NCBI GenBank assembly: GCA_028716225.1
Contig: JAQUQE010000001.1
Span: forward strand, 1-64,000
DNA length: 64,000 bases
Origin: Dehalococcoidales bacterium
Lineage (GTDB): Bacteria > Chloroflexota > Dehalococcoidia > Dehalococcoidales > UBA5760
Direction: 5' to 3'
The position numbers and the translations under genes are program-made. Shown here piece by piece: positions 1 through 64,000 of this stretch (positions within the stretch are counted from its first letter, which is position 1; the number at the start of each line of letters is the position of its first letter). The notes beneath the pieces are model-generated. The model made no database searches and was not told the origin of the DNA. It worked only from the letters and a program-made list of their open reading frames with translations.

Positions 1-524
1 ATCGCTACTCATCCAAATGAGAACTGGTCGATGGATTTCATGAACGATGCACTTTTTGTTGGGCAGAAAATCAAGACCCTAACGTTAGTGGATAACTTTA
101 CCCGGGAGAGTCTGGCGATAGAGGCAGTCTGGCGTCTCGCTGGGCATGGTGTCGTAGCAGCATTACTGAAGGTTGCTGATGAGAAGGGATTACCTAAGTC
201 AATTAGGATTGATAAGAGGCCTGAATTTACTTCAAAGGCGCTGGATCAATAGGCGTATTTAAATGGCGTGGAGTTGGATTGTATACGTCCTGGAAAATCG
301 ACGGACAATGCTTTGATCGAAGCATTCAATGGAAGATTCAGACAAGAATGCTTGCACGAAAGTTGGTTTCTGTCCATGGAGGATGCCAGGGAGAAGATAG
401 AACAATGGCGGCACACTACAACTATGAAAGGTCTCATGGATCGTTGGGAAACCTATCAGCGGTTGAATTCGCAGGAGTACAAGTGGCAAAATGGTCGGAA
501 AAATCTCCTAATGATTGTTCCTAA
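1..524 (+). pseudogene. IS3 OrfB transposase, broken
   Basis: The conceptual product is the integrase-core (rve) half of an IS3 OrfB transposase. It shows the ENWSMDFM start of the core with the first catalytic Asp, then PEFTSKALDQ (the normal DNGPEFTS block, here altered to DKRPEFTS, so the second catalytic Asp is displaced or changed), then the FNGRFRQECL block that carries the catalytic Glu region. The Trp codon normally following ALDQ is a TAG stop at 250-252. Near position 410-416 the reading frame shifts, and the terminal NYERSHGSLGNLS block continues in another frame to a stop at 522-524. The 5' end is cut by the window edge. Confidence 0.85.
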
Positions 525-592
525 GAAAAGGACAGGTCCATATCATAGGTAGACTCTAACTCATGGTGTGGCTGTTTTCGGTGGAAAGGTCA
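1..592 (+). mobile_element. IS3-family remnant, right part
   Basis: This is the 3' part of an IS3-type element; the left part lies outside the window. It contains a broken DDE transposase gene and closes at a terminal inverted repeat (about 552-592) ending in TCA. The complement of that repeat recurs as the left end of the element at 2836-3121 and, less exactly, near 5080. IS3 elements characteristically begin with TGA and end with TCA. The nonsense mutation and frameshift in the transposase show it is no longer autonomous. Confidence 0.8.
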
Positions 593-959
593 AAAACTGG
601 GGCATATCGAGAATTTCAATTATAAGCCGAGAAAAAATTTCCTGAACCGAAAGACGTTTAATAATGGGAAGGAAGTATAGTATATTGCGTGAGCCTTTAG
701 GCACGAGTATAATAACTCTTGGCCAAATAATCCACTGCACTATCTTATACCGGTAGATTTGGTTACAAGATTATGCGAAAATATCTATAAAAGGGGAAAA
801 CAACCTTAGGGAAAGATGGGTAGCTACTCCTTATATGTGGTACTAGAAATTATGATACTAAGTGCATCATCTTGTAAATAATAATGCGAACAATATCGAA
901 GAAATGGCTGCATTAAGTAAATGGTGTATTAAAGTAAGTAGTAGAGAGGGTGAATCTCA
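593..959. other. non-coding stretch before histidine kinase
   Basis: AT-rich sequence between the IS end and the kinase gene. I see no coding frame, hairpin or strong promoter. The only clear element is a purine-rich ribosome binding site (AGAGAGGGTG, about 942-951) placed eight or nine bases before the TTG start at 960. Confidence 0.5.
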
Positions 960-2780
960 TTGGCAGGAAGCAGACTAAACGAACTTAATTGTATTTGTGA
1001 TATCGCTCAGATTATTGACAGATCGAATCTTACCCCGGATGAATTGTGCCAAGATTTTATAGGCGTAATAAGTAGATATCGAACCTCTGACATCAGTATC
1101 GTTGGTGTTACGATCAGGATTGGAAGCAAGGATTTTAGATCAACAGGTTTTCAAATGGGCAATTGGAAACGAATTGCGGACATTTTAGTAAAAGAAGTTA
1201 GGGTAGGCACACTAGAAATTCATTGTTTGACCCCAAGTCGCGGATTTGAGCAAAAGCAATCTTTCGCATGGCTAAGCTTCTTAACTGACTTTGTCGCTGA
1301 GAGAATTGGAAGAGCCGTTGAGCGCACGCAGATACTGTGGGAGATAAAACGCAGAGAGGAACGTTTTAGGGCTTTAGCCGAACATACAAGTGACTGGGTC
1401 TGGGAAATGGATACTAATTGTGTATACACCTATTCCAGCCCCAAATCTAAGGAAATCATAGGTTACGAACCAGAGGAAGTGATTGGTCGGTATGAATGGT
1501 TCTCTAGCTTGCCCGAGTATTTAGAGGAATACAAAAAGAAACTCCGTAGTATTATTAGATCCCAGCAGCCATTTGTACAATTAGAGAATTCTAACTTACA
1601 TAAGGATGGCCGATTGGTAATATTAGAAACCAGTGGTGTACCTTTTTTCGATGAGTTCGGTCGGCTTTTGGGCTACAGAGGCATTGATCGTGATATTACT
1701 AATCGAAAAAGTCTGGAAAAAGCACTCAGGGATAGTGAGGAGTTCGCCTCCGATTTATTGCATATGTTACCTAATCCGATAATAGTGTTATATCCTGATA
1801 CCAGTATAAAGTATGTTAATCCTGCATTCGAAAGGCTGGTTGGTTATTGCTCCTCAGATGTTGTTGGCGCTAAACCCCCATTCCCATGGCAGACAGAAGG
1901 AACTCGAAGCCAAACAAGTATGCAGTATAAAAAATCCGTGTCTAAGAAGGCGAAAAATATAGAGCTACTTCTTCAAAAGAAGCATGGTGAGACATTCTGG
2001 GTTGAGAAAACACTGCTACCGATAATAGAAAATGGGGGTATCGAATACTATCTAGAAACCTGGGTTGATATAACAGAACCGAAGCGTCTTAGAGAATCTA
2101 TGCAGTTCTATATAATGATGGCTACTTCTGCCCAAGAAGAGGAACGTAAGCGAATTGCCCATGAGCTACACGACGAGACGATTCAATCGCTCTACAGCCT
2201 ACTTCAGGATATAGATGCGCTGATGAATAAGGAAAAACACATGTCAGAGAGTATCGTTAGTAATTTGAAACGCCTTAAGGTTAGGATTGATACTATAATG
2301 GGTGAAACGAGACGGCTCAGCCAAGAATTGCGCCCCGGGTTGTTAGATAAATTTGGGCTTATACCATCTATAGAGTTGCTGATCGAAGAGACGCGGAAGA
2401 CAGATAACCTCAATTGTCGTATTGAAATATTCGGCTCGAAGCGCCGCCTGTCTTCCGAGATTGAGTTGATGCTATATCGTGTTACTCAAGAGGCACTACA
2501 TAATGTGAGGAAACATTCTAGGGCAACCGAGGCTATAGTGAGAATCGGATTTAGCAAGAGAAAAATCAAACTTAGTATCATCGATAATGGTATCGGCTTC
2601 GAATTACCTGATGACTTGTACGAATTTGCCCATGTTTATAGAATGGGTTTATTGAGTATGACAGAACGTATTCGTTTGATTGGTGGTAGCATATCAATTA
2701 TATCGGAGGTTGGCAAAGGTACAAACATAGTAGCTGAAGTATCGATCCCAAACGCACAAAGTAAACTACCATCTGGATAG
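960..2780 (+). CDS. PAS sensor histidine kinase (HisKA_3/NarL type)
   Basis: This is a probable cytoplasmic sensor kinase of 606 residues. Domain order is an unassigned GAF-like N-terminal region (about 10-125), two PAS domains (about 130-250 and 260-375), a HisKA_3 dimerisation domain (about 390-460) and an HATPase_c domain (about 500-600). The H-box reads RKRIAHELHDE, with the likely phosphoacceptor at His404; the ATPase N-box is EALHNVRKHS and the G-box DNGIGFE. I see no membrane segments. Kinases of this class usually phosphorylate NarL/FixJ-type regulators, but no such gene is nearby, so it is an orphan here. It starts at TTG behind a good ribosome binding site. The gene lies between IS remnants, which may have separated it from a partner. 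Confidence 0.85.
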   Translation: MAGSRLNELNCICDIAQIIDRSNLTPDELCQDFIGVISRYRTSDISIVGVTIRIGSKDFRSTGFQMGNWKRIADILVKEVRVGTLEIHCLTPSRGFEQKQSFAWLSFLTDFVAERIGRAVERTQILWEIKRREERFRALAEHTSDWVWEMDTNCVYTYSSPKSKEIIGYEPEEVIGRYEWFSSLPEYLEEYKKKLRSIIRSQQPFVQLENSNLHKDGRLVILETSGVPFFDEFGRLLGYRGIDRDITNRKSLEKALRDSEEFASDLLHMLPNPIIVLYPDTSIKYVNPAFERLVGYCSSDVVGAKPPFPWQTEGTRSQTSMQYKKSVSKKAKNIELLLQKKHGETFWVEKTLLPIIENGGIEYYLETWVDITEPKRLRESMQFYIMMATSAQEEERKRIAHELHDETIQSLYSLLQDIDALMNKEKHMSESIVSNLKRLKVRIDTIMGETRRLSQELRPGLLDKFGLIPSIELLIEETRKTDNLNCRIEIFGSKRRLSSEIELMLYRVTQEALHNVRKHSRATEAIVRIGFSKRKIKLSIIDNGIGFELPDDLYEFAHVYRMGLLSMTERIRLIGGSISIISEVGKGTNIVAEVSIPNAQSKLPSG

Positions 2781-2835
2781 ACGATGATCTACCTAGAACA
2801 CCGCTGTCAGCTATTTGTAAGTAGTTTAGTGTGCA

Positions 2836-3121
2836 TGACCTTACCCCTGAATTAGCGCACCGATGATTTGAGAGTAATCCCTTGAGCGCCCTAATATCGA
2901 GCGCCTAGTCGGCTACAATCTGCTTGAGACGGCAATTTTCGCCTTCCAGAGATTTCAGGCGTTTCAATTCGCTGATGGTGAGACCGGCTTACTTGCCTTC
3001 CCGGAGCACGGCTATGATCTGTTCCTCGGTGTACTGTCTTGCTTTCATGAGTCCTCCTTAGTTTATTTATTATACCGGAAGACTCTAACTCATGGTGTGG
3101 CTGTTTTCGGTGGGAAGGTCA
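2836..3121 (-). mobile_element. 286-bp IS3 deletion derivative (MITE-like)
   Basis: Both element ends are present, with TGA at 2836 and TCA at 3119-3121. The right end (read on the minus strand) matches the right end of the copy at 5076-5918 in 30 of 31 bases. Between the ends only scraps of orfA survive: the start MKARQYT followed by EEQIIAVLREG, then decayed sequence leading into a region matching KAKI and the Leu/Arg-rich orfA tail. OrfB is deleted. It is thus a non-autonomous element. No convincing target duplication is visible (TGCA against TGTA). Confidence 0.75.
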
Positions 3122-3222
3122 TGTAGCCAGAGCCGTTATCTGATAGCAACACCACTTGGTTTTCCATCAGCACATTCATCATACTGGTGAAGCGTGTTTG
3201 TCCCAGTTTCACTGAAAACATA
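3122..3222 (-). pseudogene. fragment of a second transposase
   Basis: On the minus strand this short piece can be read as part of a DDE transposase core: a MTxVxMENQ-like stretch followed by VLLSDNGSGYM, the usual surroundings of the second catalytic Asp in IS3/IS481-type enzymes. The match stops exactly at the end of the neighbouring deletion derivative, suggesting that element inserted into it. A competing frame also gives a short peptide, so the call is tentative. The rest of the interval up to 3465 shows nothing recognisable. Confidence 0.4.
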
Positions 3223-3465
3223 GAACCTCTTGCTCTGTTGGCTTAGCCTTCCGTTTCTTTTATTACCAGTTATACATAAAGATATCTTTGAGATTACTCG
3301 TGGATAATACCTCAATAGTATGACATAAAATGAGAATACAAAAACACTTTATTTACTGGTCCGTTATCTAGCATTGTTAGCATATGTTATTGGGAATTAA
3401 ACTTTGGCAAGATAGTACACATCTCTCCTTTACTCAATACTGAATCCACACGTCTCACTGCATGA

Positions 3466-4845
3466 CTAAATATAACCAAGATCTTTAGCTAGCTCACCAC
3501 AGATAATATCCAGTTTAGCGATGATCTCTTCAACATCACTCTTGTTTAAACATAGCGGCGGTGTTAATACGATAGTTGATTCAAAATCTCGTGCCAATAT
3601 ACCATGTTTCTCCATCTTACTGTACGCTCGATCAAAAATATTTACCTCTGGAGGGAAGAAAGCTCTTGTCTTTTTGTCTGCTACCAGCTCTATGCCAACC
3701 ATTAGTCCTATTCCACGAATGTCACCAACTATTGGATACCTATAAAGGCGCTCCTTGAGACCCTCAAGCAGATAATCTCCCATCTTAGCTGAGTTATCAA
3801 CCAATCTTTCACGCTCGATGATAGAGATATTTGCCAAAGCTCCGGCTGCAGAGTTAGGGTTTCCACCCCAGGTGGAAAAGTTGACAAGGCCCATTCTGGG
3901 GCCACTCTCTATTACCTCAGCTATTGCCGGTGTTGTAATAGCTGCCGCACAAGGTATGTAACCGCTGGTAATTCCTTTGGCAAAATTAATTATATCAGGA
4001 AGATAATCCCAATGCTCACAGGCAAACCACTTACCAGTACGACCAAAACCGCAGATTACCTCATCATTGATAAGCAGTACACCGTATTTGTTACAAATGT
4101 TGCGTACAATAGGCCAGTATTCAGGCGGTGGTACTGCAACACCACTGGAATGAGATACAGTATCCCCTATGACTGCTGAAACAGTTTGCGGTCCCTCGTT
4201 TAATATAACACGCTCTATCTCTTGAGCACACTGAATATTACAGTCAGGGTATGACATCCCGTAATCACAATGGTAACAATAAGGTTGAGGAACGCGTATC
4301 GCCTGTGGCATCATGGGTTCAAAATACGAAAGCACTTCTCTATAACAGCCCATTACACTCATGCATGCCCAAGTTGTTCCATGATAGGAGCCCCTCCTAC
4401 TAATCATCTTATGTCTCCTGGGCTCTCCGTTTAGCACATGGTATTGCTTGGCCATTTTCATCGCTGCCTCTACTGCTTCGGAACCCGAGTTACAAAATGC
4501 TACCTTTGTCAAGTCCCCTGGTGTAATCTCAGCTAATTTCTCGGCTAATTCTATACAAGGAATATTACAAAACTCAGGAGCGACAATAGTTATCTCGGCT
4601 GTCTGTTTTAGTATGGCTTCAGCAATTTCCACTCTGCCGTGTCCGACTATTCCAAACTGCCAACCCGCAGCACCATCAATATATTCTTTCCCCCTTATGT
4701 CCCTAACACGAATCCCCTCTCCTTTTACCAGAATCTTTATATTACCTGGTTTTTGATACCAATCTAGCGATCTATATGGAAGAAAAATGTGTTTAAAGAC
4801 CTTTGCTCTCATTTCTTCATAATTATTTTTATTCGTTGCTACCAT
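3466..4845 (-). CDS. class III aminotransferase (PLP-dependent)
   Basis: This is a 459-residue fold-type I, class III aminotransferase (the omega-aminotransferase / acetylornithine-like group), which transfers amino groups to a keto acid using PLP. Visible landmarks are CNSGSEAVEAAMKMA for phosphate binding, INDEVICGFGRTG carrying the PLP-ring Asp, and FAKGITSGY with the Schiff-base lysine at about Lys290. Length is normal. A Cys-rich insert (PYCYHCDYGMSYPDC followed by NIQC, four Cys plus His) lies near the middle and recalls a subset of omega-aminotransferases. Substrate cannot be told; taurine, beta-alanine or a diamine are possible. The ATG has a good GGGAGGCGAG ribosome site. It stands alone between IS remnants. 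Confidence 0.85.
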   Translation of the reverse strand: MVATNKNNYEEMRAKVFKHIFLPYRSLDWYQKPGNIKILVKGEGIRVRDIRGKEYIDGAAGWQFGIVGHGRVEIAEAILKQTAEITIVAPEFCNIPCIELAEKLAEITPGDLTKVAFCNSGSEAVEAAMKMAKQYHVLNGEPRRHKMISRRGSYHGTTWACMSVMGCYREVLSYFEPMMPQAIRVPQPYCYHCDYGMSYPDCNIQCAQEIERVILNEGPQTVSAVIGDTVSHSSGVAVPPPEYWPIVRNICNKYGVLLINDEVICGFGRTGKWFACEHWDYLPDIINFAKGITSGYIPCAAAITTPAIAEVIESGPRMGLVNFSTWGGNPNSAAGALANISIIERERLVDNSAKMGDYLLEGLKERLYRYPIVGDIRGIGLMVGIELVADKKTRAFFPPEVNIFDRAYSKMEKHGILARDFESTIVLTPPLCLNKSDVEEIIAKLDIICGELAKDLGYI

Positions 4846-5075
4846 TACCTAACTCGCCTCCCTCTTTTCTTTTAATTTAAACACGATACTATGTGTAGAT
4901 TAATTAAAGAATAGCACTTGATATTATTTAAAACATCATACCAATTATGTATTCTGCTAATGTAATATGTTTGTATTTTGTGTGTATCATCTGTATATCG
5001 TCAATAAAAATGCAACAGTACTTCTGAACACCCATCGGTTCTAAATCTCAAGTCAACTGGGACTACGAGAAATTT

Positions 5076-5918
5076 TAATCTTCCCACCGAAAACAGACAC
5101 ACCGATGATTAGAGTCTTCCGGTATAATAAATAAACCAGGGGGACTAATGAAAGCAAGACAGTACACCAGAGGAACAGATCATAGCCGTGCTCCGGGAAG
5201 GTTAAGTCATTGACAGGGTCGCTGATCTCTGTCGCAAGTCGGGATGAGCGACGCCACCTATTACAACTGGAAGGCGAAAATCGCCGTCTCAAGCAGATTG
5301 TAGCCGACCAGGCGCTCGATATTCGGGCGCTCAAGGAATAATTACTTCTGAAGCCCAGGGGTAAGCGTTTAGCGGTCTCTCACATCAGGAAGAGCCTTGG
5401 GCTGAGTGAAAGACGGGCCTGTGAGCTGGTTAATATCTAGTCCTCGGTATTCCGTTACCGGCCGAAGCCGGGTAATGATGATGCCTTGCGTCACCGCCTG
5501 CGGGAGCTTACGGAGCAGTGGAAACGGTTTGGTAGTCCTCGGCTGCATATCTTGCTGAAAAAAGAAGGCCTGGTGATTAATCATAAAAGGACTGAACCAT
5601 GGGTAACGGACCGGAGTTTACCAGTCGAGCTCTTGATGAGTGGGCGTACCGTAAAGGCGTGAAGCTGAATTTCATCAGGCCCGGGAAGCCGATAGAGAGC
5701 GCCTATGCCGAGAGCTTCATCGGCAGACTGAGGGACGAATGCTTGAATACCAATCGGTTTCTCAGCTTGAAACATGCCCGGGATGTTATCGAAGACTGGC
5801 TTATAGACTATTAATGTTGTCAGACTACACAGCTTATTGAAAGGAAGTACCCCCAAGGAGTATGCTGAAATAACCGCGAGACGCTAATCATCGGTGCGCT
5901 AATTCAGGGGTAAGATCA
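5076..5918 (+). mobile_element. IS3-family deletion derivative
   Basis: The left end (about 5076-5125, CTTCCCACCGAAAACAG then CACACCGATGAT) and right end (5888-5918, ending in TCA) share the CACCGATGA core in inverted orientation. An orfA start, an orfA coiled-coil piece and two separated pieces of orfB survive. The element is about 0.84 kb, whereas a complete IS3 element is 1.2-1.5 kb, so it carries internal deletions. Its right terminus lies only two bases before the ATG of the next gene. The left terminal TGA is degraded to TAA. No target duplication is apparent. Confidence 0.8.
5149..5814 (+). pseudogene. IS3 orfA/orfB, deleted and frameshifted
   Basis: The pieces in order are: an orfA start (MKARQYT) with frameshifts through the HTH region (KSGMSDATYYNWKAK recognisable by shifting frame), an orfA leucine-zipper piece (ENRRLKQIVADQALDIRALK, ending at a stop), the OrfB N-terminal HTH-like region (GKRLAVSHIRKSLGLSERRA and KPGNDDALRHRLREL), a junction near 5595, then the end of the integrase core (NGPEFTSRALDEWAYRKGVK to a stop at 5812-5814). 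The central core with the first catalytic Asp is missing. At least two frameshifts or stops plus an internal deletion make it non-functional. Confidence 0.85.
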
Positions 5919-5920
5919 GC

Positions 5921-6679
5921 ATGACCAAGAAGATTGCAGTATTAACTGTTTCGGAGTCTAAGAGGTTAATCGCCAAAGGTGTAGCAAATCTAGACATAGT
6001 CAAAAACGCGTTGGGGTGCGGTATAGTAGCCATTGCAAAAGGAACTACAAATGGATATGTAGTTGAAGAGCTTTTGAATAAGGGAATAGATAAAACTGTA
6101 TACGTTCTGGGAAGAGTGCTGCCGGAGAAAATGGAGAATACGTATGACTTCTCTCCCTCTATGAATGATATTGTATTGAAAGATGGTAAATTAGTTGGTA
6201 TTTCTGTGATCGAGGCAGTGCACCACATGGGTGAAAATGACGTATTCATTAAAGGATGCAATATATTGAACTATGAAAAAAGGATTGCCGGGGTCCTAAA
6301 GGGTAGCGGGACTGGCGGAACCATAGGAGCAACGATTGAAGTAATAAAACGTAATAAGATAAATCTAGTACTGCCTGTTGGCATTGAGAAATCATCAGGT
6401 GCTGACATCTATTCTATTCGTAAGGAACTTGAAGAAGGTGTGACTTGGCGGGGTAGTCTTCTCAGATTAGAGCCTCTAACCGGTACAATAGTGACTGAAA
6501 TTGAGGCGTTAGAGATATTGACCGGTGTAAAGGCGATTCAGGTTTCTGCTGGGGGGATTGGAGGGGCGGAGGGTTCTGTAAGACTCCTGCTGAAGGGTAA
6601 AGAAGGGCAAGTGCAAGAAGCGGAGGACCTAATCGAAGATATTCAGGGAGAACCTCCATTTTTGAAACTGCTGGGGTGA
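5921..6679 (+). CDS. uncharacterised protein, paralogue of 38968-39738
   Basis: I do not recognise this 252-residue family. It has no signal peptide or membrane segment and looks like a soluble alpha/beta protein. Blocks shared with the second copy in the window are GTTNGYVxEE (about 41-50), DVxIKGxNxL (about 107-116), LPVGxEK (about 150), EIEALxxLxGVxA (about 197-209) and a glycine-rich GGxxGAEGSxRL (about 214-225), ending in EPPF. Such glycine-rich, invariant blocks would suit nucleotide or cofactor binding, but this is inference. The N terminus aligns with the paralogue, so the ATG is probably native, although an IS end lies two bases upstream and must now supply the leader. It heads the glycan gene run, 18 bases before the cytidylyltransferase gene. 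Confidence 0.75.
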   Translation: MTKKIAVLTVSESKRLIAKGVANLDIVKNALGCGIVAIAKGTTNGYVVEELLNKGIDKTVYVLGRVLPEKMENTYDFSPSMNDIVLKDGKLVGISVIEAVHHMGENDVFIKGCNILNYEKRIAGVLKGSGTGGTIGATIEVIKRNKINLVLPVGIEKSSGADIYSIRKELEEGVTWRGSLLRLEPLTGTIVTEIEALEILTGVKAIQVSAGGIGGAEGSVRLLLKGKEGQVQEAEDLIEDIQGEPPFLKLLG

Positions 6680-6697
6680 ATGCAAGAGGAGTAGATC

Positions 6698-7495
6698 ATG
6701 ACAGATAGTAAAGAAGGTGTTAAGGTCGGCGTTTTTATCCAGGTAAGAATGAAATCCACTCGGCTTCCCAGGAAAGCAATGATTGAAATAGAGGGGAAAA
6801 CGGTTATTGAGCACCTGATTGAGCGAGTTAAAATGGCTAGGATGCCAAATGTAATTGTAGTTTGTACTTCCACACATCCGGATGACGCTATTCTTATTGA
6901 GGTTGCTAAAAGGGCAAAGGTAAATTGGTTTGCCGGGAGTGAGGAGAATGTGATGGAGCGGTTTTTGGGTGCTGCCAAGCAAGAGAGGGTTGATATAATC
7001 GTTAGAGCTACCGGGGATTGCCCTCTAAAAGCCCCTGACCAAATTGATAAAGCTATCGCTCACCTCATTGCCAATAAAGCTGATTATGTTAGATTAGTGG
7101 GCATGCCATTGGGTACAGGTTGCGAAGTATTCACGACCAAGGCTCTTGAGAAGGCTCACTCTTATGCCATTGATCCTAACTATAGCGAGTACATGTCTTT
7201 TTATTTTTGGAATAATCCGGACGTATTCTCCATGGAGGAATTAGAATGCGATGAGAGCTTAAAGCGCCCTGGTTATCGTCTCACGGTTGACGAAGCCGTG
7301 GATATAGAGCTAATGGAGCAAATATATCGAAGTTTATACCATGGAGGGAGAATATTCTCGCTAAAAGAGGTTATAGAATTGCTTGATGCCAGGCCAGACT
7401 TGGTAGAACTCAGTAAGCGAGTGAAAGTCAAATGGCAGGATGATAAGGAATTAGTTGATCTCTTGAAACAGAAAACAAGGCTACGGAATAAATAA
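6698..7495 (+). CDS. SpsF-like cytidylyltransferase
   Basis: A nucleotidyltransferase of the SpsF / CMP-KDO synthetase-like group, 265 residues, expected to activate a sugar acid with CTP in the cytoplasm. The N-terminal VFIQVRMKSTRLPRKA motif is the nucleotide-binding signature of this group. ATGDCPLKAPDQID carries the conserved metal-binding region; the C-terminal half contains the family-typical TVDEAVDIELM stretch. The GAGGAG ribosome site suits the ATG. With the PseG/SpsG-like protein that follows and the PseI-like synthase further on, it forms an SpsE-F-G-like set, so CMP activation of a nonulosonic acid is the likely role. The exact sugar is unknown. Confidence 0.8.
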   Translation: MTDSKEGVKVGVFIQVRMKSTRLPRKAMIEIEGKTVIEHLIERVKMARMPNVIVVCTSTHPDDAILIEVAKRAKVNWFAGSEENVMERFLGAAKQERVDIIVRATGDCPLKAPDQIDKAIAHLIANKADYVRLVGMPLGTGCEVFTTKALEKAHSYAIDPNYSEYMSFYFWNNPDVFSMEELECDESLKRPGYRLTVDEAVDIELMEQIYRSLYHGGRIFSLKEVIELLDARPDLVELSKRVKVKWQDDKELVDLLKQKTRLRNK

Positions 7496-7576
7496 GGCTT
7501 TTCTTCGTGCAAATGGTTGTCGTGCTGCACTATTGGTTATAAATGATCATATCAGGCAATAGAGTCTGGGGGAATA

Positions 7577-8560
7577 ATGAAGATTGCTTTTGTGGTTGAG
7601 GGCGGCTTGAAGATGGGGATGGGTCATATTTGCAGATCTATAACCCTGGCTGAGGAATTAGTGTGTGGAGCCGAGATATGTTTTCTGACGAAGAGTGATG
7701 AGACCGCAGTCAATCAAATAAAGACTGCTGGATTCAAAACGATTAAACTAGAGAATGATGAAGAAGTATTGAAACTTTTACAAGAGGTGAGACCCGGTAT
7801 AGTCATTATTGATAAGCTTGATGTGGAAGAGGACTTTGCCAGGAGGTTAAAAGAAGGTCTGAGTTCGAAGATAGTAATATTTGCCAACATGACTGCAGCC
7901 AATAAGTATGCGGATATTGTGGTAAATGCTGTTGTTGGAAGCAAGCTTAAGAACAGGAAATTTCTAGACGAAAATACAAATACACTTTATTTCTTTGGTC
8001 CCAGTTACTTTGTGTTAAGGGAGGAGTTCCTTAAATTTAAGGAGAGAGGAAAAACGTCAAAGGATAAGGTAGAAAAGATAGTTTTGATTTTTGGGGGAAG
8101 TGACCCCTCAAATCTGACCACAATTGTATCGAACGAGCTGCTTAGTTTAAGTTATGACTTCAAAATAGATGTAATCCTGGGGATTCACTTTGTGCACTTT
8201 GATGAACTAAATCGGGTCTTGGAGAAATATCGAGATAAAAAGGACAACGTACTTATATACAGGAATGCCAGGAATGTTGCTGAGTTGATGTATAAGGCAG
8301 ATTTAGTAATAGCTTCCCCGGGTGCTTCAATATTTGAAGCCTTGTGTACCAGAACACCAGTAATAGCAATACCCCAGAATCTGCTGCAGAAAAGTTGGTT
8401 CGATGGATTGTTGCCCGCATTGGATAAGAATGAAGTCAACAGACTTAGTAATATTATTGCTAATACCAATTTCATTAACCCAGACGCAGACTACGTTAGG
8501 GAATTGGATATTGGAGGAGGGAAAGCGGAACTAATTAAAGCGATAGTGGAGGGGGCTTAA
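7577..8560 (+). CDS. PseG/SpsG-like nucleotide-sugar hydrolase or transferase
   Basis: A 327-residue GT-B-fold protein of the PseG/SpsG group. In the pseudaminic acid pathway PseG removes UDP from a di-N-acetylated trideoxy sugar before condensation with phosphoenolpyruvate. The sequence shows GLKMGMGHICRS near residue 15 (the GxGHxxR motif with the proposed catalytic His), KIVLIFGGSDPSN mid-protein, and ADLVIASPGASIFEALCTRTP in the C-terminal nucleotide-binding domain. A GGGGGA ribosome site precedes the ATG. It lies between the cytidylyltransferase and an epimerase gene in the same direction, which supports a role in nonulosonate precursor synthesis. Confidence 0.75.
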   Translation: MKIAFVVEGGLKMGMGHICRSITLAEELVCGAEICFLTKSDETAVNQIKTAGFKTIKLENDEEVLKLLQEVRPGIVIIDKLDVEEDFARRLKEGLSSKIVIFANMTAANKYADIVVNAVVGSKLKNRKFLDENTNTLYFFGPSYFVLREEFLKFKERGKTSKDKVEKIVLIFGGSDPSNLTTIVSNELLSLSYDFKIDVILGIHFVHFDELNRVLEKYRDKKDNVLIYRNARNVAELMYKADLVIASPGASIFEALCTRTPVIAIPQNLLQKSWFDGLLPALDKNEVNRLSNIIANTNFINPDADYVRELDIGGGKAELIKAIVEGA

Positions 8561-8565
8561 TAGTA

Positions 8566-9579
8566 ATGATAATAGTTACAGGGGCTACCGGGCTTATTGG
8601 TACATACCTGATTGATCAGCTAGTCAAAGATGGCGTGGAGGTTTTAGCTACAGGCAAAAGTGGAATCGGCGAAGCATATTATAAGAATCAGGACATACCC
8701 TTTCAAAATTTGGATATCACACAAGAAACAGATTTTAGAAAACTTCCCCAAAGAAATATCAGTGCGGTGGTGCATTTAGCAGCTCTGATACCAGCTAACG
8801 TAATAGAAGAAGACTATGACCCTAGGCATTATATAACTGTGAACGTCGTCGGAACCCTTAACGTCTTGGAATTTTGCCGAAGAAATAGTGTGCACAAAAT
8901 TATATATTCATCATCACATAGCGATGTTGAGAATCTTTGGGGCTTCGGCAAGCCAATAGGCGAAGAAGCAGGCAGTAATTTCAAGTACACCGGAGACCAT
9001 GCCATGTACATTATTTCCAAGCTATGTGGGGTGGATTGCGTCAGACACTATTATGAACAATATGGCGTACGGAATATAGTATTCAGGCTACCACCGGTGT
9101 ACGGTTATGGACCACATACCGAGATTTACAAGGATGGCAAGTCTCTTAAAACTGGATTCGTAATCTTCATTGAGAACGCTGTCGACGGAAAACCAATTGA
9201 AGTCTGGGGCGATTGCCAAAAAGGAAGGGATGTAGTCTATGTCAAGGATGTCGTTTCTGCCATTATTCTAGCATTGAAAAGCGAAGACGCTTTAGGTTTG
9301 TATAACATTGCTTCTGGGAAAGTCGTTACTCTGAAAGAGGAGGCGGAATCAATTGTAAGAGTATTCTCACCAAAGGAAACTCCGTCCAGAATCGTCTATC
9401 GTCCCGATAAACCAAATTCAATACAACCTTTCCTATATGATATCAGCAAAGCAAGAAGAGATTTTGGGTGGTTTCCAAAATACTCATTTGAGCAAATGCT
9501 TGAGGATTACAAAAAGGAAGCGGAAAGCGGGAGATTCACATTCTTGCTAGAAAAGAGGAAGGAGATTAACCGAAAATGA
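8566..9579 (+). CDS. NAD-dependent epimerase/dehydratase
   Basis: An extended short-chain dehydrogenase of 337 residues that modifies a nucleotide sugar. The Rossmann motif GATGLIGTYL is at residues 6-15, HLAALIP follows the third strand, and the catalytic YxxxK is YIISK near 147. The C-terminal half has the substrate-domain features GRDVVYVKDVVSAIILAL and YNIASGK. The substrate is undetermined. A GGAGGGGG ribosome site precedes the ATG, and its TGA overlaps the next start as ATGA, so it is translationally coupled to the WbqC-like gene. Confidence 0.8.
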   Translation: MIIVTGATGLIGTYLIDQLVKDGVEVLATGKSGIGEAYYKNQDIPFQNLDITQETDFRKLPQRNISAVVHLAALIPANVIEEDYDPRHYITVNVVGTLNVLEFCRRNSVHKIIYSSSHSDVENLWGFGKPIGEEAGSNFKYTGDHAMYIISKLCGVDCVRHYYEQYGVRNIVFRLPPVYGYGPHTEIYKDGKSLKTGFVIFIENAVDGKPIEVWGDCQKGRDVVYVKDVVSAIILALKSEDALGLYNIASGKVVTLKEEAESIVRVFSPKETPSRIVYRPDKPNSIQPFLYDISKARRDFGWFPKYSFEQMLEDYKKEAESGRFTFLLEKRKEINRK

Positions 9580-10286
9580 GGTCGGTTGTTCTACAGCCCA
9601 CTTATTTGCCATGGATGGGCTACTTCGGGATGGTTGACGCTGCTGATATTTTTGTCTTTTACAATGATGTGCAGTTTTCACCTCAGTCTTGGCAACAGCG
9701 AAATAGGATTAAGACTTCTCAAGGCTGGATTTGGCTATCAGTGCCGGTTGTACGGCAATTCGGCTCAAAGATTAATGGTACCAGAATCAACAATAGCACC
9801 GATTGGAACAAAAAACACTGGGAATCTATAAAACAAAGTTACACCAAAGCCCCTTTTTTTGAACAATGGGCCCCGATTTTTAAGGAAGTTTATGATAATG
9901 AATGGGAATATCTCGCCGACTTAAATGTAACCCTCATTCAAAAAATAGCCAAGGCCTTGGGATTGGAAACGAAATTCGCTGTTTCTTCTGATTTAGAGAT
10001 TGGGGGCGTAAAAACAGAACGTTTGGTAAATACCCTGCAGAAAATAGGTGCTGATGAATATGTCAGCGGTCCTGGGGCAAAGGACTATATTGACGTTGAT
10101 AGCCTCAGGGAAAAAGGCATCAAACTGTATTGGTATGAATACCAACACCCGGTCTATCCCCAAATAAGAGGGGAGTTCGTGCCGTATTTGTCAGTAATCG
10201 ATCTGTTGTTTAACACTGGTGCAGAGGCAGTAAGGTATATAAGAGAAGGGGCGAAAGGTGTCATCAGATTAGAAGGGGAGGTGTAG
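9576..10286 (+). CDS. WbqC-like family protein
   Basis: A 236-residue member of the WbqC-like family, found in O-antigen and capsule clusters. The N-terminal signature VLQPTYLPWMGYFGMVDAAD followed by DVQFSPQSWQQRNRIK is diagnostic, as is the later GADEYVSGPGAKDYID. The biochemical role of the family is not settled; some members act in amino-sugar acylation or transfer in glycan loci. It overlaps the preceding epimerase gene by four bases. The stop is followed at once by a short truncated-looking frame, which suggests a following gene of this operon has been lost. Confidence 0.8.
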   Translation: MRSVVLQPTYLPWMGYFGMVDAADIFVFYNDVQFSPQSWQQRNRIKTSQGWIWLSVPVVRQFGSKINGTRINNSTDWNKKHWESIKQSYTKAPFFEQWAPIFKEVYDNEWEYLADLNVTLIQKIAKALGLETKFAVSSDLEIGGVKTERLVNTLQKIGADEYVSGPGAKDYIDVDSLREKGIKLYWYEYQHPVYPQIRGEFVPYLSVIDLLFNTGAEAVRYIREGAKGVIRLEGEV

Positions 10287-10289
10287 AAG

Positions 10290-10424
10290 GTGATAAGACC
10301 GGCGGCTGCTGATAAGTCATCACGTAGCAACGTAATGAGATTGCTGAGATGGCTGTTCAGGCTAGGTGGGGGAAGTAATTACCGCTTAGTTAATATTTAT
10401 CCGGGTGATGGCCGGCACGCTTGA
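10290..10424 (+). pseudogene. possible 5' stub of a lost glycan gene
   Basis: Directly after the WbqC-like gene an AAGGGGAGG site is followed by GTG and a frame of 44 codons (start VIRPAAADKSSRSNVMRLLR). The last 35 bases overlap the 3' end of the oppositely oriented toxin gene, where similarity to any protein would be meaningless. It may be the start of a gene cut off when the toxin-antitoxin pair arrived. Nothing else supports it. Confidence 0.2.
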
Positions 10425-10686
10425 TAACTACACAGCGATTTTCTCTATCAACAATATACCAAACCCTTGCGTCATTCTTGGTTACATCATACTGCAAAAT
10501 ACCTTTGTATCGGCCTTTTAGCTTCTTCAACCTGTTGTTGCTTTTTAGTCTATCTTCCGGTGTTTGCTCAAGATATTCCCTACATTCTTGCATAAAGTTT
10601 GGTAATTCCTGTTCTAAGGAAATCCAACTTTTTCTTGTTTGAACACTTCCAAACACTATCTCATATCTACGCATTAAGCCTGACAT
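10390..10686 (-). CDS. RelE/ParE-type toxin
   Basis: A small basic protein of 98 residues resembling RelE/ParE-superfamily toxins. The core reads LKGRYKGILQYDVTKNDARVWYIVDRENRCVVIKRAGHHPDKY: a basic strand pair, the RVWY strand and a final beta strand with HHPDKY, as in RelE/YoeB-like mRNA interferases. An upstream ATG (10686) and a second one (10674) are possible; the second overlaps the antitoxin stop by eight bases. Either way it is translationally coupled to the upstream antitoxin gene, the usual arrangement of type II systems. The pair interrupts the glycan operon on the opposite strand, which suggests acquisition. Confidence 0.65.
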   Translation of the reverse strand: MSGLMRRYEIVFGSVQTRKSWISLEQELPNFMQECREYLEQTPEDRLKSNNRLKKLKGRYKGILQYDVTKNDARVWYIVDRENRCVVIKRAGHHPDKY

Positions 10687-11125
10687 ACTTAGATTTGTCT
10701 GCTTTCTTCAATAGCTTCCGGGAGAGAGCAGGGTGCTTTGCTATTTCTGCAGTGGCCTCCCAATCGCCGAGCATTTCTTCTAAGATACCCCAGTTATCCG
10801 AAGCAAACGCCTCCTGATAAACCTTTAGTAACTCTAAAAAGAATTCCCTCTTCTCGCTGTCAGACAAATGAGCAACCCATGGTAATGGGGTAAGCACTCC
10901 GGTACGCTGTATATAGTTCTGGCAGAAATTGACCACCAAGTTCGTATAAAAAGCCTTTTCAGTAAGGTCTCTGAGTGTCTTACGATTTATAATAGTTACA
11001 GGCTCACCCTTATAGAATATTGTTATTGGACGACAACGGGCTGCCCCTAGCCATTTAGGCAATTGGTTTTTTAGGTCTGTAGAGTTAATAATCTCATCAT
11101 TAAAAACAGACGGAGCGAGTACCAT
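10667..11125 (-). CDS. Phd/YefM-like antitoxin with long C-terminal part
   Basis: The N-terminal half (EIINSTDLKNQLPKWLGAA, then PITIFYKGEPVTIINRKTL) resembles the Phd/YefM fold, which binds operator DNA and neutralises a partner toxin: a short strand, an amphipathic helix and a beta hairpin ending in xxxV/IINxxxL. At 152 residues it is nearly twice the usual Phd length; the added helical part (about 65-152, many Glu/Lys/Leu) ends in a basic KKADKSKY tail. It precedes and overlaps the RelE-type gene. The assignment depends partly on context. Confidence 0.6.
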   Translation of the reverse strand: MVLAPSVFNDEIINSTDLKNQLPKWLGAARCRPITIFYKGEPVTIINRKTLRDLTEKAFYTNLVVNFCQNYIQRTGVLTPLPWVAHLSDSEKREFFLELLKVYQEAFASDNWGILEEMLGDWEATAEIAKHPALSRKLLKKADKSKYVRLNA

Positions 11126-11325
11126 AGCAGCCTCCTTTTTCCCTTATTATGTACTTTATTTCGTACTCATTTTAGGCTACTATAGTGGTCATAATTTGTC
11201 AAGGGATAATTACCAAATAGAAAATATGAGAGTTGTTGCATTGGTTAAGTGGAGCGCCTATAATCGTGTTAGATATGGTGTTAACAATAGTTGGCGTCTT
11301 GTGTTACTTATAGAATTAGTCAAAG

Positions 11326-12384
11326 ATGAAAACAGCTTACATAGAAATCAACGGGCGTAAGATCGGACATCACTTCCCAGTTTATATTGTCGCTGAAATG
11401 TCGGCTAACCACAGCCAGGACTTTGACCAGGCGGTGAGGCTTGTTCAGAAAGCCAATGAGGTCGGAGCCGATGCCGTCAAGCTGCAGACTTATACGCCGG
11501 ATACTTTGACTATCGATGTTGGCTCCGACTTGTTTCGGCGTACCGAGGGGCTTTGGGCTGGCCTCACCCTTTATGATCTCTATAGTGAAGCTTATATGCC
11601 ATGGGAGTGGCAGCCTGAGCTGAAGAAGGTGGCCGACGATATAGGAATCGACTTGTTTTCCTCACCTTTCGACAGGACGGCAGTCGATTTTCTGGAAGAG
11701 ATGGACTGCCCAGCTTACAAGGTGGCTTCATTTGAAATAGTCGATATCCCTCTTATCGAGTATATTGCCGGTAAAGGTAAGCCGATAATAATCTCAACCG
11801 GCATGGCTACTCCGGATGAAATAGATGAAGCAGTACAAGTGGCAAGGGGGGCCGGTGTTTCCCAGATTGCGCTGCTTAAGTGTAGCAGTGTTTATCCGGC
11901 GCCAACGGAGGAGATGAATCTAAGGACCATCCCTCATCTGGCTGAGTCGTTTAGGCTGCCCGTTGGCGTTTCCGATCACACCCTGGGAATTACCGTGCCG
12001 GTAGTGGCAGTGGCATTAGGGGCTTGTATTGTGGAGAAGCACTTAACCCTTTCGCGGAGTATTCCAAGCCCCGATCAGGCCTTTTCTCTGGAGCCCGAAG
12101 AGTTTGGAAAAATGGTAGAGGCAATAAGAACTGCTGAGAAGGCACTGGGTGAAGTTCGCTATGGGATAAACGCACAAGATGCCAAAAGTCATAATTTTCG
12201 CCGCTCTCTGTTTGTGGTAAAGAATATGAAGGCAGGGGATATCTTCACCGAGGAGAATGTGCGTTCCATCAGACCGGGTTACGGCATTCACCCCCGTTAC
12301 TTAAAAGATGTACTGGGACAGCGAGCGGGACAGGATATTGAGCGGGGGACGCCAATAAGTTGGGAATTAATATGCAGACAATAA
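11326..12384 (+). CDS. pseI: nonulosonate synthase, PseI type
   Basis: A 352-residue NeuB-family aldolase that condenses phosphoenolpyruvate with a six-carbon amino sugar to give a nine-carbon sialic-acid-like sugar. Family blocks are AEMSANHSQDF, GADAVKLQTYTPDTLT, LFSSPFD, YKVASFEIVDIPLI, STGMAT, LLKCSSVYPAP and GVSDHTLG. RTEGLWAGLTLYDLYSEA and SPDQAFSLEP are more typical of pseudaminic acid synthases (PseI) than of NeuB. A SAF domain occupies about 290-350 (FVVKNMKAGDIFTEENVRSI). No clear ribosome site precedes the ATG. It follows the divergent toxin-antitoxin pair after a 200-base gap and probably starts a new transcript. Confidence 0.85.
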   Translation: MKTAYIEINGRKIGHHFPVYIVAEMSANHSQDFDQAVRLVQKANEVGADAVKLQTYTPDTLTIDVGSDLFRRTEGLWAGLTLYDLYSEAYMPWEWQPELKKVADDIGIDLFSSPFDRTAVDFLEEMDCPAYKVASFEIVDIPLIEYIAGKGKPIIISTGMATPDEIDEAVQVARGAGVSQIALLKCSSVYPAPTEEMNLRTIPHLAESFRLPVGVSDHTLGITVPVVAVALGACIVEKHLTLSRSIPSPDQAFSLEPEEFGKMVEAIRTAEKALGEVRYGINAQDAKSHNFRRSLFVVKNMKAGDIFTEENVRSIRPGYGIHPRYLKDVLGQRAGQDIERGTPISWELICRQ

Positions 12385-12446
12385 TTCCCAAAAGCTAATT
12401 CATCGTGAAGGTGATCATCGCTTCCGGCAGCGGATTCAGGCGGAGT

Positions 12447-13940
12447 TCAGAGAGTCGTATCCTCACCGCTATTAGGTTCTGTAGAATTTTTTCTGCGCAG
12501 TAGTCCGAGGAAGAACCGGAGCTCTGTTTTACTGAATCCCTTTGAAGCAATAAGGATACCGCCATAAATAGCTGCTCCGGCAAGCACAGTTACTACGGTA
12601 TCCAGATTTCCCTGTGGCGCCATTTGCCAGATGGCCAACGACATCACTGCCGATGCGATCAAGCTTTTACCGATGAAACGCCGGTCGATAGGAAACCTGA
12701 ACTCCCTAAAGGCAAAGTAGCTTATTACACCAAATGCCAGGGAGTAGGCAATCAGGGTGGTGATGGCGGCTCCCAGGATTCCCAGGCGGGGTACTACCAG
12801 TATGTTGAGGCCGATGTTGAGTCCGGCAGCGATTGCCCAGGTTATACCCAGTATCTTTGTCTTCTTGGCCAGTAGCAGATTATAGGATACTATATTGTGG
12901 ACGCTTAAGAACGAAACAGCCAGGGCGACTAAAGGAATAATAAGACGTCCTTGACTAGCTATCTCGTCGGTAGAAAAAAGCCTCAAAACTGACTCACCAA
13001 TGATGGCTGCTCCGAAGACGAAAGGAATAACTATCGCCAGAAGGTATTTTAGGGAGTAACTTAAATGATTCTTTACCTCATCCATTCTGCCTTCGTCGTA
13101 GAGCTTGGACAGGGTCGCCAGCAGAACAAAGGTCAATACTGTCGCAACGGAATAGGGGAGACTGCCTATCGAATAGGCAGCCGAGTATATGCCTACCGGG
13201 GCTGCCCCCAGAAAAAAGCCGATAACATAACGGTCGCTTAGGTTAACCAGCCAGAATGCGATACTCCTTGGTATAAGCGGTATGCTATAGCTCAGATATT
13301 CTTTTATCGGGGAAAAGCGCGGCCTTATTATGCCGACCTCCGATTTTATTAAGAAGAACAGGATGATAAGAGTAACAAGTTTTACCGCGACGGAAGCTAG
13401 TGCCACGCTAGTGACTCCGTGTCCATTTAGTACCAGATAGGCGATTAGCCCGAGTTGACCACACCCTTCAGCAATCATAAAAATTGAGAGCCTCTTTATT
13501 TGTCGGAATGTCCTTATCAGATTATGGTACAGTGCGACCAACGGACTTAATAGAATGAGGATACCGGTTATCTTTACCATCTCGACGGCGCCGTCGAAGA
13601 AGTTCACTGCGATGATATCGGTGAGGCCGAAACCTATTACTACTGCGGTGGTCAGATTGATCAGAAACGACATGGCTACCACGGAGTAAAATGATTCTTG
13701 AATCTTGTCCCTGTCCTTTTCCCCGGCGAGAAACCTTATCATGGCACCGCCCAGACCCAGTGCGGTAAAGGGTAGAACAAGACTTACCGTGGCATTGAGC
13801 TGTGACCATAGGCCATAATCATGGGCACCCAGGGTTTTTGTCAGTAGCGGCAGTTGAACTAACCCGATGACGAACTGTACGACGGTGGCGATCGCAATGA
13901 ATATCGTATCCCTGCCTGATTTTTGGTAAGAGCTGACCAA
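12447..13940 (-). CDS. Wzx-type polysaccharide flippase
   Basis: A 497-residue integral membrane protein with about 12-14 hydrophobic segments, of the MATE-like oligosaccharide flippase family that moves lipid-linked repeat units across the cytoplasmic membrane. The N terminus has the family pattern: GRDTIFIAIATVVQFVIGLVQLPLLTKTLG followed by DYGLWSQL, then LGLGGAMIRFLA. Several charged residues within membrane helices (for example R and K near the lumen-facing cavity) fit a polyprenyl-phosphate glycan exporter. It lies on the opposite strand from its neighbours and is convergent with the synthase gene. The short C-terminal tail (LRRKNSTEPNSGEDTTL) is polar. Confidence 0.85.
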   Translation of the reverse strand: MVSSYQKSGRDTIFIAIATVVQFVIGLVQLPLLTKTLGAHDYGLWSQLNATVSLVLPFTALGLGGAMIRFLAGEKDRDKIQESFYSVVAMSFLINLTTAVVIGFGLTDIIAVNFFDGAVEMVKITGILILLSPLVALYHNLIRTFRQIKRLSIFMIAEGCGQLGLIAYLVLNGHGVTSVALASVAVKLVTLIILFFLIKSEVGIIRPRFSPIKEYLSYSIPLIPRSIAFWLVNLSDRYVIGFFLGAAPVGIYSAAYSIGSLPYSVATVLTFVLLATLSKLYDEGRMDEVKNHLSYSLKYLLAIVIPFVFGAAIIGESVLRLFSTDEIASQGRLIIPLVALAVSFLSVHNIVSYNLLLAKKTKILGITWAIAAGLNIGLNILVVPRLGILGAAITTLIAYSLAFGVISYFAFREFRFPIDRRFIGKSLIASAVMSLAIWQMAPQGNLDTVVTVLAGAAIYGGILIASKGFSKTELRFFLGLLRRKNSTEPNSGEDTTL

Positions 13941-14128
13941 GCATCTCTCCTGCTTTGTGTGCTAACAGCCAGTATACAATAAAAGCCATTCTTGAAAACA
14001 GAGATTCCAGAAATGTTTAGAATATATTTAGAAATAGTCATTGACTTTCAACGTGCAGTAACTTATGTTTTTAATAGCGTGAGTGGTTATCCTGGAAATA
14101 GGTTCGCACTTGGTAGATACTCCCGTCA

Positions 14129-15301
14129 ATGAATGACGAGTACTTTCTAAGCTATCAAATAAAGTATAAGAGAGCATCTTTGAAGCGATTAGTAGTATTC
14201 TGCGGGTCGTATCCACAAATCAAAAATACCTTATACGTTGTAACCAGGATGCATCCCGATGTATCCGCTACCATTATAGTTCTTGCTAATCATGACCTTT
14301 TTAGATTTTTCGAGGTAATTAACGAAAAGGCGTTTCATAACAAACTCGACGTTTTATATTTGAAGACGTACCAAACACGCAGAGCTAAAGCTAATAGACT
14401 AATCCAGAGAGTATTCTATTTGCCACTCGATATCATAGGGGAAAAGCGTTATTTAAAGCTGATTTATGATACATGTTTTGGTGGATTAAAAGGAGCGCGG
14501 GTATTCTTTTCCAGCAGGTGCTTCTGTTCGTATACCTGGTATCTACTTAATAAGCTTAAGCGGGTAAATACTCTGGTTCATATCCCTGACCCATCCTGCG
14601 ATGCTCTGGCGATAGATAGGTCCAAACCGAAGGATATCTTCGAGCTGGCGTGGCTGGCCGTGATGAAGCTTACCTTTGGGTATGGTATAACGGTCGGCAG
14701 ACTCAGTTATACGAAATTCACCTGCATTCCGAATAGATTCATGGAAAAGGAAGTGGATAAAGCTTTCAGCATAGAAGAGCGCAACGAGATGATGAAGGAT
14801 TTCGATCTGGATAAGTTTGATGTTTTCGATGCCGGCAGTTATAAGGTGCTATATTTTGACCAGCCCATAGCGGGGACAGGCTGTGTTGATAATTATGATA
14901 CTTACAAGGTAGAGCTTGCTGCTATTTTCGCTATACTGAGAAAATATTTCTCTGAGCATGAGATAGCTATTAAATATCATCCGCATTATGTTACTGATAG
15001 AACCATGATGGAATTAGGAGTAGTGCTAGAGGATTTTATACCGGCAGAGTTTCTCTATAATGATAATATAAAAATGTATCTAGGTCTTTCTTCTATCGCC
15101 TTGGCCAATGTCAAGAAAGGGTTGGTGGTTTCCATAGCCGATCTAATTTCTCTCGCAAATGATGAACGCAGTAAGCAGTTAAAAGAGACATTAATACTAA
15201 GGAGTCGGTCGCAGATATTGTTTCCTGAGTCCCTGGAGGAATTTGAGCGGATAGTAGCCGGTGTTAGCGGAGTAAAAGGTGCTACGGCTGATAGGGGATA
15301 G
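14129..15301 (+). CDS. putative sialyltransferase-like glycosyltransferase
   Basis: A 390-residue protein of two apparent alpha/beta domains, compatible with a GT-B fold. In its C-terminal half it shows IAIKYHPHY followed some 25 residues on by IPAEFLY and then MYLGLSSIAL. This His-Pro plus Ser/Thr-Ser arrangement resembles bacterial sialyltransferases and polysialyltransferases (GT52 / polyST groups), where HP and an SS/ST pair bind the CMP donor. Given the CMP-nonulosonate genes around it, transfer of such a sugar is a sensible proposal. Overall similarity is faint to my eye. No ribosome site is evident before the ATG, so the true start could be downstream. Confidence 0.55.
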   Translation: MNDEYFLSYQIKYKRASLKRLVVFCGSYPQIKNTLYVVTRMHPDVSATIIVLANHDLFRFFEVINEKAFHNKLDVLYLKTYQTRRAKANRLIQRVFYLPLDIIGEKRYLKLIYDTCFGGLKGARVFFSSRCFCSYTWYLLNKLKRVNTLVHIPDPSCDALAIDRSKPKDIFELAWLAVMKLTFGYGITVGRLSYTKFTCIPNRFMEKEVDKAFSIEERNEMMKDFDLDKFDVFDAGSYKVLYFDQPIAGTGCVDNYDTYKVELAAIFAILRKYFSEHEIAIKYHPHYVTDRTMMELGVVLEDFIPAEFLYNDNIKMYLGLSSIALANVKKGLVVSIADLISLANDERSKQLKETLILRSRSQILFPESLEEFERIVAGVSGVKGATADRG

Positions 15302-15342
15302 AAGGGATTAGAAGAAATAACATCGGGAACGGAGGATTGAGT

Positions 15343-16305
15343 ATGATAAAAGCATTGGTTTGCGGAGCGGGCGGCTTTATCGGCAGCCACCTGGTCAAAA
15401 GACTAAAGGATGTGGGCTACTGGGTAAGAGGAGTAGACTTGAAATACCCTGAATTCAGGCAAACTCATGCCGATGATTTTGTCATCGGTGATTTAAGGGA
15501 TCCCCTCATCTGCAAGGAGGTTACCGACCGGCCTTTCGATGAGCTTTACCAGCTTGCCGCCGATATGGGCGGTGCCGGTTTTGTCTTCTCCGGCGACAAC
15601 GATGCGGATATCATGCACAATTCCGGGCTGATAAACCTGAATATGGTTGAAGCCTGCTATAAGGCTGGTGTGAAGAAGATATTTTATTCTTCATCGGCAT
15701 GTATTTATCCTCAGTATAACCAGATGGATCCGGATAATCCGAAGTGTTCCGAGGACTCTGCCTATCCGGCATATCCCGATAGTGAATACGGCTGGGAAAA
15801 GCTGTTCAGCGAGCATCTCTATCTGGCCTTCAGGAGAAACTACGGCATGGACGTGCGTATTGCGCGCTTCCATAATATTTTTGGCCCGGAGGGTTCCTGG
15901 AATGACGGCCGTGAAAAAGCGCCGGCCGCTTTCTGCAGGAAGGTTGCCGAAGCACCTGACGGCGGAGAGATCGAGATGTGGGGTGACGGGCTACAGACCC
16001 GTTCTTTTCTATACATTGATGAGTGTCTGGATGGTGTCCGCAGATTGATGGAATCCGACTTTGTCGGTCCGGTGAATATCGGCTCTGAAGAAATGGTGTC
16101 CATTAACCGGCTGGCGGAAATGATCATGAATATCGCCGGGAAGAGTCTTTCCATCAAGCATATTTCCGGCCCTCTTGGCGTCCGGGGCAGGAACTCGGAC
16201 AACCGGTTGATTGAGGAGAAGATCGGTTGGAAGCCGTCGAATCCGTTGAGGGAAGGATTGGAAAAAACCTACCGATGGATTGAAAAAATGGTGAGGAAGG
16301 AATGA
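15343..16305 (+). CDS. GDP-mannose 3,5-epimerase homologue
   Basis: A 320-residue extended SDR closely resembling plant GDP-mannose 3,5-epimerase, which makes GDP-L-galactose and GDP-L-gulose. Shared blocks include LAADMGGAGF, YSSSACIYP, ARFHNIFGP, GREKAPAAFCRK, EMWGDGLQTRSFLYIDEC, GPVNIGSEEMVS and GVRGRNSDN. The catalytic set is complete: Cys120, Tyr149, Lys153 and Lys192, which sit at a constant offset of 25 from the Arabidopsis residues Cys145, Tyr174, Lys178 and Lys217. The GGAGGA site at 15331 is six bases before ATG 15343; a TTG two codons earlier abuts the ribosome site and is unlikely. Its stop overlaps the next gene as ATGA. Confidence 0.88.
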   Translation: MIKALVCGAGGFIGSHLVKRLKDVGYWVRGVDLKYPEFRQTHADDFVIGDLRDPLICKEVTDRPFDELYQLAADMGGAGFVFSGDNDADIMHNSGLINLNMVEACYKAGVKKIFYSSSACIYPQYNQMDPDNPKCSEDSAYPAYPDSEYGWEKLFSEHLYLAFRRNYGMDVRIARFHNIFGPEGSWNDGREKAPAAFCRKVAEAPDGGEIEMWGDGLQTRSFLYIDECLDGVRRLMESDFVGPVNIGSEEMVSINRLAEMIMNIAGKSLSIKHISGPLGVRGRNSDNRLIEEKIGWKPSNPLREGLEKTYRWIEKMVRKE

Positions 16306-17639
16306 AAGCAATTTCTGTTATCGGCATCGGTAAGCTGGGGTTTCCCATCGTCGCCTGTTTTGCCCATAAGGGCTACAAGGTTATCGGAGTTGATGTCAAT
16401 CCCGACCTGGTGCAGGCAGTGAACAACCGAAAGCCCGTTATCAATGAACCCGGTCTTGCCGATTTGTTGAGGGAGCCGGTGGACCTGTCCGCAACCGGTG
16501 ATTACGCGTATGCCATTAAGAATTCCGTGATGACCTTTATCGTTGTGCCCACACCCAGCCGGGAAGACGGCAGCTTCTCCACAGAGTACGTGGAGGCTGC
16601 TGTCGGGCAAATAGCCGCCGTGCTGAAGAATAAGGATGACTTTCATGTGGTTGTGCTTACCAGTACGGTCCTTCCCGGTGCTACCGAAGGAGTAGTGATA
16701 CCTCTGCTGGAAAGGGTCTCCGGGAAGAAGTGCGGGCGAGACTTTGGTTTGTGTTACAGTCCGGAGTTTATTGCCCTTGGCAGCGTAATTTGGGATTTCT
16801 TAAACCCCGATGTAATCCTGATTGGCGAGTCGGATGCGAAATCTGGAGATCTACTGTCCGAAGCTTACCGGGGGGTCTGCGATAACGATCCGCCGATGGT
16901 GAGGACCAATATCAACAGTGCCGAACTGGCCAAGATATCGCTGAATGCTTATGTTACTATGAAAATAAGCTTCGCCAACACCCTTGCCGAGCTTTGCGAA
17001 CGTGTACCCGGGGGTGATGCCGAGGCGGTGAGTAGAATGCTGGGCTTCGACTCACGGATAGGCAGAAAGTACCTGTTAGGTGCTCTTGCTTATGGGGGTC
17101 CCTGCTTCCCCAGGGACAACAGGGCCTTCGCCCACTTTGCGGAGCGGGTTGGTTGTGAAGCCAAGCTTGCTAAAGCCACCGACGAAGAAAATGCGCACCA
17201 GAGTCAACGGATAGCGGCAATGGTCAAGGAAAAGCTGGGTACATTGAACGGTAAAAACATTGCTATTCTCGGCTTGACCTATAAGCCGAATACCGATGTT
17301 ATCGAGGAGTCGGCGGCGGTCAAACTGGCGGCTGCTCTGTTACAGGGAGGGGCCGAGTTGTCACTCTATGATCCATTGGCGATGCCGAATGCCAGAAAAG
17401 TCCTCAGGGAGGATAATGTTAGATACGCCGCTTCGGCAGAGGAATGTCTGCGAGGCGCCGATTTCTGTATCCTGGCAACCCCGTGGGATGAGTTCAGGAA
17501 CCTGAGGGCTCGTGATTTCGTTGAGAATATGAGGCAGCCCGTACTGCTTGATTGCTGGCGTCTGTTCAACCGGACTGAATTCAGCAAAGGGATGGATTAC
17601 ATAACTATCGGACTAAATTCAGGAGTTAAAGATGGATAA
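16302..17639 (+). CDS. UDP-glucose/GDP-mannose dehydrogenase family enzyme
   Basis: A 445-residue nucleotide-sugar dehydrogenase that oxidises C6 of an NDP-sugar to the uronic acid in two NAD-dependent steps. The N-terminal NAD motif is SVIGIGKLGFP, followed by GVDVN with the adenosine-ribose Asp. The catalytic Cys268 lies in YGGPCFPRDNRAF, and the C-terminal UDP-binding domain has ILGLTYKPNTDVIEES and DPLAMPNARK. Substrate may be UDP-glucose, UDP-ManNAc/GlcNAc or GDP-mannose; sequence alone does not settle it. It overlaps the epimerase gene upstream by four bases and the methyltransferase gene downstream by eight, so four genes here form one coupled unit. Confidence 0.85.
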   Translation: MKAISVIGIGKLGFPIVACFAHKGYKVIGVDVNPDLVQAVNNRKPVINEPGLADLLREPVDLSATGDYAYAIKNSVMTFIVVPTPSREDGSFSTEYVEAAVGQIAAVLKNKDDFHVVVLTSTVLPGATEGVVIPLLERVSGKKCGRDFGLCYSPEFIALGSVIWDFLNPDVILIGESDAKSGDLLSEAYRGVCDNDPPMVRTNINSAELAKISLNAYVTMKISFANTLAELCERVPGGDAEAVSRMLGFDSRIGRKYLLGALAYGGPCFPRDNRAFAHFAERVGCEAKLAKATDEENAHQSQRIAAMVKEKLGTLNGKNIAILGLTYKPNTDVIEESAAVKLAAALLQGGAELSLYDPLAMPNARKVLREDNVRYAASAEECLRGADFCILATPWDEFRNLRARDFVENMRQPVLLDCWRLFNRTEFSKGMDYITIGLNSGVKDG

Positions 17640-18402
17640 GGTGACGAAGCCGGAGGATATCAGGGACTTCTGGGAGCAGGGGCCGCCGATGAGTTTTATC
17701 AATGAAAAATTCAGTTACGAAGAGAAGAGGAAATTCCGCTACTCCCTTCAGGACTATATGCATGCTACCTTCAAGTTCGATAGCTTTTCCGGCAAGAAGG
17801 TGTTGGACCTTGGTTGCGGGGCCGGTATTGACTCCGCGGAGTTTGCTCGTAACGGTGCTTTGGTCACGAGTGCCGACTTCAGTGAAACGGCTGTTCAATC
17901 CACCAGAGAACTATTTAGGGAAGCCGGCCTTCCGGGTCAGGTAGTACAGGCGGACGCAACCGCGCTGCTTTTCGAAGATAACACTTTCGATTGCGTGTAT
18001 TCCTTCGGAGTGTTGCATCATATCCCTGACGTCCAAAAGGCGCTTGGGGAGATAAAGAGGGTACTCAAACCGGGCGGGTTGGTGATGGCGATGCTGTACA
18101 ACAGGGACAGTTTGCTATACGGCTACAGCATCGTATATCTGAGGGGAATAAAAGAAAAGCAACTGGATAAAATGACTATGGATGAGCTCCTGGCTCGATA
18201 TTCGGAGAGAAGGGAAGACAATCCTTATACCAGGGCATACACCAAGACGGAAGTAAAGGACTTGTTCTCCGGGTATTTCAAGAACTGTTCTGTCGAGGTA
18301 CGCTACAATGTTATTGACCTGCCCGAGCAGCGGAAGGTGAAGGTTGGCGTTTCCGATGATTACGAGCTTGGCTGGCATCTTGTCGTCAAAGGCGTAAAGT
18401 GA
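17632..18402 (+). CDS. class I SAM-dependent methyltransferase
   Basis: A 256-residue methyltransferase with the Rossmann-like motif I VLDLGCGAGIDSAEFA at about 58-73, an acidic strand-2 end (TSADFS), motif II/III around NTFDCVYSFGVLHHIPD, and LGEIKRVLKPGGLVMAMLY typical of ubiE-like small-molecule methyltransferases. Within this operon O- or N-methylation of a sugar of the surface glycan is the likely job. A good AGGAG ribosome site sits within the end of the preceding gene, which it overlaps by eight bases. Confidence 0.82.
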   Translation: MDKVTKPEDIRDFWEQGPPMSFINEKFSYEEKRKFRYSLQDYMHATFKFDSFSGKKVLDLGCGAGIDSAEFARNGALVTSADFSETAVQSTRELFREAGLPGQVVQADATALLFEDNTFDCVYSFGVLHHIPDVQKALGEIKRVLKPGGLVMAMLYNRDSLLYGYSIVYLRGIKEKQLDKMTMDELLARYSERREDNPYTRAYTKTEVKDLFSGYFKNCSVEVRYNVIDLPEQRKVKVGVSDDYELGWHLVVKGVK

Positions 18403-18403
18403 C

Positions 18404-19309
18404 ATGCTGACGATATTCTCGTTGCCCAAGGCTTTTAAGGGGCATATCAAAACGATCCAGGTTAATGCCATACTGAGCTGGCTGAAGCTTGATTCCGGGT
18501 GTGAAATAATACTTTTGGGAGATGATGAGGGCACTGCGGAGGCAGCGGACAGGTTTGGCGTACGATATTATCCTGGTATTGAGCGCAATGAATACGGCAC
18601 GCCGCTGGTTAGCTCTGTTTTCGATAAAGGGCAAAGTTTGGCCAGTAATGACATCGTGTGCTACGTCAACGCAGATATCATCCTGCTGAGTGATTTCTTA
18701 ACCGCTATTCGCCAAATCAAAATGTCGTCCTTCCTCGCTATCGGACAGAGATGGGATTTGGATGTCAGAGATGAACTGGACTTCAATACCCCGGGTTGGG
18801 AAGATCAGCTGCGCACACGCCTTCTTAAGAATGGTGAGCTGCATAACCGCTCGGGGCTGGACTACTTTATCTTTCGCCGTGGTTTCTATCAGAATATTCC
18901 TCCCTTTGCCATTGGGCGTACTACCTGGGACAACTGGCTCATCTACCGGGCACGTTATTTAGGCTCATCCGTAATTGATGCTACCCAGGCCGTGGTCGTC
19001 GTGCATCAGAACCATGACTACTCACATAATCCCGGAGGTACAGCCGGCGTCTGGAAGGGGCCGGAAGCGGTACGGAACCGCGAGCTTGCCGGGTGTAGAG
19101 AGCATGCCTTTACTCTGGAGCATGCTACCTGGATTCTATCCTCACAGGGCGTGAGGCGGGCACTGTCACCGCGATACCTGTACTTTCGGCTGGATGCCAT
19201 GACCGTGCTGTCTCCACGACTCCGCTTTATGCGACGGCCGATGAAGGCATTGACACGGCTGCTGGTCCGTATCCGCTCAAGGCTGGGTGTTAATCGAAAC
19301 ACGGGCTGA
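18404..19309 (+). CDS. putative GT-A-like glycosyltransferase
   Basis: A 301-residue soluble protein. The N-terminal part alternates strands and helices (IILLGDDEGTAEAADRFGV) and has a short acidic motif in DIVCYVNADIILLSDFL, where NAD/DxD-like residues would bind a nucleotide-sugar metal ion. Later landmarks are GLDYFIFRRGFY, TTWDNWLIYRA and VVHQNHDYSH. This pattern occurs in an uncharacterised GT-A-like family found in bacterial glycan loci. The basic C terminus (RRPMKALTRLLVRIRSRLG) could contact membrane. It starts one base after the methyltransferase stop and ends the operon, just before an IS end. Confidence 0.6.
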   Translation: MLTIFSLPKAFKGHIKTIQVNAILSWLKLDSGCEIILLGDDEGTAEAADRFGVRYYPGIERNEYGTPLVSSVFDKGQSLASNDIVCYVNADIILLSDFLTAIRQIKMSSFLAIGQRWDLDVRDELDFNTPGWEDQLRTRLLKNGELHNRSGLDYFIFRRGFYQNIPPFAIGRTTWDNWLIYRARYLGSSVIDATQAVVVVHQNHDYSHNPGGTAGVWKGPEAVRNRELAGCREHAFTLEHATWILSSQGVRRALSPRYLYFRLDAMTVLSPRLRFMRRPMKALTRLLVRIRSRLGVNRNTG

Positions 19310-19319
19310 GATTGTCCTC

Positions 19320-19350
19320 TCGTCGGTGCGCTGATTCGGGGGGAGGGTCA
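19320..19350 (+). repeat. solitary IS3-type terminal repeat
   Basis: This 31-base stretch matches the right terminal repeat of the IS3 copy at 5888-5918 in 25 of 31 positions, including the GGTGCGCT core and the final TCA. All six differences replace A or T by G. No other element sequence adjoins it. Its final TCA is, on the minus strand, the TGA stop codon of the neighbouring ABC ATPase gene. Confidence 0.6.
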
Positions 19351-20055
19351 ACGTGGTTCCGGTACGATTTTAGAGTTCAGTTCATCGCTGATTATTCTGC
19401 CGTCCCGGACCTCGACGATGCGGTCGGTGTGTGAAGCTACCGTCCGATCATGAGTGACTACGATAAAGGTGGTATTGAACTCATTCTTTATTTCTCCAAA
19501 TAGCCGGCAGACGTTTTGTGTGGTTACCGAATCCAGATTGCCGGTGGGTTCATCGGCCAGTATTATGCTGGGGCTGTTCATCAGTGCCCGGGCAATCGCC
19601 GTTCGTTGCTGTTCTCCTCCCGAGATCTGTGTCGGCAGTCTCTTCTCGAGCTTTGCTATACCCACGAGATCCAGGAGATTTCTGGCTCTATTCAGTACCT
19701 GCCCGGATTGACTTCTGTTGTGTATTAGATGCGGTATCAATACGTTTTCCAGAACGGTAAACTCCGGCAGCAGATAGTGGAACTGGAACACGAATCCGAT
19801 TGTCCTGTTCCGAACTTCGGCCATCTGCTTTCTGTTCATGCCGGATACGAGGTTGCTGGCAATGGTTACCTCGCCGCTGGTCGGCGTATCCAGAATGCCC
19901 ATAATATTCATCAGTGTACTTTTGCCGCTGCCGGACTCGCCGACTATTGCCGAGCAAGTCTTTGCTTCGAAACTCAGGTTGATATCGAATAATACCTGAG
20001 TCTGGTAGGCACCGGAATATATTTTGTTAACTCCCGATAGTTCCAGGGTAATCAT
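19348..20055 (-). CDS. ABC exporter ATPase, LolD/MacB type
   Basis: A 235-residue ATPase of the LolD/MacB/FtsE group that powers an FtsX-like permease, usually for lipoprotein, peptide or envelope-stress export. Motifs are Walker A GESGSGKST, Q-loop FVFQFHYLLPEFTVLEN, signature ISGGEQQRTAIARAL, Walker B SIILADEPTG and H-loop FIVVTHD. It starts one base after the permease stop, forming a two-gene operon. Its stop codon is the terminal TGA of a solitary IS repeat, so the original C terminus may have been longer; the core domain is nevertheless complete. Confidence 0.88.
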   Translation of the reverse strand: MITLELSGVNKIYSGAYQTQVLFDINLSFEAKTCSAIVGESGSGKSTLMNIMGILDTPTSGEVTIASNLVSGMNRKQMAEVRNRTIGFVFQFHYLLPEFTVLENVLIPHLIHNRSQSGQVLNRARNLLDLVGIAKLEKRLPTQISGGEQQRTAIARALMNSPSIILADEPTGNLDSVTTQNVCRLFGEIKNEFNTTFIVVTHDRTVASHTDRIVEVRDGRIISDELNSKIVPEPR

Positions 20056-20056
20056 T

Positions 20057-21217
20057 TTAACCCTCTCTGATCACATCGACCGGGTTCAGTTTCAGAGACC
20101 GTCTTGCTGGGATTAAACCGGCCAAAGTTGATGACGATATCGCTATCACCCACGAGCGAATGATAAAGTTGTAGTCAATATAGATTTCAATCAGAGCTGT
20201 ACCTTCAGCACTTGACGTAAAGGTATTAAAAGCATAGAGCAGACCGAGGCCAAGTGCGATGCCTACTGTGGCACCTATCAAGCCGATCAGCAACCCTTGA
20301 AAAACGAAAATGAGACTGGCGTCGCGATCCGTAATTCCCATGGCTTTCAGAATGCCCAATTGCCGGGATTTTTGCAGTACCGTAATCGAAAGGACGCTGG
20401 AAATAGCTACCACTACTGAGGCTAGTACAACCCCCTGAATAACGCCGCTGGATATCGATTGGCCTTCCAGTCCGCTCAGGAGCTCCTCGTTTTGGTCCTT
20501 CCAGTTCGTTACCTCGATATCTTCGTTGTCGACTGCTTCCTCTATCCGGGCGGCGATCTTGTCGGCATCGAAAAGCCTGTCCTGATCGACGGTCATTATT
20601 ATCCCCGTTATCCTGTCCCGGTAGCCAAAAAGGCGCTGCGCTGCAACCAGGTTGGTGATCACCCAGGATCTGTTGATACTCTCGATACCCAGGTCATAGA
20701 ATCCGGCTACCTCGAAGAGGTTAACCCCGCCGTCGGGAGTAAGGATGGGAAGCTTATCTCCTATTTCGACCTCCAGTTCCTCTTCCAGACTTCTCCCGAT
20801 CAGTACCTGTTTTAGAGACTGTATTTGCTCCCCCTGGTATATCGATTCAGATATTCCGTAGATTCGGTCTGCGCTTTCAAAATCAAACCCCTGTACCAGT
20901 ATCGGTAATATACCGTTGTCATTAGGTACCGAGGCATTGCCGGCAGCGGTAACGGATATCTTATCCAGGCCGTCGACACCCCGGACTTGATTGACGATAA
21001 TCTCCCAGTTCTTAATCGTATTGGTGTCTCCGGCCGGACGTATTGTTATCTGTGGCTGATTGCCTATCGTGCTGTTGACCAGGCTAATCTGTAAGCCGAT
21101 TATCAGCAAACCGACAAATATCTGCACCGAGACGGCGATAGCTATTCCGAATACAATCAGGGCTGTCTGTCCCTTGCCTGATTTCAGAAACCTGGTGGCG
21201 ATTTTCAGGGGAAGCAA
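20057..21217 (-). CDS. FtsX/LolE-type ABC permease
   Basis: A 386-residue permease of the FtsX/MacB/LolCE type: one N-terminal membrane helix (about 17-42), a large extracytoplasmic domain (about 43-260) with MacB periplasmic-core character, then three membrane helices (about 262-285, 305-330 and 350-372). The FtsX-like block reads VVVAISSVLSITVLQKSRQ followed by LGILKAMGITDRDA, which contacts the ATPase. It is the first gene of the pair. The transported substrate is unknown; lipoprotein release in the Lol sense does not apply directly to a monoderm envelope, so drug, peptide or stress-related export is more likely. Confidence 0.85.
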   Translation of the reverse strand: MLPLKIATRFLKSGKGQTALIVFGIAIAVSVQIFVGLLIIGLQISLVNSTIGNQPQITIRPAGDTNTIKNWEIIVNQVRGVDGLDKISVTAAGNASVPNDNGILPILVQGFDFESADRIYGISESIYQGEQIQSLKQVLIGRSLEEELEVEIGDKLPILTPDGGVNLFEVAGFYDLGIESINRSWVITNLVAAQRLFGYRDRITGIIMTVDQDRLFDADKIAARIEEAVDNEDIEVTNWKDQNEELLSGLEGQSISSGVIQGVVLASVVVAISSVLSITVLQKSRQLGILKAMGITDRDASLIFVFQGLLIGLIGATVGIALGLGLLYAFNTFTSSAEGTALIEIYIDYNFIIRSWVIAISSSTLAGLIPARRSLKLNPVDVIREG

Positions 21218-21439
21218 TTAATAAGCCCTCCTCATATGGTTTGCTATCAATAATCGTCTTATCCCTGCATTATCCAATAAATAGCGCTGTCTGGCAATCA
21301 TTATGATATAAGTTTGGTGTTTTTTAATACATGCTTTTGCGAAAAAGGGGTAAGGTATTAGTAAATCACGCTTCGTATCGCAGCGTAAATTAAGATATGG
21401 CGAATCTAGAAAGTGATAGCAGGGTGTATTGTCAATGGA

Positions 21440-22381
21440 CTATCGAATGATCAGTAGCCCCACTAAAGCCAGAGCAGCGATGGGCGGCAGGGCGGGTACC
21501 GCCTTGCCTTTGAGGAAAACGGCCTGTATCAGGTAGGCCAGCGCCAGTCCCGAGAGAGCGAAGGCTGCCGTGATGGTGGCCGTAGCCAGGCCGTGGGCGA
21601 AATAGACCGAAGTTGTGAGCAGGCAGGGGAAGGCTATGTCGCCTCCACCGAGTAAGGAGTATTCGCGTTCGTCAGGCTGCTGCTCGACTACATTGGTGAT
21701 AACCCCTTTTCTCAAGTCGGCTCCCCAGTGCGAAGGATTCTTGGGAATGATGAATGCCGGTAACACTCCTACTTTAGACAGCTTGCCGGTTAACCAGAGC
21801 ATTAAGCCGCGACGCACCGCAATGAAGTCGTAGATTGCCAGTGCTCCCATTATAGCCATAACTGTCCAGGGTGTGATGAAGTGGCCGAAAACGGCTCCCA
21901 CACTGGCCAGTGCCAGAATCAGGGCTAAATTGTGAAACCAAACTCGTGGTATCAGGAACCAGATGATGGCTACGGCAGAGGCTATGCCGAGTGCTCCCGC
22001 AAGAGGCATCCAGAAGACACAGGCGATAAATGATCCCCAGGCGAATAGGAAGGCGAAAAGTATTCTCAAGGTTAGTATCAGGGTTGACAGCGGAACTCGT
22101 AGCAATATTATCACGATCACTGCCGTTGCGACGAGGAAGTAGATTATTACCGGACCCAGTGATGAATAGGCAGGTACTTGAGTCACCTCACCCGAAGGTG
22201 TCGTTGCCGGGCCGGGCCACACGGATATCGTCTGATCGGGTTGGGCGGGCATGTATATGTTGTTGGCTTCTAAGAACGAGGTTTCCTGCGATGCGATCGA
22301 GATAGTGAGTATCTGGGCCACGATAAAGAACAGGACGGCGATGAATACAGGATGCTGTTTGGTCAGTCTTATTATTTTCAT
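21440..22381 (-). CDS. presenilin-like (A22) intramembrane aspartyl protease
   Basis: A 313-residue membrane protein with about nine hydrophobic segments. It carries all three hallmarks of presenilin/signal-peptide-peptidase proteases in order: a YD pair at 184-185 (AIYDFIAVRRG), the GxGD-type motif LLGGGDIAFP with Asp248, and PALP at 296-299. These proteases cut substrates inside the membrane, with the two Asp residues catalytic. Archaeal homologues such as PSH are characterised; bacterial ones are little studied. The loop between the two catalytic helices (SKVGVLPAF to DEREYS) is polar, as expected. Neighbours give no hint of a substrate, though several lipoprotein and secreted genes lie close by. 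Confidence 0.82.
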   Translation of the reverse strand: MKIIRLTKQHPVFIAVLFFIVAQILTISIASQETSFLEANNIYMPAQPDQTISVWPGPATTPSGEVTQVPAYSSLGPVIIYFLVATAVIVIILLRVPLSTLILTLRILFAFLFAWGSFIACVFWMPLAGALGIASAVAIIWFLIPRVWFHNLALILALASVGAVFGHFITPWTVMAIMGALAIYDFIAVRRGLMLWLTGKLSKVGVLPAFIIPKNPSHWGADLRKGVITNVVEQQPDEREYSLLGGGDIAFPCLLTTSVYFAHGLATATITAAFALSGLALAYLIQAVFLKGKAVPALPPIAALALVGLLIIR

Positions 22382-22799
22382 GTTAGTAGTTTATCCTTAG
22401 TCTAAGAAAGCCGTGGTTGTCCACCGAATTACGCCCCCTGTTTTTTTGAGATGCTGCGGTATGAACTATAGCTGTTATATGCATTAGAAGGTATTACGGT
22501 TGATTGGAATTTTCTTTCAGAGATCGGAAGCTTCTGGTTGTTGTTACAAAAAAACTTGTGAATATTATCTATGTATTTTTACGTTGTGGCAACCTAATAG
22601 TATAACGATGGAATTCATCATCGGTTAGCTTTTTATGGTCTGCCGACAATAATTGAACAAACTGCAAATTACGGACAGGCAGCATAACTAATTAGGCGCT
22701 ATGATATAAGTTTACCGCTTTCCCGACACTGAGGTTGAGTTCTGGTTTAACTGATACAGGTGTCCACCCTGTAACAGGACTATCAAGAGGAGACGTTCA
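22382..22799. other. intergenic stretch
   Basis: AT-rich sequence upstream of the presenilin-like gene and downstream of the lipoprotein gene, both on the minus strand. I find no convincing coding frame, tRNA or strong terminator. It should contain the promoter of the protease gene, but no clear -35/-10 pair stands out. Confidence 0.4.
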
Positions 22800-23537
22800 C
22801 TACTCCATCCGCTCTCCTTCCCATGATTGCCATGAGCCCGAAGAGTCGTAACGCCAATGGCCGGTGAAGGAATTACCGTCTGCGGACATGGTGAACTCGA
22901 TATCTCCGGCATCTTCAGGAGGTATATGGGTCGGGTCCTCTGACCAGGTTCCTATCAGGGTGTTCCCATTGTCTCCTGTTGCGGTGGCTGTCAGTATCCC
23001 TCCCTGGTAGGTGTATGTGCCGGTTACCCGTTCACCTGACTGGGACAATGTCATTATCCCCCATATCCCGCAATCCCATTGCCCGCTCCAGTTTGCCTCT
23101 AATGAAGGGCTGACTGGCTCTGGCGTCGGCTCTTCCCGCGGTTCAATCTTCAATATGGTAGTAGCTTCCTCCGACCAGTCTCCATTATTGTCCTGGACTA
23201 TCAGGCGGATAACGTGGTCTCCTTCGGAAAGCGACGTAGTTTCAAAGTTGGCGGTGGTGCCCAGGTCGCCGTCCTGGCTGGAACTCCAGAGGTAGGCTAC
23301 TACCGAGCCATCGTCATCGGTTCCATGACCCTGGAAAGAAACAGGGTCTCCCTGAACTGCCTCGGTTGGGATAATAGAGTATATATAGGCAACTGGCAAA
23401 AGATTGGCGGTAACAGGGGCGGGCGTTGGCTCCGGTAGCGGGGTTGTGGTCGGGCCAGTAGGAATGAAAGGCAGGCAACTGATTGACATAAGTCCTGCAA
23501 TTGCCGCGATAATGATGGCTGGAGTTAGCTTATTCAT
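22800..23537 (-). CDS. PKD-domain lipoprotein
   Basis: A 245-residue exported lipoprotein. The signal peptide ends in a lipobox (LMSISC, Cys about 21). A Pro/Thr-rich spacer follows, then a PKD-like beta-sandwich (about 48-130: GDPVSFQGHGTDDDGSVVAY and GDHVIRLIVQDNNGDWSE), a second Pro-rich linker, and a C-terminal beta-rich domain (about 145-245) with repeated Trp/Gly blocks (WSGQWDCGIWG, GTWSEDP, GHWRYDSSGSW), resembling small lipocalin-like or protein-binding sheets. Function is unknown; presentation on the outer face of the membrane is the likely location. Confidence 0.75.
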   Translation of the reverse strand: MNKLTPAIIIAAIAGLMSISCLPFIPTGPTTTPLPEPTPAPVTANLLPVAYIYSIIPTEAVQGDPVSFQGHGTDDDGSVVAYLWSSSQDGDLGTTANFETTSLSEGDHVIRLIVQDNNGDWSEEATTILKIEPREEPTPEPVSPSLEANWSGQWDCGIWGIMTLSQSGERVTGTYTYQGGILTATATGDNGNTLIGTWSEDPTHIPPEDAGDIEFTMSADGNSFTGHWRYDSSGSWQSWEGERME

Positions 23538-23719
23538 AACTGTACCTCCTGCTAACTAGAAAGCCTTAACTGACCTGCTTCCAGAGGTTGGTATTGGAGC
23601 CGTGAATGCTTCTGGGGCCGACGGTCGGCGTCCGATAGCGCTATGCGGACGGAACTCATTCTACTACCGCCGCTGTTGCTTAATCAATACCTTAATTGCG
23701 CCGCTTCGCATTTATTGTG

Positions 23720-24283
23720 TCATATCATATGAAGTATCAAAATCCTGATGCCGATGACTATCAGGATTGCTCCGCTAATAATCTCTGCTCTCTTGGCGGC
23801 CAGCTTGCCCAGTCTTCCGCCTAGAAGCAGGCCCAATATGGTGACCGCGAATGACACCATTCCGATAATCATACTGCCTGATGAAATATTGATATCGACA
23901 AAACTGAAGCTGAATCCAACGGCGAGAGCATCCAGGCTGGTAGCTAATGATAGAATTAGCAGCGTGAAGCCTTTAGTATTATCAGTTCCGGGTACGCTGT
24001 TATTTCTACGATGGACGGATTCCCAAATCATTCTGCAGCCTACGAAAAGCAGTAGGCCAAAAGCTACCCAGTGGTCATAATCGGAGATGGCTGCCAATAT
24101 TCTCTGTCCTGCCAGCCACCCCAGGAATAACATCAATGCCTGAAAAGAGCCAAATGATAAAGACATCCGGAGCATTTGTTGGATCGAGATCTGCTTCAGG
24201 GAAATGCCGGTAATCACTGATACTGCGAAACAGTCGGCTGAGAGTGCTAGGGATATGGGTAGAATAGTCAGTAAGTCAAGCAT
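23720..24283 (-). CDS. mntP: manganese efflux pump MntP
   Basis: A 187-residue six-helix membrane protein of the MntP family, which exports Mn2+ to relieve toxicity. The family's paired motifs are clear: ALSADCFAVSVITG near residue 15 and SLATSLDALAVGFSFSFVDI near 115, each placing an Asp in a membrane helix. Length matches the family. mntP is often controlled by the yybP-ykoY Mn riboswitch; I looked upstream (24284-24390) and do not see that element, only a hairpin that looks like a terminator of the upstream gene. Confidence 0.9.
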   Translation of the reverse strand: MLDLLTILPISLALSADCFAVSVITGISLKQISIQQMLRMSLSFGSFQALMLFLGWLAGQRILAAISDYDHWVAFGLLLFVGCRMIWESVHRRNNSVPGTDNTKGFTLLILSLATSLDALAVGFSFSFVDINISSGSMIIGMVSFAVTILGLLLGGRLGKLAAKRAEIISGAILIVIGIRILILHMI

Positions 24284-24324
24284 GTCCAGGAATTATGGCA
24301 TGTTTAGAGACATCTCGTAAAACC

Positions 24325-24352
24325 TGGCCTGGACGGAAAGCGCAACAGGCCA
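24325..24352 (-). terminator. putative hairpin terminator
   Basis: A seven-base perfect stem (TGGCCTG with CAGGCCA) and a 14-base loop lie between the FecR-domain gene and mntP. Read on the minus strand it is followed by GGTTTTA, a weak T-run. It may end transcription of the upstream gene. Confidence 0.4.
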
Positions 24353-24390
24353 AGCGCTGTAATACAAGTTATGAAAGCTCGCAAGTGATA

Positions 24391-25701
24391 CTAAAACAGG
24401 GACTTAAACCAGTTAACGAAGGATTCCCAAAGACTGATAAATTGATCGCCCCAACTACCCCATGAATCAGGCTCTGAAGAATCATCATCTTCGAGGTCCT
24501 CATAGAAACTCTGCCAACCGGCTTTTTCTTCGTCAACGTCGAAGCTCGATACCTCGCTGATTCCACTATCTGTGGCGGTTGCCTGCTTGCCTGCTTCTAA
24601 CGTTACCGTTTCATCGTAATCATAAGCGGTGAATTCGACCGATCCCTCAATAACCTTGATCGTATCAGAATCCTCGGTAACCTCAACGACAAAATTGGTA
24701 CCCTCGATGCCGACAACTGCTCTATTGAGAGAAACCTCATACTTTTGGGCTCCAGCCTCTCCCTTAGGAAAATAGAAGTTCGAAATTCCTTCCCACAATC
24801 TGCCCACAGCGACACCGTATGGTGTGTATTGACTAACGGAAGGCTGGCGTTCAAACCAGCTTCTTTCCTTCTGTCTATACATAGCACCAGTGTGTGTTCT
24901 TATAACTGTCTCGGCCCCTGAGGGAGTCCTTACCGTCCAATTTTCACCAATAAATATGTTGTTTTCACCAGTGCTAGAATAGTCACCGGGCATTATCTTA
25001 ACCCAGTTTCTCTGCGATGGTGGGAGCGAAGGCGGATCTGCTGAAATGTATATCGGATTGCCCTCAACTTTAGTAATATAACACAGCCCCCTTGTAGTTA
25101 AATCAACATCGGGAAGACTATCGATTAGAGGACCTGGCGGCGGGTCCTCTGCTGTTTGCGGCGGTGTCGGCGAAGGCATGCTTGTGCTTGAACCAGCACC
25201 AAACGTCCCGCTGACAACCAGCCCTCTATCGCCGGCATTGTAATGGCCTGTCATACTGATGGAGAAGCTGCCACCGGTAGCTCCCGTGGGGATCGGCACA
25301 GATATGGTGAAGGATTCTTCATTGAAACCGGGGAAGCCGCTCGGGATGTTTGTGGTGAACTGATCGGTTTCACCTCCGCACGATACGGTTGCGCTTACGT
25401 CGGCATCATAGCCATTTCCCATTTTAGCGGAACCGGAAATAGTCAGTTGTCCTGTTCCTAATGTGCCGCTTAAAGTACGGCTAGTTGTGAAACCCCATTC
25501 ATCGCTAGTATCGGTAACGGTAGCTCCTGAAATGTCATAGTTGATCTGCATTCCATTGAACGGTTCGTCCGGGAATGTACCGCCTTCTGCCATAACATCA
25601 GATGGGGGCATAATTACAGTCGGTAGCATTGTCGCCAGGCAGAGTGTTACCACTGCCATGGTACGTACACGTTTCCGCAGAAGGGTTCTTAATATCATCA
25701 T
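24391..25701 (-). CDS. exported FecR-domain protein
   Basis: A 436-residue exported protein. A basic start and hydrophobic stretch (TMAVVTLCLATMLPTVIMPP) form a signal peptide. Residues 45-180 look like a beta-rich adhesion-type domain. A FecR-like domain covers about 235-375, with WTVRTPSGAETVIRTHTGAMY and then VVGIEGTNFVVEVTEDSDTIKVIEGSV and LEAGKQA, as in FecR regulators and FecR-like surface proteins. An acidic spacer leads to the end FISLWESFVNWFKSLF. That tail closely matches the end of the 28487-31288 protein. No FecI-type sigma factor is nearby, so signalling is not implied. Confidence 0.75.
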   Translation of the reverse strand: MMILRTLLRKRVRTMAVVTLCLATMLPTVIMPPSDVMAEGGTFPDEPFNGMQINYDISGATVTDTSDEWGFTTSRTLSGTLGTGQLTISGSAKMGNGYDADVSATVSCGGETDQFTTNIPSGFPGFNEESFTISVPIPTGATGGSFSISMTGHYNAGDRGLVVSGTFGAGSSTSMPSPTPPQTAEDPPPGPLIDSLPDVDLTTRGLCYITKVEGNPIYISADPPSLPPSQRNWVKIMPGDYSSTGENNIFIGENWTVRTPSGAETVIRTHTGAMYRQKERSWFERQPSVSQYTPYGVAVGRLWEGISNFYFPKGEAGAQKYEVSLNRAVVGIEGTNFVVEVTEDSDTIKVIEGSVEFTAYDYDETVTLEAGKQATATDSGISEVSSFDVDEEKAGWQSFYEDLEDDDSSEPDSWGSWGDQFISLWESFVNWFKSLF

Positions 25702-25862
25702 CGGGACTCCTTGTTTGATTAAGGAATGACCGTCAGGTTCGAATACCTCTGATAGTGGTTCCTCTCGTTATCATAGCAAGGCAGGCGCCATAATACAAGA
25801 TTGTCCGGTTATCAATGCAAACTTGGGAAAATATAGCTTGGTGAGGTTTTGTAGCACGGCAA

Positions 25863-26267
25863 TTAGTTAACCGGGATATCAATCCCGGCCTTATCCAGAA
25901 CATTCTCTTCGACAAGTATATGGCCGCTCGTTCTCATGCAGATTGCCAGAATCTGCCCGATCGAGTACTTAACGGATGATGCCCCCCCTCGCCACCCCAT
26001 AATGCACTCGGCATTAAAGATCCCTTTGTTGACGCCGTCGATTACCAGTGCTACCTCGTCGCCCCCGGCCAACATCGCCCGTACGCCATCATCAACAATC
26101 CGGTCGGAGCGATCTCCTCTCAGTACCTTGTTGACTGTGTCAGCAGAGGACTTGTCCACATATACCGGCAAATAGCGTTGGCCGTCCTTTTCTTTGAGCA
26201 TTATTAGCCATTCGTCTCTGTACTTGGCAAGCCTTACGGAATCAATTCTCATTTCGACGTAGGCCAT
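25863..26267 (-). CDS. bifunctional nuclease (DUF151) family protein
   Basis: A 134-residue protein resembling the bifunctional nuclease/DUF151 family: MRIDSVRLAKYRDEWLIMLKEKDG followed by RYLPVYVDKSSADTV matches the family's pattern of a short strand, VxLKE, and RYLPIxIGxxEA. The remainder keeps the alpha/beta rhythm (GIFNAECIMGW, QILAICMRTSGHILVEENVLDKAGI). Members are reported to have RNase and DNase activity; conservation of the catalytic residues here is unverified. It is a single gene divergent from tatD. Confidence 0.6.
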   Translation of the reverse strand: MAYVEMRIDSVRLAKYRDEWLIMLKEKDGQRYLPVYVDKSSADTVNKVLRGDRSDRIVDDGVRAMLAGGDEVALVIDGVNKGIFNAECIMGWRGGASSVKYSIGQILAICMRTSGHILVEENVLDKAGIDIPVN

Positions 26268-26517
26268 TTGCGAATTACCTCGCTGTTTTCTATTGCTTAG
26301 CAGTCAACCGGTTCACAGGGTATGTATTGTATCACATAATTTGTAGTTTGCAATAACTTCCCCAGAAATTGGACTTAAAATATTATTGCCGGCATCATTG
26401 ACCGGGAAGGATTGAGGTTGAATATTTAGGGAATTGGAAGGATAAGGGCTTATCATTTAGTATAATATTATATGGTAGGTACCGAATATATCGAAGATAT
26501 AAAACGATGGAGAGTCT

Positions 26518-27312
26518 ATGTGCCGGCTGATTGATAGCCACGCTCACCTGGAAGAAATTGACGACCTGGAAAAGATTATCGAAGAGTCTCGGTCGTCCGG
26601 CATCATAGCCATCATTGCCGTTGGCTCCGATTACCAGTCCAATCAGCGGGTCTTACAGATAGCTAAAGACTTTGAGGGGTTTGTTTACCCGGCTTTGGGT
26701 CTGCATCCTGCTCGTATCGAAAAGACGGAGTTTGACCGCACCATGGAGTTCATCGAGGCGGAGATAGACCGGGCCGTATGTATAGGTGAAATAGGGCTCG
26801 ACTACCATAAGAAAATCAGAGCTTTTGCCGATAAAGATTGGCAGCAGAGTGTATTCAGAGAAATGCTTGGCATCGCCGGTAAATACGGTAAACCGGTATC
26901 CGTCCACTCGCGTTATGCCTGGCGAGACGCATTCACTTTAGTTAATGAGTCCGGAATTGAAGAAGTGGTGTTTCACTGGTATACCGGACCCTCGAGTGTC
27001 CTGCGTGAAATAATAGGCCAGGGCTATTTTCTTTCGGCAACGCCGGCCATTGAATATCACGAGGAACACCGTAGGATGGTAAAAGAGACCCCTGCGAAGC
27101 AGTTGCTCTTGGAAACGGATTGTCCTGTGGTCTACGGGAGGGGTCGGGAATTCGCATTTGAATCCAGGCCTGCCGATATTTGCCGAAGCCTGAGGGGCGT
27201 CGCGGTGACAAAAGGAATGGATGAAACCGAAATCGCTGAGGCAACTACCGCAAATGCCGAAAGGCTGTTCCGGTTACGTAGTTACCCTAAGGAGAGCACG
27301 GAGTACATTTAG
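26518..27312 (+). CDS. TatD-family metal-dependent hydrolase
   Basis: A 264-residue TIM-barrel hydrolase of the TatD family, 3'-5' exonucleases involved in DNA quality control. Metal ligands are visible in order: DSHAHLEE (HxH), GEIGLDY (Glu), VSVHSRYAW (His), VVFHWYTG (His) and ETDCPVVYGRG (Asp). FHWYTG replaces the more common HCFSG, seen also in archaeal members. Length is normal. A GGAG ribosome site is placed about five bases before the ATG. The 250-base gap upstream should hold a divergent promoter region with the DUF151-like gene. Confidence 0.85.
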   Translation: MCRLIDSHAHLEEIDDLEKIIEESRSSGIIAIIAVGSDYQSNQRVLQIAKDFEGFVYPALGLHPARIEKTEFDRTMEFIEAEIDRAVCIGEIGLDYHKKIRAFADKDWQQSVFREMLGIAGKYGKPVSVHSRYAWRDAFTLVNESGIEEVVFHWYTGPSSVLREIIGQGYFLSATPAIEYHEEHRRMVKETPAKQLLLETDCPVVYGRGREFAFESRPADICRSLRGVAVTKGMDETEIAEATTANAERLFRLRSYPKESTEYI

Positions 27313-27383
27313 ATATTGCTGAGGTATAAGACGCCGATTAGGTTTGAGGGTGGTTTGAGGGTTCATAGGGGTACGGATTAGAT

Positions 27384-28433
27384 TCAACCGGAGATCTTCA
27401 AAACTCCCGCTCCACGATATTTCCCCTGCTTCAACGCAAGCAAAGCCTGATTTGCTTCTTCCAGGTCAAATTCAGTGATTTCCGGTCTTATGGGGATTTC
27501 GGCGGCCAGAGGAAGAAATTCTTCAACATCTCTCCTGGTGATATTTGCCACGCTCTTCACTTCCTTTTCCTGCCAGAGGTGTTCGGTATAGTCTAACTCA
27601 GGAATGAGAGTCTCTTTCCGAATTGCATTGATAACCAGTCTTCCCCCCTTGCTTAGATTTCTTAACGCCTCACGCACCGGTATCCCTATCGGGGTGGTAT
27701 CAATGGCGCAATCAAGTTTTACGGGTGATGCTTGCCCGGTTATTCCGACCCAGTCGGCCTCCTTTTCTCCGGCTAACTGGCTCGGAGCATCTCCCCTTTT
27801 CCGCGTGAAGACAAAAACCCGTGAGTTCGGGTACTGGTGTTTGGCAATCTGAATAACCAGATGGGCTGAGGCACCGAAGCCGTAAAGTCCGAGGGTTTGA
27901 CCGTCTTGCATTCCGGTCAGCTTTAAAGCCCGGTAGCCGATGGCACCGGCACACAAAAGGGGGGCAGCTTCAAGGTCGGTAAATCCGGTCGGAATCGGAT
28001 AGGCAAAATCCTCCGAAACCGCTGTATATTCGGCGTAACCGCCGTCGGCGTCGCACCCTGTACCCTGGAATTGGTCGCACAGGTTTTCATATCCCCTCTG
28101 GCAGAGAGAGCACTTCCCGCAACTCGAGTAGATCCAGGCAATCCCGACCCGGTCTCCCGGTCTGAACCTGGTTGCCGCTGAACCCAGTTTTTTCACTCTA
28201 CCTACGATTTCGTGGCCCGGTATTACCGGTAGCTTTGTCCGGCGCCTTCCTTCGATTTCGTCAATTTCGGTATGGCAGACCCCGCAGGTCGAGACCTTTA
28301 CTAGGATCTGCTTGGGTCCAACTTGAGGGAGCGGCCAGTCCTGGATCTCCAGGGGTGCGGCGTCGATCTGTGTGACTTTTCTGAGCAGCATCGCCTTCAT
28401 TTCCAGACTCTCGCTTTGATTACTGCCTGGCAT
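27384..28433 (-). CDS. zinc-dependent alcohol dehydrogenase
   Basis: A 349-residue medium-chain dehydrogenase that oxidises alcohols or reduces aldehydes with NAD(P). The catalytic zinc site is CGVCHTEIDE and GHEIVGRV; the structural zinc lobe is CGKCSLCQRGYENLCDQ with four Cys. The nucleotide-binding domain includes GLYGFGASAHLVIQIAK, a GxGxxAxxxxxQ pattern close to the zinc-binding ADH subgroup represented by AdhA. Start could be at an internal Met (MKAMLL, residue 12) since similar enzymes begin there. It is a single gene on the minus strand. Confidence 0.85.
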   Translation of the reverse strand: MPGSNQSESLEMKAMLLRKVTQIDAAPLEIQDWPLPQVGPKQILVKVSTCGVCHTEIDEIEGRRRTKLPVIPGHEIVGRVKKLGSAATRFRPGDRVGIAWIYSSCGKCSLCQRGYENLCDQFQGTGCDADGGYAEYTAVSEDFAYPIPTGFTDLEAAPLLCAGAIGYRALKLTGMQDGQTLGLYGFGASAHLVIQIAKHQYPNSRVFVFTRKRGDAPSQLAGEKEADWVGITGQASPVKLDCAIDTTPIGIPVREALRNLSKGGRLVINAIRKETLIPELDYTEHLWQEKEVKSVANITRRDVEEFLPLAAEIPIRPEITEFDLEEANQALLALKQGKYRGAGVLKISG

Positions 28434-28486
28434 TGTCGGAGTAATCGATCAAAAATGCGAACCGGTTTACTAACCACTAATCAACC

Positions 28487-31288
28487 TTACGAAAAAAGGG
28501 ATTTAACCCAGGTGATGAAGGAATCCCAAAGGCTCTTGAATTTGTCAAACCAGCCGCCTCCTGCGGTCGAATCCAGGAAGTCGTCATCTTCAGCTGCCCA
28601 CCAGAAGTCATCTTCTGTTACAGGGCTAATTGCGGATACTGTTTCTCCATCAACGGATGCAGAATTATCCGCGGATACGGTAGTGCCTGCCCCGGTTGAT
28701 TCGGGGGTGTCCACGACAAGTTCACCTTCCAGGCAGTGAACCTCAATATTGTCTCCGGCGGCAACGGCAAACTCGGTATTCAGTCCGGTGACCACTGCCT
28801 TCGGACTATATGTCCACCATTCTCCATCCTGCGATTGCTTGATGTTGACAGGTACAGTGAAGTGGCCGTTCTCCTTGCTGCGGAAGCTGGCACTCCCTTG
28901 CCAGAGGCGTACCTCAACCAGTTGGGGAGAACAATAACCAAGGAAGATCTCACTGTCCGGATCTAGGAAGATAATCCCCCAGGGGGTGTCGTTTATGGTC
29001 AGGTGTAAGATTGCCTTCGAATCCGGGCCGGTACGTAAGCTTTGAAAGGAATCGAACTGCGTTGGGCTGGATGTCAGCTTAGTCTCATGGCTGCCGGACG
29101 CATCATAACTTACGAGGTATACATCCCTCCAGTATTTAAAGACTTCGACATGCGAACCTGCTAACTGTGGCCGCCAAATGTCGCTGGTGAGCCAGGTTTT
29201 TACCTGCTCCCACGTATTCAAATATTCGGTGATGGCTACATAGGGGACAGCGGGAATGTCCGGGGAGTGCTTTACGTCAGCCTCAGTCACGCTGGCTACG
29301 CCATTCAGATAGGCTGATGCTGAACTGACTACCCAGTCATCAGGAAACCCGTATATGTTGCCGTACTGTATCTCGGTATTGAGGTGGGCGCCGGTTGCCT
29401 CGCCGCTGTTGAGCGTTTTCATAAACGGACTCTCGGAATAGAGTTGTTCTGCCGGGAGCCTGTGCGTCTGGTACCACCCGGCGCCGACATTTCCGGTTAC
29501 CTTCTTGGTCCAGGAAACGCCATGATTCGGCGTTCCGACCATTATCAGTTTCCTGAGATCGCCTTCGTAGCCTGTGAGGCCATGTGAGTAATAGCGGGAA
29601 ATAAGTCCGCCCATGCTATGGCCGACCGCATCCACCTTGGCCAGTTTGAGGTTAGCGTTGGAGTAGTCTGACTTCTGCTTCCTGATGTCGTTCTTTAATA
29701 TCACTGATAGCCCTTCGATAGACTGGCCGGTAGCACCGTAATTACCCAGGTAGGTATCGAACTTCTCTCCCTGCAGGTAACTGGACAGCTTGCCCCATGT
29801 AGCCGTAGCTCCGAGAAAGCCGTGCACCAGCATTACCGGAGGGCGGCATACCAGGATTTCGGCCTCTATCTTCCCTTCCTGATCGCTGGCATCGGTATAG
29901 GTTAAGGTTAAGGGAACCTCAGCCGCCCATACCCTGGAGCCTGATTGATGCACGCCTAATTCTTCTCGAGTAAGTTGACTCGTGGTGAGATAATCCGGCG
30001 GATAGTAGGTAATCTCGGCCATGCCGGCGGAATCCAGGATTATGTTACCGGTGGTACCTATGGCACTCCCTTCCAGTCTGCCGAGATCCGGCTGGCTGAT
30101 TTTAACGTTACTAAACCCCGGCAGTGAAATAGACATACCCAGAGAGCTGACTCCATCTGCGGTAACGCCGACGAATGGCTCCCCCGTCGCGGGATTCATT
30201 TCCACCAGAAGTCCAATGTCCCCCACGATGAAGGTGGTGCTGTTGCTCACACTGGGATATGCGGAATGGGATGCCGTCGCCGAAACAGTGTAAACAGCCT
30301 GGGTAGCATCCGCGGGTATGGCGAATTCACAGCGGTAATTACCGGATGAGTCGGTGGTCGCTGAAAACTGGGTGCCGCTGACATCAACGGCCACGGCAGC
30401 ACCGGCCAGCTTACCCTGTATATCTGAAACACCGCCCTGAATAACTACCGTCTCTCCCGCAGTATAGGCCTTCTTATCGGTGGTAAGACTTAAGCTTATC
30501 CCTTCAGCAAGTGGACATCCGCTGGCATCCACGGCAACTCCTGCCGGAGTACCCGGACACTGGTCTATGTCATCGGCAACTCCGTCCCCGTCCGAGTCTT
30601 GAGTCAGAACGGTTCCCCCCTCGTCGGTTAACAGGCCATACTTAATTGCATTAGCATATAAGGCCTCGGCTATCTCATCGTGGGAAATGCCGACGTCGAT
30701 ACTGAGTCCTGCGTAAAAGAGGAAGCGGCCTGCTTGCCAGTCTATACTGGTACCACCCAAAGAACTGATATCGCTAATAATAGCGGGATGGTTGTGAAAC
30801 GTTGTTACCTCAAAGCCGGCCATGGATGAGGATGAGACTGTCGCAATGCTTTTAGCTATCGAAGCCTCTGCTGCCGCTTCGGTGGTGTATGCCTGGATTT
30901 TCATCGGCAGCGACTGCCAAACCGCCCCTTGTTCAGGTATTGGAACATCCAGGCCATAGGCAGCCACGCCTTCTATTATCTCCCATTCACCCCCTTTTGA
31001 TTCATACTGTACCCTCGGGCCCCATATCTCAGGACAATAGTAGGGGGCTTCGGCACCCTCGTGAGCAGGCGTACCGTAGAAACAAAAGCTCTGGTCCCAG
31101 CCGAACTCGGCACCTGCCTCCGCCAGAACCTGTTTGATGGTTGCTTCCTGTGAGTCGCTTGGCGCTGATGTATAGGCCAGCGCTGTCTTCGCGGGTAAAA
31201 TAGCGCTTAGCCCCATCATTGCGAAGAGCATCGTTATAGCGACGAGGGTAATCAAAAGTTTCCCGGTAATCCCCACTCTTGTCTTCAA
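28487..31288 (-). CDS. large exported lipase-like / FecR-like protein
   Basis: A 933-residue exported protein. After a signal peptide (KLLITLVAITMLFAMMGLSAIL) comes a region of unknown function, a thrombospondin type 3-like Ca-binding piece (DSDGDGVADDIDQCPGTPAG near 240), an Ig-like repeat (about 270-350), an alpha/beta-hydrolase domain (about 480-700; oxyanion PPVMLVHGFLG, nucleophile Ser558 in VGHSMGG), then a FecR-like beta region (about 760-880) and the tail FDKFKSLWDSFITWVKSLF. The hydrolase part resembles PGAP1/lipase-type esterases. The other catalytic residues (Asp, His) I could not place firmly. The tail is shared with the 24391-25701 protein. Confidence 0.78.
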   Translation of the reverse strand: MKTRVGITGKLLITLVAITMLFAMMGLSAILPAKTALAYTSAPSDSQEATIKQVLAEAGAEFGWDQSFCFYGTPAHEGAEAPYYCPEIWGPRVQYESKGGEWEIIEGVAAYGLDVPIPEQGAVWQSLPMKIQAYTTEAAAEASIAKSIATVSSSSMAGFEVTTFHNHPAIISDISSLGGTSIDWQAGRFLFYAGLSIDVGISHDEIAEALYANAIKYGLLTDEGGTVLTQDSDGDGVADDIDQCPGTPAGVAVDASGCPLAEGISLSLTTDKKAYTAGETVVIQGGVSDIQGKLAGAAVAVDVSGTQFSATTDSSGNYRCEFAIPADATQAVYTVSATASHSAYPSVSNSTTFIVGDIGLLVEMNPATGEPFVGVTADGVSSLGMSISLPGFSNVKISQPDLGRLEGSAIGTTGNIILDSAGMAEITYYPPDYLTTSQLTREELGVHQSGSRVWAAEVPLTLTYTDASDQEGKIEAEILVCRPPVMLVHGFLGATATWGKLSSYLQGEKFDTYLGNYGATGQSIEGLSVILKNDIRKQKSDYSNANLKLAKVDAVGHSMGGLISRYYSHGLTGYEGDLRKLIMVGTPNHGVSWTKKVTGNVGAGWYQTHRLPAEQLYSESPFMKTLNSGEATGAHLNTEIQYGNIYGFPDDWVVSSASAYLNGVASVTEADVKHSPDIPAVPYVAITEYLNTWEQVKTWLTSDIWRPQLAGSHVEVFKYWRDVYLVSYDASGSHETKLTSSPTQFDSFQSLRTGPDSKAILHLTINDTPWGIIFLDPDSEIFLGYCSPQLVEVRLWQGSASFRSKENGHFTVPVNIKQSQDGEWWTYSPKAVVTGLNTEFAVAAGDNIEVHCLEGELVVDTPESTGAGTTVSADNSASVDGETVSAISPVTEDDFWWAAEDDDFLDSTAGGGWFDKFKSLWDSFITWVKSLFS

Positions 31289-31540
31289 TAAAACCTCCTT
31301 TGTGTCTTGCTGCCATCACGAAGGTACTAGGGGCTGACAGATGGATTCCTCTGCTATTGGGTAATAGTACATGAATATTTAGGAATTCACAAGCATCTTA
31401 CCGGACGCTATGGTAGGCGATTACTGTGTTTTCAATACAAGGCGGGGTAAGTTTTATAGTTTTTAGCAGTGCGGTTTTATAAAAGAGCCTGTGATTTTAG
31501 ATAACAGATCGGTATTGCTGAAGGATACCCGTAGGTTTTC

Positions 31541-32461
31541 CTAGCCTAGGCTCGAACGGAAAAAGCGCTTTATCTTCCGGCTGATAAAGGGATATCCGAG
31601 CCATATGCTGGCATGGCCGCTGGGGAACCATGTAATAGGGGGTCTGCCGGCAGATTCCCAAAAGTCCGTGGTGGCTTCTTTCGGGATAATTTCATCCCAG
31701 CGCGCGTTTATCATAAGGAGAGGGCGGCTATGGAGATAATGCGCGTAGGTCATGGCATCCACGAGAAAGCTGCGCTCCGGTGGGATAACCTGCTCCCAAC
31801 CTTTTTCTATCACCTCGTCGAGGTATTGACGGTAGCGCTGTTGCTGGGTGTTGAACTCGGCTTCGCTACGGTGGAAGCCCCATTTCCGTGTCAGTACCCG
31901 GCTTCTCATTCCTATCTTCTCCAGATTCCCGCCGCTGATAATCAGCACGCCGCTGTTGATGCGGCGGTCTATCCCCATGGTAATAGCGGAGATAAAACCC
32001 CCGAAGCTTAGCCCGACGATGCCGGTCTTTCCCTTAGCTAACTCGTCCCTGGTTCCTATCCAGTCGAGCACATGGCACACGTCAATGACCGAGGTACGGT
32101 AGTTCTCGAACCATTCGTCATCCGAGAGCGGATGAGCAATCGGTAACGTACGACTGGAATGTGTGATGAGGTAGATGATGAAAGAGGCGATTCCCTGGCT
32201 CGCCAGTTCACGGGCAAGGAACTTCATCGGGACAACGCTCCGGTCACCCAGCCCGTGCACCAGAATGACCAGGGGTAGATTATGGCCATAGGGTCTCAGG
32301 TATTCACCGTGCAATGAGTTGTTACTTTCATCGGGAGTGTTACATGCAGGCGGGAAGCTGACTAGATATCGCTCGTATCTACCAGTTTTCTTAATTAGCC
32401 GGGTATCAGGGTCGGTGTTTGGCTCGTAGTTAAAAAGGTTGGTCATATTGGGCATCGCCAC
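31541..32461 (-). CDS. alpha/beta hydrolase
   Basis: A 306-residue alpha/beta-hydrolase, presumed cytoplasmic as no signal peptide is seen. The oxyanion-hole block is LPLVILVHGLGDRS, the nucleophile elbow is VGLSFGGFIS, the acid is probably Asp in INARWDEIIP, and the His is in WFPSGHASIWLG. This order and spacing resemble dienelactone-hydrolase/peptidase S9-like and acyl esterase enzymes. Substrate is unknown. The 250 bases upstream of the neighbouring exported gene contain nothing else notable. Confidence 0.8.
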   Translation of the reverse strand: MAMPNMTNLFNYEPNTDPDTRLIKKTGRYERYLVSFPPACNTPDESNNSLHGEYLRPYGHNLPLVILVHGLGDRSVVPMKFLARELASQGIASFIIYLITHSSRTLPIAHPLSDDEWFENYRTSVIDVCHVLDWIGTRDELAKGKTGIVGLSFGGFISAITMGIDRRINSGVLIISGGNLEKIGMRSRVLTRKWGFHRSEAEFNTQQQRYRQYLDEVIEKGWEQVIPPERSFLVDAMTYAHYLHSRPLLMINARWDEIIPKEATTDFWESAGRPPITWFPSGHASIWLGYPFISRKIKRFFRSSLG

Positions 32462-32616
32462 CTTCCCGAGAGCCCGAATAAACTTTGGTATCCGTCGAGT
32501 CTTATTCTATTCCTTTATCTCTATCTATATCAACATACCGGTCTTATCACAACGGTTCATTCGCGATATGGATCGTCCTATCTCTATTTTAACTTGTGAA
32601 GTAAACATATAGTCTC

Positions 32617-32645
32617 TTGACACAGCTCGGGCATAGGACTAAACT
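32617..32645 (+). promoter_or_regulatory. sigma-70-like promoter
   Basis: TTGACA (32617-32622), a 17-base spacer and TAAACT (32640-32645) lie 33 bases before the start of the next gene. The -35 box is a perfect consensus match. Confidence 0.6.
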
Positions 32646-32677
32646 CAAATTTCAGGTATGCACACAGGAGATACGCT

Positions 32678-33379
32678 ATGAGCAAAATATTTATTTCTGC
32701 AAAGTGTCCCGAGGACTGGAATCGGCTACTCGCTGAGCCGGAGAAACACTGGAGGAGAGGTTATTCGGCAAGAACACTCGCTTATTGTTGGCAGGAAGCG
32801 GACGGTTTCCCGAGTTCAGTCAAAAACACGTTTAAGGACTCTGGTATAGAATTATTTCATGATGTAAAGCTAATTGTTGCCTTTCCCGAATACTGGGCTG
32901 CCTTGAAGCCATACATGTCTCAGCCATCTCAAAGTGAGATCTTTGCCCTAGCCAGGACCGGGAACGGACGATTAATCTCAGTCGCGGTGGAAGGCAAGGT
33001 GGATGAACCCTGTGATAGGGCGGTTGCTGATTGGCAGTTGACCGATATGGGCAATAAGCAGACCAGACTGAAGTTCTTATCTGATGAGTTAGAACGCACT
33101 AAGGCTGATATAGAACACATCAGGTACCAGCTTTTACGCATGACCGCATCGGCGCTGTTAGAAGCACAAAGATTTAACGCTACCAACGCCTTGATGCTGA
33201 TCCATTCCTTCAGCAGATTTGAAGGGAGCGAAAATAAAAGCCTTCAGGATTACTGTGCTTTTGTGAGTTCCTTCGGGAAGCGGGGGAGAATGAATTCCGT
33301 GGTTTTTGTGAAGAACGTGAATGGTATAGATCTATACCTGGCGTGGGTAAATGGGGAGAGGAAATACCTGGAGAGTTAA
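32678..33379 (+). CDS. uncharacterised protein, DUF6946-like
   Basis: A 233-residue soluble protein. The N-terminal half (CPEDWNRLLAEPEKHWRRGY followed by SARTLAYCWQEADGFP) resembles the DUF6946 family of unknown function. ALARTGNGRLISVAVEGKVDEP follows a strand-turn-strand pattern with an ExK motif, and an upstream Glu in QSEIFAL could complete a PD-(D/E)xK-like nuclease site; this is speculation from pattern. The middle (about 125-160) is a predicted coiled helix, and the C-terminal third has VVFVKNVNGIDLYLAWV. The ATG has a weak GGAG site (32667) and a good promoter upstream. Confidence 0.65.
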   Translation: MSKIFISAKCPEDWNRLLAEPEKHWRRGYSARTLAYCWQEADGFPSSVKNTFKDSGIELFHDVKLIVAFPEYWAALKPYMSQPSQSEIFALARTGNGRLISVAVEGKVDEPCDRAVADWQLTDMGNKQTRLKFLSDELERTKADIEHIRYQLLRMTASALLEAQRFNATNALMLIHSFSRFEGSENKSLQDYCAFVSSFGKRGRMNSVVFVKNVNGIDLYLAWVNGERKYLES

Positions 33380-33702
33380 AGGCTAGAACTGCATGATTTA
33401 CCGGTGCTGATGCATTTTATCATGGCTATAGTCACTAAGAATAGCGAACCAGTATTGCCGGGTAGACGTAAAAAGGCTCCAAGTAATCTCGCTCTCTTAC
33501 AGTTCTTCGACTGGATCCTCCCTTGACCTTGCGGTGGCCGGTCGTTTCCCCTCTATCGAACCGTACTAAGCTCAACCACTTGGAGCGAATGTAATAATCT
33601 CATATTAACATTAGCCTGTCAAAGCCGTTGAGCGGATGAGAAAGGCAATAATCATATTGTTTGATTCATTCAAACTATCACATAATCCCTAAAATCCCTT
33701 TA
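33380..33702. other. intergenic stretch with a structured palindrome
   Basis: No coding frame is supported here. The notable content is the closed palindrome listed separately (33476-33586). The remaining sequence is ordinary, with an AT-rich part toward 33702. Confidence 0.5.
33476..33586. repeat. 111-nt closed palindromic structure, possible RNA
   Basis: GCTCCAAGT at the left and ACTTGGAGC at the right form a perfect nine-base closing stem. The GC-richer interior allows further small hairpins (CAGT-TCTTCG-ACTG and GACC...GGTC). It is not coding. The minus-strand reading contains GTACGGTTCGATAGAGGGG, which resembles the 3' end of group II intron domain V and following sequence, but the domain V hairpin itself is not present. 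It could be a small non-autonomous mobile unit or a structured RNA. Confidence 0.4.
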
Positions 33703-33981
33703 TTAACCTCTGTCTTCATAGGTAACATTATTTTGATACCGTTGCTCCTGGTTGGCAGGGCGAAGTAGATAAAGTCCGTTACTTAACTCATTGGCATACA
33801 CCCGGGTCCCCAGCTTGATGCCATATCTTGAAGCTAAATACAGCGGTATCGTTAAACGCCCGTCCTTATCCGCTTCCAAGTATAGGTCGCGGTCGGTTGT
33901 ATTATTATTCATAGTTGATATATGCGTTTTTTTGATTATTACAATATCACATTCCCACCCAACGGACTTGGTCTTAACCAT
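33703..33981 (-). CDS. AbrB/SpoVT-like small DNA-binding protein
   Basis: A small protein of up to 92 residues. The core LEADKDGRLTIPLYLASRYGIK then LGTRVYANELSNGLYLLRP matches the swapped-hairpin AbrB/MazE fold: DxxGRxxIPxxLR...xxxGxxV. It could be a transition-state-type regulator or an antitoxin, but no toxin gene adjoins it. The start is unsure. No ribosome site is seen before the ATG at 33981 or the in-frame ATG at 33912; the second gives a 69-residue protein closer to typical AbrB length and drops an N-terminal stretch that does not fit the fold. Confidence 0.6.
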   Translation of the reverse strand: MVKTKSVGWECDIVIIKKTHISTMNNNTTDRDLYLEADKDGRLTIPLYLASRYGIKLGTRVYANELSNGLYLLRPANQEQRYQNNVTYEDRG

Positions 33982-34049
33982 TATCTAAGCATAAAGGTAA
34001 TATGAATAGAAAGTTATCCTAATCCCCCAAATGATTCTACTGAACACGG

Positions 34050-34077
34050 TTGACTAATGGGGATTTTGGTGTATACT
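34050..34077 (+). promoter_or_regulatory. sigma-70-like promoter of dodecin
   Basis: TTGACT, a 16-base spacer and TATACT precede the dodecin start by about 44 bases. Both boxes are close to consensus and the gene has an ideal ribosome site, suggesting strong expression. Confidence 0.65.
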
Positions 34078-34120
34078 GTAAGCTAGTCTAAACTAGAGAA
34101 GAAATTAAAAGGAGGCGCAA

Positions 34121-34339
34121 ATGACAGTTACACGTGTGACGGAAATCAAGTCATCTTCTAAAACGAGTTTTGATGATGCGATCAAGCTGGGAATTGCTCG
34201 CGTCCAGAAGACTATTAGAAACGTCCGGTCTGCATGGATTGAAAACCAGGAAATTATGCTTGATAATAAGGGACAGATATCTGAGTACCGGGTACAGATG
34301 AAGGTGACCTTTATTCTCGAAGACCCAAGTGGAAAGTAA
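34121..34339 (+). CDS. dodecin flavin-binding protein
   Basis: A 72-residue dodecin, a dodecameric flavin-storage protein of the cytoplasm. The match runs end to end: VTRVTEIKSSSKTSFDDAIK, GIARVQKTIRNVRSAWIENQ and YRVQMKVTFILED. The invariant Trp (SAWIE) and the Gln in QMK that stack with the isoalloxazine ring are both present. An AAAGGAGG ribosome site precedes the ATG. It probably buffers free FMN/FAD or CoA, useful in a flavoprotein-rich anaerobe. Confidence 0.92.
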   Translation: MTVTRVTEIKSSSKTSFDDAIKLGIARVQKTIRNVRSAWIENQEIMLDNKGQISEYRVQMKVTFILEDPSGK

Positions 34340-34384
34340 CCTGTCCCTCTTAGAGTCTCTCAAAATGTGATACGGTCTTCTGTA

Positions 34385-35251
34385 TCATAATGGCTTAGTG
34401 CCTATTCTGCCGATGGCGCATTCAATCCATCCGTCGCTCGGCTTCTCAAAATATGCGTTAGCGCCAGTCCTGTTTAGTTCCATGTCCGCCATAGAATAGC
34501 CGGCGATGAAATCCCCGCTGTTTTTCAGAAAGAGTGTTCGTAATTCGTTCTTCGTGTATGAAGTTACCGTGCTTAAGCCGCAAGAATCCCGAATTATCTT
34601 GAAGATCTCTTCGGGTATCTGCCTTCTTACCGGGGTAACATATCGGTAGGGTATCATGTATTCGATAATGAAAATGTTCTCTCTATCAGTACGAAATCGG
34701 GTGATAATGTTCTGTAAATCATTTTTATGCAGGTAGTAGCTGATACCTTCCATAATGATTATTGATTGCATATCATGACGGTATCCGTTTACCGGCATGT
34801 CCAGCACGCTTAAAATATCGGGCGAGGTAATGTCTGCTGTTACACACCGTAGTTTATCCGTTAATTCCGGGCATACCTGAAGGTATAGTCTCTTTTTGTC
34901 TTCCATTCCCGATGAATCGACCTCGAAAATACGATGAATTTTGTGGGGATTCATATACAGTATTTCTACGGACAAAGGGGATTTTCCGGCAGCAAGAAAA
35001 ATCAACTGAAATTCCTGTTTTGCGGCACTCAATTCCTGTTCTATCAAATACTTTATGAAGCTTTTCCTGTTGAGAATAACCTCATCGTACCAATCACAAA
35101 CGGAATTACACTCTTTAAGAAGAGCCTCTCCTGAAGATAGGTCGAGTTGATTCACATACTGTAGAACGGCGTCTTCGGTATAAAGTTTTAGTGCCCATTG
35201 CATGACTAAGGCGGCCGTCGGCTCGAGTCTTAATTTATCCGTCAACATCAT
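34385..35251 (-). CDS. LCM-like SAM-dependent methyltransferase
   Basis: A 288-residue methyltransferase of the leucine carboxyl methyltransferase/PPM-type. FQLIFLAAGKSPLSVEIL stands at the position of motif I (a G-poor variant), HRIFEVDSSGMEDKKRLYL gives the acidic residue for adenosine, and IIIMEGISYYLHKNDLQNII matches the family block EGVxxYL. Methyl acceptor is unknown. It overlaps the pseudouridine synthase gene by four bases (ATGA), so the two are co-translated, perhaps only by operon history. Confidence 0.65.
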   Translation of the reverse strand: MMLTDKLRLEPTAALVMQWALKLYTEDAVLQYVNQLDLSSGEALLKECNSVCDWYDEVILNRKSFIKYLIEQELSAAKQEFQLIFLAAGKSPLSVEILYMNPHKIHRIFEVDSSGMEDKKRLYLQVCPELTDKLRCVTADITSPDILSVLDMPVNGYRHDMQSIIIMEGISYYLHKNDLQNIITRFRTDRENIFIIEYMIPYRYVTPVRRQIPEEIFKIIRDSCGLSTVTSYTKNELRTLFLKNSGDFIAGYSMADMELNRTGANAYFEKPSDGWIECAIGRIGTKPL

Positions 35252-35988
35252 CGTACTTTTTGTCTCATTGCTCCCTTGCTGAGTGATTCAACCTCCGCGG
35301 GACTGAGTTCGCGAATCTCGCCATCCGGTAGTCTATTTAACCTCAGACTACCCAGGCGTATCCTTTTCAACTCCAGCACATCGTGTCCCAGAGCGGCAAA
35401 CATCCGACGCACCTGATGTTTCTTGCCTTCATGGATGGCTATGGAGTAGCTGAAGGGTGGATATCTGGATACCTTGACCTTAGCCGGATGGGTCTTACCA
35501 TCATCCAGGTAGATTCCCTTCGCCAACTCGGCTATTTCTTCCAGATTCAGTTCTCCGTCGATTTGAACCAGGTATTCTTTTTCTTGTTCAAAACGGGGAT
35601 GGGTCAATCGAAAAGTAAGGTCGCCGTCATTAGTCAGGAGAACCAGGCCTGTGGAGTCTTTGTCCAGGCGGCCAACCGGGTAAATCCGGATGTCCCGGTA
35701 TTTCTCCGGGAGGATGTCGATGACCGTTTTTCTCCCCCTGTCATCACTGGTGCTGGAAACAATGCCCTTGGGTTTATTGAGCATCAGATAAACATCAGGT
35801 TCTTTTTTGTATGAAGCACGTTTACCATCAATAGTGATAACATCCCTGGCGCTATCAACCGGTTCATTAAAGCTCTCGGCTACTTTACCGTTGATGGCTA
35901 CGCCGCCTCTCTTGATAACAGCTGCGATTTTTCTGCGAGAGCCAATTCCGGAAGCTGTAAGTAACTTGATTATGGGCTGTTGTGCCAT
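35248..35988 (-). CDS. RluB/RsuA-type pseudouridine synthase
   Basis: A 246-residue enzyme that isomerises uridine in rRNA. An N-terminal S4 RNA-binding domain (about 1-60: LLTASGIGSRRKIAAVIKRG and VAINGKVA) is followed by the RsuA/RluB catalytic domain, with the catalytic Asp in YPVGRLDKDSTGLVLLTNDG. LNKPKGIVSSTSDDRGRKTV and EGKKHQVRRMFAALGHDVLELKR are further family blocks. Length is typical of RluB, acting on the large-subunit rRNA; RsuA or RluF cannot be excluded. First gene of a two-gene operon. Confidence 0.88.
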   Translation of the reverse strand: MAQQPIIKLLTASGIGSRRKIAAVIKRGGVAINGKVAESFNEPVDSARDVITIDGKRASYKKEPDVYLMLNKPKGIVSSTSDDRGRKTVIDILPEKYRDIRIYPVGRLDKDSTGLVLLTNDGDLTFRLTHPRFEQEKEYLVQIDGELNLEEIAELAKGIYLDDGKTHPAKVKVSRYPPFSYSIAIHEGKKHQVRRMFAALGHDVLELKRIRLGSLRLNRLPDGEIRELSPAEVESLSKGAMRQKVR

Positions 35989-36169
35989 TTACTTCTGCCC
36001 TCCTGAATTTTCCGGTACAATCCCCTGAGTCCGGCTAAACTCATAAAAGTCTAAATCAACTGCTTCGAGCTAAGCAATCCAGTCTTGAGAGTTGCTACTT
36101 CAAAACTCCCGTAGTTATGTGTATACTGTTATACTGTGTCGATAGATTATACTTTAGACGGAGAAAATA

Positions 36170-38872
36170 ATGAATCCTGAGACATATCAGTACCCGCAGC
36201 AATATGAAACCGAAGCAGTTTTAAAGGACGGATCGAGCATACTACTCCGACCGATAAAGAAGGATGACGTCCAGCTGTGGCTGGATTTTGTCGGACGGCT
36301 GAGTCCCCATACCAAATATCTGCACTTTCAGCATGTACCTAACCTGGCCGCCGAAGATGCCGTCAGGGCCTGCAGTGTAGACTATGACAATACCTTTGCC
36401 ATCGTGGCCGAGGTGATGGAGTCCAGGCGTAAGAAAATAGTCGGTATCGGTAGATACTATCGCCTGCCCGATCGGCATTCTGCAGAAGTGACGTTTATAA
36501 CCGAAGATGCTCATCAGGGCAAAGGTATCGCCACCAGACTTCTGGGACTGTTGGTCGATATTGCCCGTGACAGGGGCATCGACAGATTTGAGACAGATGT
36601 TCTGGCAGAAGAAGGGCAACTAGCTTTCTTTAGAAACTACGGGTTTCACATTGTCCGTAGTATACAGTCGGATGTTCATCGCATCAGCTTCTCCGTTGCT
36701 CAGACCGAGCAGGTAATCAGGAAAGAGGAGGCGAGAGAGTCCGCTGCTACCATCGCTTCGCTGCGGTACATTCTTTCACCTCGTTCAGTGGCCGTAATCG
36801 GAGCATCGCGTGACAAAGACTCTATCGGTAATGTGCTCTTCCGCTGTATCCTTCAGAGTGATTTTTCAGGCGTAATCTATCCGGTGAACCCGAATGCGGA
36901 TGCGGTAGTCGGGGTGAGAACATATCCCTCGGTCCTGGATATACCGGGTAACGTGGAAATGGCCGTTATAGCCGTACCGGCATCTATAGTAAACAGGTTG
37001 GCTCATGATTGTGGCCAGAAGGGGGTACGGGCACTGATCGTTATTTCGGACGGGTTTAAAGAGACCGGTCCGGAGGGAATGGCCCGGGAAAGAGAACTGA
37101 GGGAAATCTGCCTCGGCCATGGCATGAGAGTGGTTGGGCCGAACTGTATGGGGGTCATCAATACCGAACCCGCTGTTGGTTTGAATGCAACCTTTTCAAC
37201 AGTGTATCCCCCGAGGGGCAATGTTGCCTTTCTTTCCCAAAGTGGGGCTATGGGACTGGCAATACTTGAATACGCCAGGGATCTCAATATGGGCATTTCC
37301 AGTTTCGTGAGTGTCGGAAACCGATTGGACATTTCTCCATCCGATCTGCTGCAGTACTGGGAAAAGGACACGGCAACTAGGGTGATACTGCTTTATCTCG
37401 AGTCTTTTGGCAACCCGGAAAAGTTTGCCCTCATCGCCCGTAGAGTCTCGGCGAAGAAGCCGATTGTGGTGGTAAAGAGCGGAACCACCAAAGCAGGCAC
37501 TCATGCTGCGGCATCCCACACCGGTGCTATGGCAACTTCGGAGGTGGCTGCCGAAGTAATGTTCCATCATGCCGGTATCGTAAAGGTTAACACCATGGAG
37601 GAGCTTTTTGATGTGGCGGCACTACTTTCCAACCAGCCCCTGCCGAAAGGAAACCGGCTCGCTATTGTCACCAATGGCGGTGGTCCTGGTATCATCGCGG
37701 CTGATGCTGCCGAACGTAATGGTCTGGAACTGCCGCCCGTCTCGGAAGAGACGGCAGAGAAACTGGGGAAGGTCTTGAAGCGCAAGGTTACGATAAATAA
37801 TCCCCTGGATACTACTGCCGGAGCCAGTGCCGAGGAGTTCGAAAATATATTGAGAATTCTGGCTGGTGATAAGGATAATGATGCCGTGCTGATAATATTC
37901 GTGCCGCCGATAGTGGTTAATCCGGAGGCTATCGAGAATGCCTTGCAGCGGGTGGCACCGGTTTTCTGGCGGCGGAAAAAGCCGTTGTTGGCCTGTTTCC
38001 TGGGGCGCCGGGGCCTTCAGGCGAGGATAGGAACGCTGGGAAGATTGGTGCCCAGCTTTTCCTTCCCCGAAGAAGCGGTCGCTTCTCTGGCAAGAGCTGT
38101 AGAGTATGTTGATCTGCAGAGTAAACCGAAGGGGGTTATCCCGGATATTAAAGGTACCGAGCCGGTAGAGGCACACAAGATTGTAGAGTCGGCATTGAGG
38201 GCTGGAGTGCAGAGGCCAATCTGGCTCTCTGCAGAGGAGATAATAGGGCTTCTTAACTGCTACGGTATTAAGATGGGAGAGACGGTTATGGCGGAGACCC
38301 CGGATGAAGCAGCTGCCGCCGCAGAGCGTCTCGGTTTTCCGGTAGTAGTGAAGCTTGCCTCAACGACTATCGTTCATAAGACTGAAGTTAACGGAGTAGT
38401 GCTTGATGTGACTTCGTCCGAAGGCGTGAAGATGGCCTTCGACGATATCAGAAAGAGGTTATCAGGTATCGGCCGTAAGGATGAGATGCAGGGTGTGCTT
38501 ATACAGAAGATGGTCAGGGAAGGAATAGAGACTATTATAGGGGTAACACATGATCCTCAGTTTGGGCCGTTGATTATGTTCGGTCTGGGTGGTATATATG
38601 CCGAACTGTTCAAGGATACGACCATACGCCTTCATCCGCTGACCGATGTCGATGCCGGCGATATGATACAGTCGGTAAAAATGGCGAAGCTGCTTTCCGG
38701 ATACCGGGGATTGCCTTCCAGCGATACTAACGCTCTAGAGGACCTCTTGCTCAGACTTTCGAAAATGATAGAGGATGTTCCGCAAATTGTAGAGCTCGAT
38801 TTTAACCCGGTTAAGGTGCTGCCGCGGGGGAGAGGTTACTATATTGCCGACGCCAGGATCCTGGTAGGATAG
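36170..38872 (+). CDS. GNAT domain fused to ADP-forming acyl-CoA synthetase
   Basis: A 900-residue fusion. Residues about 15-175 are a GNAT acetyltransferase (HSAEVTFITEDAHQGKGIATR binds acetyl-CoA). From about 195 follows an ADP-forming acyl-CoA synthetase: CoA-binding domain (SVAVIGASRDKDSIGNVLF), CoA-ligase domains with the probable phospho-His450 in AASHTGAMATSE, and a C-terminal ATP-grasp region (about 680-900: GFPVVVKLASTTIVHKTEVN, and GLGGIYAELFKD). Such enzymes make acetate plus ATP from acetyl-CoA. In Pat-type proteins the same fold pair acts as a protein lysine acetyltransferase and the GNAT lies at the other end. The intact SHTGA His suggests a working synthetase. Confidence 0.85.
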   Translation: MNPETYQYPQQYETEAVLKDGSSILLRPIKKDDVQLWLDFVGRLSPHTKYLHFQHVPNLAAEDAVRACSVDYDNTFAIVAEVMESRRKKIVGIGRYYRLPDRHSAEVTFITEDAHQGKGIATRLLGLLVDIARDRGIDRFETDVLAEEGQLAFFRNYGFHIVRSIQSDVHRISFSVAQTEQVIRKEEARESAATIASLRYILSPRSVAVIGASRDKDSIGNVLFRCILQSDFSGVIYPVNPNADAVVGVRTYPSVLDIPGNVEMAVIAVPASIVNRLAHDCGQKGVRALIVISDGFKETGPEGMARERELREICLGHGMRVVGPNCMGVINTEPAVGLNATFSTVYPPRGNVAFLSQSGAMGLAILEYARDLNMGISSFVSVGNRLDISPSDLLQYWEKDTATRVILLYLESFGNPEKFALIARRVSAKKPIVVVKSGTTKAGTHAAASHTGAMATSEVAAEVMFHHAGIVKVNTMEELFDVAALLSNQPLPKGNRLAIVTNGGGPGIIAADAAERNGLELPPVSEETAEKLGKVLKRKVTINNPLDTTAGASAEEFENILRILAGDKDNDAVLIIFVPPIVVNPEAIENALQRVAPVFWRRKKPLLACFLGRRGLQARIGTLGRLVPSFSFPEEAVASLARAVEYVDLQSKPKGVIPDIKGTEPVEAHKIVESALRAGVQRPIWLSAEEIIGLLNCYGIKMGETVMAETPDEAAAAAERLGFPVVVKLASTTIVHKTEVNGVVLDVTSSEGVKMAFDDIRKRLSGIGRKDEMQGVLIQKMVREGIETIIGVTHDPQFGPLIMFGLGGIYAELFKDTTIRLHPLTDVDAGDMIQSVKMAKLLSGYRGLPSSDTNALEDLLLRLSKMIEDVPQIVELDFNPVKVLPRGRGYYIADARILVG

Positions 38873-38967
38873 TACAGAAATGCTTTTCGTTAGAATGTGA
38901 CTAAATCGCGTATTTCTGTTCTGTTATGGTTTACATAATATGAATAAATATCGGAGTTGTTGACATA

Positions 38968-39738
38968 ATGAGGCAGTGTGTATTGACATCATCAGCGGGG
39001 AAGCGTCTCATCGGTAAGGCTATAGCGGGGCTTCCCGTGATTAAAAGTACGCTGTGCAAGGGGACTATAGTGATTGTGGCTGGGACCACAAACGGCTATG
39101 TTGCGGAGGAAATACTGAATACTCTGGGTGGAGAAAACGCCTTTGATCGAAAGCGATTCTTTCGGGGGGTTACTCTTCCCCCTGAATATAAGGTGACCGA
39201 AGCGGGCAGATTACCTGACGAGAGAGGATTCCCGGGTGATGTGATTATCAAGGACGGCGTTTGGCAGCGTGGTAAAACAATAAGTGACGTAGCTGATGAA
39301 CTTAAAGAAGGAGATGTTATTATCAAAGGTGCCAATGCGCTTGATCCGGTTCACAAGCGTGCTGCCATTCTGATGGGTCATCGACAAGGTGGAACAACGA
39401 CGATAGCGCTTCAGGCTGTGGTAGGAAGAAGGGTGCATTTGATACTGCCGGTCGGGTTGGAGAAACGGATATACGGCAATCTGGATGAAATAGCAAGACT
39501 GTTGATTATGCCGGAATCAGAGGGGTTACGCTTGCTTCCGGTTCCCGGCGAAGTGTTCACTGAGATCGAAGCCCTTTCATCACTGGCTGGTGTTACCGCT
39601 GAATTAATTGCCGCCGGCGGGGTTTGCGGAGCAGAAGGAAGTATGCGGTTAGCCTTTAGCGGGACTACTGAAGCCGAGTCATTTGCCGAGCAGATAATTC
39701 AATCCGTAGCTTTTGAGCCCCCTTTTACGATACCTTGA
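38968..39738 (+). CDS. uncharacterised protein, paralogue of 5921-6679
   Basis: A 256-residue soluble protein of the same unrecognised family as the 5921-6679 product. Conserved blocks are AGTTNGYVAEEIL (about 38-50), EGDVIIKGANALDP (about 114-127), ILPVGLEKRI (about 155-164), TEIEALSSLAGVTAELIAAG (about 193-212), GVCGAEGSMRLAFSG and a final FEPPF. It has an extra segment around RGVTLPPEYKVTEAGRLPDE. A Cys replaces Gly in the GxxGAEGS block. It lies 95 bases after the acyl-CoA synthetase gene and is convergent with an HtrA gene. No membrane parts are seen. Confidence 0.78.
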   Translation: MRQCVLTSSAGKRLIGKAIAGLPVIKSTLCKGTIVIVAGTTNGYVAEEILNTLGGENAFDRKRFFRGVTLPPEYKVTEAGRLPDERGFPGDVIIKDGVWQRGKTISDVADELKEGDVIIKGANALDPVHKRAAILMGHRQGGTTTIALQAVVGRRVHLILPVGLEKRIYGNLDEIARLLIMPESEGLRLLPVPGEVFTEIEALSSLAGVTAELIAAGGVCGAEGSMRLAFSGTTEAESFAEQIIQSVAFEPPFTIP

Positions 39739-39761
39739 TGGTTCTTGTCGAGGCGGGTGCC

Positions 39762-40955
39762 TTAGTCCTGTGAGAATGCCACATCCTGCGGCCATTCGTC
39801 GAGGGTTACCTCCACCGCTATTGTCTCATTCCCTCTGATTACAGTTAGGTAAACTTGCTCCCCGACATCCTTAGTATTGAGATACTGCAGGAGGTCGGAC
39901 ACTGTGGCTACCTCATGTTCGTCAATCGCAATGATGATGTCACCTCCTGAGGTTGGACTACCCTGATCGATGCCGCTTGGGACCAGTCCGGCCCGCTCGG
40001 CAGGGCTATCCGGCATCACCGAGACTACATATACCCCGTGGTCGGTGTTCAAATCGAGCTTTGAAGCCAGTGTTTGATCGATTTCCGTGCCGCTGATGCC
40101 CAGCCATGGGGTGCCGACCTCGCCGCCTTGAAGCAGTGCCGGCAGCAGAGACTTGGCGTTGTTGATGGGGATGGCGAAGCCGATGCTGTTTGAAGAAGCT
40201 TCAATAGCAGTATTTATGCCGATTACCGCACCTTTTGAGCTTAGAAGAGGACCGCCGGAATTTCCCGGATTTATGGCGGCGTCGATCTGTAACATGTTGG
40301 GTATTGACCTTGTCTGAGCGCCGGCCATGTTTCTTCCCAAACCGCTGATAATACCGACGGTGATGGAACCTTCCAGTCCGTAGGGTGAACCGAGCGCAAT
40401 CGCCATCTGGCCCGGCTTAACACTGTCAGAATCACCCAGAAGGAGCGGGCTAATGTTGCTAATATTGCTTGGGTCTACCTTCAGCAGTGCCAGGTCGTTC
40501 TCACTGTCGGTGCCGATTATTTGAGCTTCTACCGTCTCGCTGCTGTGCAGGGTAACGCTTATGCTGGAAGCGCCGTCCACTACGTGATAATTGGTTAAAA
40601 TATGGCCTTCTTCATCGACAAAGAATCCGGAGCCTTGTCCTTTTACATCAGGAGTACGGAATAAGCCGGAGGGGTATTCGTTACCGCCGACTACGGTATT
40701 TATCTCGACTACTGCTGGAATCGCCTGGCTATAGAGTGTTACGATTGCCTCTTCATCGTAAAGCGATATTACCGGCACGGCGTTGGCAGTTGTTACAGTT
40801 TCGTTCGGGATTACATCAGGAGTAGCCGAGGCCAGAGGGATGCTCGCAGCGCAACCGGAGAACAGAAGGGATGCCGACAGGGCTACGGCAACAAGCGAGG
40901 TTAGAACTATCCGCTGCTGCATCTTCATCATCGGTACGGATCTATTCGAGTTCAT
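39762..40955 (-). CDS. HtrA/DegP-like serine protease lipoprotein
   Basis: A 397-residue envelope protease. The N terminus is a lipoprotein signal (LSASLLFSGCAAS, Cys about 35), so the protein is anchored outside the membrane. The trypsin-like domain has the full triad: His124 (NYHVVDGAS), Asp154 (ENDLALLKV) and Ser233 (NPGNSGGPLLS). One PDZ domain (about 280-385: GISGTEIDQ, VVSVMPDSPAERAGLVP and GGDIIIAIDEHEVATVSDLL) follows. It likely degrades or refolds damaged exported proteins. Confidence 0.9.
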   Translation of the reverse strand: MNSNRSVPMMKMQQRIVLTSLVAVALSASLLFSGCAASIPLASATPDVIPNETVTTANAVPVISLYDEEAIVTLYSQAIPAVVEINTVVGGNEYPSGLFRTPDVKGQGSGFFVDEEGHILTNYHVVDGASSISVTLHSSETVEAQIIGTDSENDLALLKVDPSNISNISPLLLGDSDSVKPGQMAIALGSPYGLEGSITVGIISGLGRNMAGAQTRSIPNMLQIDAAINPGNSGGPLLSSKGAVIGINTAIEASSNSIGFAIPINNAKSLLPALLQGGEVGTPWLGISGTEIDQTLASKLDLNTDHGVYVVSVMPDSPAERAGLVPSGIDQGSPTSGGDIIIAIDEHEVATVSDLLQYLNTKDVGEQVYLTVIRGNETIAVEVTLDEWPQDVAFSQD

Positions 40956-41365
40956 CTATCCTTCTTCTTTCTATCTATTTATCAGAAATCTCGGATATTT
41001 AAAAAATAACATGAAAATATTAAGAAATTATTAAAAGATGCCATGCTCTAGCCCCGGTAGTGCTGCCGATTACCGAGTCGTTGCCGCTACGGCGTTTGGA
41101 GGTGGAGGCTGCTATCTACAGTGGTTTAAGACAACTGGGGTTGGATGTGTGAAACGAAAATTGCACTTAATATACTGCAATTTTGAGATATACACTGAGT
41201 CACATTAGTAGGGATGCATTATTCTGTTTGCGTTCGCTTAGCCATCTGTTTATTCGCGGCTCTTTTCATCCTCGAAACTGAAGATTTCATTAATGCTGGC
41301 TCCCAGGGCTTGGGCGACGTTGTACTCCCGGAAAGATATTAAAGATACCAGTAGATATTTTCGGA
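40956..41365. other. intergenic stretch with a regulator fragment
   Basis: Upstream of the HtrA gene; probable promoter sequence lies in the AT-rich part around 40960-41040. The 41100-41250 part shows nothing. A short decayed HTH regulator piece is at its far end and is listed separately. Confidence 0.4.
41250..41365 (-). pseudogene. C-terminal fragment of an XRE-type regulator
   Basis: On the minus strand the frame ends in EYNVAQALGASINEIFSFED before a stop at 41250-41252. This matches the last helix and tail of XRE/HipB-type HTH domains (xxKIAKALGVSIEEIFxFED). The preceding residues do not match the HTH start, so only the end survives. Confidence 0.5.
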
Positions 41366-42193
41366 TCACAACCTCTGGCATTGCTCGCAGTAGTAGATAC
41401 TGCCGCCCAGGTAAGCCTCTTTCCTGATCACCATGCCACAGAATGGGCAGGGCTTACCGGCGGTGTTCTTGCACAGAACGGTTTTATAGCCCCCGGGTGA
41501 GCCGAACAAACCCAGTTCGGTATCCCGGCCTCCGCGGGCTGCCATCATGGAGATGGTGGTTTTTAGAGAATTAAAAAGGGCCTCTTTATCGTTATCGGAA
41601 AGAGTGTTTACCTTCTTCTTCGGATGCATTCTTGCGTTGAACAAGATATCCTGCAAGATACCGTTGCCGAGCCCGGGGATTCTCTGCTCGGTGGCCAGAA
41701 AAGCCTTCAAGCTTAATTTCTGGACTTCATCTGAACCAACCATACGGCTAAAATATACTCCATCAAACATTGCAGAGAGCGGAGACGGTTTTTCTTGGGC
41801 AGCTTTGTAGTAGGGATTATCCAGTTCACCATCAAAGAATGCTCCCAGTCCGCCATACATTTGAATCGAGGCGCTTACAGCAGAATGATCGTCAAACTCA
41901 ATTAAAATCTGGTGTTTAGCAGGACGCGGCTCATTTTTGTCGTGAAACCTGATTGCTACACCCTCTCCGAATAGGATATTAGCCTTTTCAACCCCTATCT
42001 CAACCATACCGCCATATGGACTGGCTTTGCCTACTGTCCTGCCGATAAGCAGGTCAGAATATGTCGACGGTTCTCCATAGTACCAGGCTAATTTGTGAGG
42101 GGTGTGTGCAGCAACGACACCGGCAATCCGCTTCCCCAAAATAGCATCTTTAATTTGACCGGAGAGATTTACCGCTTCGGGTAATTCAATCAC
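41366..42193 (-). CDS. Fpg/Nei-like DNA glycosylase family protein without Pro2
   Basis: A 275-residue member of the Fpg/Nei (formamidopyrimidine-DNA glycosylase) family. It starts at GTG behind a GGAGG site, reading MIELPEAVNLSGQIK where Fpg has MPELPEVE: the N-terminal proline used as nucleophile is replaced by Ile2, while Glu3 remains. The helix-two-turn-helix block (KAFLATEQRIPGLGNGILQDILFNARMHP) and the C-terminal zinc finger (CPFCGMVIRKEAYLGGSIYYC, then EQCQ) are intact. Similar proteins with MIELPEA occur widely in anaerobes and are often called endonuclease VIII. It likely binds DNA, but canonical glycosylase chemistry is doubtful. Confidence 0.8.
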   Translation of the reverse strand: MIELPEAVNLSGQIKDAILGKRIAGVVAAHTPHKLAWYYGEPSTYSDLLIGRTVGKASPYGGMVEIGVEKANILFGEGVAIRFHDKNEPRPAKHQILIEFDDHSAVSASIQMYGGLGAFFDGELDNPYYKAAQEKPSPLSAMFDGVYFSRMVGSDEVQKLSLKAFLATEQRIPGLGNGILQDILFNARMHPKKKVNTLSDNDKEALFNSLKTTISMMAARGGRDTELGLFGSPGGYKTVLCKNTAGKPCPFCGMVIRKEAYLGGSIYYCEQCQRL

Positions 42194-42488
42194 GATAATA
42201 CCTCCATCCCGCTGTTTTTTATACAGGCTATTCTACAACGCTGAATGTCTTGGGACAAGACGCCTGTTTTCTTTAGCCATATTCAGACACTTTCAAAGGC
42301 TGATGATTGTCGTGCCAGACGGCTAGTAAAAGCGGCCATTTTTTGGGCGGGCGGATTACTATTGACATTGCTAGAGTGCGAGCCTAGAATAAATGATATA
42401 AGGGTACAGCGAAGCGGTATTATTTATGCGGGTTAGGTCTTATCAGCCGGTCTATCCTATTTTATGGTAACCGGTAACAAGGAGCAAA
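42194..42488. other. intergenic stretch
   Basis: Between the Fpg-like gene and a weakly supported secreted ORF. No recognisable RNA or coding frame is seen. The AAGGAG near 42479 is the ribosome site proposed for the next gene. Confidence 0.35.
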
Positions 42489-42908
42489 GTGGGTAGGTGG
42501 GCTGAGGTTCTGCTCGTTACGATGTTGGTGTTGACCATTGTCTTTGCCAAGCAGGCAGAAGCGATGGTCAAACAATGCCCGGTGTCAGCGAGTTCGGTTG
42601 CTCCTCTATCGGTTTCCAATCCGGTCCAATCGGATACTTCAGATATCTTAACTGTACGCCCAATGCCAGGAACACCTCTCAAAATACCGTCGTACATGGT
42701 TGCTGACTTCCCCCCGGAGTCATTCTGTATACGCTTTGCCCAGCATCAAAGAAGGCTTGTTACCTGTAATAATGGCTATGGCTTTTTTCTGGCGAAGTCG
42801 GGTAGTGGGGCTGTATTTCAGGATGGACGGACCAAGCCGTCGTTTATCGCCCCGCTTTTGAGAAGTTTCGACTCTTTTTCTCCGCCCGGTCTCGTTATGC
42901 GCCTATGA
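42489..42908 (+). CDS. small secreted hypothetical protein
   Basis: A 139-residue frame starting at GTG with an AAGGAG site five bases upstream. The N terminus looks like a cleavable signal peptide (WAEVLLVTMLVLTIVFAKQAEA). The rest is Ser/Pro-rich with three Cys and no family I know. The last part (KPSFIAPLLRSFDSFSPPG) is low-complexity-like. It may be a real small secreted protein or a chance frame; an overlapping minus-strand frame of 81 codons has no support. Confidence 0.35.
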   Translation: MGRWAEVLLVTMLVLTIVFAKQAEAMVKQCPVSASSVAPLSVSNPVQSDTSDILTVRPMPGTPLKIPSYMVADFPPESFCIRFAQHQRRLVTCNNGYGFFLAKSGSGAVFQDGRTKPSFIAPLLRSFDSFSPPGLVMRL

Positions 42909-42979
42909 TTAGGTTTGAGAGCTCTAGTTTTCGATTGGTAATGTCCCATTGAAAAATAGGTCTGAGAAGGAGATTAGTA

Positions 42980-43285
42980 ATGTTCGGAATGAAAGCAAAG
43001 GAAAAGGAAAAGGGAACCTCACCAAAAGATATTATGGCCGGCGAAATCGAGCGGTTGACCCCCGGCCAGTCTCTCTGCTATAAACTGCCGCCGATATATG
43101 GTGACGATTTGGTAATTGTTAAGCCAAACCCGAATTATCCTAACAAGGGAAAGAAGTACCTGGTGTGTTCAGAGAGTGTTGTGGATGGTAAGCCAAGCGG
43201 TAAGGTTCTTACCGGTTGGGATTCTGACAAGGCCAGTTACATCGCCGGTTGGGTTGTGGAACGTCTCGGTACGCCCTTTGCTTAG
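42980..43285 (+). CDS. small hypothetical protein
   Basis: A 101-residue cytoplasmic protein with a good AGAAGGAGA ribosome site. The Lys-rich start (MKAKEKEKGTSPKDIMAGE) is followed by a compact beta-rich part: LTPGQSLCYKLPPIYGDDLV, KKYLVCSESVVDGKPSGK and an Ala/Trp helix (KASYIAGWVVERLG). Two Cys are present. I do not recognise the family. Codon usage resembles its neighbours, so it is probably real. Confidence 0.6.
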   Translation: MFGMKAKEKEKGTSPKDIMAGEIERLTPGQSLCYKLPPIYGDDLVIVKPNPNYPNKGKKYLVCSESVVDGKPSGKVLTGWDSDKASYIAGWVVERLGTPFA

Positions 43286-43320
43286 TCTGAATTTGGGGTA
43301 GATTTCATATCGGCAAATGC

Positions 43321-43373
43321 TATTGAAAGCCGGGGGTCAGGCACTTTAGTGGTTACACCTTCGGCTTTCAATA
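43321..43373. repeat. 12-bp perfect inverted repeat
   Basis: TATTGAAAGCCG and CGGCTTTCAATA pair perfectly around a 29-base loop in the gap between two hypothetical genes. The downstream side lacks a T-run, so it is not a canonical terminator. It might act as an operator or RNA hairpin. Confidence 0.4.
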
Positions 43374-43490
43374 ATCATAAATCGGAAGATATGTGTTTAG
43401 GCTCTTGGGGTGGACAGTGTTTGTTACTACAAAGCTTAGTCCTCGCCGGATAGTATACTCGCTAATGACGAAGTAAGGAGGCAAGCTATC

Positions 43491-43922
43491 GTGCTGGTTG
43501 ACGAGATTAGCAGAATCGCTAGTGAAATCCCTGCTGAACTAAAGGAAAAGAAAGGAGTCTTCTCCCTTGAGTTCATTATTGCAGAAAGAAAGGTTATGTT
43601 TTCTAAGAAGAAGCTGACCTACAGTGCGAAGTTTCGCATCGATGAGGGTAAAAAGGAGCTTCGTTTTACCGAGATGCTCAAGGAGTCTGGCGCCGGATTC
43701 TCCTCCGGTGATAGCGATATCGGTCCCGGCTTCGGATTTAAGGCAGAGACCTATAAGACCGGAGGTGGCCCCAGGGAGGGTAATATCAAAGAACAATCCG
43801 AGCTTTTTGGTAAGCAATACAACTATAATTACGACTTCTCTAAGATCAGGACCGCGGTTGAGCGTGAGGCTGACAGGGCTGGCTATGCCTTCAAGTACCA
43901 TTTGACCAGCATCGGCCTGTGA
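43491..43922 (+). CDS. small hypothetical protein
   Basis: A 143-residue protein starting at GTG after AAGGAGG at ideal distance. It has no signal peptide. The sequence is rich in charged residues: an N-terminal helix (VDEISRIASEIPAELKEKKG), then strand-like VFSLEFIIAERKVMFSKKK, TYSAKFRIDEGKKELRFTEM, a Gly/Ser stretch (SGAGFSSGDSDIGPGFGFKA) and a Tyr-rich part (KQYNYNYDFSKIRTAVEREA). No family recognised. Strong ribosome site and coding bias suggest it is real. Confidence 0.6.
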   Translation: MLVDEISRIASEIPAELKEKKGVFSLEFIIAERKVMFSKKKLTYSAKFRIDEGKKELRFTEMLKESGAGFSSGDSDIGPGFGFKAETYKTGGGPREGNIKEQSELFGKQYNYNYDFSKIRTAVEREADRAGYAFKYHLTSIGL

Positions 43923-44030
43923 CGATACATGGATAGTAAAGATGCTGTGTCTTTTGATAGTAGGCATGTAACTTTTGGCGGAATAAGGCGTTCTAGAATT
44001 GTAGAAGGATAGTAATAAAGGGGGGTGCCA

Positions 44031-45707
44031 GTGAGAAGAAAAAGGTTTCTAAAGCTATTGGGGATGGGCGCGATACTGACGGTGCTCATGTCGGTGTTCC
44101 TGCCTGCCTCGCCGGCCTTGGCGGCAGGCATCAGCATTGACCCGGATGAGGGCAGGATTGGCGATGAGGTCGAGGTGGAAGGGACGGGTTTTGATCCCAT
44201 ATCCTCCGAGGAATATCGATATGTTGATATCTATTTTACGGCAAAAACGACCACGGGCGCAGTTCCGTCAACTTCATCCGATATTAATGATGAGATCAGA
44301 ACCTACGAGCTATTGGACAGCGGAGTTCAGGCCGATATCGACGGAGAGTTCACCTTTGAATTCGATGTGCCCGATAGGCTCAGGGGCGGTACTGTCGATG
44401 CCGATGTCCATGGCGGCAGCTACTACGTCTGCGTCACCTATGAGGATGATGTTAGAGTCAGGGCGCGGGTGGAATTCACGGTTATCACCGGTGAAATCAC
44501 GGACCTCGACTCTGACAGCGGGCCGGTTGGAACCGAGGTTACTCTCAGCGGCGAGAATTTCGCTGAAAATGAGACTATCACCATAATGTTTGACGGTAGT
44601 GAGGTGGACATCATCAGCGGTGATGACGAGACCGATGGCAGCGGTGATTTCGATAACACGACTTTTATCATCCCGCTTGCTACCGCCGGTGAGCATACCA
44701 TCAGCGTCAGTGACGAAAGCCTGACCGAGGAAGCATTATTGGAGGGTTCGGACGAGCCGCCTGTCTTCACTGTGGAATCCTCGCTGGATGTCTCTCCGGT
44801 AACTGGGCCGCCCGATGATACCGCCACGGTGAGCGGTACAGGATTCGGGAACAGAGCTGATGTTGATATTATGATTGACGACGTACTGGTGGCAACTGCT
44901 ACAACTGATAATAAGGGTAGCTTTTCGGTCATTTTCACCGTGCCCGACATTACCGAGGGTATCTATGACCTGGTAGCCATGGATGAGGATGATAACGAAG
45001 CAGAGATGCAGTTCACGGTAGAGGTAGGTACGGAAATTATGGTCAGCCCGGTGACAAGTGCCGGAGCTCCCGGTTATGTTGGACAGAACGTCACCATCAG
45101 TGGTGTGGCCTTTGTCCCTAACTCCAGTGTGACCATTACCTATACCTCTACCCCTATAGTGGTGGGTACAACTACGACCAACGCCGATGGCGATTTCTCC
45201 TTTACCTTCAAGGTTCCTAAGAGCCAGGCGGGCGCTCATACCATCTCGGCGAGCGACGGCACCAACTCACTGCAATTGCCTTTCTATGTTGAGTCTAATG
45301 CCCCGCCGGTGCCGCAACTCCTTCTCCCTGAGGCTGCTACCAAGGCCCCGGCAACCGCCGTTTTTGACTGGAGTGATGTCACCGATGCCAGCGGCATTAC
45401 CTATATCCTGCAGGTGGCCATCAGCCAGGACTTCGCCGCGAGCTCACTGGTCCTGGAGAAGGAAGGGCTGACCGTCTCGGAATACACCCTGTCCAAGGAG
45501 GAATCTCTACCCTCCCGGTCGCTAAAAGAGCCCTATTACTGGCGGGTGATGGCGATTGACGGTGCTGGTAACGAGGGGATTTGGACGAATGCCAGTGACT
45601 TTTCGGTGGGGTTCTCAATGCCATCTTGGGCGGTGCATGTCTTCTGGGGTATCGGTGTGATTGCGGGTACCTGTATAGGATATTACCAGGGCAAGCGCCG
45701 GGGTTAG
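44031..45707 (+). CDS. IPT/TIG-repeat surface protein
   Basis: A surface protein of 558 residues with repeated Ig-like IPT/TIG domains. The signal peptide is FLKLLGMGAILTVLMSVFLP ending at ALA. Repeats starting ISIDPDEGRIGDEVEVEGTG, ITDLDSDSGPVGTEVTLSGE, LDVSPVTGPPDDTATVSGTG and VSPVTSAGAPGYVGQNVTIS share the pattern GxxGTxVTxxGxGF. A fibronectin-like region (PQLLLPEAATKAPATAVFDW) precedes a C-terminal membrane helix (VHVFWGIGVIAGTCIGYY) and basic tail. GTG 44031 fits the GGGGGG ribosome site better than GTG 44025, which overlaps it. Probably an adhesin or cell-wall protein. Confidence 0.8.
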   Translation: MRRKRFLKLLGMGAILTVLMSVFLPASPALAAGISIDPDEGRIGDEVEVEGTGFDPISSEEYRYVDIYFTAKTTTGAVPSTSSDINDEIRTYELLDSGVQADIDGEFTFEFDVPDRLRGGTVDADVHGGSYYVCVTYEDDVRVRARVEFTVITGEITDLDSDSGPVGTEVTLSGENFAENETITIMFDGSEVDIISGDDETDGSGDFDNTTFIIPLATAGEHTISVSDESLTEEALLEGSDEPPVFTVESSLDVSPVTGPPDDTATVSGTGFGNRADVDIMIDDVLVATATTDNKGSFSVIFTVPDITEGIYDLVAMDEDDNEAEMQFTVEVGTEIMVSPVTSAGAPGYVGQNVTISGVAFVPNSSVTITYTSTPIVVGTTTTNADGDFSFTFKVPKSQAGAHTISASDGTNSLQLPFYVESNAPPVPQLLLPEAATKAPATAVFDWSDVTDASGITYILQVAISQDFAASSLVLEKEGLTVSEYTLSKEESLPSRSLKEPYYWRVMAIDGAGNEGIWTNASDFSVGFSMPSWAVHVFWGIGVIAGTCIGYYQGKRRG

Positions 45708-45806
45708 ACCATACTGAAAATAATACGGGCTGAAAATCGTTCGGGTTAGTATAACCGGGAGATTATAATCCAGCAAGTCCTAGAGGGTACCCTCTTATCA
45801 GGCACT

Positions 45807-45842
45807 ACGGGGAGCACCTGGAGATTCCGGGATGCTCCCCGT
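45807..45842. terminator. strong bidirectional terminator
   Basis: A ten-base perfect stem (ACGGGGAGCA with TGCTCCCCGT) and 16-base loop lie between two convergent genes. It is followed on the plus strand by ATCGTTGTTG. Location and stability suit a bidirectional terminator. Confidence 0.7.
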
Positions 45843-45854
45843 ATCGTTGTTGTG

Positions 45855-47216
45855 CTATACATATCTCGTTACTAACATCAGCATACAGATGGAAAGTACT
45901 ATTATTGTAATAGGCAAGCTGTATTTGAGGAATCTGCCCCAACTCACCCGGTAGCCTGCCTTCTCGGCAATAGCAACGCCGACGACATTAGCTGATGCCC
46001 CGATTGGGGTAGCATTACCGCCGATATCAGCGCCCAGGGCCAAAGGCCAGGCCAGAGAAGGTAGCGCTACTCCGGTGGCTTGGGATAGCCGAACTATTAT
46101 CGGAACCATGGTGGCGGCAAATGGAATGTTGTCCACTACGGCTGAAGCACATGCTGAACCCCAGAGTATGATGGTGATCATGGTAAACGGGTTGCCGCCT
46201 GAGGTTGTTCCGATAAAGCCAGCAATAAGATGCAATATACCGGTTTCCTCAAGCCCGCCAACACAAATAAAGAGTCCGATAAAGAAAAGCAGGGTTCTCC
46301 AGTCGACCCCCTTCATAATTGATGGTGTTTCTTTGCCCATGGCGGCTATGGTAGCTAGGGCGGCAATTATGCCGATCATCGCCATTGAGAGACCGCTTTG
46401 AGCGTGCGTAATAATCAAGAATACTACCGTGATGAAGATGGCCAATTGGATTTTGTAGAGTCGATGGTTGATAATGGCGTCTTGGGGTTTCAGTTGTGTC
46501 TCCGCAGTGTTAGCTGAGATGACTGCAGTATGAGCGTAATCCCGGCGAAGGCGCCAGTAGAAGTAGCCTACGGCTGCTGCCATACCCGTCCAGGCAATGG
46601 GTCCAGTATTAACTACGAAGTCGTTAAAGGTATAGCCGAGACTGGTCCCGATTATGATGTTGGGGGGATCACCTGCCATAGTGGCGCTGCCGCCGACGTT
46701 AGCCGCGAAGATCGTGGCAATAATCAGCGGAACAGGATCAAATTTTAATATGCGTGCCAGCTCGATGATCACCGATGCCATAAAGAGCAATACAGTGATA
46801 CTGTCAATAAACATTGACATTACACCAGCAAGCAGCATGAAGACAATAGAGATGGGGATGATACGGTAGTTGACCATCCGGGCAGTATATAGGCAGAGCC
46901 AGCGGAAGAAACCCACTGCTCTTAATCCCTCTACTAGAACCATCATCCCGCCGATGAAGAAAATAGTCTGCCAGTTGACGCCGTGGGCCATTATCGGTTC
47001 ATGTCCGGCTATCCAGAAGGTAGGACGACCAATCTCGGCGAAGTTAAGTACACCGATGGCAGTATCAGGACTTCTCAGAATACCGAGAAATACGACGAGA
47101 ATGGTGAGGGCGGCTCCGATAAGCACAGGAATGAAGCGTTGTACCTTACCGATGATAAGAAAGGTAAATACCCCGATGAAGATGCAGAGTGTAACAATTT
47201 GGCTGGGATCAAGCAT
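45855..47216 (-). CDS. ArsB/NhaD-family membrane permease
   Basis: A 453-residue membrane protein with about 11-12 hydrophobic segments, of the ion-transporter superfamily that holds ArsB, NhaD and SLC13 carriers. Family blocks are FFIGGMMVLVEGLRAVGFF, LLAGVMSMFIDSITVLLFMA, GGSATMAGDPPNIIIGTSLG (the conserved GDPPN) and GADIGGNATPIGASANVVG. It may exchange Na+/H+, arsenite or a dicarboxylate; no ars genes are nearby. It probably forms an operon with the downstream-of-none Usp gene upstream on the same strand (57-base gap). Confidence 0.8.
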   Translation of the reverse strand: MLDPSQIVTLCIFIGVFTFLIIGKVQRFIPVLIGAALTILVVFLGILRSPDTAIGVLNFAEIGRPTFWIAGHEPIMAHGVNWQTIFFIGGMMVLVEGLRAVGFFRWLCLYTARMVNYRIIPISIVFMLLAGVMSMFIDSITVLLFMASVIIELARILKFDPVPLIIATIFAANVGGSATMAGDPPNIIIGTSLGYTFNDFVVNTGPIAWTGMAAAVGYFYWRLRRDYAHTAVISANTAETQLKPQDAIINHRLYKIQLAIFITVVFLIITHAQSGLSMAMIGIIAALATIAAMGKETPSIMKGVDWRTLLFFIGLFICVGGLEETGILHLIAGFIGTTSGGNPFTMITIILWGSACASAVVDNIPFAATMVPIIVRLSQATGVALPSLAWPLALGADIGGNATPIGASANVVGVAIAEKAGYRVSWGRFLKYSLPITIIVLSICMLMLVTRYV

Positions 47217-47272
47217 CTATAATTTTAGCTTCTTTCTCTATCTTAGTCATTAAGGTAAGGTAGGTGCTGTTC

Positions 47273-48181
47273 CTATTCATGTTCGGACAGAATAACATCG
47301 CAGCTTGCTTCAGAAGTCCGGACAACCAGTACTGCAACGTCCCCTGTATGCAGAATTTTGTCCGTTACGTTGCCAAAGACCCAGCGTCCCATACCAGATC
47401 GGCCATGACTTGATATAGTGATGAGGTCAACGCTGTTCTCTTCAGCATATTTCATAATCTGACTGGCGGGATTGCCGAAGGCAACTACACTGGACACCTT
47501 GATTCCCTGCTCTTTGATAGGCTGGGCTATGGTGTCAAGGTAACCCATCAGTGTTCTCCGTACCGCTTCATCATCGCGTACGGTATAGAAAATCCCGCTT
47601 GCTCCTATGGTTCCTACCGGCTCGAAGACTTCGATCAGGACTATCTCGGCACTCATGGTTTTGGCTAATCTTTCCGCATAACATAGTGCTGACTCTCCTG
47701 CTTTAGAGCCATCCAGGGGTACCAGGATCTTGCGTACCAACTTCTTTTGTTCCAGTGCAGCGTCGCTGGCGGGGGTTCTAACTAAGAGCACCGGCCTATC
47801 GGTCGTTCGTAGCACCTTGGCAGCGATATGTCCAAGCAGCCAGGGTCCCTCACCGGATGAACCGCGACTGGCCATCACGATAATACTAATCTTTTCCTTA
47901 CTGGCAAAGCCTACGATTTCAAGTGCCGGGTTGCCGACCAGTACCTTGTTTTGCACATCGTATTGCTCATCCGTCTCCCCCCATTCCTTGAGTTGACGTC
48001 TGAACTTACTGGCAACGCTAGTTAGATAGGTTTCATAGATATGGCTGGCGTCGGCTGCGGATTCGGAAACACTTACCAGCATGATTTGTGAACCATATAT
48101 GTTAGCTATCGCGGTGGCATAAGGCATTACTACCTCTGCGGTTTTGGAGCCATCAAGAGGGACTAGTATTCTTCTAAACAC
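47273..48181 (-). CDS. double-domain universal stress protein
   Basis: A 302-residue protein with two tandem Usp domains (about 1-140 and 150-295). Each begins with RRILVPLDGSKTAE or RKILVPLDGSKAGE and ends with the ATP-binding GxxGxGx9GS/T pattern: ASRGSSGEGPWLLGHIAAKV and SHGRSGMGRWVFGNVTDK. Both sites look intact, so it may bind ATP. Such proteins often accompany transporters and may tune their activity; the permease gene lies next, co-directional. First gene of the pair. Confidence 0.9.
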   Translation of the reverse strand: MFRRILVPLDGSKTAEVVMPYATAIANIYGSQIMLVSVSESAADASHIYETYLTSVASKFRRQLKEWGETDEQYDVQNKVLVGNPALEIVGFASKEKISIIVMASRGSSGEGPWLLGHIAAKVLRTTDRPVLLVRTPASDAALEQKKLVRKILVPLDGSKAGESALCYAERLAKTMSAEIVLIEVFEPVGTIGASGIFYTVRDDEAVRRTLMGYLDTIAQPIKEQGIKVSSVVAFGNPASQIMKYAEENSVDLITISSHGRSGMGRWVFGNVTDKILHTGDVAVLVVRTSEASCDVILSEHE

Positions 48182-48458
48182 ATCTACCCTCCGTAAATAT
48201 CGGGTGAGGATGTCTTACCCACGTAAATAGTCATGAATCCTCGACATTTTGGCTGAAAAATAAAACAGCAAAACGTGTTCTTGTGAATGAATTATATTAC
48301 GAACTTATCTTGTTGTAAAGTATGCCGGTTATTAGTATCGAACTCTTGATATAGGGTATAATATCTTTCGTGGTTTAACTGCGGAGAGTAGTGACGGACT
48401 GCTTTTATGAATCTAACGATAAACGGGACGTCCATTTGATAAGCGGGAGGAAAAATAA

Positions 48459-50504
48459 ATGCGTATCGAAAGCAGCAAACAGATTGAACACCTCGGGGCA
48501 GTGCGGATTCACGACGTACGCCGGTTTTTGGAGCTTGATTCCGGTGCCAGAGTTCCTGCTTTGCTCAAGGAAGGTATCTACGCCCAGAAGATTGAACGGG
48601 ATACTATTGCCGGCATTCAACAGCAACTGGCCATTGTTCTACCCATCAAAAACGAGGACGTGAAAATCTTTGAGGGCGTGCTGAGCGGCGTTCCCCATGA
48701 TTGCCTGATGATAGTAGTATCCAACAGCGAGCGGGGGGAAATCGATAATTTCAAAAATGAGCAGGATGTTCTAAGCCGGTTCTGCGATGCCACCAAGAGA
48801 AGTGCTCTCATGGTTCATCAAAAAGACCCCTATCTAGCCGAGGCACTGGCAAGTTGCGGGTATAATGATATTCTCGATGAAAAAGGAATGGTCCGAAACG
48901 GAAAGAGCGAGGGAATGATTCTCGGTATCCTGCTCGCTCAATTGCAGGGTAAGGAATATGTTGGGTTCATCGATACCGACAACTATATTCCCGGTGCGGT
49001 ATTGGAGTATGCCCAGCATTATGCGGCAGGCTTCAGCCTCTCGGAGTCTCCTTATGCTATGGTCCGGATTCTATGGCGCTACAAGCCTAAGACCTCAGGA
49101 GAGCTTTATTTCAAGAAGTGGGGGCGGGTGTCTGAGATAACCAATAAATATATCAATCATTTCATATCTACCAAGGGTAAATTTGAGACCGGTATTATCA
49201 AGACGGCTAATGCCGGGGAGCATGCTATGAGCCTGCGGCTGGCGATGAAGTTAGCCTATGCCACCGGCTACGGTGTCGAGACGCAGGAGCTCATGTCGAT
49301 ATTAGAGCAGTTTGGTGGTTTTTTACCCATTGCCGATGCAACCGTCGCCGAGCGAGGTGTTGATATCATTCAAACGGAAACGATCAACCCGCATCTTCAT
49401 GCCGAGAGAGGTGAAGACCACCTGGTCCAGGATATGGCAGTGCCCAGCCTATCTGTGATTTACCACAACCAGTTGTGTGAAGAGTCGACCAAAGAGCTGA
49501 TAACCAAACAACTGGTTGATCTGGATTGCATCGGTCCCGACGGAGAAGTCCCCGAAATAAGAATGATAGCGCCACCGGAAAGTATCGATATTCAGAAGTT
49601 CGCCGCTGCCCTCGAGGGTCACTACAACGATTATTCGGTACCACGAGGGTGGTCGGTATGGGCCAAGTTGCCGCTGCCGGGTCGTAAGCAAGAGGAAGCC
49701 CTGAAGGTGGTCTTTACCGACCTTGACGGTACACTGCTTCATCCGGTCAGCTATTCGTATGCGGCGGCTCTAGACTCGTTACGCATATTACAGGAAGAAA
49801 GAGTTCCGGTCATCTTCTGCTCTGCCAAAACGATGGGTGAACAGCAGGTTTACCGGCAAGAGCTGAATATAGGCGATCCCTTTATTGTTGAGAACGGGGC
49901 GGCTGTTTTCATTCCTAAAGACTATTTCCGTTTCCCATTCTCCTTCAGTAGGACTACTGACGACTGCTTCGTCATTGAGCTTGGTATCTCGTATCAAGAA
50001 GTGAGGGAGAAGCTGAAAACATCAATCGATAGATGTGAGGCTAAAATTACCTGCTTCGGGGACCTCAGCAACGAAGAGGTGTCTAAAGTAACCGGCTTGA
50101 ACCTGTTAATGGCCGAGCTCGCCAGGAAAAGGGAATATAGTGAGACTCTGATAATAGAGGGGAACAGAAAACAGATAAAAGCGGCGCTGGATGTTATCAC
50201 AGAAAGCGGTTTGAGTTATACCTACGGAGGCAAGTTCTACGAAGTATATCAGGGTGGCGATAAGGGTAAAGCGGTAAAGATCCTGATCGAGCTTTTCAAA
50301 CTGAATTTCGGTAGTGTTACCACGACTGGCATCGGCGATAGCCCTAATGATGTAGGCATGCTGAACGAAGTAGACCTACCGTTACTGGTGCAGACGGAAG
50401 GCAATCGGTGGAATAGACTGAAGGTTAAGAATCTAAAACGTGCCAAGGGGGTTGGCCCCGAGGGATGGTCTCAGGCAATTGCCGAGCTATTCGGTCCGAA
50501 ATAG
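48459..50504 (+). CDS. mgsD: fused mannosyl-3-phosphoglycerate synthase/phosphatase
   Basis: A 681-residue bifunctional enzyme. The N-terminal part (about 1-395) is a GT55 mannosyl-3-phosphoglycerate synthase: joins GDP-mannose and 3-phosphoglycerate (SNSERGEIDNFKNEQDVLSR, LLAQLQGKEYVGFIDTDNYI, TANAGEHAMSLRLAMKLAYA). The C-terminal part (about 415-681) is a HAD phosphatase with DLDGT (Asp421, Asp423) and GIGDSPNDVGML, which removes the phosphate to give mannosylglycerate. The same fusion is known from Dehalococcoides (mgsD). Mannosylglycerate is a compatible solute for salt or heat stress. GGGAGG ribosome site; a TATAAT box is at 48357, but no clear -35. Confidence 0.92.
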   Translation: MRIESSKQIEHLGAVRIHDVRRFLELDSGARVPALLKEGIYAQKIERDTIAGIQQQLAIVLPIKNEDVKIFEGVLSGVPHDCLMIVVSNSERGEIDNFKNEQDVLSRFCDATKRSALMVHQKDPYLAEALASCGYNDILDEKGMVRNGKSEGMILGILLAQLQGKEYVGFIDTDNYIPGAVLEYAQHYAAGFSLSESPYAMVRILWRYKPKTSGELYFKKWGRVSEITNKYINHFISTKGKFETGIIKTANAGEHAMSLRLAMKLAYATGYGVETQELMSILEQFGGFLPIADATVAERGVDIIQTETINPHLHAERGEDHLVQDMAVPSLSVIYHNQLCEESTKELITKQLVDLDCIGPDGEVPEIRMIAPPESIDIQKFAAALEGHYNDYSVPRGWSVWAKLPLPGRKQEEALKVVFTDLDGTLLHPVSYSYAAALDSLRILQEERVPVIFCSAKTMGEQQVYRQELNIGDPFIVENGAAVFIPKDYFRFPFSFSRTTDDCFVIELGISYQEVREKLKTSIDRCEAKITCFGDLSNEEVSKVTGLNLLMAELARKREYSETLIIEGNRKQIKAALDVITESGLSYTYGGKFYEVYQGGDKGKAVKILIELFKLNFGSVTTTGIGDSPNDVGMLNEVDLPLLVQTEGNRWNRLKVKNLKRAKGVGPEGWSQAIAELFGPK

Positions 50505-50553
50505 GGGCTGTTGAAGTAGAGTACCGACCATATCCGGTGTAGTGAATCGAAGA

Positions 50554-53094
50554 CTAGAACTTAATCTTCAAGCTCACAATTTCGAAAGGTTTTACCTGCA
50601 GCACGATCCTGCGGCCCCGGTGTTTGATGTCTCCCTCTTCCACTTCCAGGAGATTGACCGTTTTCACTGCACTGGGCTCTTTGTATAGAGTGATTACTCC
50701 GCTGGTCTTCTTCCCCTTAGTTTCAAAGAGTCTTAAGATTATCTCGTCGCTATCCTCTGCCTTCTTGAATACCACCAGTATAAGGCTTTCCGGCTTTACT
50801 TCAACGAAAGAGAACCGGTAGGGCAGGCTGCCTTTCCTCCTTTTTTCCACGGGTAGCTGGAAGCCGGACAAACCATAGTTGAATTCGTATGCCGGCTTAA
50901 AAGAGTCGGCGTCTTTCCATCCCTTCTGATGGGGGAAGAGGGCATATTCAAAGGTATAGTGCTTGAATTCCTGGGCATCTGGGGTAGGAATGGCAGGACC
51001 GATGATGCCATCGGAAGCCAGCATTAGTATACTTCGCAGCAGGGTTAGGTAGATATTGCCGTCCCTTATTTCGTGTGAAGGCAGCCCCTTATTGATCAGG
51101 GTTATCCCCCTGTCTTTGTCCGAATAGTCTACCCAGTGCAGTGCCGGATAGACTCCTGAAGGTTGTTCCACCCATTTGTCCCTGGTCTTTTTGTAGTACT
51201 GGTCGACGGGGCGTGCTATCACTCCGAACTGAGTTTCCGATTGATAATTAGGCGACTTTATGTTTGTGGAAAACCGCATCCTCATTCGAACCTGAGGGTG
51301 CCGGTTGTCGATGTTGGTTATAAAGTCAATACGCGGTACGTCATTGTAAATGATAATCCTCTTATGCATAGAGAGGTATTTATGACGCCATATCAGGGGC
51401 CTCAGTTTCTTTAACAGCCGATAGGGCCACCTCAGTGAGAAGAACTCACTCTCAACCTCAATTACTCTCCGGAGCGGGGTCTTAACAATCTTGAAGCTCT
51501 TGGTTCGAAATTGACCGAAGGTTACCCCCTCTTCGCCGCCCTCGGTTCCTAACGGCTCACCCAGATTTTCACGATGATAATACAGGTCGCCTATCTCTTC
51601 TTCCATTACCAGTTCGTTACCGTTTACCAATCGTTTGCCGTCCTGAAAAACATCGATCAGACCATTGGCAGGATTCACTCTGACCTTAAAGAACTGGTTT
51701 TCAATGGTATTGCCGGAAATTATTATCCGGGGAGCCGCCCCGTCGCGTGGGTTTCTCCGAATTATCTTGTAGGTGCGGTATCCCAGAGCCGGTACCGTGG
51801 CTACGAAACCCAGCTTAACCGTTTGATAGGAATCATCGGCGTAACGGGAGAAATCCAGGATCTCCACCTCTGTTTCTTCCCTGCCGCTGCGCAGTCCCCC
51901 GATTCTCTTTATCTTACCTCTGTCGAAGCCCATCTCCACTTCAACCCAGTTTTTGACTTCCCATGACAGTGGATTGAAAACGATGACATCTTCCTGCACC
52001 TGAAGGTTCTGGGAAATAATCGAGCAAAAGTTCTGCAGGAACTGTTGGAGGTGGTTCTGCAAATAGCTGAAATTATCCCTGGCTTCCTCATAGCCTTCAT
52101 CCATACCGGTTCCGGGAGCGACGTCATGAAAGGCTCCCCACAGTACCTTCTGCCAGCTATTCCTGAACTCGTAGTTAGGGTAAGGGATTCCTAACAGCCA
52201 GGAAACAGACGCCCACCTCTCGCATGTCAGCAGCAGGTTTTCGTATTTCCTGAGCTCCTGCTTTATCCAGATTCGACTGGAAGTAGTATTGGGGAAGACC
52301 TGAGAATATCGCCCCGAGTAAAGTTCTCCGCGGCAGGTTTTTAGTTTATCGGCAGATTTCCCGACCTGAGTGAAGAAACCGGAGACGGTGGCGATTTTCA
52401 TTTGCGAGTCCTGGTGATTCTTGTTCCATCTGTTTACCACTCTGAATATCTTGGTCTGGGGTGGTATTGAACCGCTGCCGGAAGGCATCAGGATATGGCG
52501 TGTCGCTGCGGCATCTTTCAGCAGCTTGAAGTTTTCCTCAAGTCTGTCGAAATCAAGTCCGGCCCGATAACCGAGAGGCATCCAATGGGATAATATCCTG
52601 GTTCCGTCCAGCCCCTGCCACCAGAATTCGGAGGGTTTGTCTCGATTTGCTCCACGGCGAAAAGCAAAATACTTATACCCCGATTTTCGGTAGATCTGGG
52701 GCATCTGGGCATTATAACCGAAGCTGTCGGCCCCCCACATGACGGGAACGTCGGTGCCGAATTTCTCTCTGGCATACCTCTTGCCCAGCATTATCTCCCT
52801 GACCAGGGTTTCCCCGTTGGGTATCATCGTGTCTGCCATGAGATATTCGCCGCCGGCAATTTCAATCTTGCCGGCTTTGATGCATTTTGCCAGTCTGTTG
52901 AAGAGGTGTGGATTTCTCCTCTCAATCTCTTCCAGAAGCGCAGTCTGCTCGATGAGGAATTTGTAGTCTCTGTTTTCGACCAGATCCAGGGCTTGTTTGA
53001 TAATAAGATCGATGTTGATATAAAAGTAGTCTTCTTTGGTCAGAGCCCAGACAGCATCATAATGAGAATGAGGTACCAGGTATATCTTATCCAT
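50554..53094 (-). CDS. GH38 alpha-mannosidase-family hydrolase
   Basis: An 846-residue glycoside hydrolase family 38 enzyme (cytoplasmic, no signal peptide). Zinc ligands include the opening VPHSHYDAVW (His and Asp), and the nucleophile is probably Asp123 in WGADSFGYNAQMPQI. Other family blocks are EIAGGEYLMADTMIPNGETL and GAFHDVAPGTGMDEGYEEA (a zinc His). The C-terminal half has the expected beta-sandwich domains with glycan-binding loops. In E. coli the GH38 enzyme MngB cleaves (phospho)mannosylglycerate; the convergent neighbour here makes mannosylglycerate, so degradation of that solute is a reasonable guess. Other alpha-mannosides are possible. Confidence 0.85.
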   Translation of the reverse strand: MDKIYLVPHSHYDAVWALTKEDYFYINIDLIIKQALDLVENRDYKFLIEQTALLEEIERRNPHLFNRLAKCIKAGKIEIAGGEYLMADTMIPNGETLVREIMLGKRYAREKFGTDVPVMWGADSFGYNAQMPQIYRKSGYKYFAFRRGANRDKPSEFWWQGLDGTRILSHWMPLGYRAGLDFDRLEENFKLLKDAAATRHILMPSGSGSIPPQTKIFRVVNRWNKNHQDSQMKIATVSGFFTQVGKSADKLKTCRGELYSGRYSQVFPNTTSSRIWIKQELRKYENLLLTCERWASVSWLLGIPYPNYEFRNSWQKVLWGAFHDVAPGTGMDEGYEEARDNFSYLQNHLQQFLQNFCSIISQNLQVQEDVIVFNPLSWEVKNWVEVEMGFDRGKIKRIGGLRSGREETEVEILDFSRYADDSYQTVKLGFVATVPALGYRTYKIIRRNPRDGAAPRIIISGNTIENQFFKVRVNPANGLIDVFQDGKRLVNGNELVMEEEIGDLYYHRENLGEPLGTEGGEEGVTFGQFRTKSFKIVKTPLRRVIEVESEFFSLRWPYRLLKKLRPLIWRHKYLSMHKRIIIYNDVPRIDFITNIDNRHPQVRMRMRFSTNIKSPNYQSETQFGVIARPVDQYYKKTRDKWVEQPSGVYPALHWVDYSDKDRGITLINKGLPSHEIRDGNIYLTLLRSILMLASDGIIGPAIPTPDAQEFKHYTFEYALFPHQKGWKDADSFKPAYEFNYGLSGFQLPVEKRRKGSLPYRFSFVEVKPESLILVVFKKAEDSDEIILRLFETKGKKTSGVITLYKEPSAVKTVNLLEVEEGDIKHRGRRIVLQVKPFEIVSLKIKF

Positions 53095-53206
53095 ATCACC
53101 CTTTGTGCGCTGATTTCAGCGAGGACAGCTATTTTCTGTTTGGACGTATTATACAACATAATCTGGCAACCAGGAACCCACCGATCAGATAATCTCTAAA
53201 GATATA

Positions 53207-53236
53207 TTGACATAAACGCTGTAGCTATAGTAATAT
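53207..53236 (+). promoter_or_regulatory. promoter for riboswitch-wtp transcript
   Basis: TTGACA (53207-53212), an 18-base spacer and TAATAT (53231-53236). The expected transcription start, near 53243, lies a few bases before the riboswitch. Confidence 0.6.
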
Positions 53237-53250
53237 ATTTCGAAAAAACT

Positions 53251-53349
53251 AATCTCCGAGCTACTTTATACCTAAAGGTCATCCTATGGTGAGTAGCCGT
53301 GAGGGTATCACTAGAAATGGTGATGCCTCCCGTGTTAGGAAAGGAGATT
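53251..53349 (+). promoter_or_regulatory. Moco/Tuco RNA motif (riboswitch)
   Basis: The 99-base element closes with AATCTCC (53251) and GGAGATT (53343), a perfect seven-base outer stem. A second stem pairs GCTACT with AGTAGC, and a third pairs ATCAC with GTGAT around TAGAAATG. The 3' part GCCTCCCGTGTTAGGAAAGG closely matches the end of the E. coli moaA leader (GCCTCCCGTATCTGGAAAGG), the defining Moco motif region. The AAGGAG ribosome site for the next ORF is part of the closing stem, so ligand binding would hide it. Molybdenum or tungsten cofactor is the expected signal; Tuco is suggested by the tungstate transporter downstream. Confidence 0.85.
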
Positions 53350-53350
53350 T

Positions 53351-53449
53351 ATGTCGGCCATCATATTCTCACCTTATGATAACCATCCTGATATCAGATT
53401 TTCATTTTTCGCACCCTGTTTTACCGACAGCCGGAGGTTGGATTGGTAA
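53351..53449 (+). CDS. leader ORF coupled to wtpB
   Basis: A 32-codon frame starting with ATG right after the riboswitch, whose closing stem contains its AAGGAG ribosome site (spacing four). The peptide is MSAIIFSPYDNHPDIRFSFF followed by APCFTDSRRLDW, hydrophobic and aromatic at first and basic near its end. Its TAA overlaps the TTG start of the permease gene (53443). Translation of the leader would open or re-initiate at that TTG. This makes the riboswitch act on the permease by translational coupling. It may have no function as a peptide. Confidence 0.5.
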   Translation: MSAIIFSPYDNHPDIRFSFFAPCFTDSRRLDW

Positions 53450-54237
53450 AACAGTGGCTGAAATCCAATAAACTGACGCTGACCTTCATACTACTCGGGG
53501 CGATCATTTTCCTGTTTATTATCGTGCCTCTATTCCGTATGATTTTTGCCTCCGACCCGGGCATATTGAGAGAAACCCTGTTCGACCCCGAGGTAACCAA
53601 AGCGATATTGCTTACCCTGTGGGCGGCTCTTATCGCCACCGGGATTGGTTTCGTACTCGGGGTGCCTTTAGCTTACCTACTGGCCCGTTATGAATTCCGG
53701 GGCAAGAGAATAGTCGAGGGATTGATTGATGTCCCGATAGTCGTCCCCCATACCGCTGCCGGTATCGCGTTGCTCTTTGTCTTTGGTCGCAACTTTTTTA
53801 TGGGCAGTATTTTCGGTTCAGTAGGCATTCAGTTTGTCGATTCTATGGCCGGTATCGTGGTAGCTATGCTGTTTGTCAGTGTGCCTTTCCTGATAGACTC
53901 GGCTAAGGATGGTTTCAAAAAGGTAGATATTAGACTGGAGAAGGTAGCCCGTACCCTGGGTGCTTCATCCTGGCAGACATTCTTCATGGTTTCCTTTCCG
54001 TTGGCCTGGAGAAGCATACTCTCCGGAAATATAATGATGTGGGCCCGCGGCATAAGCGAGTTCGGGGCGGTTATCATTCTTGCCTATCACCCCATGATTG
54101 CCCCGACGCTAATCTACGAACGGTTTGAAACCTATGGCCTGACCTATTCAAGACCGGTAGCGGTATTACTGATTATAATAAGTCTGATTATCTTTGTCGT
54201 ACTGAGGACTCTGGTGCAGCGAGGGAAGCAAAGATGA
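53443..54237 (+). CDS. wtpB: tungstate/molybdate ABC permease (WtpB-like)
   Basis: A 264-residue permease with about six membrane helices. The ABC permease EAA loop is EKVARTLGASSWQTFFMVSF followed by PLAWRSILSGNIMMWARGIS and GEFGAVI, with the conserved E and G. It resembles ModB/WtpB. The start is TTG, with a CCGGAGG ribosome site five bases upstream; no ATG or GTG lies in frame upstream before a stop. It overlaps the leader ORF and the following ATPase gene (ATGA). Gene order is B-C-A with the binding protein last, whereas A-B-C is more common in archaea. Confidence 0.8.
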   Translation: MVKQWLKSNKLTLTFILLGAIIFLFIIVPLFRMIFASDPGILRETLFDPEVTKAILLTLWAALIATGIGFVLGVPLAYLLARYEFRGKRIVEGLIDVPIVVPHTAAGIALLFVFGRNFFMGSIFGSVGIQFVDSMAGIVVAMLFVSVPFLIDSAKDGFKKVDIRLEKVARTLGASSWQTFFMVSFPLAWRSILSGNIMMWARGISEFGAVIILAYHPMIAPTLIYERFETYGLTYSRPVAVLLIIISLIIFVVLRTLVQRGKQR

Positions 54238-55280
54238 TCAGGGTAAGGCACCTTTGGGTAGATCTAGGTGAATTCGTATTGAAAGATGCGAACATGGATA
54301 TCAATCAGGGGGAGTACTTCGTCATTTTAGGGCCTACCGGGGCCGGGAAAACGGTTCTGCTCGAATCTATCGCCGGCCTCTATCCGCTCAGGGAGGGTCG
54401 CATATGGCTTAACGATGAAGAGGTTACGAGACTTGAACCTGAAAAGCGTGGCATCAGCATCGTCTACCAGGACCAGATGCTTTTCCCCCACCTCTCGGTC
54501 AGGGATAATATTACCTTCGGTCTGAGAATCCGCAAGATGAAACCTGCTGAAATCGAGCGTACTTTAAGCTGGCTGGCAGGGTTGCTGGATATACATCACC
54601 TGCTTGGCCGCAAGCCGGATACTCTCAGTGGCGGAGAGAAGCAGAAGGTGGCCCTGGCCCGGGCTTTGAGCGTTAAGCCTAAGTTGCTTTTGCTGGACGA
54701 ACCGCTCAGCGCTCTAGACCCAAACAGTCGTGAGATACTCCAGCGTGAACTACGTAATATACATGAAGAGTACCGGGTAACTACGGTCCACGTTACTCAT
54801 GATTTTGAGGAGGCGATTGCTCTGGCTGATCGTGTTGCTGTAATCGGAGACGGTTGTGTCCAGCAGGTAGGCACTCCGGAGCAGATATTCCGCCAGCCCG
54901 GTTCGGAGTTCGTCGCTCGCTTCGCCATGGTGAGGAATATCTTTCGAGGTGAGGTAATTGAAGGTGAAAATGGAGATGCCCTCTTCTGCGTCGATGGGGT
55001 GAGTCTGTCTGTTGTCACCGGCTACCGCGGATTTTATCATGCTTCACTCCGTCCCGAGGATATCATCGTTTCCCATGCTCCCTTTCCCTCAAGCGCCCGC
55101 AACTCGTTTGGGGGGCAGATAACCGCTATTGCCGATAAAGGTTCCACTCTTCTGCTTACGGTAAGGGTCCCTCCCGATTTCATCTGCCTTATTACCCGAA
55201 ATTCTTTCGATGCCATGGATCTGTCGATAGGTGATAAAGTCTATATCACTTTCAAGGCATCTGCGGTCAATATCTTCTAG
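54234..55280 (+). CDS. wtpC: tungstate/molybdate ABC ATPase (WtpC-like)
   Basis: A 348-residue ATPase. Motifs are Walker A GPTGAGKTV, Q-loop YQDQMLFPHLSVRDN, signature LSGGEKQKVALARALSV, Walker B LLLDEPLSALDP and the H-loop VTHD. The C-terminal TOBE/Mop-like region (about 285-348: NSFGGQITAIADKGSTLLLT and IGDKVYITFKASAVNIF) resembles the oxyanion-binding regulatory domain of ModC/WtpC, so transport may be inhibited by bound molybdate or tungstate. Overlaps the permease gene by four bases. Confidence 0.85.
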   Translation: MIRVRHLWVDLGEFVLKDANMDINQGEYFVILGPTGAGKTVLLESIAGLYPLREGRIWLNDEEVTRLEPEKRGISIVYQDQMLFPHLSVRDNITFGLRIRKMKPAEIERTLSWLAGLLDIHHLLGRKPDTLSGGEKQKVALARALSVKPKLLLLDEPLSALDPNSREILQRELRNIHEEYRVTTVHVTHDFEEAIALADRVAVIGDGCVQQVGTPEQIFRQPGSEFVARFAMVRNIFRGEVIEGENGDALFCVDGVSLSVVTGYRGFYHASLRPEDIIVSHAPFPSSARNSFGGQITAIADKGSTLLLTVRVPPDFICLITRNSFDAMDLSIGDKVYITFKASAVNIF

Positions 55281-55360
55281 AGGGGGATTGTCATGTGATA
55301 AATTAAATGTCTGATGAGTCCTTTTTCCCATAACTCAATATCTATCTGGAGGTTGGTAAG

Positions 55361-56335
55361 ATGAAAAAAAGATTTTCTGTAGTCGTTCTTTGTCTGGCAG
55401 CAAGCCTTGCACTGAGTCTGGCGGTAGGATGTACCCGTCAGCCGGCTGACGAACCGGAGCTGTCAGGAACGCTGCACGTATTTCATGCGGGGAGCTTAGC
55501 GGCGCCATTCGATGAAATAACACAAGGGTTCAATGAACTCTATCCCGACGTAGAGGTGCTGGCTGAAGGAGCCGGAAGCGCCACCACTATTCGTAAGGTC
55601 ACCGAACTAGGTAAAGACTGTGGAGTGATTGGTTCCGCAGACTACCTGTTGATTCCCCAGCTCATGTTTCCCGACTATGCCGACTGGTACATTATCTTTG
55701 CCACCAATCAAATGTGCATTGCTTATAACGACGGTTCTCAATATGCCGATGAGATAGATGGCGACAACTGGTATGAGATACTGCAGAGAGAAGGGGTCAC
55801 CTATGGGCGTAGTGATCCCGACCAGGACCCGTGCGGCTACCGGACACTGATGGTATGGCAGCTGGCGGAAGAACACTATGACGTACCCGGGTTATACGAT
55901 GCACTTTATCAGGCTGAAGGGGATTTAATGCGCCCGAAGTCTGTCGACCTGATTGCTCTTCTGGAATCCGGCGATCTGGACTACGCCTTTGAATACACCT
56001 CGGTAGCTGCCGAGCAAGGATTGGAATACGTAGAACTACCGTCTGAAATAAACCTGTCCGACGAGACCTACAGCGAATTCTATGATACCGCCGTGGTGGA
56101 AATCGCCGGTACCGAGCCGGGGACTACCATCGAACAGAGGGGGACGGCTATCGTTTATGGAGTTACCATACCTACCGGCTCACCTGAGTACGACCTGGGC
56201 TTAGCCTGGATCGATTATCTTCTCAGCGACGCGGGTGTAGCGGTTATGGAAGCATACGGTCAGCCGGCCGTTGTTCCCGCCCAGACTAACGACGCCGGTA
56301 AAGTGCCCGAGCTGCTTCGAATATATCTCGATTAG
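55361..56335 (+). CDS. wtpA: tungstate/molybdate-binding lipoprotein (WtpA-like)
   Basis: A 324-residue solute-binding lipoprotein of the WtpA/ModA type. The lipobox is LSLAVGCTR (Cys about 25). The mature start GTLHVFHAGSLAAPFDEITQ, with AGS for oxyanion contact, is followed by GAGSATTIRKVTELGKDCGVIGSADYLLIPQL, typical of WtpA. DWYIIFATNQMCIAYND and YGRSDPDQDPCGYRTL, DYAFEYTSVA are further blocks. Tungstate is favoured by similarity to WtpA; molybdate cannot be excluded. The gene starts 80 bases after the ATPase gene with GGAGGTTGG ribosome site. Confidence 0.87.
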   Translation: MKKRFSVVVLCLAASLALSLAVGCTRQPADEPELSGTLHVFHAGSLAAPFDEITQGFNELYPDVEVLAEGAGSATTIRKVTELGKDCGVIGSADYLLIPQLMFPDYADWYIIFATNQMCIAYNDGSQYADEIDGDNWYEILQREGVTYGRSDPDQDPCGYRTLMVWQLAEEHYDVPGLYDALYQAEGDLMRPKSVDLIALLESGDLDYAFEYTSVAAEQGLEYVELPSEINLSDETYSEFYDTAVVEIAGTEPGTTIEQRGTAIVYGVTIPTGSPEYDLGLAWIDYLLSDAGVAVMEAYGQPAVVPAQTNDAGKVPELLRIYLD

Positions 56336-56392
56336 CGAATTTACTGCGATAGCTCTACATAATGTAGTTGAGAGCTGTATTCAGCCGGGATT

Positions 56393-56431
56393 GAAGGGTA
56401 TCTGATCCGTCCGCCGGGTCGGGTACCCTTC
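56393..56431 (+). terminator. putative terminator of wtpBCA
   Basis: An eight-base stem (GAAGGGTA with TACCCTTC) around a 23-base GC-rich loop, 57 bases after the binding-protein stop. The following CGTCCAATTAG is only weakly T-rich. Confidence 0.4.
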
Positions 56432-56446
56432 CGTCCAATTAGTATA

Positions 56447-56475
56447 TTGACAATAGGCGATAGTGGTGCTATGTT
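56447..56475 (+). promoter_or_regulatory. promoter of molbindin gene
   Basis: TTGACA (56447-56452), a 17-base spacer and TATGTT (56470-56475). It supports the short molbindin gene that follows as a separately expressed unit. Confidence 0.55.
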
Positions 56476-56518
56476 GTAGCCCTACGCCGGACCGATTCAT
56501 CCGGCAGGGAGGTGCGAG

Positions 56519-56728
56519 ATAAAAATTAGTGCACGGAACATACTCAAGGGTAAGGTGAAGAGCGTCAAACCGGGTGTGGTCAATACGGAGGTGGTGATTG
56601 AACTCTCCGGCGGGGAGATTGTAACGTCGATCATTACAAAGGAGTCCGCCGAGGGATTATCACTGGCTCCGGGTAAAAGTGTCTACGCCGTCATCAAAGC
56701 CTCGAATGTGATGATTGCCATTGATTGA
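56519..56728 (+). CDS. mop: molbindin (Mop domain), apparent ATA start
   Basis: A small oxyanion-binding protein of about 69 residues, one Mop/TOBE domain. It reads KISARNILKGKVKSVKPGVV, then NTEVVIELSGGEIVTSIITK and APGKSVYAVIKASNVMIAID, matching molbindins from start to end: SARNxLKGxV and VxAVIKASxVMIAxD. Molbindins store or buffer molybdate/tungstate. The codon at the usual Met position is ATA (56519), with GGGAGG six bases upstream; a rare ATT start two codons later is the alternative. ATA may be a mutated ATG, a sequence error or a genuine rare start. Its own promoter lies upstream. Confidence 0.7.
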   Translation: MKISARNILKGKVKSVKPGVVNTEVVIELSGGEIVTSIITKESAEGLSLAPGKSVYAVIKASNVMIAID

Positions 56729-56894
56729 TGGCTATACCACCCCTAATCCTGATCTCGGGATTGAATTCGTAAAGTTCCTTCTGGGACCGGAAGGGCAGGG
56801 GATAATGACCTCGAACGACCATCCCATAATATCCCCGGCCATTACTAATAATCCCCGGAGCCTGCCTTCCGGAATTGAGCAATTAGTGCGTTGA
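56727..56894 (+). pseudogene. C-terminal remnant of a second solute-binding protein
   Basis: Just after the molbindin stop, in another frame, the conceptual peptide runs DGYTTPNPDLGIEFVKFLLG, PEGQGIMTSNDHPIISPAIT, NNPRSLPSGIEQLVR and a stop. GIEFVKFLLGPEGQxIM and HPxIxPA are typical of the last 50 residues of ModA/WtpA-type binding proteins. No start or N-terminal part is present, so it is a fragment left from a duplicated or older transporter gene. Confidence 0.65.
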
Positions 56895-56908
56895 AAAGCA
56901 GGCTCCGG
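56855..56908 (+). terminator. 11-bp stem hairpin
   Basis: CCGGAGCCTGC (56855) and GCAGGCTCCGG (56898) pair perfectly around a 32-base loop. It is followed by TCTTAAATGTT. It likely terminates the molbindin transcript. Confidence 0.5.
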
Positions 56909-56963
56909 TCTTAAATGTTACCCTTCAGATGTGGAGAAGCAGTATACCCGCCAGCGAATGGTT

Positions 56964-57185
56964 TCAGGAGGACTCTACCTGTATCCCCCTGGAAATAGCC
57001 CAGGCAATACCGGCTTCAATATCTTCTTCCTGGCCCTCGATCTCAATGATAACCCAGCCCCGGTCGCCGGTTATATTGGCCTGACGGATATTGGTTGCCA
57101 GGTTGAAATTACGGCTCAGCGTATATATGACCGGTTCCGATATTACTTCCCTGGGATAGGTAAACATCACCTTTCTTTTGGCCAT
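56964..57185 (-). CDS. NIL-domain protein
   Basis: A 73-residue protein consisting of one NIL domain (a ferredoxin-like regulatory fold usually at the end of MetN-type ATPases or next to 4Fe-4S ferredoxins): KRKVMFTYPREVISEPVIYT, LATNIRQANITGDRGWVIIE and an IEAGIAWAISRGIQVE end. The ATG 57185 is chosen because a GAGAGGGAAAC ribosome site lies before it; an in-frame ATG 16 codons upstream adds residues unlike the fold. Standalone copies are common in anaerobes. The partner is unknown. Confidence 0.75.
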   Translation of the reverse strand: MAKRKVMFTYPREVISEPVIYTLSRNFNLATNIRQANITGDRGWVIIEIEGQEEDIEAGIAWAISRGIQVESS

Positions 57186-57269
57186 ATTCTGTTTCCCTCT
57201 CGTTTCCAATCGGGTGGAGTTGCCCCTTTCCACAAGCGCAAAGTGCTACAGGCGGCATAATGGATAGTA

Positions 57270-57647
57270 TTAAGCGCTCTTCTTCTTGAAGTATTTCTCC
57301 ACTATATTCAGTAAGTCCTTGGAACGGACAGGCTTACTAACATACTCGTCAAACTGATAGTCGAAAGGCTGCCCCAGCGATTCAGAAAAGCTGGTTATAG
57401 CTACAATCGGGATTCCGGAAAGGGCTTCATCCTTCTTAAATTGCTCTGCGGCGCTGAATCCGTCCCGTACCGGCATCATGATATCCAGAAGAATCAGGTC
57501 AGGCTTATCTTTCTTTGCTTTTTGTAAACCCTCGTCACCATTATAGGCCACCACTACTTCATAGAGCTTGCTTCTCAGTACCTTACTCATGACCTGGACT
57601 AGTTCGGCATCATCGTCGACAATCAGAATTTTTGGCGTCTTACTCAT
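57270..57647 (-). CDS. single-domain response regulator
   Basis: A 125-residue CheY-like receiver domain with no output domain. Acidic pocket IVDDDAE, phospho-acceptor Asp55 in LILLDIMMPVRDG, Thr in VAITSF and Lys in SKPV are all present. The start is ATG with AAAGGAGTAAT upstream; reading further upstream would add sequence from the kinase gene in another frame. It follows the kinase gene by 13 bases in the same operon, and is its probable phosphorylation target. Being a lone receiver, it likely acts by protein contact. Confidence 0.9.
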   Translation of the reverse strand: MSKTPKILIVDDDAELVQVMSKVLRSKLYEVVVAYNGDEGLQKAKKDKPDLILLDIMMPVRDGFSAAEQFKKDEALSGIPIVAITSFSESLGQPFDYQFDEYVSKPVRSKDLLNIVEKYFKKKSA

Positions 57648-57660
57648 AGCATTACTCCTT

Positions 57661-58965
57661 TCATTTTTTAATAGCCTCCTGTTTGATGGCTTGCCGATCA
57701 CTGGTACCTGCCTGTTTCTTCCTGGGTAGCGTGAAGCTGAATCTGCTACCCTTACCGGTTTCAGAACACGGGCTTTCTGCCCATATTTTACCATTGTGAG
57801 CTTCAATAATACGCTTGCATATGGATAACCCCAGTCCGGTACCGCGCTCCAGAGAGCCTTTGCTGCGGAAGAAATCGTCAAAGACATGGGGTAAGTCCCC
57901 GGCAGAAATCCCTATACCGTTATCGATAACTTCCACCTTTACTTCGTTACGGCTATCAATCACTCTAACCACCACCTCACCGGTAGCGGAGTACTTAATG
58001 GCGTTGCTGATCAGGTTTTCGGCTACCTGTTGCAGCCGTGGGCCGGACCCTTGAATCCGCCCCAGCTTTACCGGTGCCTCTATCCGGATAGTCATGCCTT
58101 TATCTTTAGCCAGACTTTCCATCTCTTCTACCGAATCCCGAATTATTTCCATAAGGTTGATTGGCTTCATCTCGTAAACGAGCTGCCCGGTCTCTATGCG
58201 CGGTATGTCCAGCAGATCCTTGATTAGCCGCATCAGCCTGTCGATACGCTGGGTGCTCTTCTCCAGCATGTCCCGCTGTTCATCGGTAATATCCCCGGTA
58301 AAGCCATCCAGCATCTGCCATAGGAATGATTGAGTAGCCACCAGCGGCGATTGCAGGTCATGGGCCACAACACCCAGGAAACGGACGAAACGCACCTTTT
58401 CTTCCTCCAGACGGGCGACCTCACGGGATATTTTTTCGAGCTGTTCCGCCTTTTGAGTCAGTAGCTCCGATTTCAACTGGGTGACTTTGACCAGGTCGAC
58501 TTCGAATTGCTTGCGTAACGAAATATTTCTCAGGGTGATTAGAGCACATGGCTCGCCATCAGTACTGACGATGGGTGAAGCAACGACGTCGTAAGTGCGT
58601 CCGTCCGGAAAAGCATATTCCCACCTTTCTATGTTCCCGCGTAGTACACTGGATCGACGGCATATATCACGGCACGGCTTTTCACGACCGAAAAGGTGCT
58701 TGTGGCACTTGGCACCTATACCGTTACCGAAGTCACGGATCATGCTCGGGTTCATGAAGCGTATCTTACTTTCGTGATCGATAATGGCAACGCCTTCGTC
58801 CATGGAGTCGAGCATGGCGATAAACTGATCGCGCTCATTTTTGAGGAGTTTTTCCAGGTAACGGACCCACTCCGCCTCGTTACCACCGGTAAAGGGGCCC
58901 ATGGTTAGACCGTCGCCATCCCATTTAGTTACCTCTGCCTTCGGGTATTTCGCTAAAGTTGCCAT
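57661..58965 (-). CDS. PAS sensor histidine kinase
   Basis: A 434-residue cytoplasmic kinase. A PAS domain (about 45-155) carries three Cys in a CHKHLFGREKPCRDIC pattern, which in similar PAS domains may bind metal or sense redox. A coiled linker leads to HisKA (His202 in VVAHDLQSPL) and HATPase_c (about 295-415: NLISNAIKYS, DNGIGIS, GTGLGLSI). No membrane helices are seen. It lies 121 bases downstream of the hydrogenase operon on the same strand and just upstream of its receiver gene; control of hydrogen metabolism is an attractive but unproven idea. Confidence 0.87.
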   Translation of the reverse strand: MATLAKYPKAEVTKWDGDGLTMGPFTGGNEAEWVRYLEKLLKNERDQFIAMLDSMDEGVAIIDHESKIRFMNPSMIRDFGNGIGAKCHKHLFGREKPCRDICRRSSVLRGNIERWEYAFPDGRTYDVVASPIVSTDGEPCALITLRNISLRKQFEVDLVKVTQLKSELLTQKAEQLEKISREVARLEEEKVRFVRFLGVVAHDLQSPLVATQSFLWQMLDGFTGDITDEQRDMLEKSTQRIDRLMRLIKDLLDIPRIETGQLVYEMKPINLMEIIRDSVEEMESLAKDKGMTIRIEAPVKLGRIQGSGPRLQQVAENLISNAIKYSATGEVVVRVIDSRNEVKVEVIDNGIGISAGDLPHVFDDFFRSKGSLERGTGLGLSICKRIIEAHNGKIWAESPCSETGKGSRFSFTLPRKKQAGTSDRQAIKQEAIKK

Positions 58966-59086
58966 AGCCAGTCACCTATCCTCAGCTATAATTAATTATG
59001 ACACGGCAGGTTGATATTTTCCAGCTAGACCTGTAAGGCAATAGGTTAACGCCGGTAATCTACTATCTGCATCGGAATAACAGGTG

Positions 59087-60550
59087 TTATTCTCTGCGTA
59101 CGGTCCGGATTATATTACCGTCTAGCCCCCTGATATTTAGCTCCAAGGGCATCGGTTTATCCAGGGAGTGAGTGGCACAGGCAAGACAGGGATCGTAGGC
59201 ACGGAAAGCCATTTCCACCATATTGAGAAAGCCCTCTTCTACATCTGTACCCTTGACGAAGCCCTGGGCAGCCTTCTTGACCGACATGCAAATCGGTGCC
59301 GCATTATGCTGTGTCGCCACGATAAGATTGACCTTGGTAAGCAGGCCCTGACTATCCGTTTCGTAGTGGTGAATGAGAGTCCCCCGGGCCGCCTCCAAAC
59401 AGCCGATGCCGACCTTCTTCAGCTTCAGGTCCATATTGCGGATGTTAGTACCGGTAAGCAGGGGGTCGTTGGCGATTTGCTGCATGGTTTCGGCAGCCTG
59501 GAGCGCTTCAATCAGCCTGGCCCAGTGGAAAGCCAGCGTGTGGTGACTGGGTTTGTTACCCAGTACGCTGTACATCTGCTGGTATTCTTTTTGAGCCAGC
59601 GGCGTTGCCATGTTTTTGGCCACGTTCAGACGGGCCAGCGGTCCGACCCGGTATAGGGAAGTGCCCTCACCCTCAATTAAGCCACTCCAACCCACCTTGC
59701 GCAGGTGGGTCAGTCTAACATAGGTCCATGGTTCCACCCACTCGCCGATATGTTCGATATAATCACGGGGATGGAAGTAGGCGTACTCCTTGCCGGCAGG
59801 GTCGATGATCCTGATGTTACCGTCGTAGAAACTCACGTTGCCGGATTCATCGACCAGACCCATGTAATAGGTCTGTAATTTATAGGCATCGTTCAGGATA
59901 AGGTCCACATATTCCTTATTCTTCAGAACCACGTCTTTGAAGAGATCGAGGGCAAACTGGGTCATGGTAACCGCATCGTCTGCTGTCTTTTTGATCCACA
60001 CCCGCTCCTCTTCCGTGATACCGCGCGTGACACCGCCGGGTACGCCACCCTCCGGGTGTGCCGGTTTGCTGCCGATCAGGGCCATTATTTCACGGCATCT
60101 TTTTCTAATATCGATGACCTTTTTACCGACGTCAATCCCGGCTTTCTGAATGACGCCAACAATATTTCGTAACGCCGGATCGGCCAGAGGGCCGACCACA
60201 AAATCCGGTGCGGACAGGAAGAAAAAGTGGATAAAATGGTCTTCCAGCATAAAGGAGTTGTACTGTAATTGTCTGACAAGTTTGGCAGTCGGTGTAGGAG
60301 ACACACTGTACAGGTCATCCAGGGCCTTGGTTGCAGCCATGTTGTGCGGTGTCGGGCAGACGCCGCAGATATTGGGGGTGATACGCGGCATCTCTTCAGC
60401 AGGACGCCCCAGGCAAAACCGCTCGAAGCCGCGTAGCTCAACCACCTGCCAGTAGGCATCTTCGACATTGCCCTTGTCGTCAACGAAAATATCAATTTTC
60501 CCATGTCCTTCCAGTCTGGTGATGGGATTGATGGTTATTTTTTTAGTCAT
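59087..60550 (-). CDS. [NiFe] hydrogenase large subunit (MvhA-like)
   Basis: The 487-residue catalytic subunit, which splits or forms H2 at a Ni-Fe(CN)2CO site. Ligand Cys pairs are ITPNICGVCPTPH (L1, with Asn in place of the usual Arg before Ile) and DPCLACATHSLDKP (L2). The C terminus runs 26 residues beyond the L2 His, as in unprocessed precursors that a maturation protease trims; that protease gene is not in the window. The start overlaps the small-subunit gene by eight bases. Overall it fits group 3 cytoplasmic enzymes (F420/MvhA-type lineage). Confidence 0.9.
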   Translation of the reverse strand: MTKKITINPITRLEGHGKIDIFVDDKGNVEDAYWQVVELRGFERFCLGRPAEEMPRITPNICGVCPTPHNMAATKALDDLYSVSPTPTAKLVRQLQYNSFMLEDHFIHFFFLSAPDFVVGPLADPALRNIVGVIQKAGIDVGKKVIDIRKRCREIMALIGSKPAHPEGGVPGGVTRGITEEERVWIKKTADDAVTMTQFALDLFKDVVLKNKEYVDLILNDAYKLQTYYMGLVDESGNVSFYDGNIRIIDPAGKEYAYFHPRDYIEHIGEWVEPWTYVRLTHLRKVGWSGLIEGEGTSLYRVGPLARLNVAKNMATPLAQKEYQQMYSVLGNKPSHHTLAFHWARLIEALQAAETMQQIANDPLLTGTNIRNMDLKLKKVGIGCLEAARGTLIHHYETDSQGLLTKVNLIVATQHNAAPICMSVKKAAQGFVKGTDVEEGFLNMVEMAFRAYDPCLACATHSLDKPMPLELNIRGLDGNIIRTVRRE

Positions 60551-61535
60551 CCGATTTCACCTCGTCTGATTGGAGTTTTTTCTGATTCATGATTGATATT
60601 GGTAGCGAAAAGCGGTAGAGGTAACCGATAGTGTCGCGGACCTGGTCGGAAATTTTTTCCAGTCCCGCCTCATCGTCGGCATCAATCATTGATGCCAGAC
60701 CGGACAGGAACTTAGCGCCCGAATCAGCTACCAGTTCGATATGTCCGAAACAACCCCGGCACGGTATATTAATATTGATGCAGGATTCTCCGCATCCCGA
60801 GCGCGTCGCCGGCCCCATGCAGATGATGCCTTGCGATAGGAAACACTTGGTCGGATCGGCCTCTACTTCGTGTATTCTCTTAATCTCGGTTATGGCCACC
60901 TTATTCGGCTTGCTGGCATTGCGCGGGCAGGTATCGCACAGGGCCTTGTGAGACGCCAGGCTCGAGCCCTTGGCCGGCAGGGTATTTTCCAGGAAAGCGG
61001 TGATCGCCTTTAATACCAGATATGGCGGCGGCGGACAGCCGGGTAGATAATAGTCCACATCAATTACCTGGTCCAGAGAGTGTACGCTTTCAAACATTTC
61101 CGGCAGCGTGAGTTCCTTACCGTCCACTCTAGTAGTAGTTTGAGGACAGACACCTTTGGGATTTATCACCGTAGGAGCTTCTTGATACACCCAGCGAAAG
61201 ATATCCTCTTTGGATCGTAGATTAGCCAGCCCCGGCGTGCCGCCGAAACAGGCACAGGCACCGAAGGCCAGTATCACCTGAGACTTCTGGCGCATAAGTT
61301 TAGCCATTTCGGCATGGTCCGAGTTCCGGACATGACCGTTGATTATACCCAGGGCAATCTCGCCGTCAGCCATTTTCTCGATGTGATGGTATTTGAAATC
61401 GAGGGCTACCGGCCAAAGCACCAGATCAACGGAATTGACCACACCGAGTATCAGTTCATTTATATCTACGATAGTCTCATCGCAGCCACCGCAACTACCC
61501 AGCCATAGAATTGCGACCTTCTTTTTATCCGTCAT
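60543..61535 (-). CDS. [NiFe] hydrogenase small subunit (MvhG-like)
   Basis: The electron-transfer small subunit, 330 residues, no Tat signal, so cytoplasmic. LWLGSCGGCDETIVDI supplies the proximal cluster's CxxC, followed by FGACACFGGTPG and YLPGCPPPP. A C-terminal pair of Cys groups (CFLSQGIICMGPATRSGCGE, CININIPCRGC) gives further Fe-S sites. The ATG at 61535 has an AAGGGGAG ribosome site; an earlier ATG (61562) overlaps the MvhD stop as ATGA but lacks one. It overlaps the large-subunit gene. Confidence 0.88.
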   Translation of the reverse strand: MTDKKKVAILWLGSCGGCDETIVDINELILGVVNSVDLVLWPVALDFKYHHIEKMADGEIALGIINGHVRNSDHAEMAKLMRQKSQVILAFGACACFGGTPGLANLRSKEDIFRWVYQEAPTVINPKGVCPQTTTRVDGKELTLPEMFESVHSLDQVIDVDYYLPGCPPPPYLVLKAITAFLENTLPAKGSSLASHKALCDTCPRNASKPNKVAITEIKRIHEVEADPTKCFLSQGIICMGPATRSGCGESCININIPCRGCFGHIELVADSGAKFLSGLASMIDADDEAGLEKISDQVRDTIGYLYRFSLPISIMNQKKLQSDEVKSDD

Positions 61536-61558
61536 TTTTCTCCCCTTCTTTGCTGCAG

Positions 61559-61990
61559 TCATTTCGTCCGGGTTGCCGATTTTTTCTGTGTAGGAGTATC
61601 TCCGGAGCGAGGGCCGAGCTTGCGAACGGTATCGGCCATCTCCTTAACAAGCTGGGGCATGGTTTTACCCTCGGGGTCTGCCCCCAGGTGCAGCTTTAGT
61701 CTCTCCCGCTCTATACCATATGACTGCAGCACATTATACAGCAGTGTTATTCTTTTCCGGGCTTCGATATTACCATCTTGGTAGTGGCAGTCTCCTTCGG
61801 GGCAACCCAGTATCAGTACTCCTTCCGCTCCCTGACGGAAAGCAGTCAGGATATGTACCGGATCAATTTTGCCCGTGCAGATAATGGGAATCCAGTTTTC
61901 TAAGCGAGCGGCAATATCCTCTTCGCTTACCAGATAACCCCAGCTAAAGCGGCACGAAAAACAGACAATTTTGGGTTCTTTTTCTTTCAT
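61559..61990 (-). CDS. MvhD-like hydrogenase iron-sulfur subunit
   Basis: A 143-residue MvhD/HdrA-associated delta subunit that passes electrons between a hydrogenase and a flavoprotein. IVCFSCRFSWGYL, LILGCPEGDCHYQDGN and the IICTGKIDP block fit the family; the Cys set (CFSC, C, CPEGDC) would hold a 2Fe-2S cluster. It lies between the flavoprotein and the small-subunit gene, with the order flavoprotein-D-G-A. The C terminus is basic (RTVRKLGPRSGDTPTQKKSA). Confidence 0.85.
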   Translation of the reverse strand: MKEKEPKIVCFSCRFSWGYLVSEEDIAARLENWIPIICTGKIDPVHILTAFRQGAEGVLILGCPEGDCHYQDGNIEARKRITLLYNVLQSYGIERERLKLHLGADPEGKTMPQLVKEMADTVRKLGPRSGDTPTQKKSATRTK

Positions 61991-62013
61991 GTCAACTTCC
62001 TTTCCCGAATTCT

Positions 62014-63804
62014 TTACAGAGTGGCCAGTGCCGTCTCTATCCTCTTTTCAGTGTCATCTTCGACCAGCTTCCGGGCATGCGAAGGACAGGCTACTACGCA
62101 CATGCCGCATGACTTGCAACGGAACATATCGGTGGTAGATACCAGCCTTTCCTCTACTTCTTTCAATTGTGCTGCTTCATAGTTGCAGGCATAAACGCAT
62201 ATGCGGCAACCGCTGCACTTCTCTTCATCCACCTCGACGGCATATAATGATTTCTCAAAGCCAATGGAAACGCAGGCCTTACAGGAAAGACAGGGACCAC
62301 AGGTAAGACACCTTTTCGCCTCCTCGCGGGCTTCTTTGAGAGTAAAACCCTTCTCGAAAATTTGGAAGTGTAAACGCTTCTCCGGGGGCATCCAGAAGGT
62401 CTCTGGTTCCGGTTTGTAGGATTTTCGTAGCGGAAGCCCGAAGGTCTCAAAATCCCGCTTGCGTCCTTCGTGCATATCCAGTCCCCTCAGGAATCTCTCG
62501 ATCGAATCCGCTGCTATCACGCCTTCTTGCATCGCTTCCACCATAAAGCCGACACGCCGTACGTCACCACCGATGAAAACATAGCCCCGCCTTAAGCTCT
62601 GCAGGGTGAACTGGTCAACGGCCAGTTTACCTCTTTCATCGAGAAGGTCCTCCTTTCTTAAGAAGGCTACGTCCGGTCCCTGGCCTACGGTTATTATCAG
62701 CACATCACCTTCAAGGTTGATGGCATCGGTACAGTCAAACTGGGGATTGAAGCCATTCTCATCGAAAACGCTGGTACACCGCGGCGAGGTGATGGCTTTA
62801 AATCTACCCTGTTCGCCGACGATTTTCTGTACGCCACGTGAGTAGACTATCTTAATGCCTTCCTCCCAGGAGCCCTCAATTTCCTCTTCATCGGCAGGGA
62901 TGCCGTCTTTACACTCCTTATTCTCACACTCCAGGCAGGCGATGGTGACGTCGCCGCCAAGACGCTTGGCAATACGGGCTACATCGAAGGCAACATTGCC
63001 ACCGCCGATGACTACAGCCTTCTTACCCTTGAAGTAATCCGGGGGGAGGTTGCCATGGCTCACCTCGTAGAGAAAATTGAGACCATAAATGACACCGGAG
63101 AGGTCCTGGCCTTCTACCGGCTTTCCATTGAACGTCAGTACCCTGGCATAGGGCGTGCCTTTGGCCAGAAATATGGCCCGGTAGCCTTCGTTACGCAGTC
63201 TTTCAAAGGTCAGCTTGCCTTCACCGACCTTGGCATTAAGCTTGACATCGATATGGGCCACTCTTACCAAATTATCCAGGGTCTGTTGCAGGACGGCTTC
63301 CGGCAGACGGTACTGCGGTATCAGCCAGAGGGCACCGCCGAGGCGTTCCGTAGCTTCGAATACAGTTACCCGGTAGCCCTTCTTACTGAGAATGTAGGCG
63401 CACATGAGACCGCCGGGGCCGCCGCCGACGACAGCCACATTTTCCTTATCCTTGATAGTATCGAAGTCATCTTTATCCTTGAGGTAGTCGGTATAGGTGT
63501 CGGACAGGAAGCGCTTGAGCATCCGCCTCCTTATAGCGCCACCCCTGGTTTTATAGTTGCATTCGAGTTCACACAAGCCGCAGATATAACCGCAGATATT
63601 GAAAAAGGGGTTCTTCTCATAGAGATAATTGCCGATCTGTATAATCGGCTCTCTGGCGGCGTCAGGGTCTTCGGGTAGTAGTGATATCAGTACATTGGTG
63701 CGCTGGATGTCTTCATTGATGGGGCATTTGAGCTGGCAGGGCGGCAAGAACTGCTTCATTGCCGGTTCAACATGACTGCCCCCGCTACTCTGCGTCTTCC
63801 ACAT
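62014..63804 (-). CDS. GltD-like iron-sulfur FAD oxidoreductase
   Basis: A 596-residue flavoprotein of the GltD (glutamate synthase small chain) type. The N-terminal cysteine domain (CQLKCPINEDIQ, CGYICGLCELECNYKT) holds Fe-S clusters; FAD and NAD(P) motifs are VAVVGGGPGGLMCAYILSKK and AVVIGGGNVAFDVARIAKR. Two C-terminal 4Fe-4S motifs (CSGCRICVYACNYEA, CKSCGMCVVACPSHA) follow, plus a Cys row (CLTCGPCLSCKAC). With the MvhADG-like genes it likely forms a complex linking H2 oxidation to NAD(P) or ferredoxin, possibly by electron bifurcation as with HdrA. GGGAGGGAGAG ribosome site. Confidence 0.85.
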   Translation of the reverse strand: MWKTQSSGGSHVEPAMKQFLPPCQLKCPINEDIQRTNVLISLLPEDPDAAREPIIQIGNYLYEKNPFFNICGYICGLCELECNYKTRGGAIRRRMLKRFLSDTYTDYLKDKDDFDTIKDKENVAVVGGGPGGLMCAYILSKKGYRVTVFEATERLGGALWLIPQYRLPEAVLQQTLDNLVRVAHIDVKLNAKVGEGKLTFERLRNEGYRAIFLAKGTPYARVLTFNGKPVEGQDLSGVIYGLNFLYEVSHGNLPPDYFKGKKAVVIGGGNVAFDVARIAKRLGGDVTIACLECENKECKDGIPADEEEIEGSWEEGIKIVYSRGVQKIVGEQGRFKAITSPRCTSVFDENGFNPQFDCTDAINLEGDVLIITVGQGPDVAFLRKEDLLDERGKLAVDQFTLQSLRRGYVFIGGDVRRVGFMVEAMQEGVIAADSIERFLRGLDMHEGRKRDFETFGLPLRKSYKPEPETFWMPPEKRLHFQIFEKGFTLKEAREEAKRCLTCGPCLSCKACVSIGFEKSLYAVEVDEEKCSGCRICVYACNYEAAQLKEVEERLVSTTDMFRCKSCGMCVVACPSHARKLVEDDTEKRIETALATL

Positions 63805-64000
63805 GTTTTTATCTCTCCCTCCCTCTTTTTGAAATTTTGTCTTATTGACTTATCGCAAGCAAGTCCAGATTTAAGCATTAAGTATATTAAATAAAAAGAC
63901 CGATTGTCAAATAACTAAAAAGTCCGATAGGTGCTATCATAAAAGTCATAGATTATATTTAGTCAGACTGGCAAATTAAGAAAACAATAATTTTTATAAA
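63805..64000. other. upstream region of hydrogenase operon
   Basis: AT-rich sequence upstream of the operon's first gene, which runs leftward. It should hold the operon promoter; no clear boxes or operators could be picked out by eye. The right part is cut by the window edge. Confidence 0.4.

Follow-up and report, generated by a model that had tools for sequence, protein, structure and literature searches.

A probable bacterial presenilin-type intramembrane protease in the Dehalococcoidia (Chloroflexota)

Introduction

Presenilin is a membrane-embedded protease linked to Alzheimer's disease; in gamma-secretase it is the catalytic subunit of a complex with nicastrin, APH-1 and PEN-2. Proteases of this type are discussed as eukaryotic and archaeal. 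An open reading frame in 64,000 nucleotides of DNA (the whole stretch that was analysed, hereafter the window) from an uncultured Chloroflexota (Dehalococcoidia) bacterium had been read, from its letters alone, as a bacterial presenilin-like protease. This locus raises the questions of whether the gene is a genuine and active bacterial member of the family, which membrane segments such an enzyme would cut, and how widely it is distributed. The presenilin/SPP family itself is already known, and notable is the host, where the family has been little discussed. Among the open-access papers searched, none described a presenilin-type protease in Chloroflexota, earlier mention of bacterial members being conceivable, and none contained both Dehalogenimonas and presenilin.

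The gene and its catalytic motifs

The gene and its relevant parts are as follows.

21440..22381, minus strand: predicted gene for a presenilin/SPP-type (Pfam PF06550) intramembrane aspartyl protease of 313 aa, with an ATG start and nine predicted transmembrane (TM) helices, N-in
21827..21832, minus strand: codons of Y184-D185 (first catalytic Asp; TM6, 171-190 in the model), invariant in alignments
21638..21649, minus strand: codons of G245-G246-G247-D248 (GxGD, second catalytic Asp at the start of TM7, 247-263), invariant in alignments and preceded by a β-strand (241-245)
21485..21496, minus strand: codons of P296-A297-L298-P299 (PAL motif at the start of TM9, 298-312), P296 and P299 invariant
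22160..22264, minus strand: codons 40-74, a predicted extracytoplasmic TM1-TM2 loop without Lys or Arg, of variable length within the family

All three motifs lie where the sequence-only reading had placed them, and its residue numbering was confirmed. In the first 15 homologues aligned, all of them from the same taxonomic order, every motif residue except L298 is invariant. Y184, D185, G245-G247, D248, P296 and P299 are equally invariant in 38 more diverse sequences, an alignment that takes in one Nealsonbacteria and one Diapherotrites sequence. The dN/dS ratio between two 95%-identical copies in related genomes of the same lineage is about 0.09, and the gene is therefore under purifying selection. 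Given this low ratio, and since YD and GxGD are in register with PF06550 and with archaeal PSH over most of the protein length, the motifs are not a product of chance.

The same conservation bears on the idea that the main function of the fold is that of a cation leak channel or a scaffold, and not of a protease. A dual activity, as protease and as ion channel, has been reported for archaeal presenilin-like GxGD proteases (Kuo et al. 2015, cited in PMC7997004). However, the invariance of both catalytic Asp residues, of GxGD and of the PAL prolines is the signature of selected catalysis, which makes a non-proteolytic main function improbable.

Affiliation with the presenilin/SPP superfamily

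In a whole-genome profile search the protein matched PF06550 (SPP, signal-peptide peptidase/presenilin aspartyl protease) with 31.3 bits, above the curated gathering cut-off of 23.9. A default Pfam hmmscan of the same protein returned no match; because the genome search exceeded the cut-off, this blank is most likely an effect of the speed filter. The comparison with Pfam SPP and A22 models, which had been proposed together with the original reading, is thus blank in the plain scan but positive by score, and does not refute that reading. Among 15 family members, 11 matched PF06550 in hmmscan and four also matched Peptidase_A22B. The NCBIfam model of archaeal PSH (NF041679) was matched with an E value of 1.4e-12 and 47.8-48.2 bits, below its equivalog cut-off of 125. 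The sole sequence match in the PDB was PSH of Methanoculleus marisnigri (E 2e-6 with the protein alone, 1e-12 with the family profile), and in this alignment YD and GxGD are in register, with PALP opposite the GLPP of PSH. With PF06550 over its cut-off and NF041679 far under 125, the protein is, as judged from sequence, a member of the presenilin/SPP superfamily, homologous to PSH but not its equivalog.

PSH (MCMJR1, PDB 4HYC) shares with the window protein the nine-TM fold, the aligned YD and GxGD and a single-subunit architecture. The two differ in that identity is only about 22-23%, the window protein falls into a separate clade, has PALP in place of GLPP and a longer TM1-TM2 loop, and resides in a bacterial host.

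Predicted structure

The AlphaFold2 model, built on the 38-sequence alignment, has nine membrane helices with a pLDDT of 87.2 and a pTM of 0.87. Helices span residues 11-39, 75-95, 98-122, 127-143, 147-166, 171-190 (with D185), 193-204, 247-263 (with D248), 265-288 and 298-312; the strands are 209-213 and 241-245. D185 is placed well within TM6 and D248 where TM7 begins, and the two helices are adjacent, so the model bears out the expectation that both Asp residues sit on neighbouring helices within the membrane. TM6, a TM6a-like helix, two strands and TM7 follow one another in presenilin order; helix 193-204 occupies the place of presenilin TM6a, and the strands are at the place where presenilin forms its substrate-binding sheet (PS1/PSH; compare PMC9282858).

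The best structural match by VIA-align was human SPPL2a (Z 23.1, 245 residues, rmsd 2.7 Å), followed by human PSEN1 (Z up to 20.8, 255 residues) and PSH (Z 20.1, 229 residues, rmsd 3.1-3.2), and the first unrelated fold appeared at Z 5.5. The 21 best Foldseek matches were all presenilin, PSH or SPPL2a. With human presenilin-1, the catalytic subunit of gamma-secretase, the model shares the fold, the motif order, a predicted cytoplasmic catalytic loop, and the TM6a-like helix and strands flanking the TM6-TM7 loop; however, identity in structure alignments is 18-21%, and the cytoplasmic loop is short, lacking the long insertion of PS1. Relative to SPPL2a and the signal peptide peptidase family (A22B), the window protein has the opposite predicted orientation, no PA domain and PALP instead of QPALLY. 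Overall, the PF06550 score, the nine-helix fold and the Asp pair on adjacent helices support the assignment as a presenilin-like intramembrane protease well.

A type IV prepilin peptidase-like enzyme (A24) would have the GxGD motif in common with the window protein, and such peptidases are frequent in bacteria. Their Asp residues are, however, located in soluble regions and cleavage takes place outside the membrane (PMC2947513), whereas the model puts D185 inside TM6 and D248 in TM7, and a PAL motif is present. Sequence matches were to PF06550 and PSH and the top folds were all presenilins, so that we regard a prepilin peptidase as very improbable. No prepilin peptidase was named in the Foldseek or VIA-align lists, an absence that carries no weight on its own.

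Membrane orientation and expected substrates

With helices taken from the model, the window protein has 15 Lys and Arg residues in predicted inside loops versus one outside. The mean over the 38 sequences is 15.9 inside versus 1.9 outside, with the inside count higher in all 38, and the excess persists in short loops alone, that is, without the N-terminus, the C-terminus and the long TM6-TM7 loop. By the positive-inside rule, this charge bias predicts the orientation of presenilin, with the N-terminus and the TM6-TM7 loop in the cytoplasm and the C-terminus outside. Expected substrates would therefore be type I (N-out, C-in) segments.

This matters for the possibility that the protein is a signal-peptide peptidase, clearing the leftover signal peptides of exported proteins in place of SppA. 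Several observations point that way: the family is named SPP, SPPL2a is the closest structural match, S49/SppA is absent from the window genome and from most of the order (present in 11 of 83 genomes), and all four genomes with a strong SppA lack presenilin. Signal peptides are, however, N-in. The SPP/SPPL enzymes, which act on and cut such type II (N-in) segments (PMC7366577), have catalytic domains reversed relative to presenilin, as stated in the title of a study cited there (Friedmann et al. 2004), and the orientation of signal peptide peptidase (N-out, TM6-TM7 loop outside) is the opposite of the one predicted for all 38 sequences. The tendency of SppA and presenilin to avoid each other falls short of significance (Fisher p 0.12-0.21), with many genomes lacking both, and replacement of SppA is accordingly a trend only. 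The predicted type I substrates argue against signal-peptide clearing, and we consider this function unlikely.

Genomic context

The immediate neighbours of the gene in the window are listed below.

22800-23537, minus strand: PKD-domain lipoprotein gene, on one side of the presenilin gene
20057-21217 and 19348-20055, minus strand: LolC/LolD-like ABC pair on the other side, with the permease gene about 222 bp from the presenilin gene

Lipoproteins and exported proteins encoded nearby had been suggested as substrates. This was not supported: the neighbourhood is conserved within the genus and nowhere beyond it, no conserved neighbour points to a substrate, and no C-terminal membrane helix was found in the three nearest exported proteins (22800, 24391 and 28487). 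Lipoproteins are, besides, not obvious substrates for an enzyme in the predicted presenilin orientation. Elsewhere the recurrent neighbours are housekeeping or generic genes, namely a radical SAM gene followed by LepA, a DUF3795 gene with an alkyltransferase-like gene, a methyltransferase with a flavodoxin-like gene, ABC ATPases and, at four loci (L050, L051, L056 and L076), a trypsin-like protease gene that comes after the presenilin gene and lies on its strand. The last arrangement could suit a two-step cascade of membrane proteolysis and is given here as a lead only.

Further along the window, a 560-aa Big_6-domain protein (44025-45707, plus strand) seems to end in one membrane helix with a basic tail behind it, a type I-like C-terminus. 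It is conceivable as a type of substrate and has no other link to the protease.

Other features of the window

Two unrelated exported proteins, a FecR-domain protein (24391-25701, minus strand, 436 aa) and an alpha/beta-hydrolase (28487-31288, minus strand, 933 aa), share an almost identical C-terminal tail, in which an acidic stretch precedes an amphipathic end rich in Trp and Phe (...SLWESFVNWFKSLF and ...SLWDSFITWVKSLFS). Two related loci (L019 and L020) retain both tails, which are possibly a sorting or membrane-binding signal. A Moco (molybdenum cofactor) riboswitch (53242-53362, plus strand, 77.7 bits) lies just upstream of a gene pair (53443-55280) that probably specifies a molybdate transporter, consisting of an ABC permease and a TOBE-domain ATPase. 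A fused mannosyl-3-phosphoglycerate synthase and HAD phosphatase (48459-50504, plus strand), with probable function in synthesis of the osmolyte mannosylglycerate, adjoins a GH38 alpha-mannosidase gene (50554-53094, minus strand). A surface-glycan cluster (8566-17639, plus strand) encodes an epimerase, WbqC, NeuB and a UDP-sugar dehydrogenase, with a flippase-like gene on the opposite strand.

Distribution and phylogeny

Close homologues belong to Dehalococcoidia/Dehalococcoidales (Chloroflexota). The gene occurs in 38 of the 83 genomes of the order that are at least 85% complete, a patchiness which implies that it is not essential to the group, and in 13 of 301 sampled genomes of the phylum, all from the same order or the same class. 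In one genus (g44) all eight genomes carry it, seven of them assembled in one contig, while none of three genomes does in another genus (g9) of the same family (f9). These are probably Dehalogenimonas and Dehalococcoides, respectively, a naming based in part on the 20-53 reductive dehalogenase matches per genome in both. Outside Chloroflexota, PF06550 was matched in 11 of 287 genomes from the phylum of the Nealsonbacteria locus, in 41 of 81 relatives of a Diapherotrites archaeon and, among 14 named control genomes, only in Haloferax volcanii and Methanosarcina acetivorans. In the genus to which the window belongs (G001-G008), presenilin is present in a 2.6 Mb genome and two others, and absent from six assemblies of 0.8-1.1 Mb, one of which is 98% complete.

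In an unrooted tree of 71 sequences, with which a quick tree agrees, the 40 Dehalococcoidia proteins group in a single clade (support 100/100), whose stem measures 1.65 changes per column. Patescibacteria sequences lie next to it (45-row group, 98/96), and these two together with three sequences from archaeal relatives form a 53-row group (100/99) apart from PSH. The PF06550 proteins of Patescibacteria and DPANN-like organisms are therefore nearest in the tree and have the same motifs, across a long and fully supported stem. As the tree has no root, it gives no direction of transfer.

An archaeal gene misplaced in a bacterial genome during assembly might be suspected, since archaea are the hosts in which the family is best known and the host genome is a draft of 156 contigs. 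Against this, same-genus copies in other assemblies keep the same neighbours, homologues sit on single-contig Dehalococcoidia genomes, and the Dehalococcoidia sequences make up one clade. The single-contig genomes refute archaeal contamination, the chance of which is negligible, and the bacterial host assumed in the sequence-only reading is borne out by the homologues and their single bacterial clade.

A tie to organohalide respiration as a simple rule was rejected, because the window genome has no reductive dehalogenase match and the presenilin-negative probable Dehalococcoides have 20-27. The link with genome size is weak (medians 1.7 and 1.5 Mb, p 0.07). Replacement of site-2 protease was also rejected, since M50 is found in every genome of the order (83 of 83).

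Proposed function

With a probability of roughly 85%, we infer that the window protein is a bacterial representative of the presenilin/SPP superfamily and competent for catalysis, a nine-helix membrane protease in presenilin orientation that would cut type I (N-out, C-in) segments. In the proposed mechanism, D185 in TM6 and D248 in TM7 would activate water to break a peptide bond within the membrane, and the unwound substrate would be held in β-strand form by the PALP loop together with the strand that precedes GxGD. From its orientation, the enzyme would act on type I single-pass proteins or on stubs left by a protease acting outside. It may work alone, without partners of the gamma-secretase kind. 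Archaeal PSH, the closest solved relative, works without nicastrin, APH-1 and PEN-2 (PMC2947513) and cuts APP C99 alone in vitro (PMC9282858, PMC2947513). No report of activity was found in the literature for any bacterial member. The physiological role could be clearance of membrane stubs or regulated intramembrane proteolysis.

A more far-reaching and rather doubtful version would have a vertically maintained presenilin lineage in Dehalococcoidia that performs regulated intramembrane proteolysis of type I proteins as a counterpart of gamma-secretase signalling, in some lineages maybe after the neighbouring trypsin-like protease has cut outside.

Significance

The gene encodes a real bacterial protein of the presenilin type, probably an active protease. 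Its branch is also found in closed genomes of organohalide-respiring bacteria, which makes the natural job of the enzyme testable there, and its presence in probable Dehalogenimonas versus absence in probable Dehalococcoides of the same family offers a natural plus/minus comparison. As a small single-chain enzyme it would be useful for work on mechanism. Study of this branch could reveal the work of presenilins in simple cells and the way in which the family came to be distributed over Patescibacteria, DPANN archaea and Chloroflexota.

Follow-up and report, generated by a model that had tools for sequence, protein, structure and literature searches.

A GltD-type flavoprotein occupies the HdrA slot of a conserved, apparently undescribed variant of Mvh (group 3c) [NiFe] hydrogenase that is probably linked to a pyridine nucleotide

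The window, which is the whole stretch of DNA analysed here (64,000 nucleotides at the start of contig JAQUQE010000001.1 of Dehalococcoidales assembly GCA_028716225.1), carries on its minus strand four genes that encode, according to the list of open reading frames, a GltD/NfnA-type FAD protein (62014..63804; 596 aa; Pfam Pyr_redox_2, Fer4_20 and Fer4_7), MvhD (FlpD; 61559..61990; 143 aa; Pfam FlpD, 6e-30), MvhG, a long Mvh-type small subunit (60543..61562; 339 aa; Pfam Oxidored_q6, 5e-22), and MvhA, the [NiFe] large subunit (59087..60550; 487 aa; Pfam NiFeSe_Hases, 3e-36). Pfam and NCBIfam are concordant for all four proteins, and gene order and coordinates agree exactly with those given in an earlier note on this DNA. 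The genes are tightly packed, with a gap of 23 bp between GltD and MvhD and overlaps of 4 and 8 bp at the next two junctions. About 77 bp 5' of the GltD start codon lies a match to a sigma-70-like promoter (TTGACA-18-TATACT; 63881..63910, minus strand; 11/12, a consensus match only). The upstream neighbour is a divergent gene, named from its translation as pyruvate kinase, so the operon is not cut off by the end of the window. Directly 3' of MvhA, a gene for a PAS/HisKA histidine kinase (57661..58965, minus strand) is followed by a response regulator ORF (57270..57887, minus strand), the 5' end of which overlaps the kinase gene in another frame and the start of which is uncertain.

The flavoprotein matches NfnA, NfnL, StnC, GltD and dihydropyrimidine dehydrogenase in sequence over residues 20–440. 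Its AF2 model (pLDDT 84.7) has as top folds NfnA 9n5v_A (Z 38.8 over 464 residues, 2.6 Å) and 9bov_A (Z 38.8), with StnC 8oh5_C at Z 38.0, NfnL at about 32 and the HdrA-like chain 6tjr_A at 21.1, in fold lists (Foldseek/VIA) that compared the models exclusive of their MvhD and ferredoxin parts. The FAD Rossmann domain starts at about residue 122, and a second, putative NAD(H) Rossmann domain contains L291-E292. The NCBIfam GltD-type models score the protein below their curated thresholds (best listed, PRK12771, with 325 of 516 bits), which makes it a divergent member of the GltD family. It carries the canonical GltD cluster motif, RCLxC...PCxxxCP, in two separate parts, PCQLKCP (C23, C27) at the N terminus and RCLTC (C499, C502) at the C terminus; C75/C78/C82 correspond to the second half of the GltD cluster set. 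In alignment with NfnL, the paired [4Fe-4S] ligand set of the GltD/NfnA family is present in this split form, and all of it is invariant. Two separated cysteine motifs of the same kind are noted for StnC in the accessible text of the Stn paper. Beyond the GltD set lie C71, C505, C508 and C511 and a C-terminal two-cluster ferredoxin tail with eight cysteines (C530–C573). The extra 4Fe-4S motifs that the earlier note had remarked on are real: 18 of the 19 ligand-type cysteines are invariant in 33 aligned flavoprotein sequences, and the remaining one, C573, is found in 32 of these. C343, in the flavin domain, is a further invariant cysteine in the same 33 sequences.

The ferredoxin tail (residues 517–580) aligns with the C-terminal ferredoxin domain of HdrA, the domain at which electrons from MvhD enter HdrABC-MvhAGD according to the available part of PMC9012536. 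An identification of the flavoprotein as HdrA itself was considered and rejected, with this tail, the last ~60 residues, being the sole matching part: the NCBIfam HdrA2 model covers only residues 521–589 (42 bits of 1100 required), alignment with the HdrA of the same genome is confined to the tail, and neither the HdrA flavin core nor its N-terminal and inserted cluster domains are present in the flavoprotein. The earlier description of the partner as GltD-like, not HdrA, is thus borne out, and the combination of a GltD/NfnA body with an HdrA-type ferredoxin tail points to a GltD/NfnA protein equipped with an HdrA-type dock.

This arrangement is conserved across phyla. Within the order, 18 of 156 genomes carry the flavoprotein family (E 1e-120). 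The best 80 of 170 GltD matches were kept, and nine of these (L162–L170, 34–38% identity) were excluded as other GltDs, which left 71 named loci (L091–L161), 40 of window type and 31 of paralog type. Where at least 3.3 kb were available downstream (seven of the 40 window-type loci fall below this limit and were excluded), GltD is followed by MvhD, or fused to it, and then by MvhG and MvhA in 33 of 33 window-type loci, and an order kept to this extent is not due to chance. Window-type loci are labelled Chloroflexota, Thermodesulfobacteriota, Bipolaricaulota, Acidobacteriota and Methanobacteriota (Ca. Methanolliviera, L160); the Acidobacteriota locus L157 has the order but falls under the 3.3 kb limit. 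Labels of metagenome-assembled genomes (MAGs) can be wrong, as with L102, which is labelled Bacteroidales and whose MvhA groups with a Dehalococcoidia row. L091 (MAG STD1_192), from the same genus, has a GltD 98% identical to that in the window. MvhA is found on either side of GltD in 17 of the 31 paralog-type loci, the rest of which end early or have none within 4.5 kb. GltD-MvhD fusions occur in the paralog of the same genome (727 aa, contig C5) and in L124 and L128, and fusion probably happened more than once, since the tree parts L128 from the other two. Of the 33 complete window-type loci, at least 11 by hand count also have a relative of the kinase directly 3' of MvhA, and the kinase is thus possibly part of the regulation of the module; in Desulfobacterota loci, MvhA is followed by a maturation protease, mostly without a kinase. 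A NuoF-GltD gene with HydSL-type subunits was also observed near L099, L100, L105, L107 and L108, as a separate set.

MvhD, which also matches MvhD chains in the PDB, has four invariant cysteines (C13, C38, C63 and C68) that are assigned to a [2Fe-2S] cluster by homology, and the best PDB chain for MvhG is 5odc_E (1.4e-66, residues 15–324). In MvhA, the nickel-ligand pairs C62/C65 and C455/C458 are intact and invariant in eight sequences, and the L2 motif reads DPCLACATH. The subunit features of group 3c, a long MvhG together with an FlpD-type MvhD, are present, whereas two others are absent: the operon has a GltD-like protein in the slot of the HdrA partner, and in the L1 motif of MvhA (NICGVC) an asparagine replaces the arginine of RxCGxC. 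This asparagine is found in 32 of 32 window-type rows, and the same position is a methionine in 10 of 14 paralog-type MvhA rows; the arginine is kept in 16 of 17 loci with HdrA in the slot (with a TGA read through in L202 and L203), with a serine in L209.

The best single PDB match of MvhA is 7t2r_D (395 bits, against 361 for 5odc_F). Assignment to the HydL/Hox-type subunits was nevertheless rejected, as both the tree and MvhG point to Mvh. GltD-linked and Chloroflexota HdrA-linked MvhA form a group of 64 rows with support of 100/100, so the large-subunit phylogeny proposed earlier as a check places MvhA with the HdrA-linked Mvh of Chloroflexota; outside this group, the HdrA-linked L219 and three references of archaeal type sit on long branches. 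The 32 window-type rows group together (100/100), with HdrA-linked Chloroflexota MvhA nearest to them, and 45 GltD-linked MvhA are grouped with the HdrA-linked L201 (99/94). The nesting of L201 in the paralogous GltD-linked subclade weighs against the explanation favoured below, and a single clade of all GltD-linked MvhA is not rejected (p-AU 0.252). A first tree looked cleaner because nearly all of its rows had been gathered through GltD; the second added 20 rows gathered by MvhA, a few N-terminal overhangs having been trimmed beforehand. L091 and L156, each at 98% to the window, were not among the tree rows, nor were MvhA fragments of <440 aa.

In total, FlpD occurs three times in the genome (2.64 Mb, 156 contigs, 96% complete), as a protein or a domain, and there are three [NiFe] large subunits. 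One HdrA was found, on contig C16, where it is accompanied by EtfBA, a fused HdrC-HdrB and an MvhD of its own (40% identical to the operon MvhD), and none of the three large subunits lies beside it. The operon lacks HdrBC, which the earlier note did not see in the window, but the genome does encode it. The earlier note had named a separate HdrA that pairs with the operon MvhD as the finding that would overturn its reading; the C16 HdrA, with its own MvhD and without an adjacent hydrogenase, is not such a partner. An HdrA-like protein is also present in 16 of the 18 genomes that carry the GltD family, so cross-talk with Hdr is possible; G002 (89% complete) and G005 (80%), which have a paralog-type cluster, gave no HdrA at E 1e-30, both genomes being incomplete. 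A search based on MvhA found a relative in 105 of 400 Chloroflexota genomes (1e-70), and in 17 of the 20 Chloroflexota MvhA loci that were fetched (read by hand) the gene next upstream of the Mvh genes is of HdrA type, in some cases fused or with an inserted GltD. The exceptions are L213, with a different GltD and HdrA further up, L214, with none, and L220, with a Hox-type set. GltD thus fills the slot that is held by HdrA in MvhA relatives of the same phylum.

An acidic residue at the end of Rossmann beta2 is the usual signature of NAD(H) and arginines that of NADP(H), and the same change from arginines to an acidic residue is seen in NADH-dependent glutamate synthase. In every one of the 71 distinct Mvh-type GltDs, counted as distinct 49-residue strings from a family set by ≥45% identity, the beta2 strand of the second Rossmann domain ends in LE (L291-E292 of the flavoprotein in the window); LE is accordingly a trait of one family rather than 71 independent tests. 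YRR is found at this position in all 11 other GltD domains of the same loci, in 5/5 in L201–L220 and in both other GltDs of the genome, and these arginines, which contact the NADPH phosphate in the GltD/NfnA family, are absent from the Mvh-type GltDs. The acidic LE in place of YRR predicts that the nucleotide of the flavoprotein is NAD(H) rather than NADP(H). The glycine motif, GxGxxA (GGGNVA), counts against NAD(H): GxGxxA is NADP-preferring, and GxGxxG would favour NAD, in the accessible portions of PMC7483475 and PMC12054007. In addition, LE sits in a family-specific stretch, and nucleotide binding could thus even be altered or lost. Of the H2:NAD(P) complex proposed in the earlier note, the link between H2 and a pyridine nucleotide persists as the best reading, while the nucleotide signature favours NAD(H) over NADP(H) as coenzyme.

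The four genes represent a real, conserved and apparently undescribed variant of Mvh (group 3c) hydrogenase that, judged from its sequence, probably works like an H2:pyridine-nucleotide hydrogenase. More specifically, we lean towards a cytoplasmic group 3c [NiFe] hydrogenase in which the GltD/NfnA-type protein in the HdrA slot would support reversible electron transfer between H2 and NAD+. In the complex that we infer, along with its coenzyme and the direction of its reaction, H2 would be oxidised at the NiFe site of MvhA and electrons would pass through the MvhG clusters to the [2Fe-2S] cluster of MvhD, from there to the HdrA-like ferredoxin tail of the GltD-like protein and, via its inner [4Fe-4S] clusters, to FAD, which would deliver them to NAD+ by hydride transfer, the whole path being reversible. 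Since the locus offers a single flavin and lacks HdrBC, NuoF and NfnS, we consider a linear H2:NAD+ reaction likelier than a bifurcating one.

A bifurcating or confurcating [NiFe] hydrogenase, in which the GltD FAD would split the electrons of H2 between NAD+ and ferredoxin or join them, one flavin doing the work of NfnL or HydABC without HdrA, is conceivable though on the unlikely side. The folds nearest to that of the flavoprotein come from bifurcating complexes (NfnABC, StnABC, NfnL), its conserved cluster cysteines exceed the needs of a linear chain, and 7t2r_D, the best PDB match of MvhA, is presumably the large subunit of the bifurcating HydABCSL. However, no second flavoprotein (NuoF, NfnS or HdrA) is found in the operon or conserved alongside it, the NuoE/NuoF partner subunits of Bfu-type systems (HydABC, NfnABC, Stn) are absent from the operon, the GltD FAD of Stn-type complexes serves NADPH exchange rather than bifurcation, and transfer from H2 to NAD+ would need no coupling. 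We likewise regard it as unlikely that these loci represent a bifurcating [NiFe] hydrogenase class, widespread but so far unrecognised, that would use a single GltD FAD and would have arisen by replacement of the HdrA flavin core with GltD, the MvhD-docking ferredoxin domain being kept.

The adjacent kinase and response regulator raise an improbable alternative, namely that the module serves redox or H2 sensing, or another carrier, and that the flavoprotein supplies or detects a partner other than NAD(H), a signal that the kinase and response regulator would pick up. The recurrence of the kinase 3' of MvhA would fit, as would the lost YRR arginines if they mean altered nucleotide binding, but the catalytic cysteine ligands of MvhA are intact, the nucleotide domain of the flavoprotein is conserved, and the Desulfobacterota loci mostly lack such a kinase. 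That MvhDGA instead docks on the C16 HdrA as an ordinary Hdr-linked group 3c enzyme, the GltD-like gene being a neighbour with an unrelated job, seems very improbable. The genome does encode HdrA and HdrCB, and HydDB, in its accessible part, defines group 3c as Hdr-linked; yet the C16 HdrA is accompanied by its own MvhD and Etf genes rather than by a hydrogenase, GltD occupies the HdrA slot at every complete window-type locus, GltD-MvhD fusions exist, and the incomplete genomes G002 and G005 combine a GltD-Mvh cluster with no detected HdrA.

A GltD-MvhDGA set without HdrA was not found described in the available parts of PMC12054007, PMC5736913, PMC7325909, PMC9430772, PMC5037454, PMC7483475, PMC9012536, PMC2702500, PMC8674449, PMC7117923, PMC11650866, PMC8542988 and PMC9469722, a survey from which subscription journals were mostly absent. 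The definition of group 3c would class the hydrogenases of this clade as heterodisulfide-linked bifurcators, and a Dehalococcoidia genome paper, in its accessible part, invokes mvh with hdr in this role, although the mvh type there may differ (PMC11650866). If the partner is a GltD/NfnA-type NAD(H) module, another reaction has to enter models of H2 metabolism in Dehalococcoidia, Desulfobacterota and other groups: use or production of H2 would be tied to NAD(H), and reduction of ferredoxin might not be obligatory. The exchange of HdrA for GltD at a conserved MvhD dock would also be a clean case of module swapping.

Among known systems, HdrABC-MvhAGD (group 3c; M. wolfeii 5odc) has MvhD, MvhG and MvhA that are homologous over their full length and an HdrA C-terminal domain that matches the ferredoxin tail, but the operon lacks the HdrA flavin domain, HdrB and HdrC, its flavoprotein is of GltD type, and its MvhA has the L1 asparagine. 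The GltD-type subunits of NfnABC and StnABC (9n5u, 9bov, 8oh5) share the fold (Z 38–39) and the split cysteine motif; by contrast, they extend into NuoG-like parts, pair with NuoE/NuoF rather than with a hydrogenase, and have the NADPH motif YRR (seen in 9n5u) instead of LE. A GltD domain in an Mvh/Hdr setting is also known from Type III HdrA, HdrL and Moorella HdrA, where it lies inside a complete HdrA, the flavin part of which is absent here, and is a proposed NAD(P)H port in the accessible text of PMC12054007, PMC2702500 and PMC9430772. For [FeFe] hydrogenases of group A2, the available part of HydDB places a GltD domain in a downstream gene (PMC5037454). These too combine a hydrogenase gene with a GltD-type gene, the hydrogenase being [FeFe] rather than Mvh-type [NiFe]. 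Finally, 7t2r, the source of the best single PDB match for MvhA, is what we take to be Acetomicrobium mobile HydABCSL; HydABCSL has a short small subunit and NuoE/F/G-type partners, and the tree joins MvhA not to its large subunit but to the HdrA-linked Mvh of Chloroflexota.

Besides the window's operon, the same genome harbors a paralogous GltD-MvhD cluster on contig C5 (L021:9238-15363), in which MvhG, MvhA and HycI precede a GltD-MvhD fusion, a MetV-like gene (PF12225) and hypF-D-E-A-B. Recurrence of the MetV-like gene in relatives hints at a tie to methylene-THF reductase. Many relatives also have an additional separate MvhD together with a protein of ~390 aa that combines MvhD-like and ferredoxin parts.

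The same contig carries a NuoF-GltD fusion with an FdhA/NuoG-like gene, together with a short small subunit and a large subunit of HydSL/Hox type (L022:6339-12155 and L021:148-3441). This is likely a separate set, of bifurcating type, and contains an NADPH-type motif; the NADPH-type YRR was also noticed in the GltD of one further system. On contig C16, a cluster of EtfB, EtfA, an HdrCB fusion, HdrA and MvhD (L024:5165-10628; Etf names assigned by reading) lacks a hydrogenase and is possibly an Etf-linked Hdr complex.

Near the window's hydrogenase operon, permease, ATPase and binding-protein genes (53443-56335) look, from their translations, like a tungstate/molybdate-type ABC transporter. The genome measures 2.64 Mb, versus 0.8-1.3 Mb in eight same-genus genomes of 63-98% completeness.

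In two HdrA-linked MvhA genes (L202:7390-8853; L203:196-1680, minus strand), from Chloroflexota genomes of separate families, an in-frame TGA takes precisely the place of the second L1 cysteine (RICGV-TGA-PGAHH), making selenocysteine a candidate for this position. A near-identical GGCC-stem hairpin lies ~18 nt past the TGA in both genes; its predicted fold was no better than those of shuffled sequences. tRNA-Sec scored above the cut-off in both genomes, as it did in five of five genomes tested. In classic NiFeSe enzymes the selenocysteine lies in L2, whereas the candidate residue here would lie in L1.
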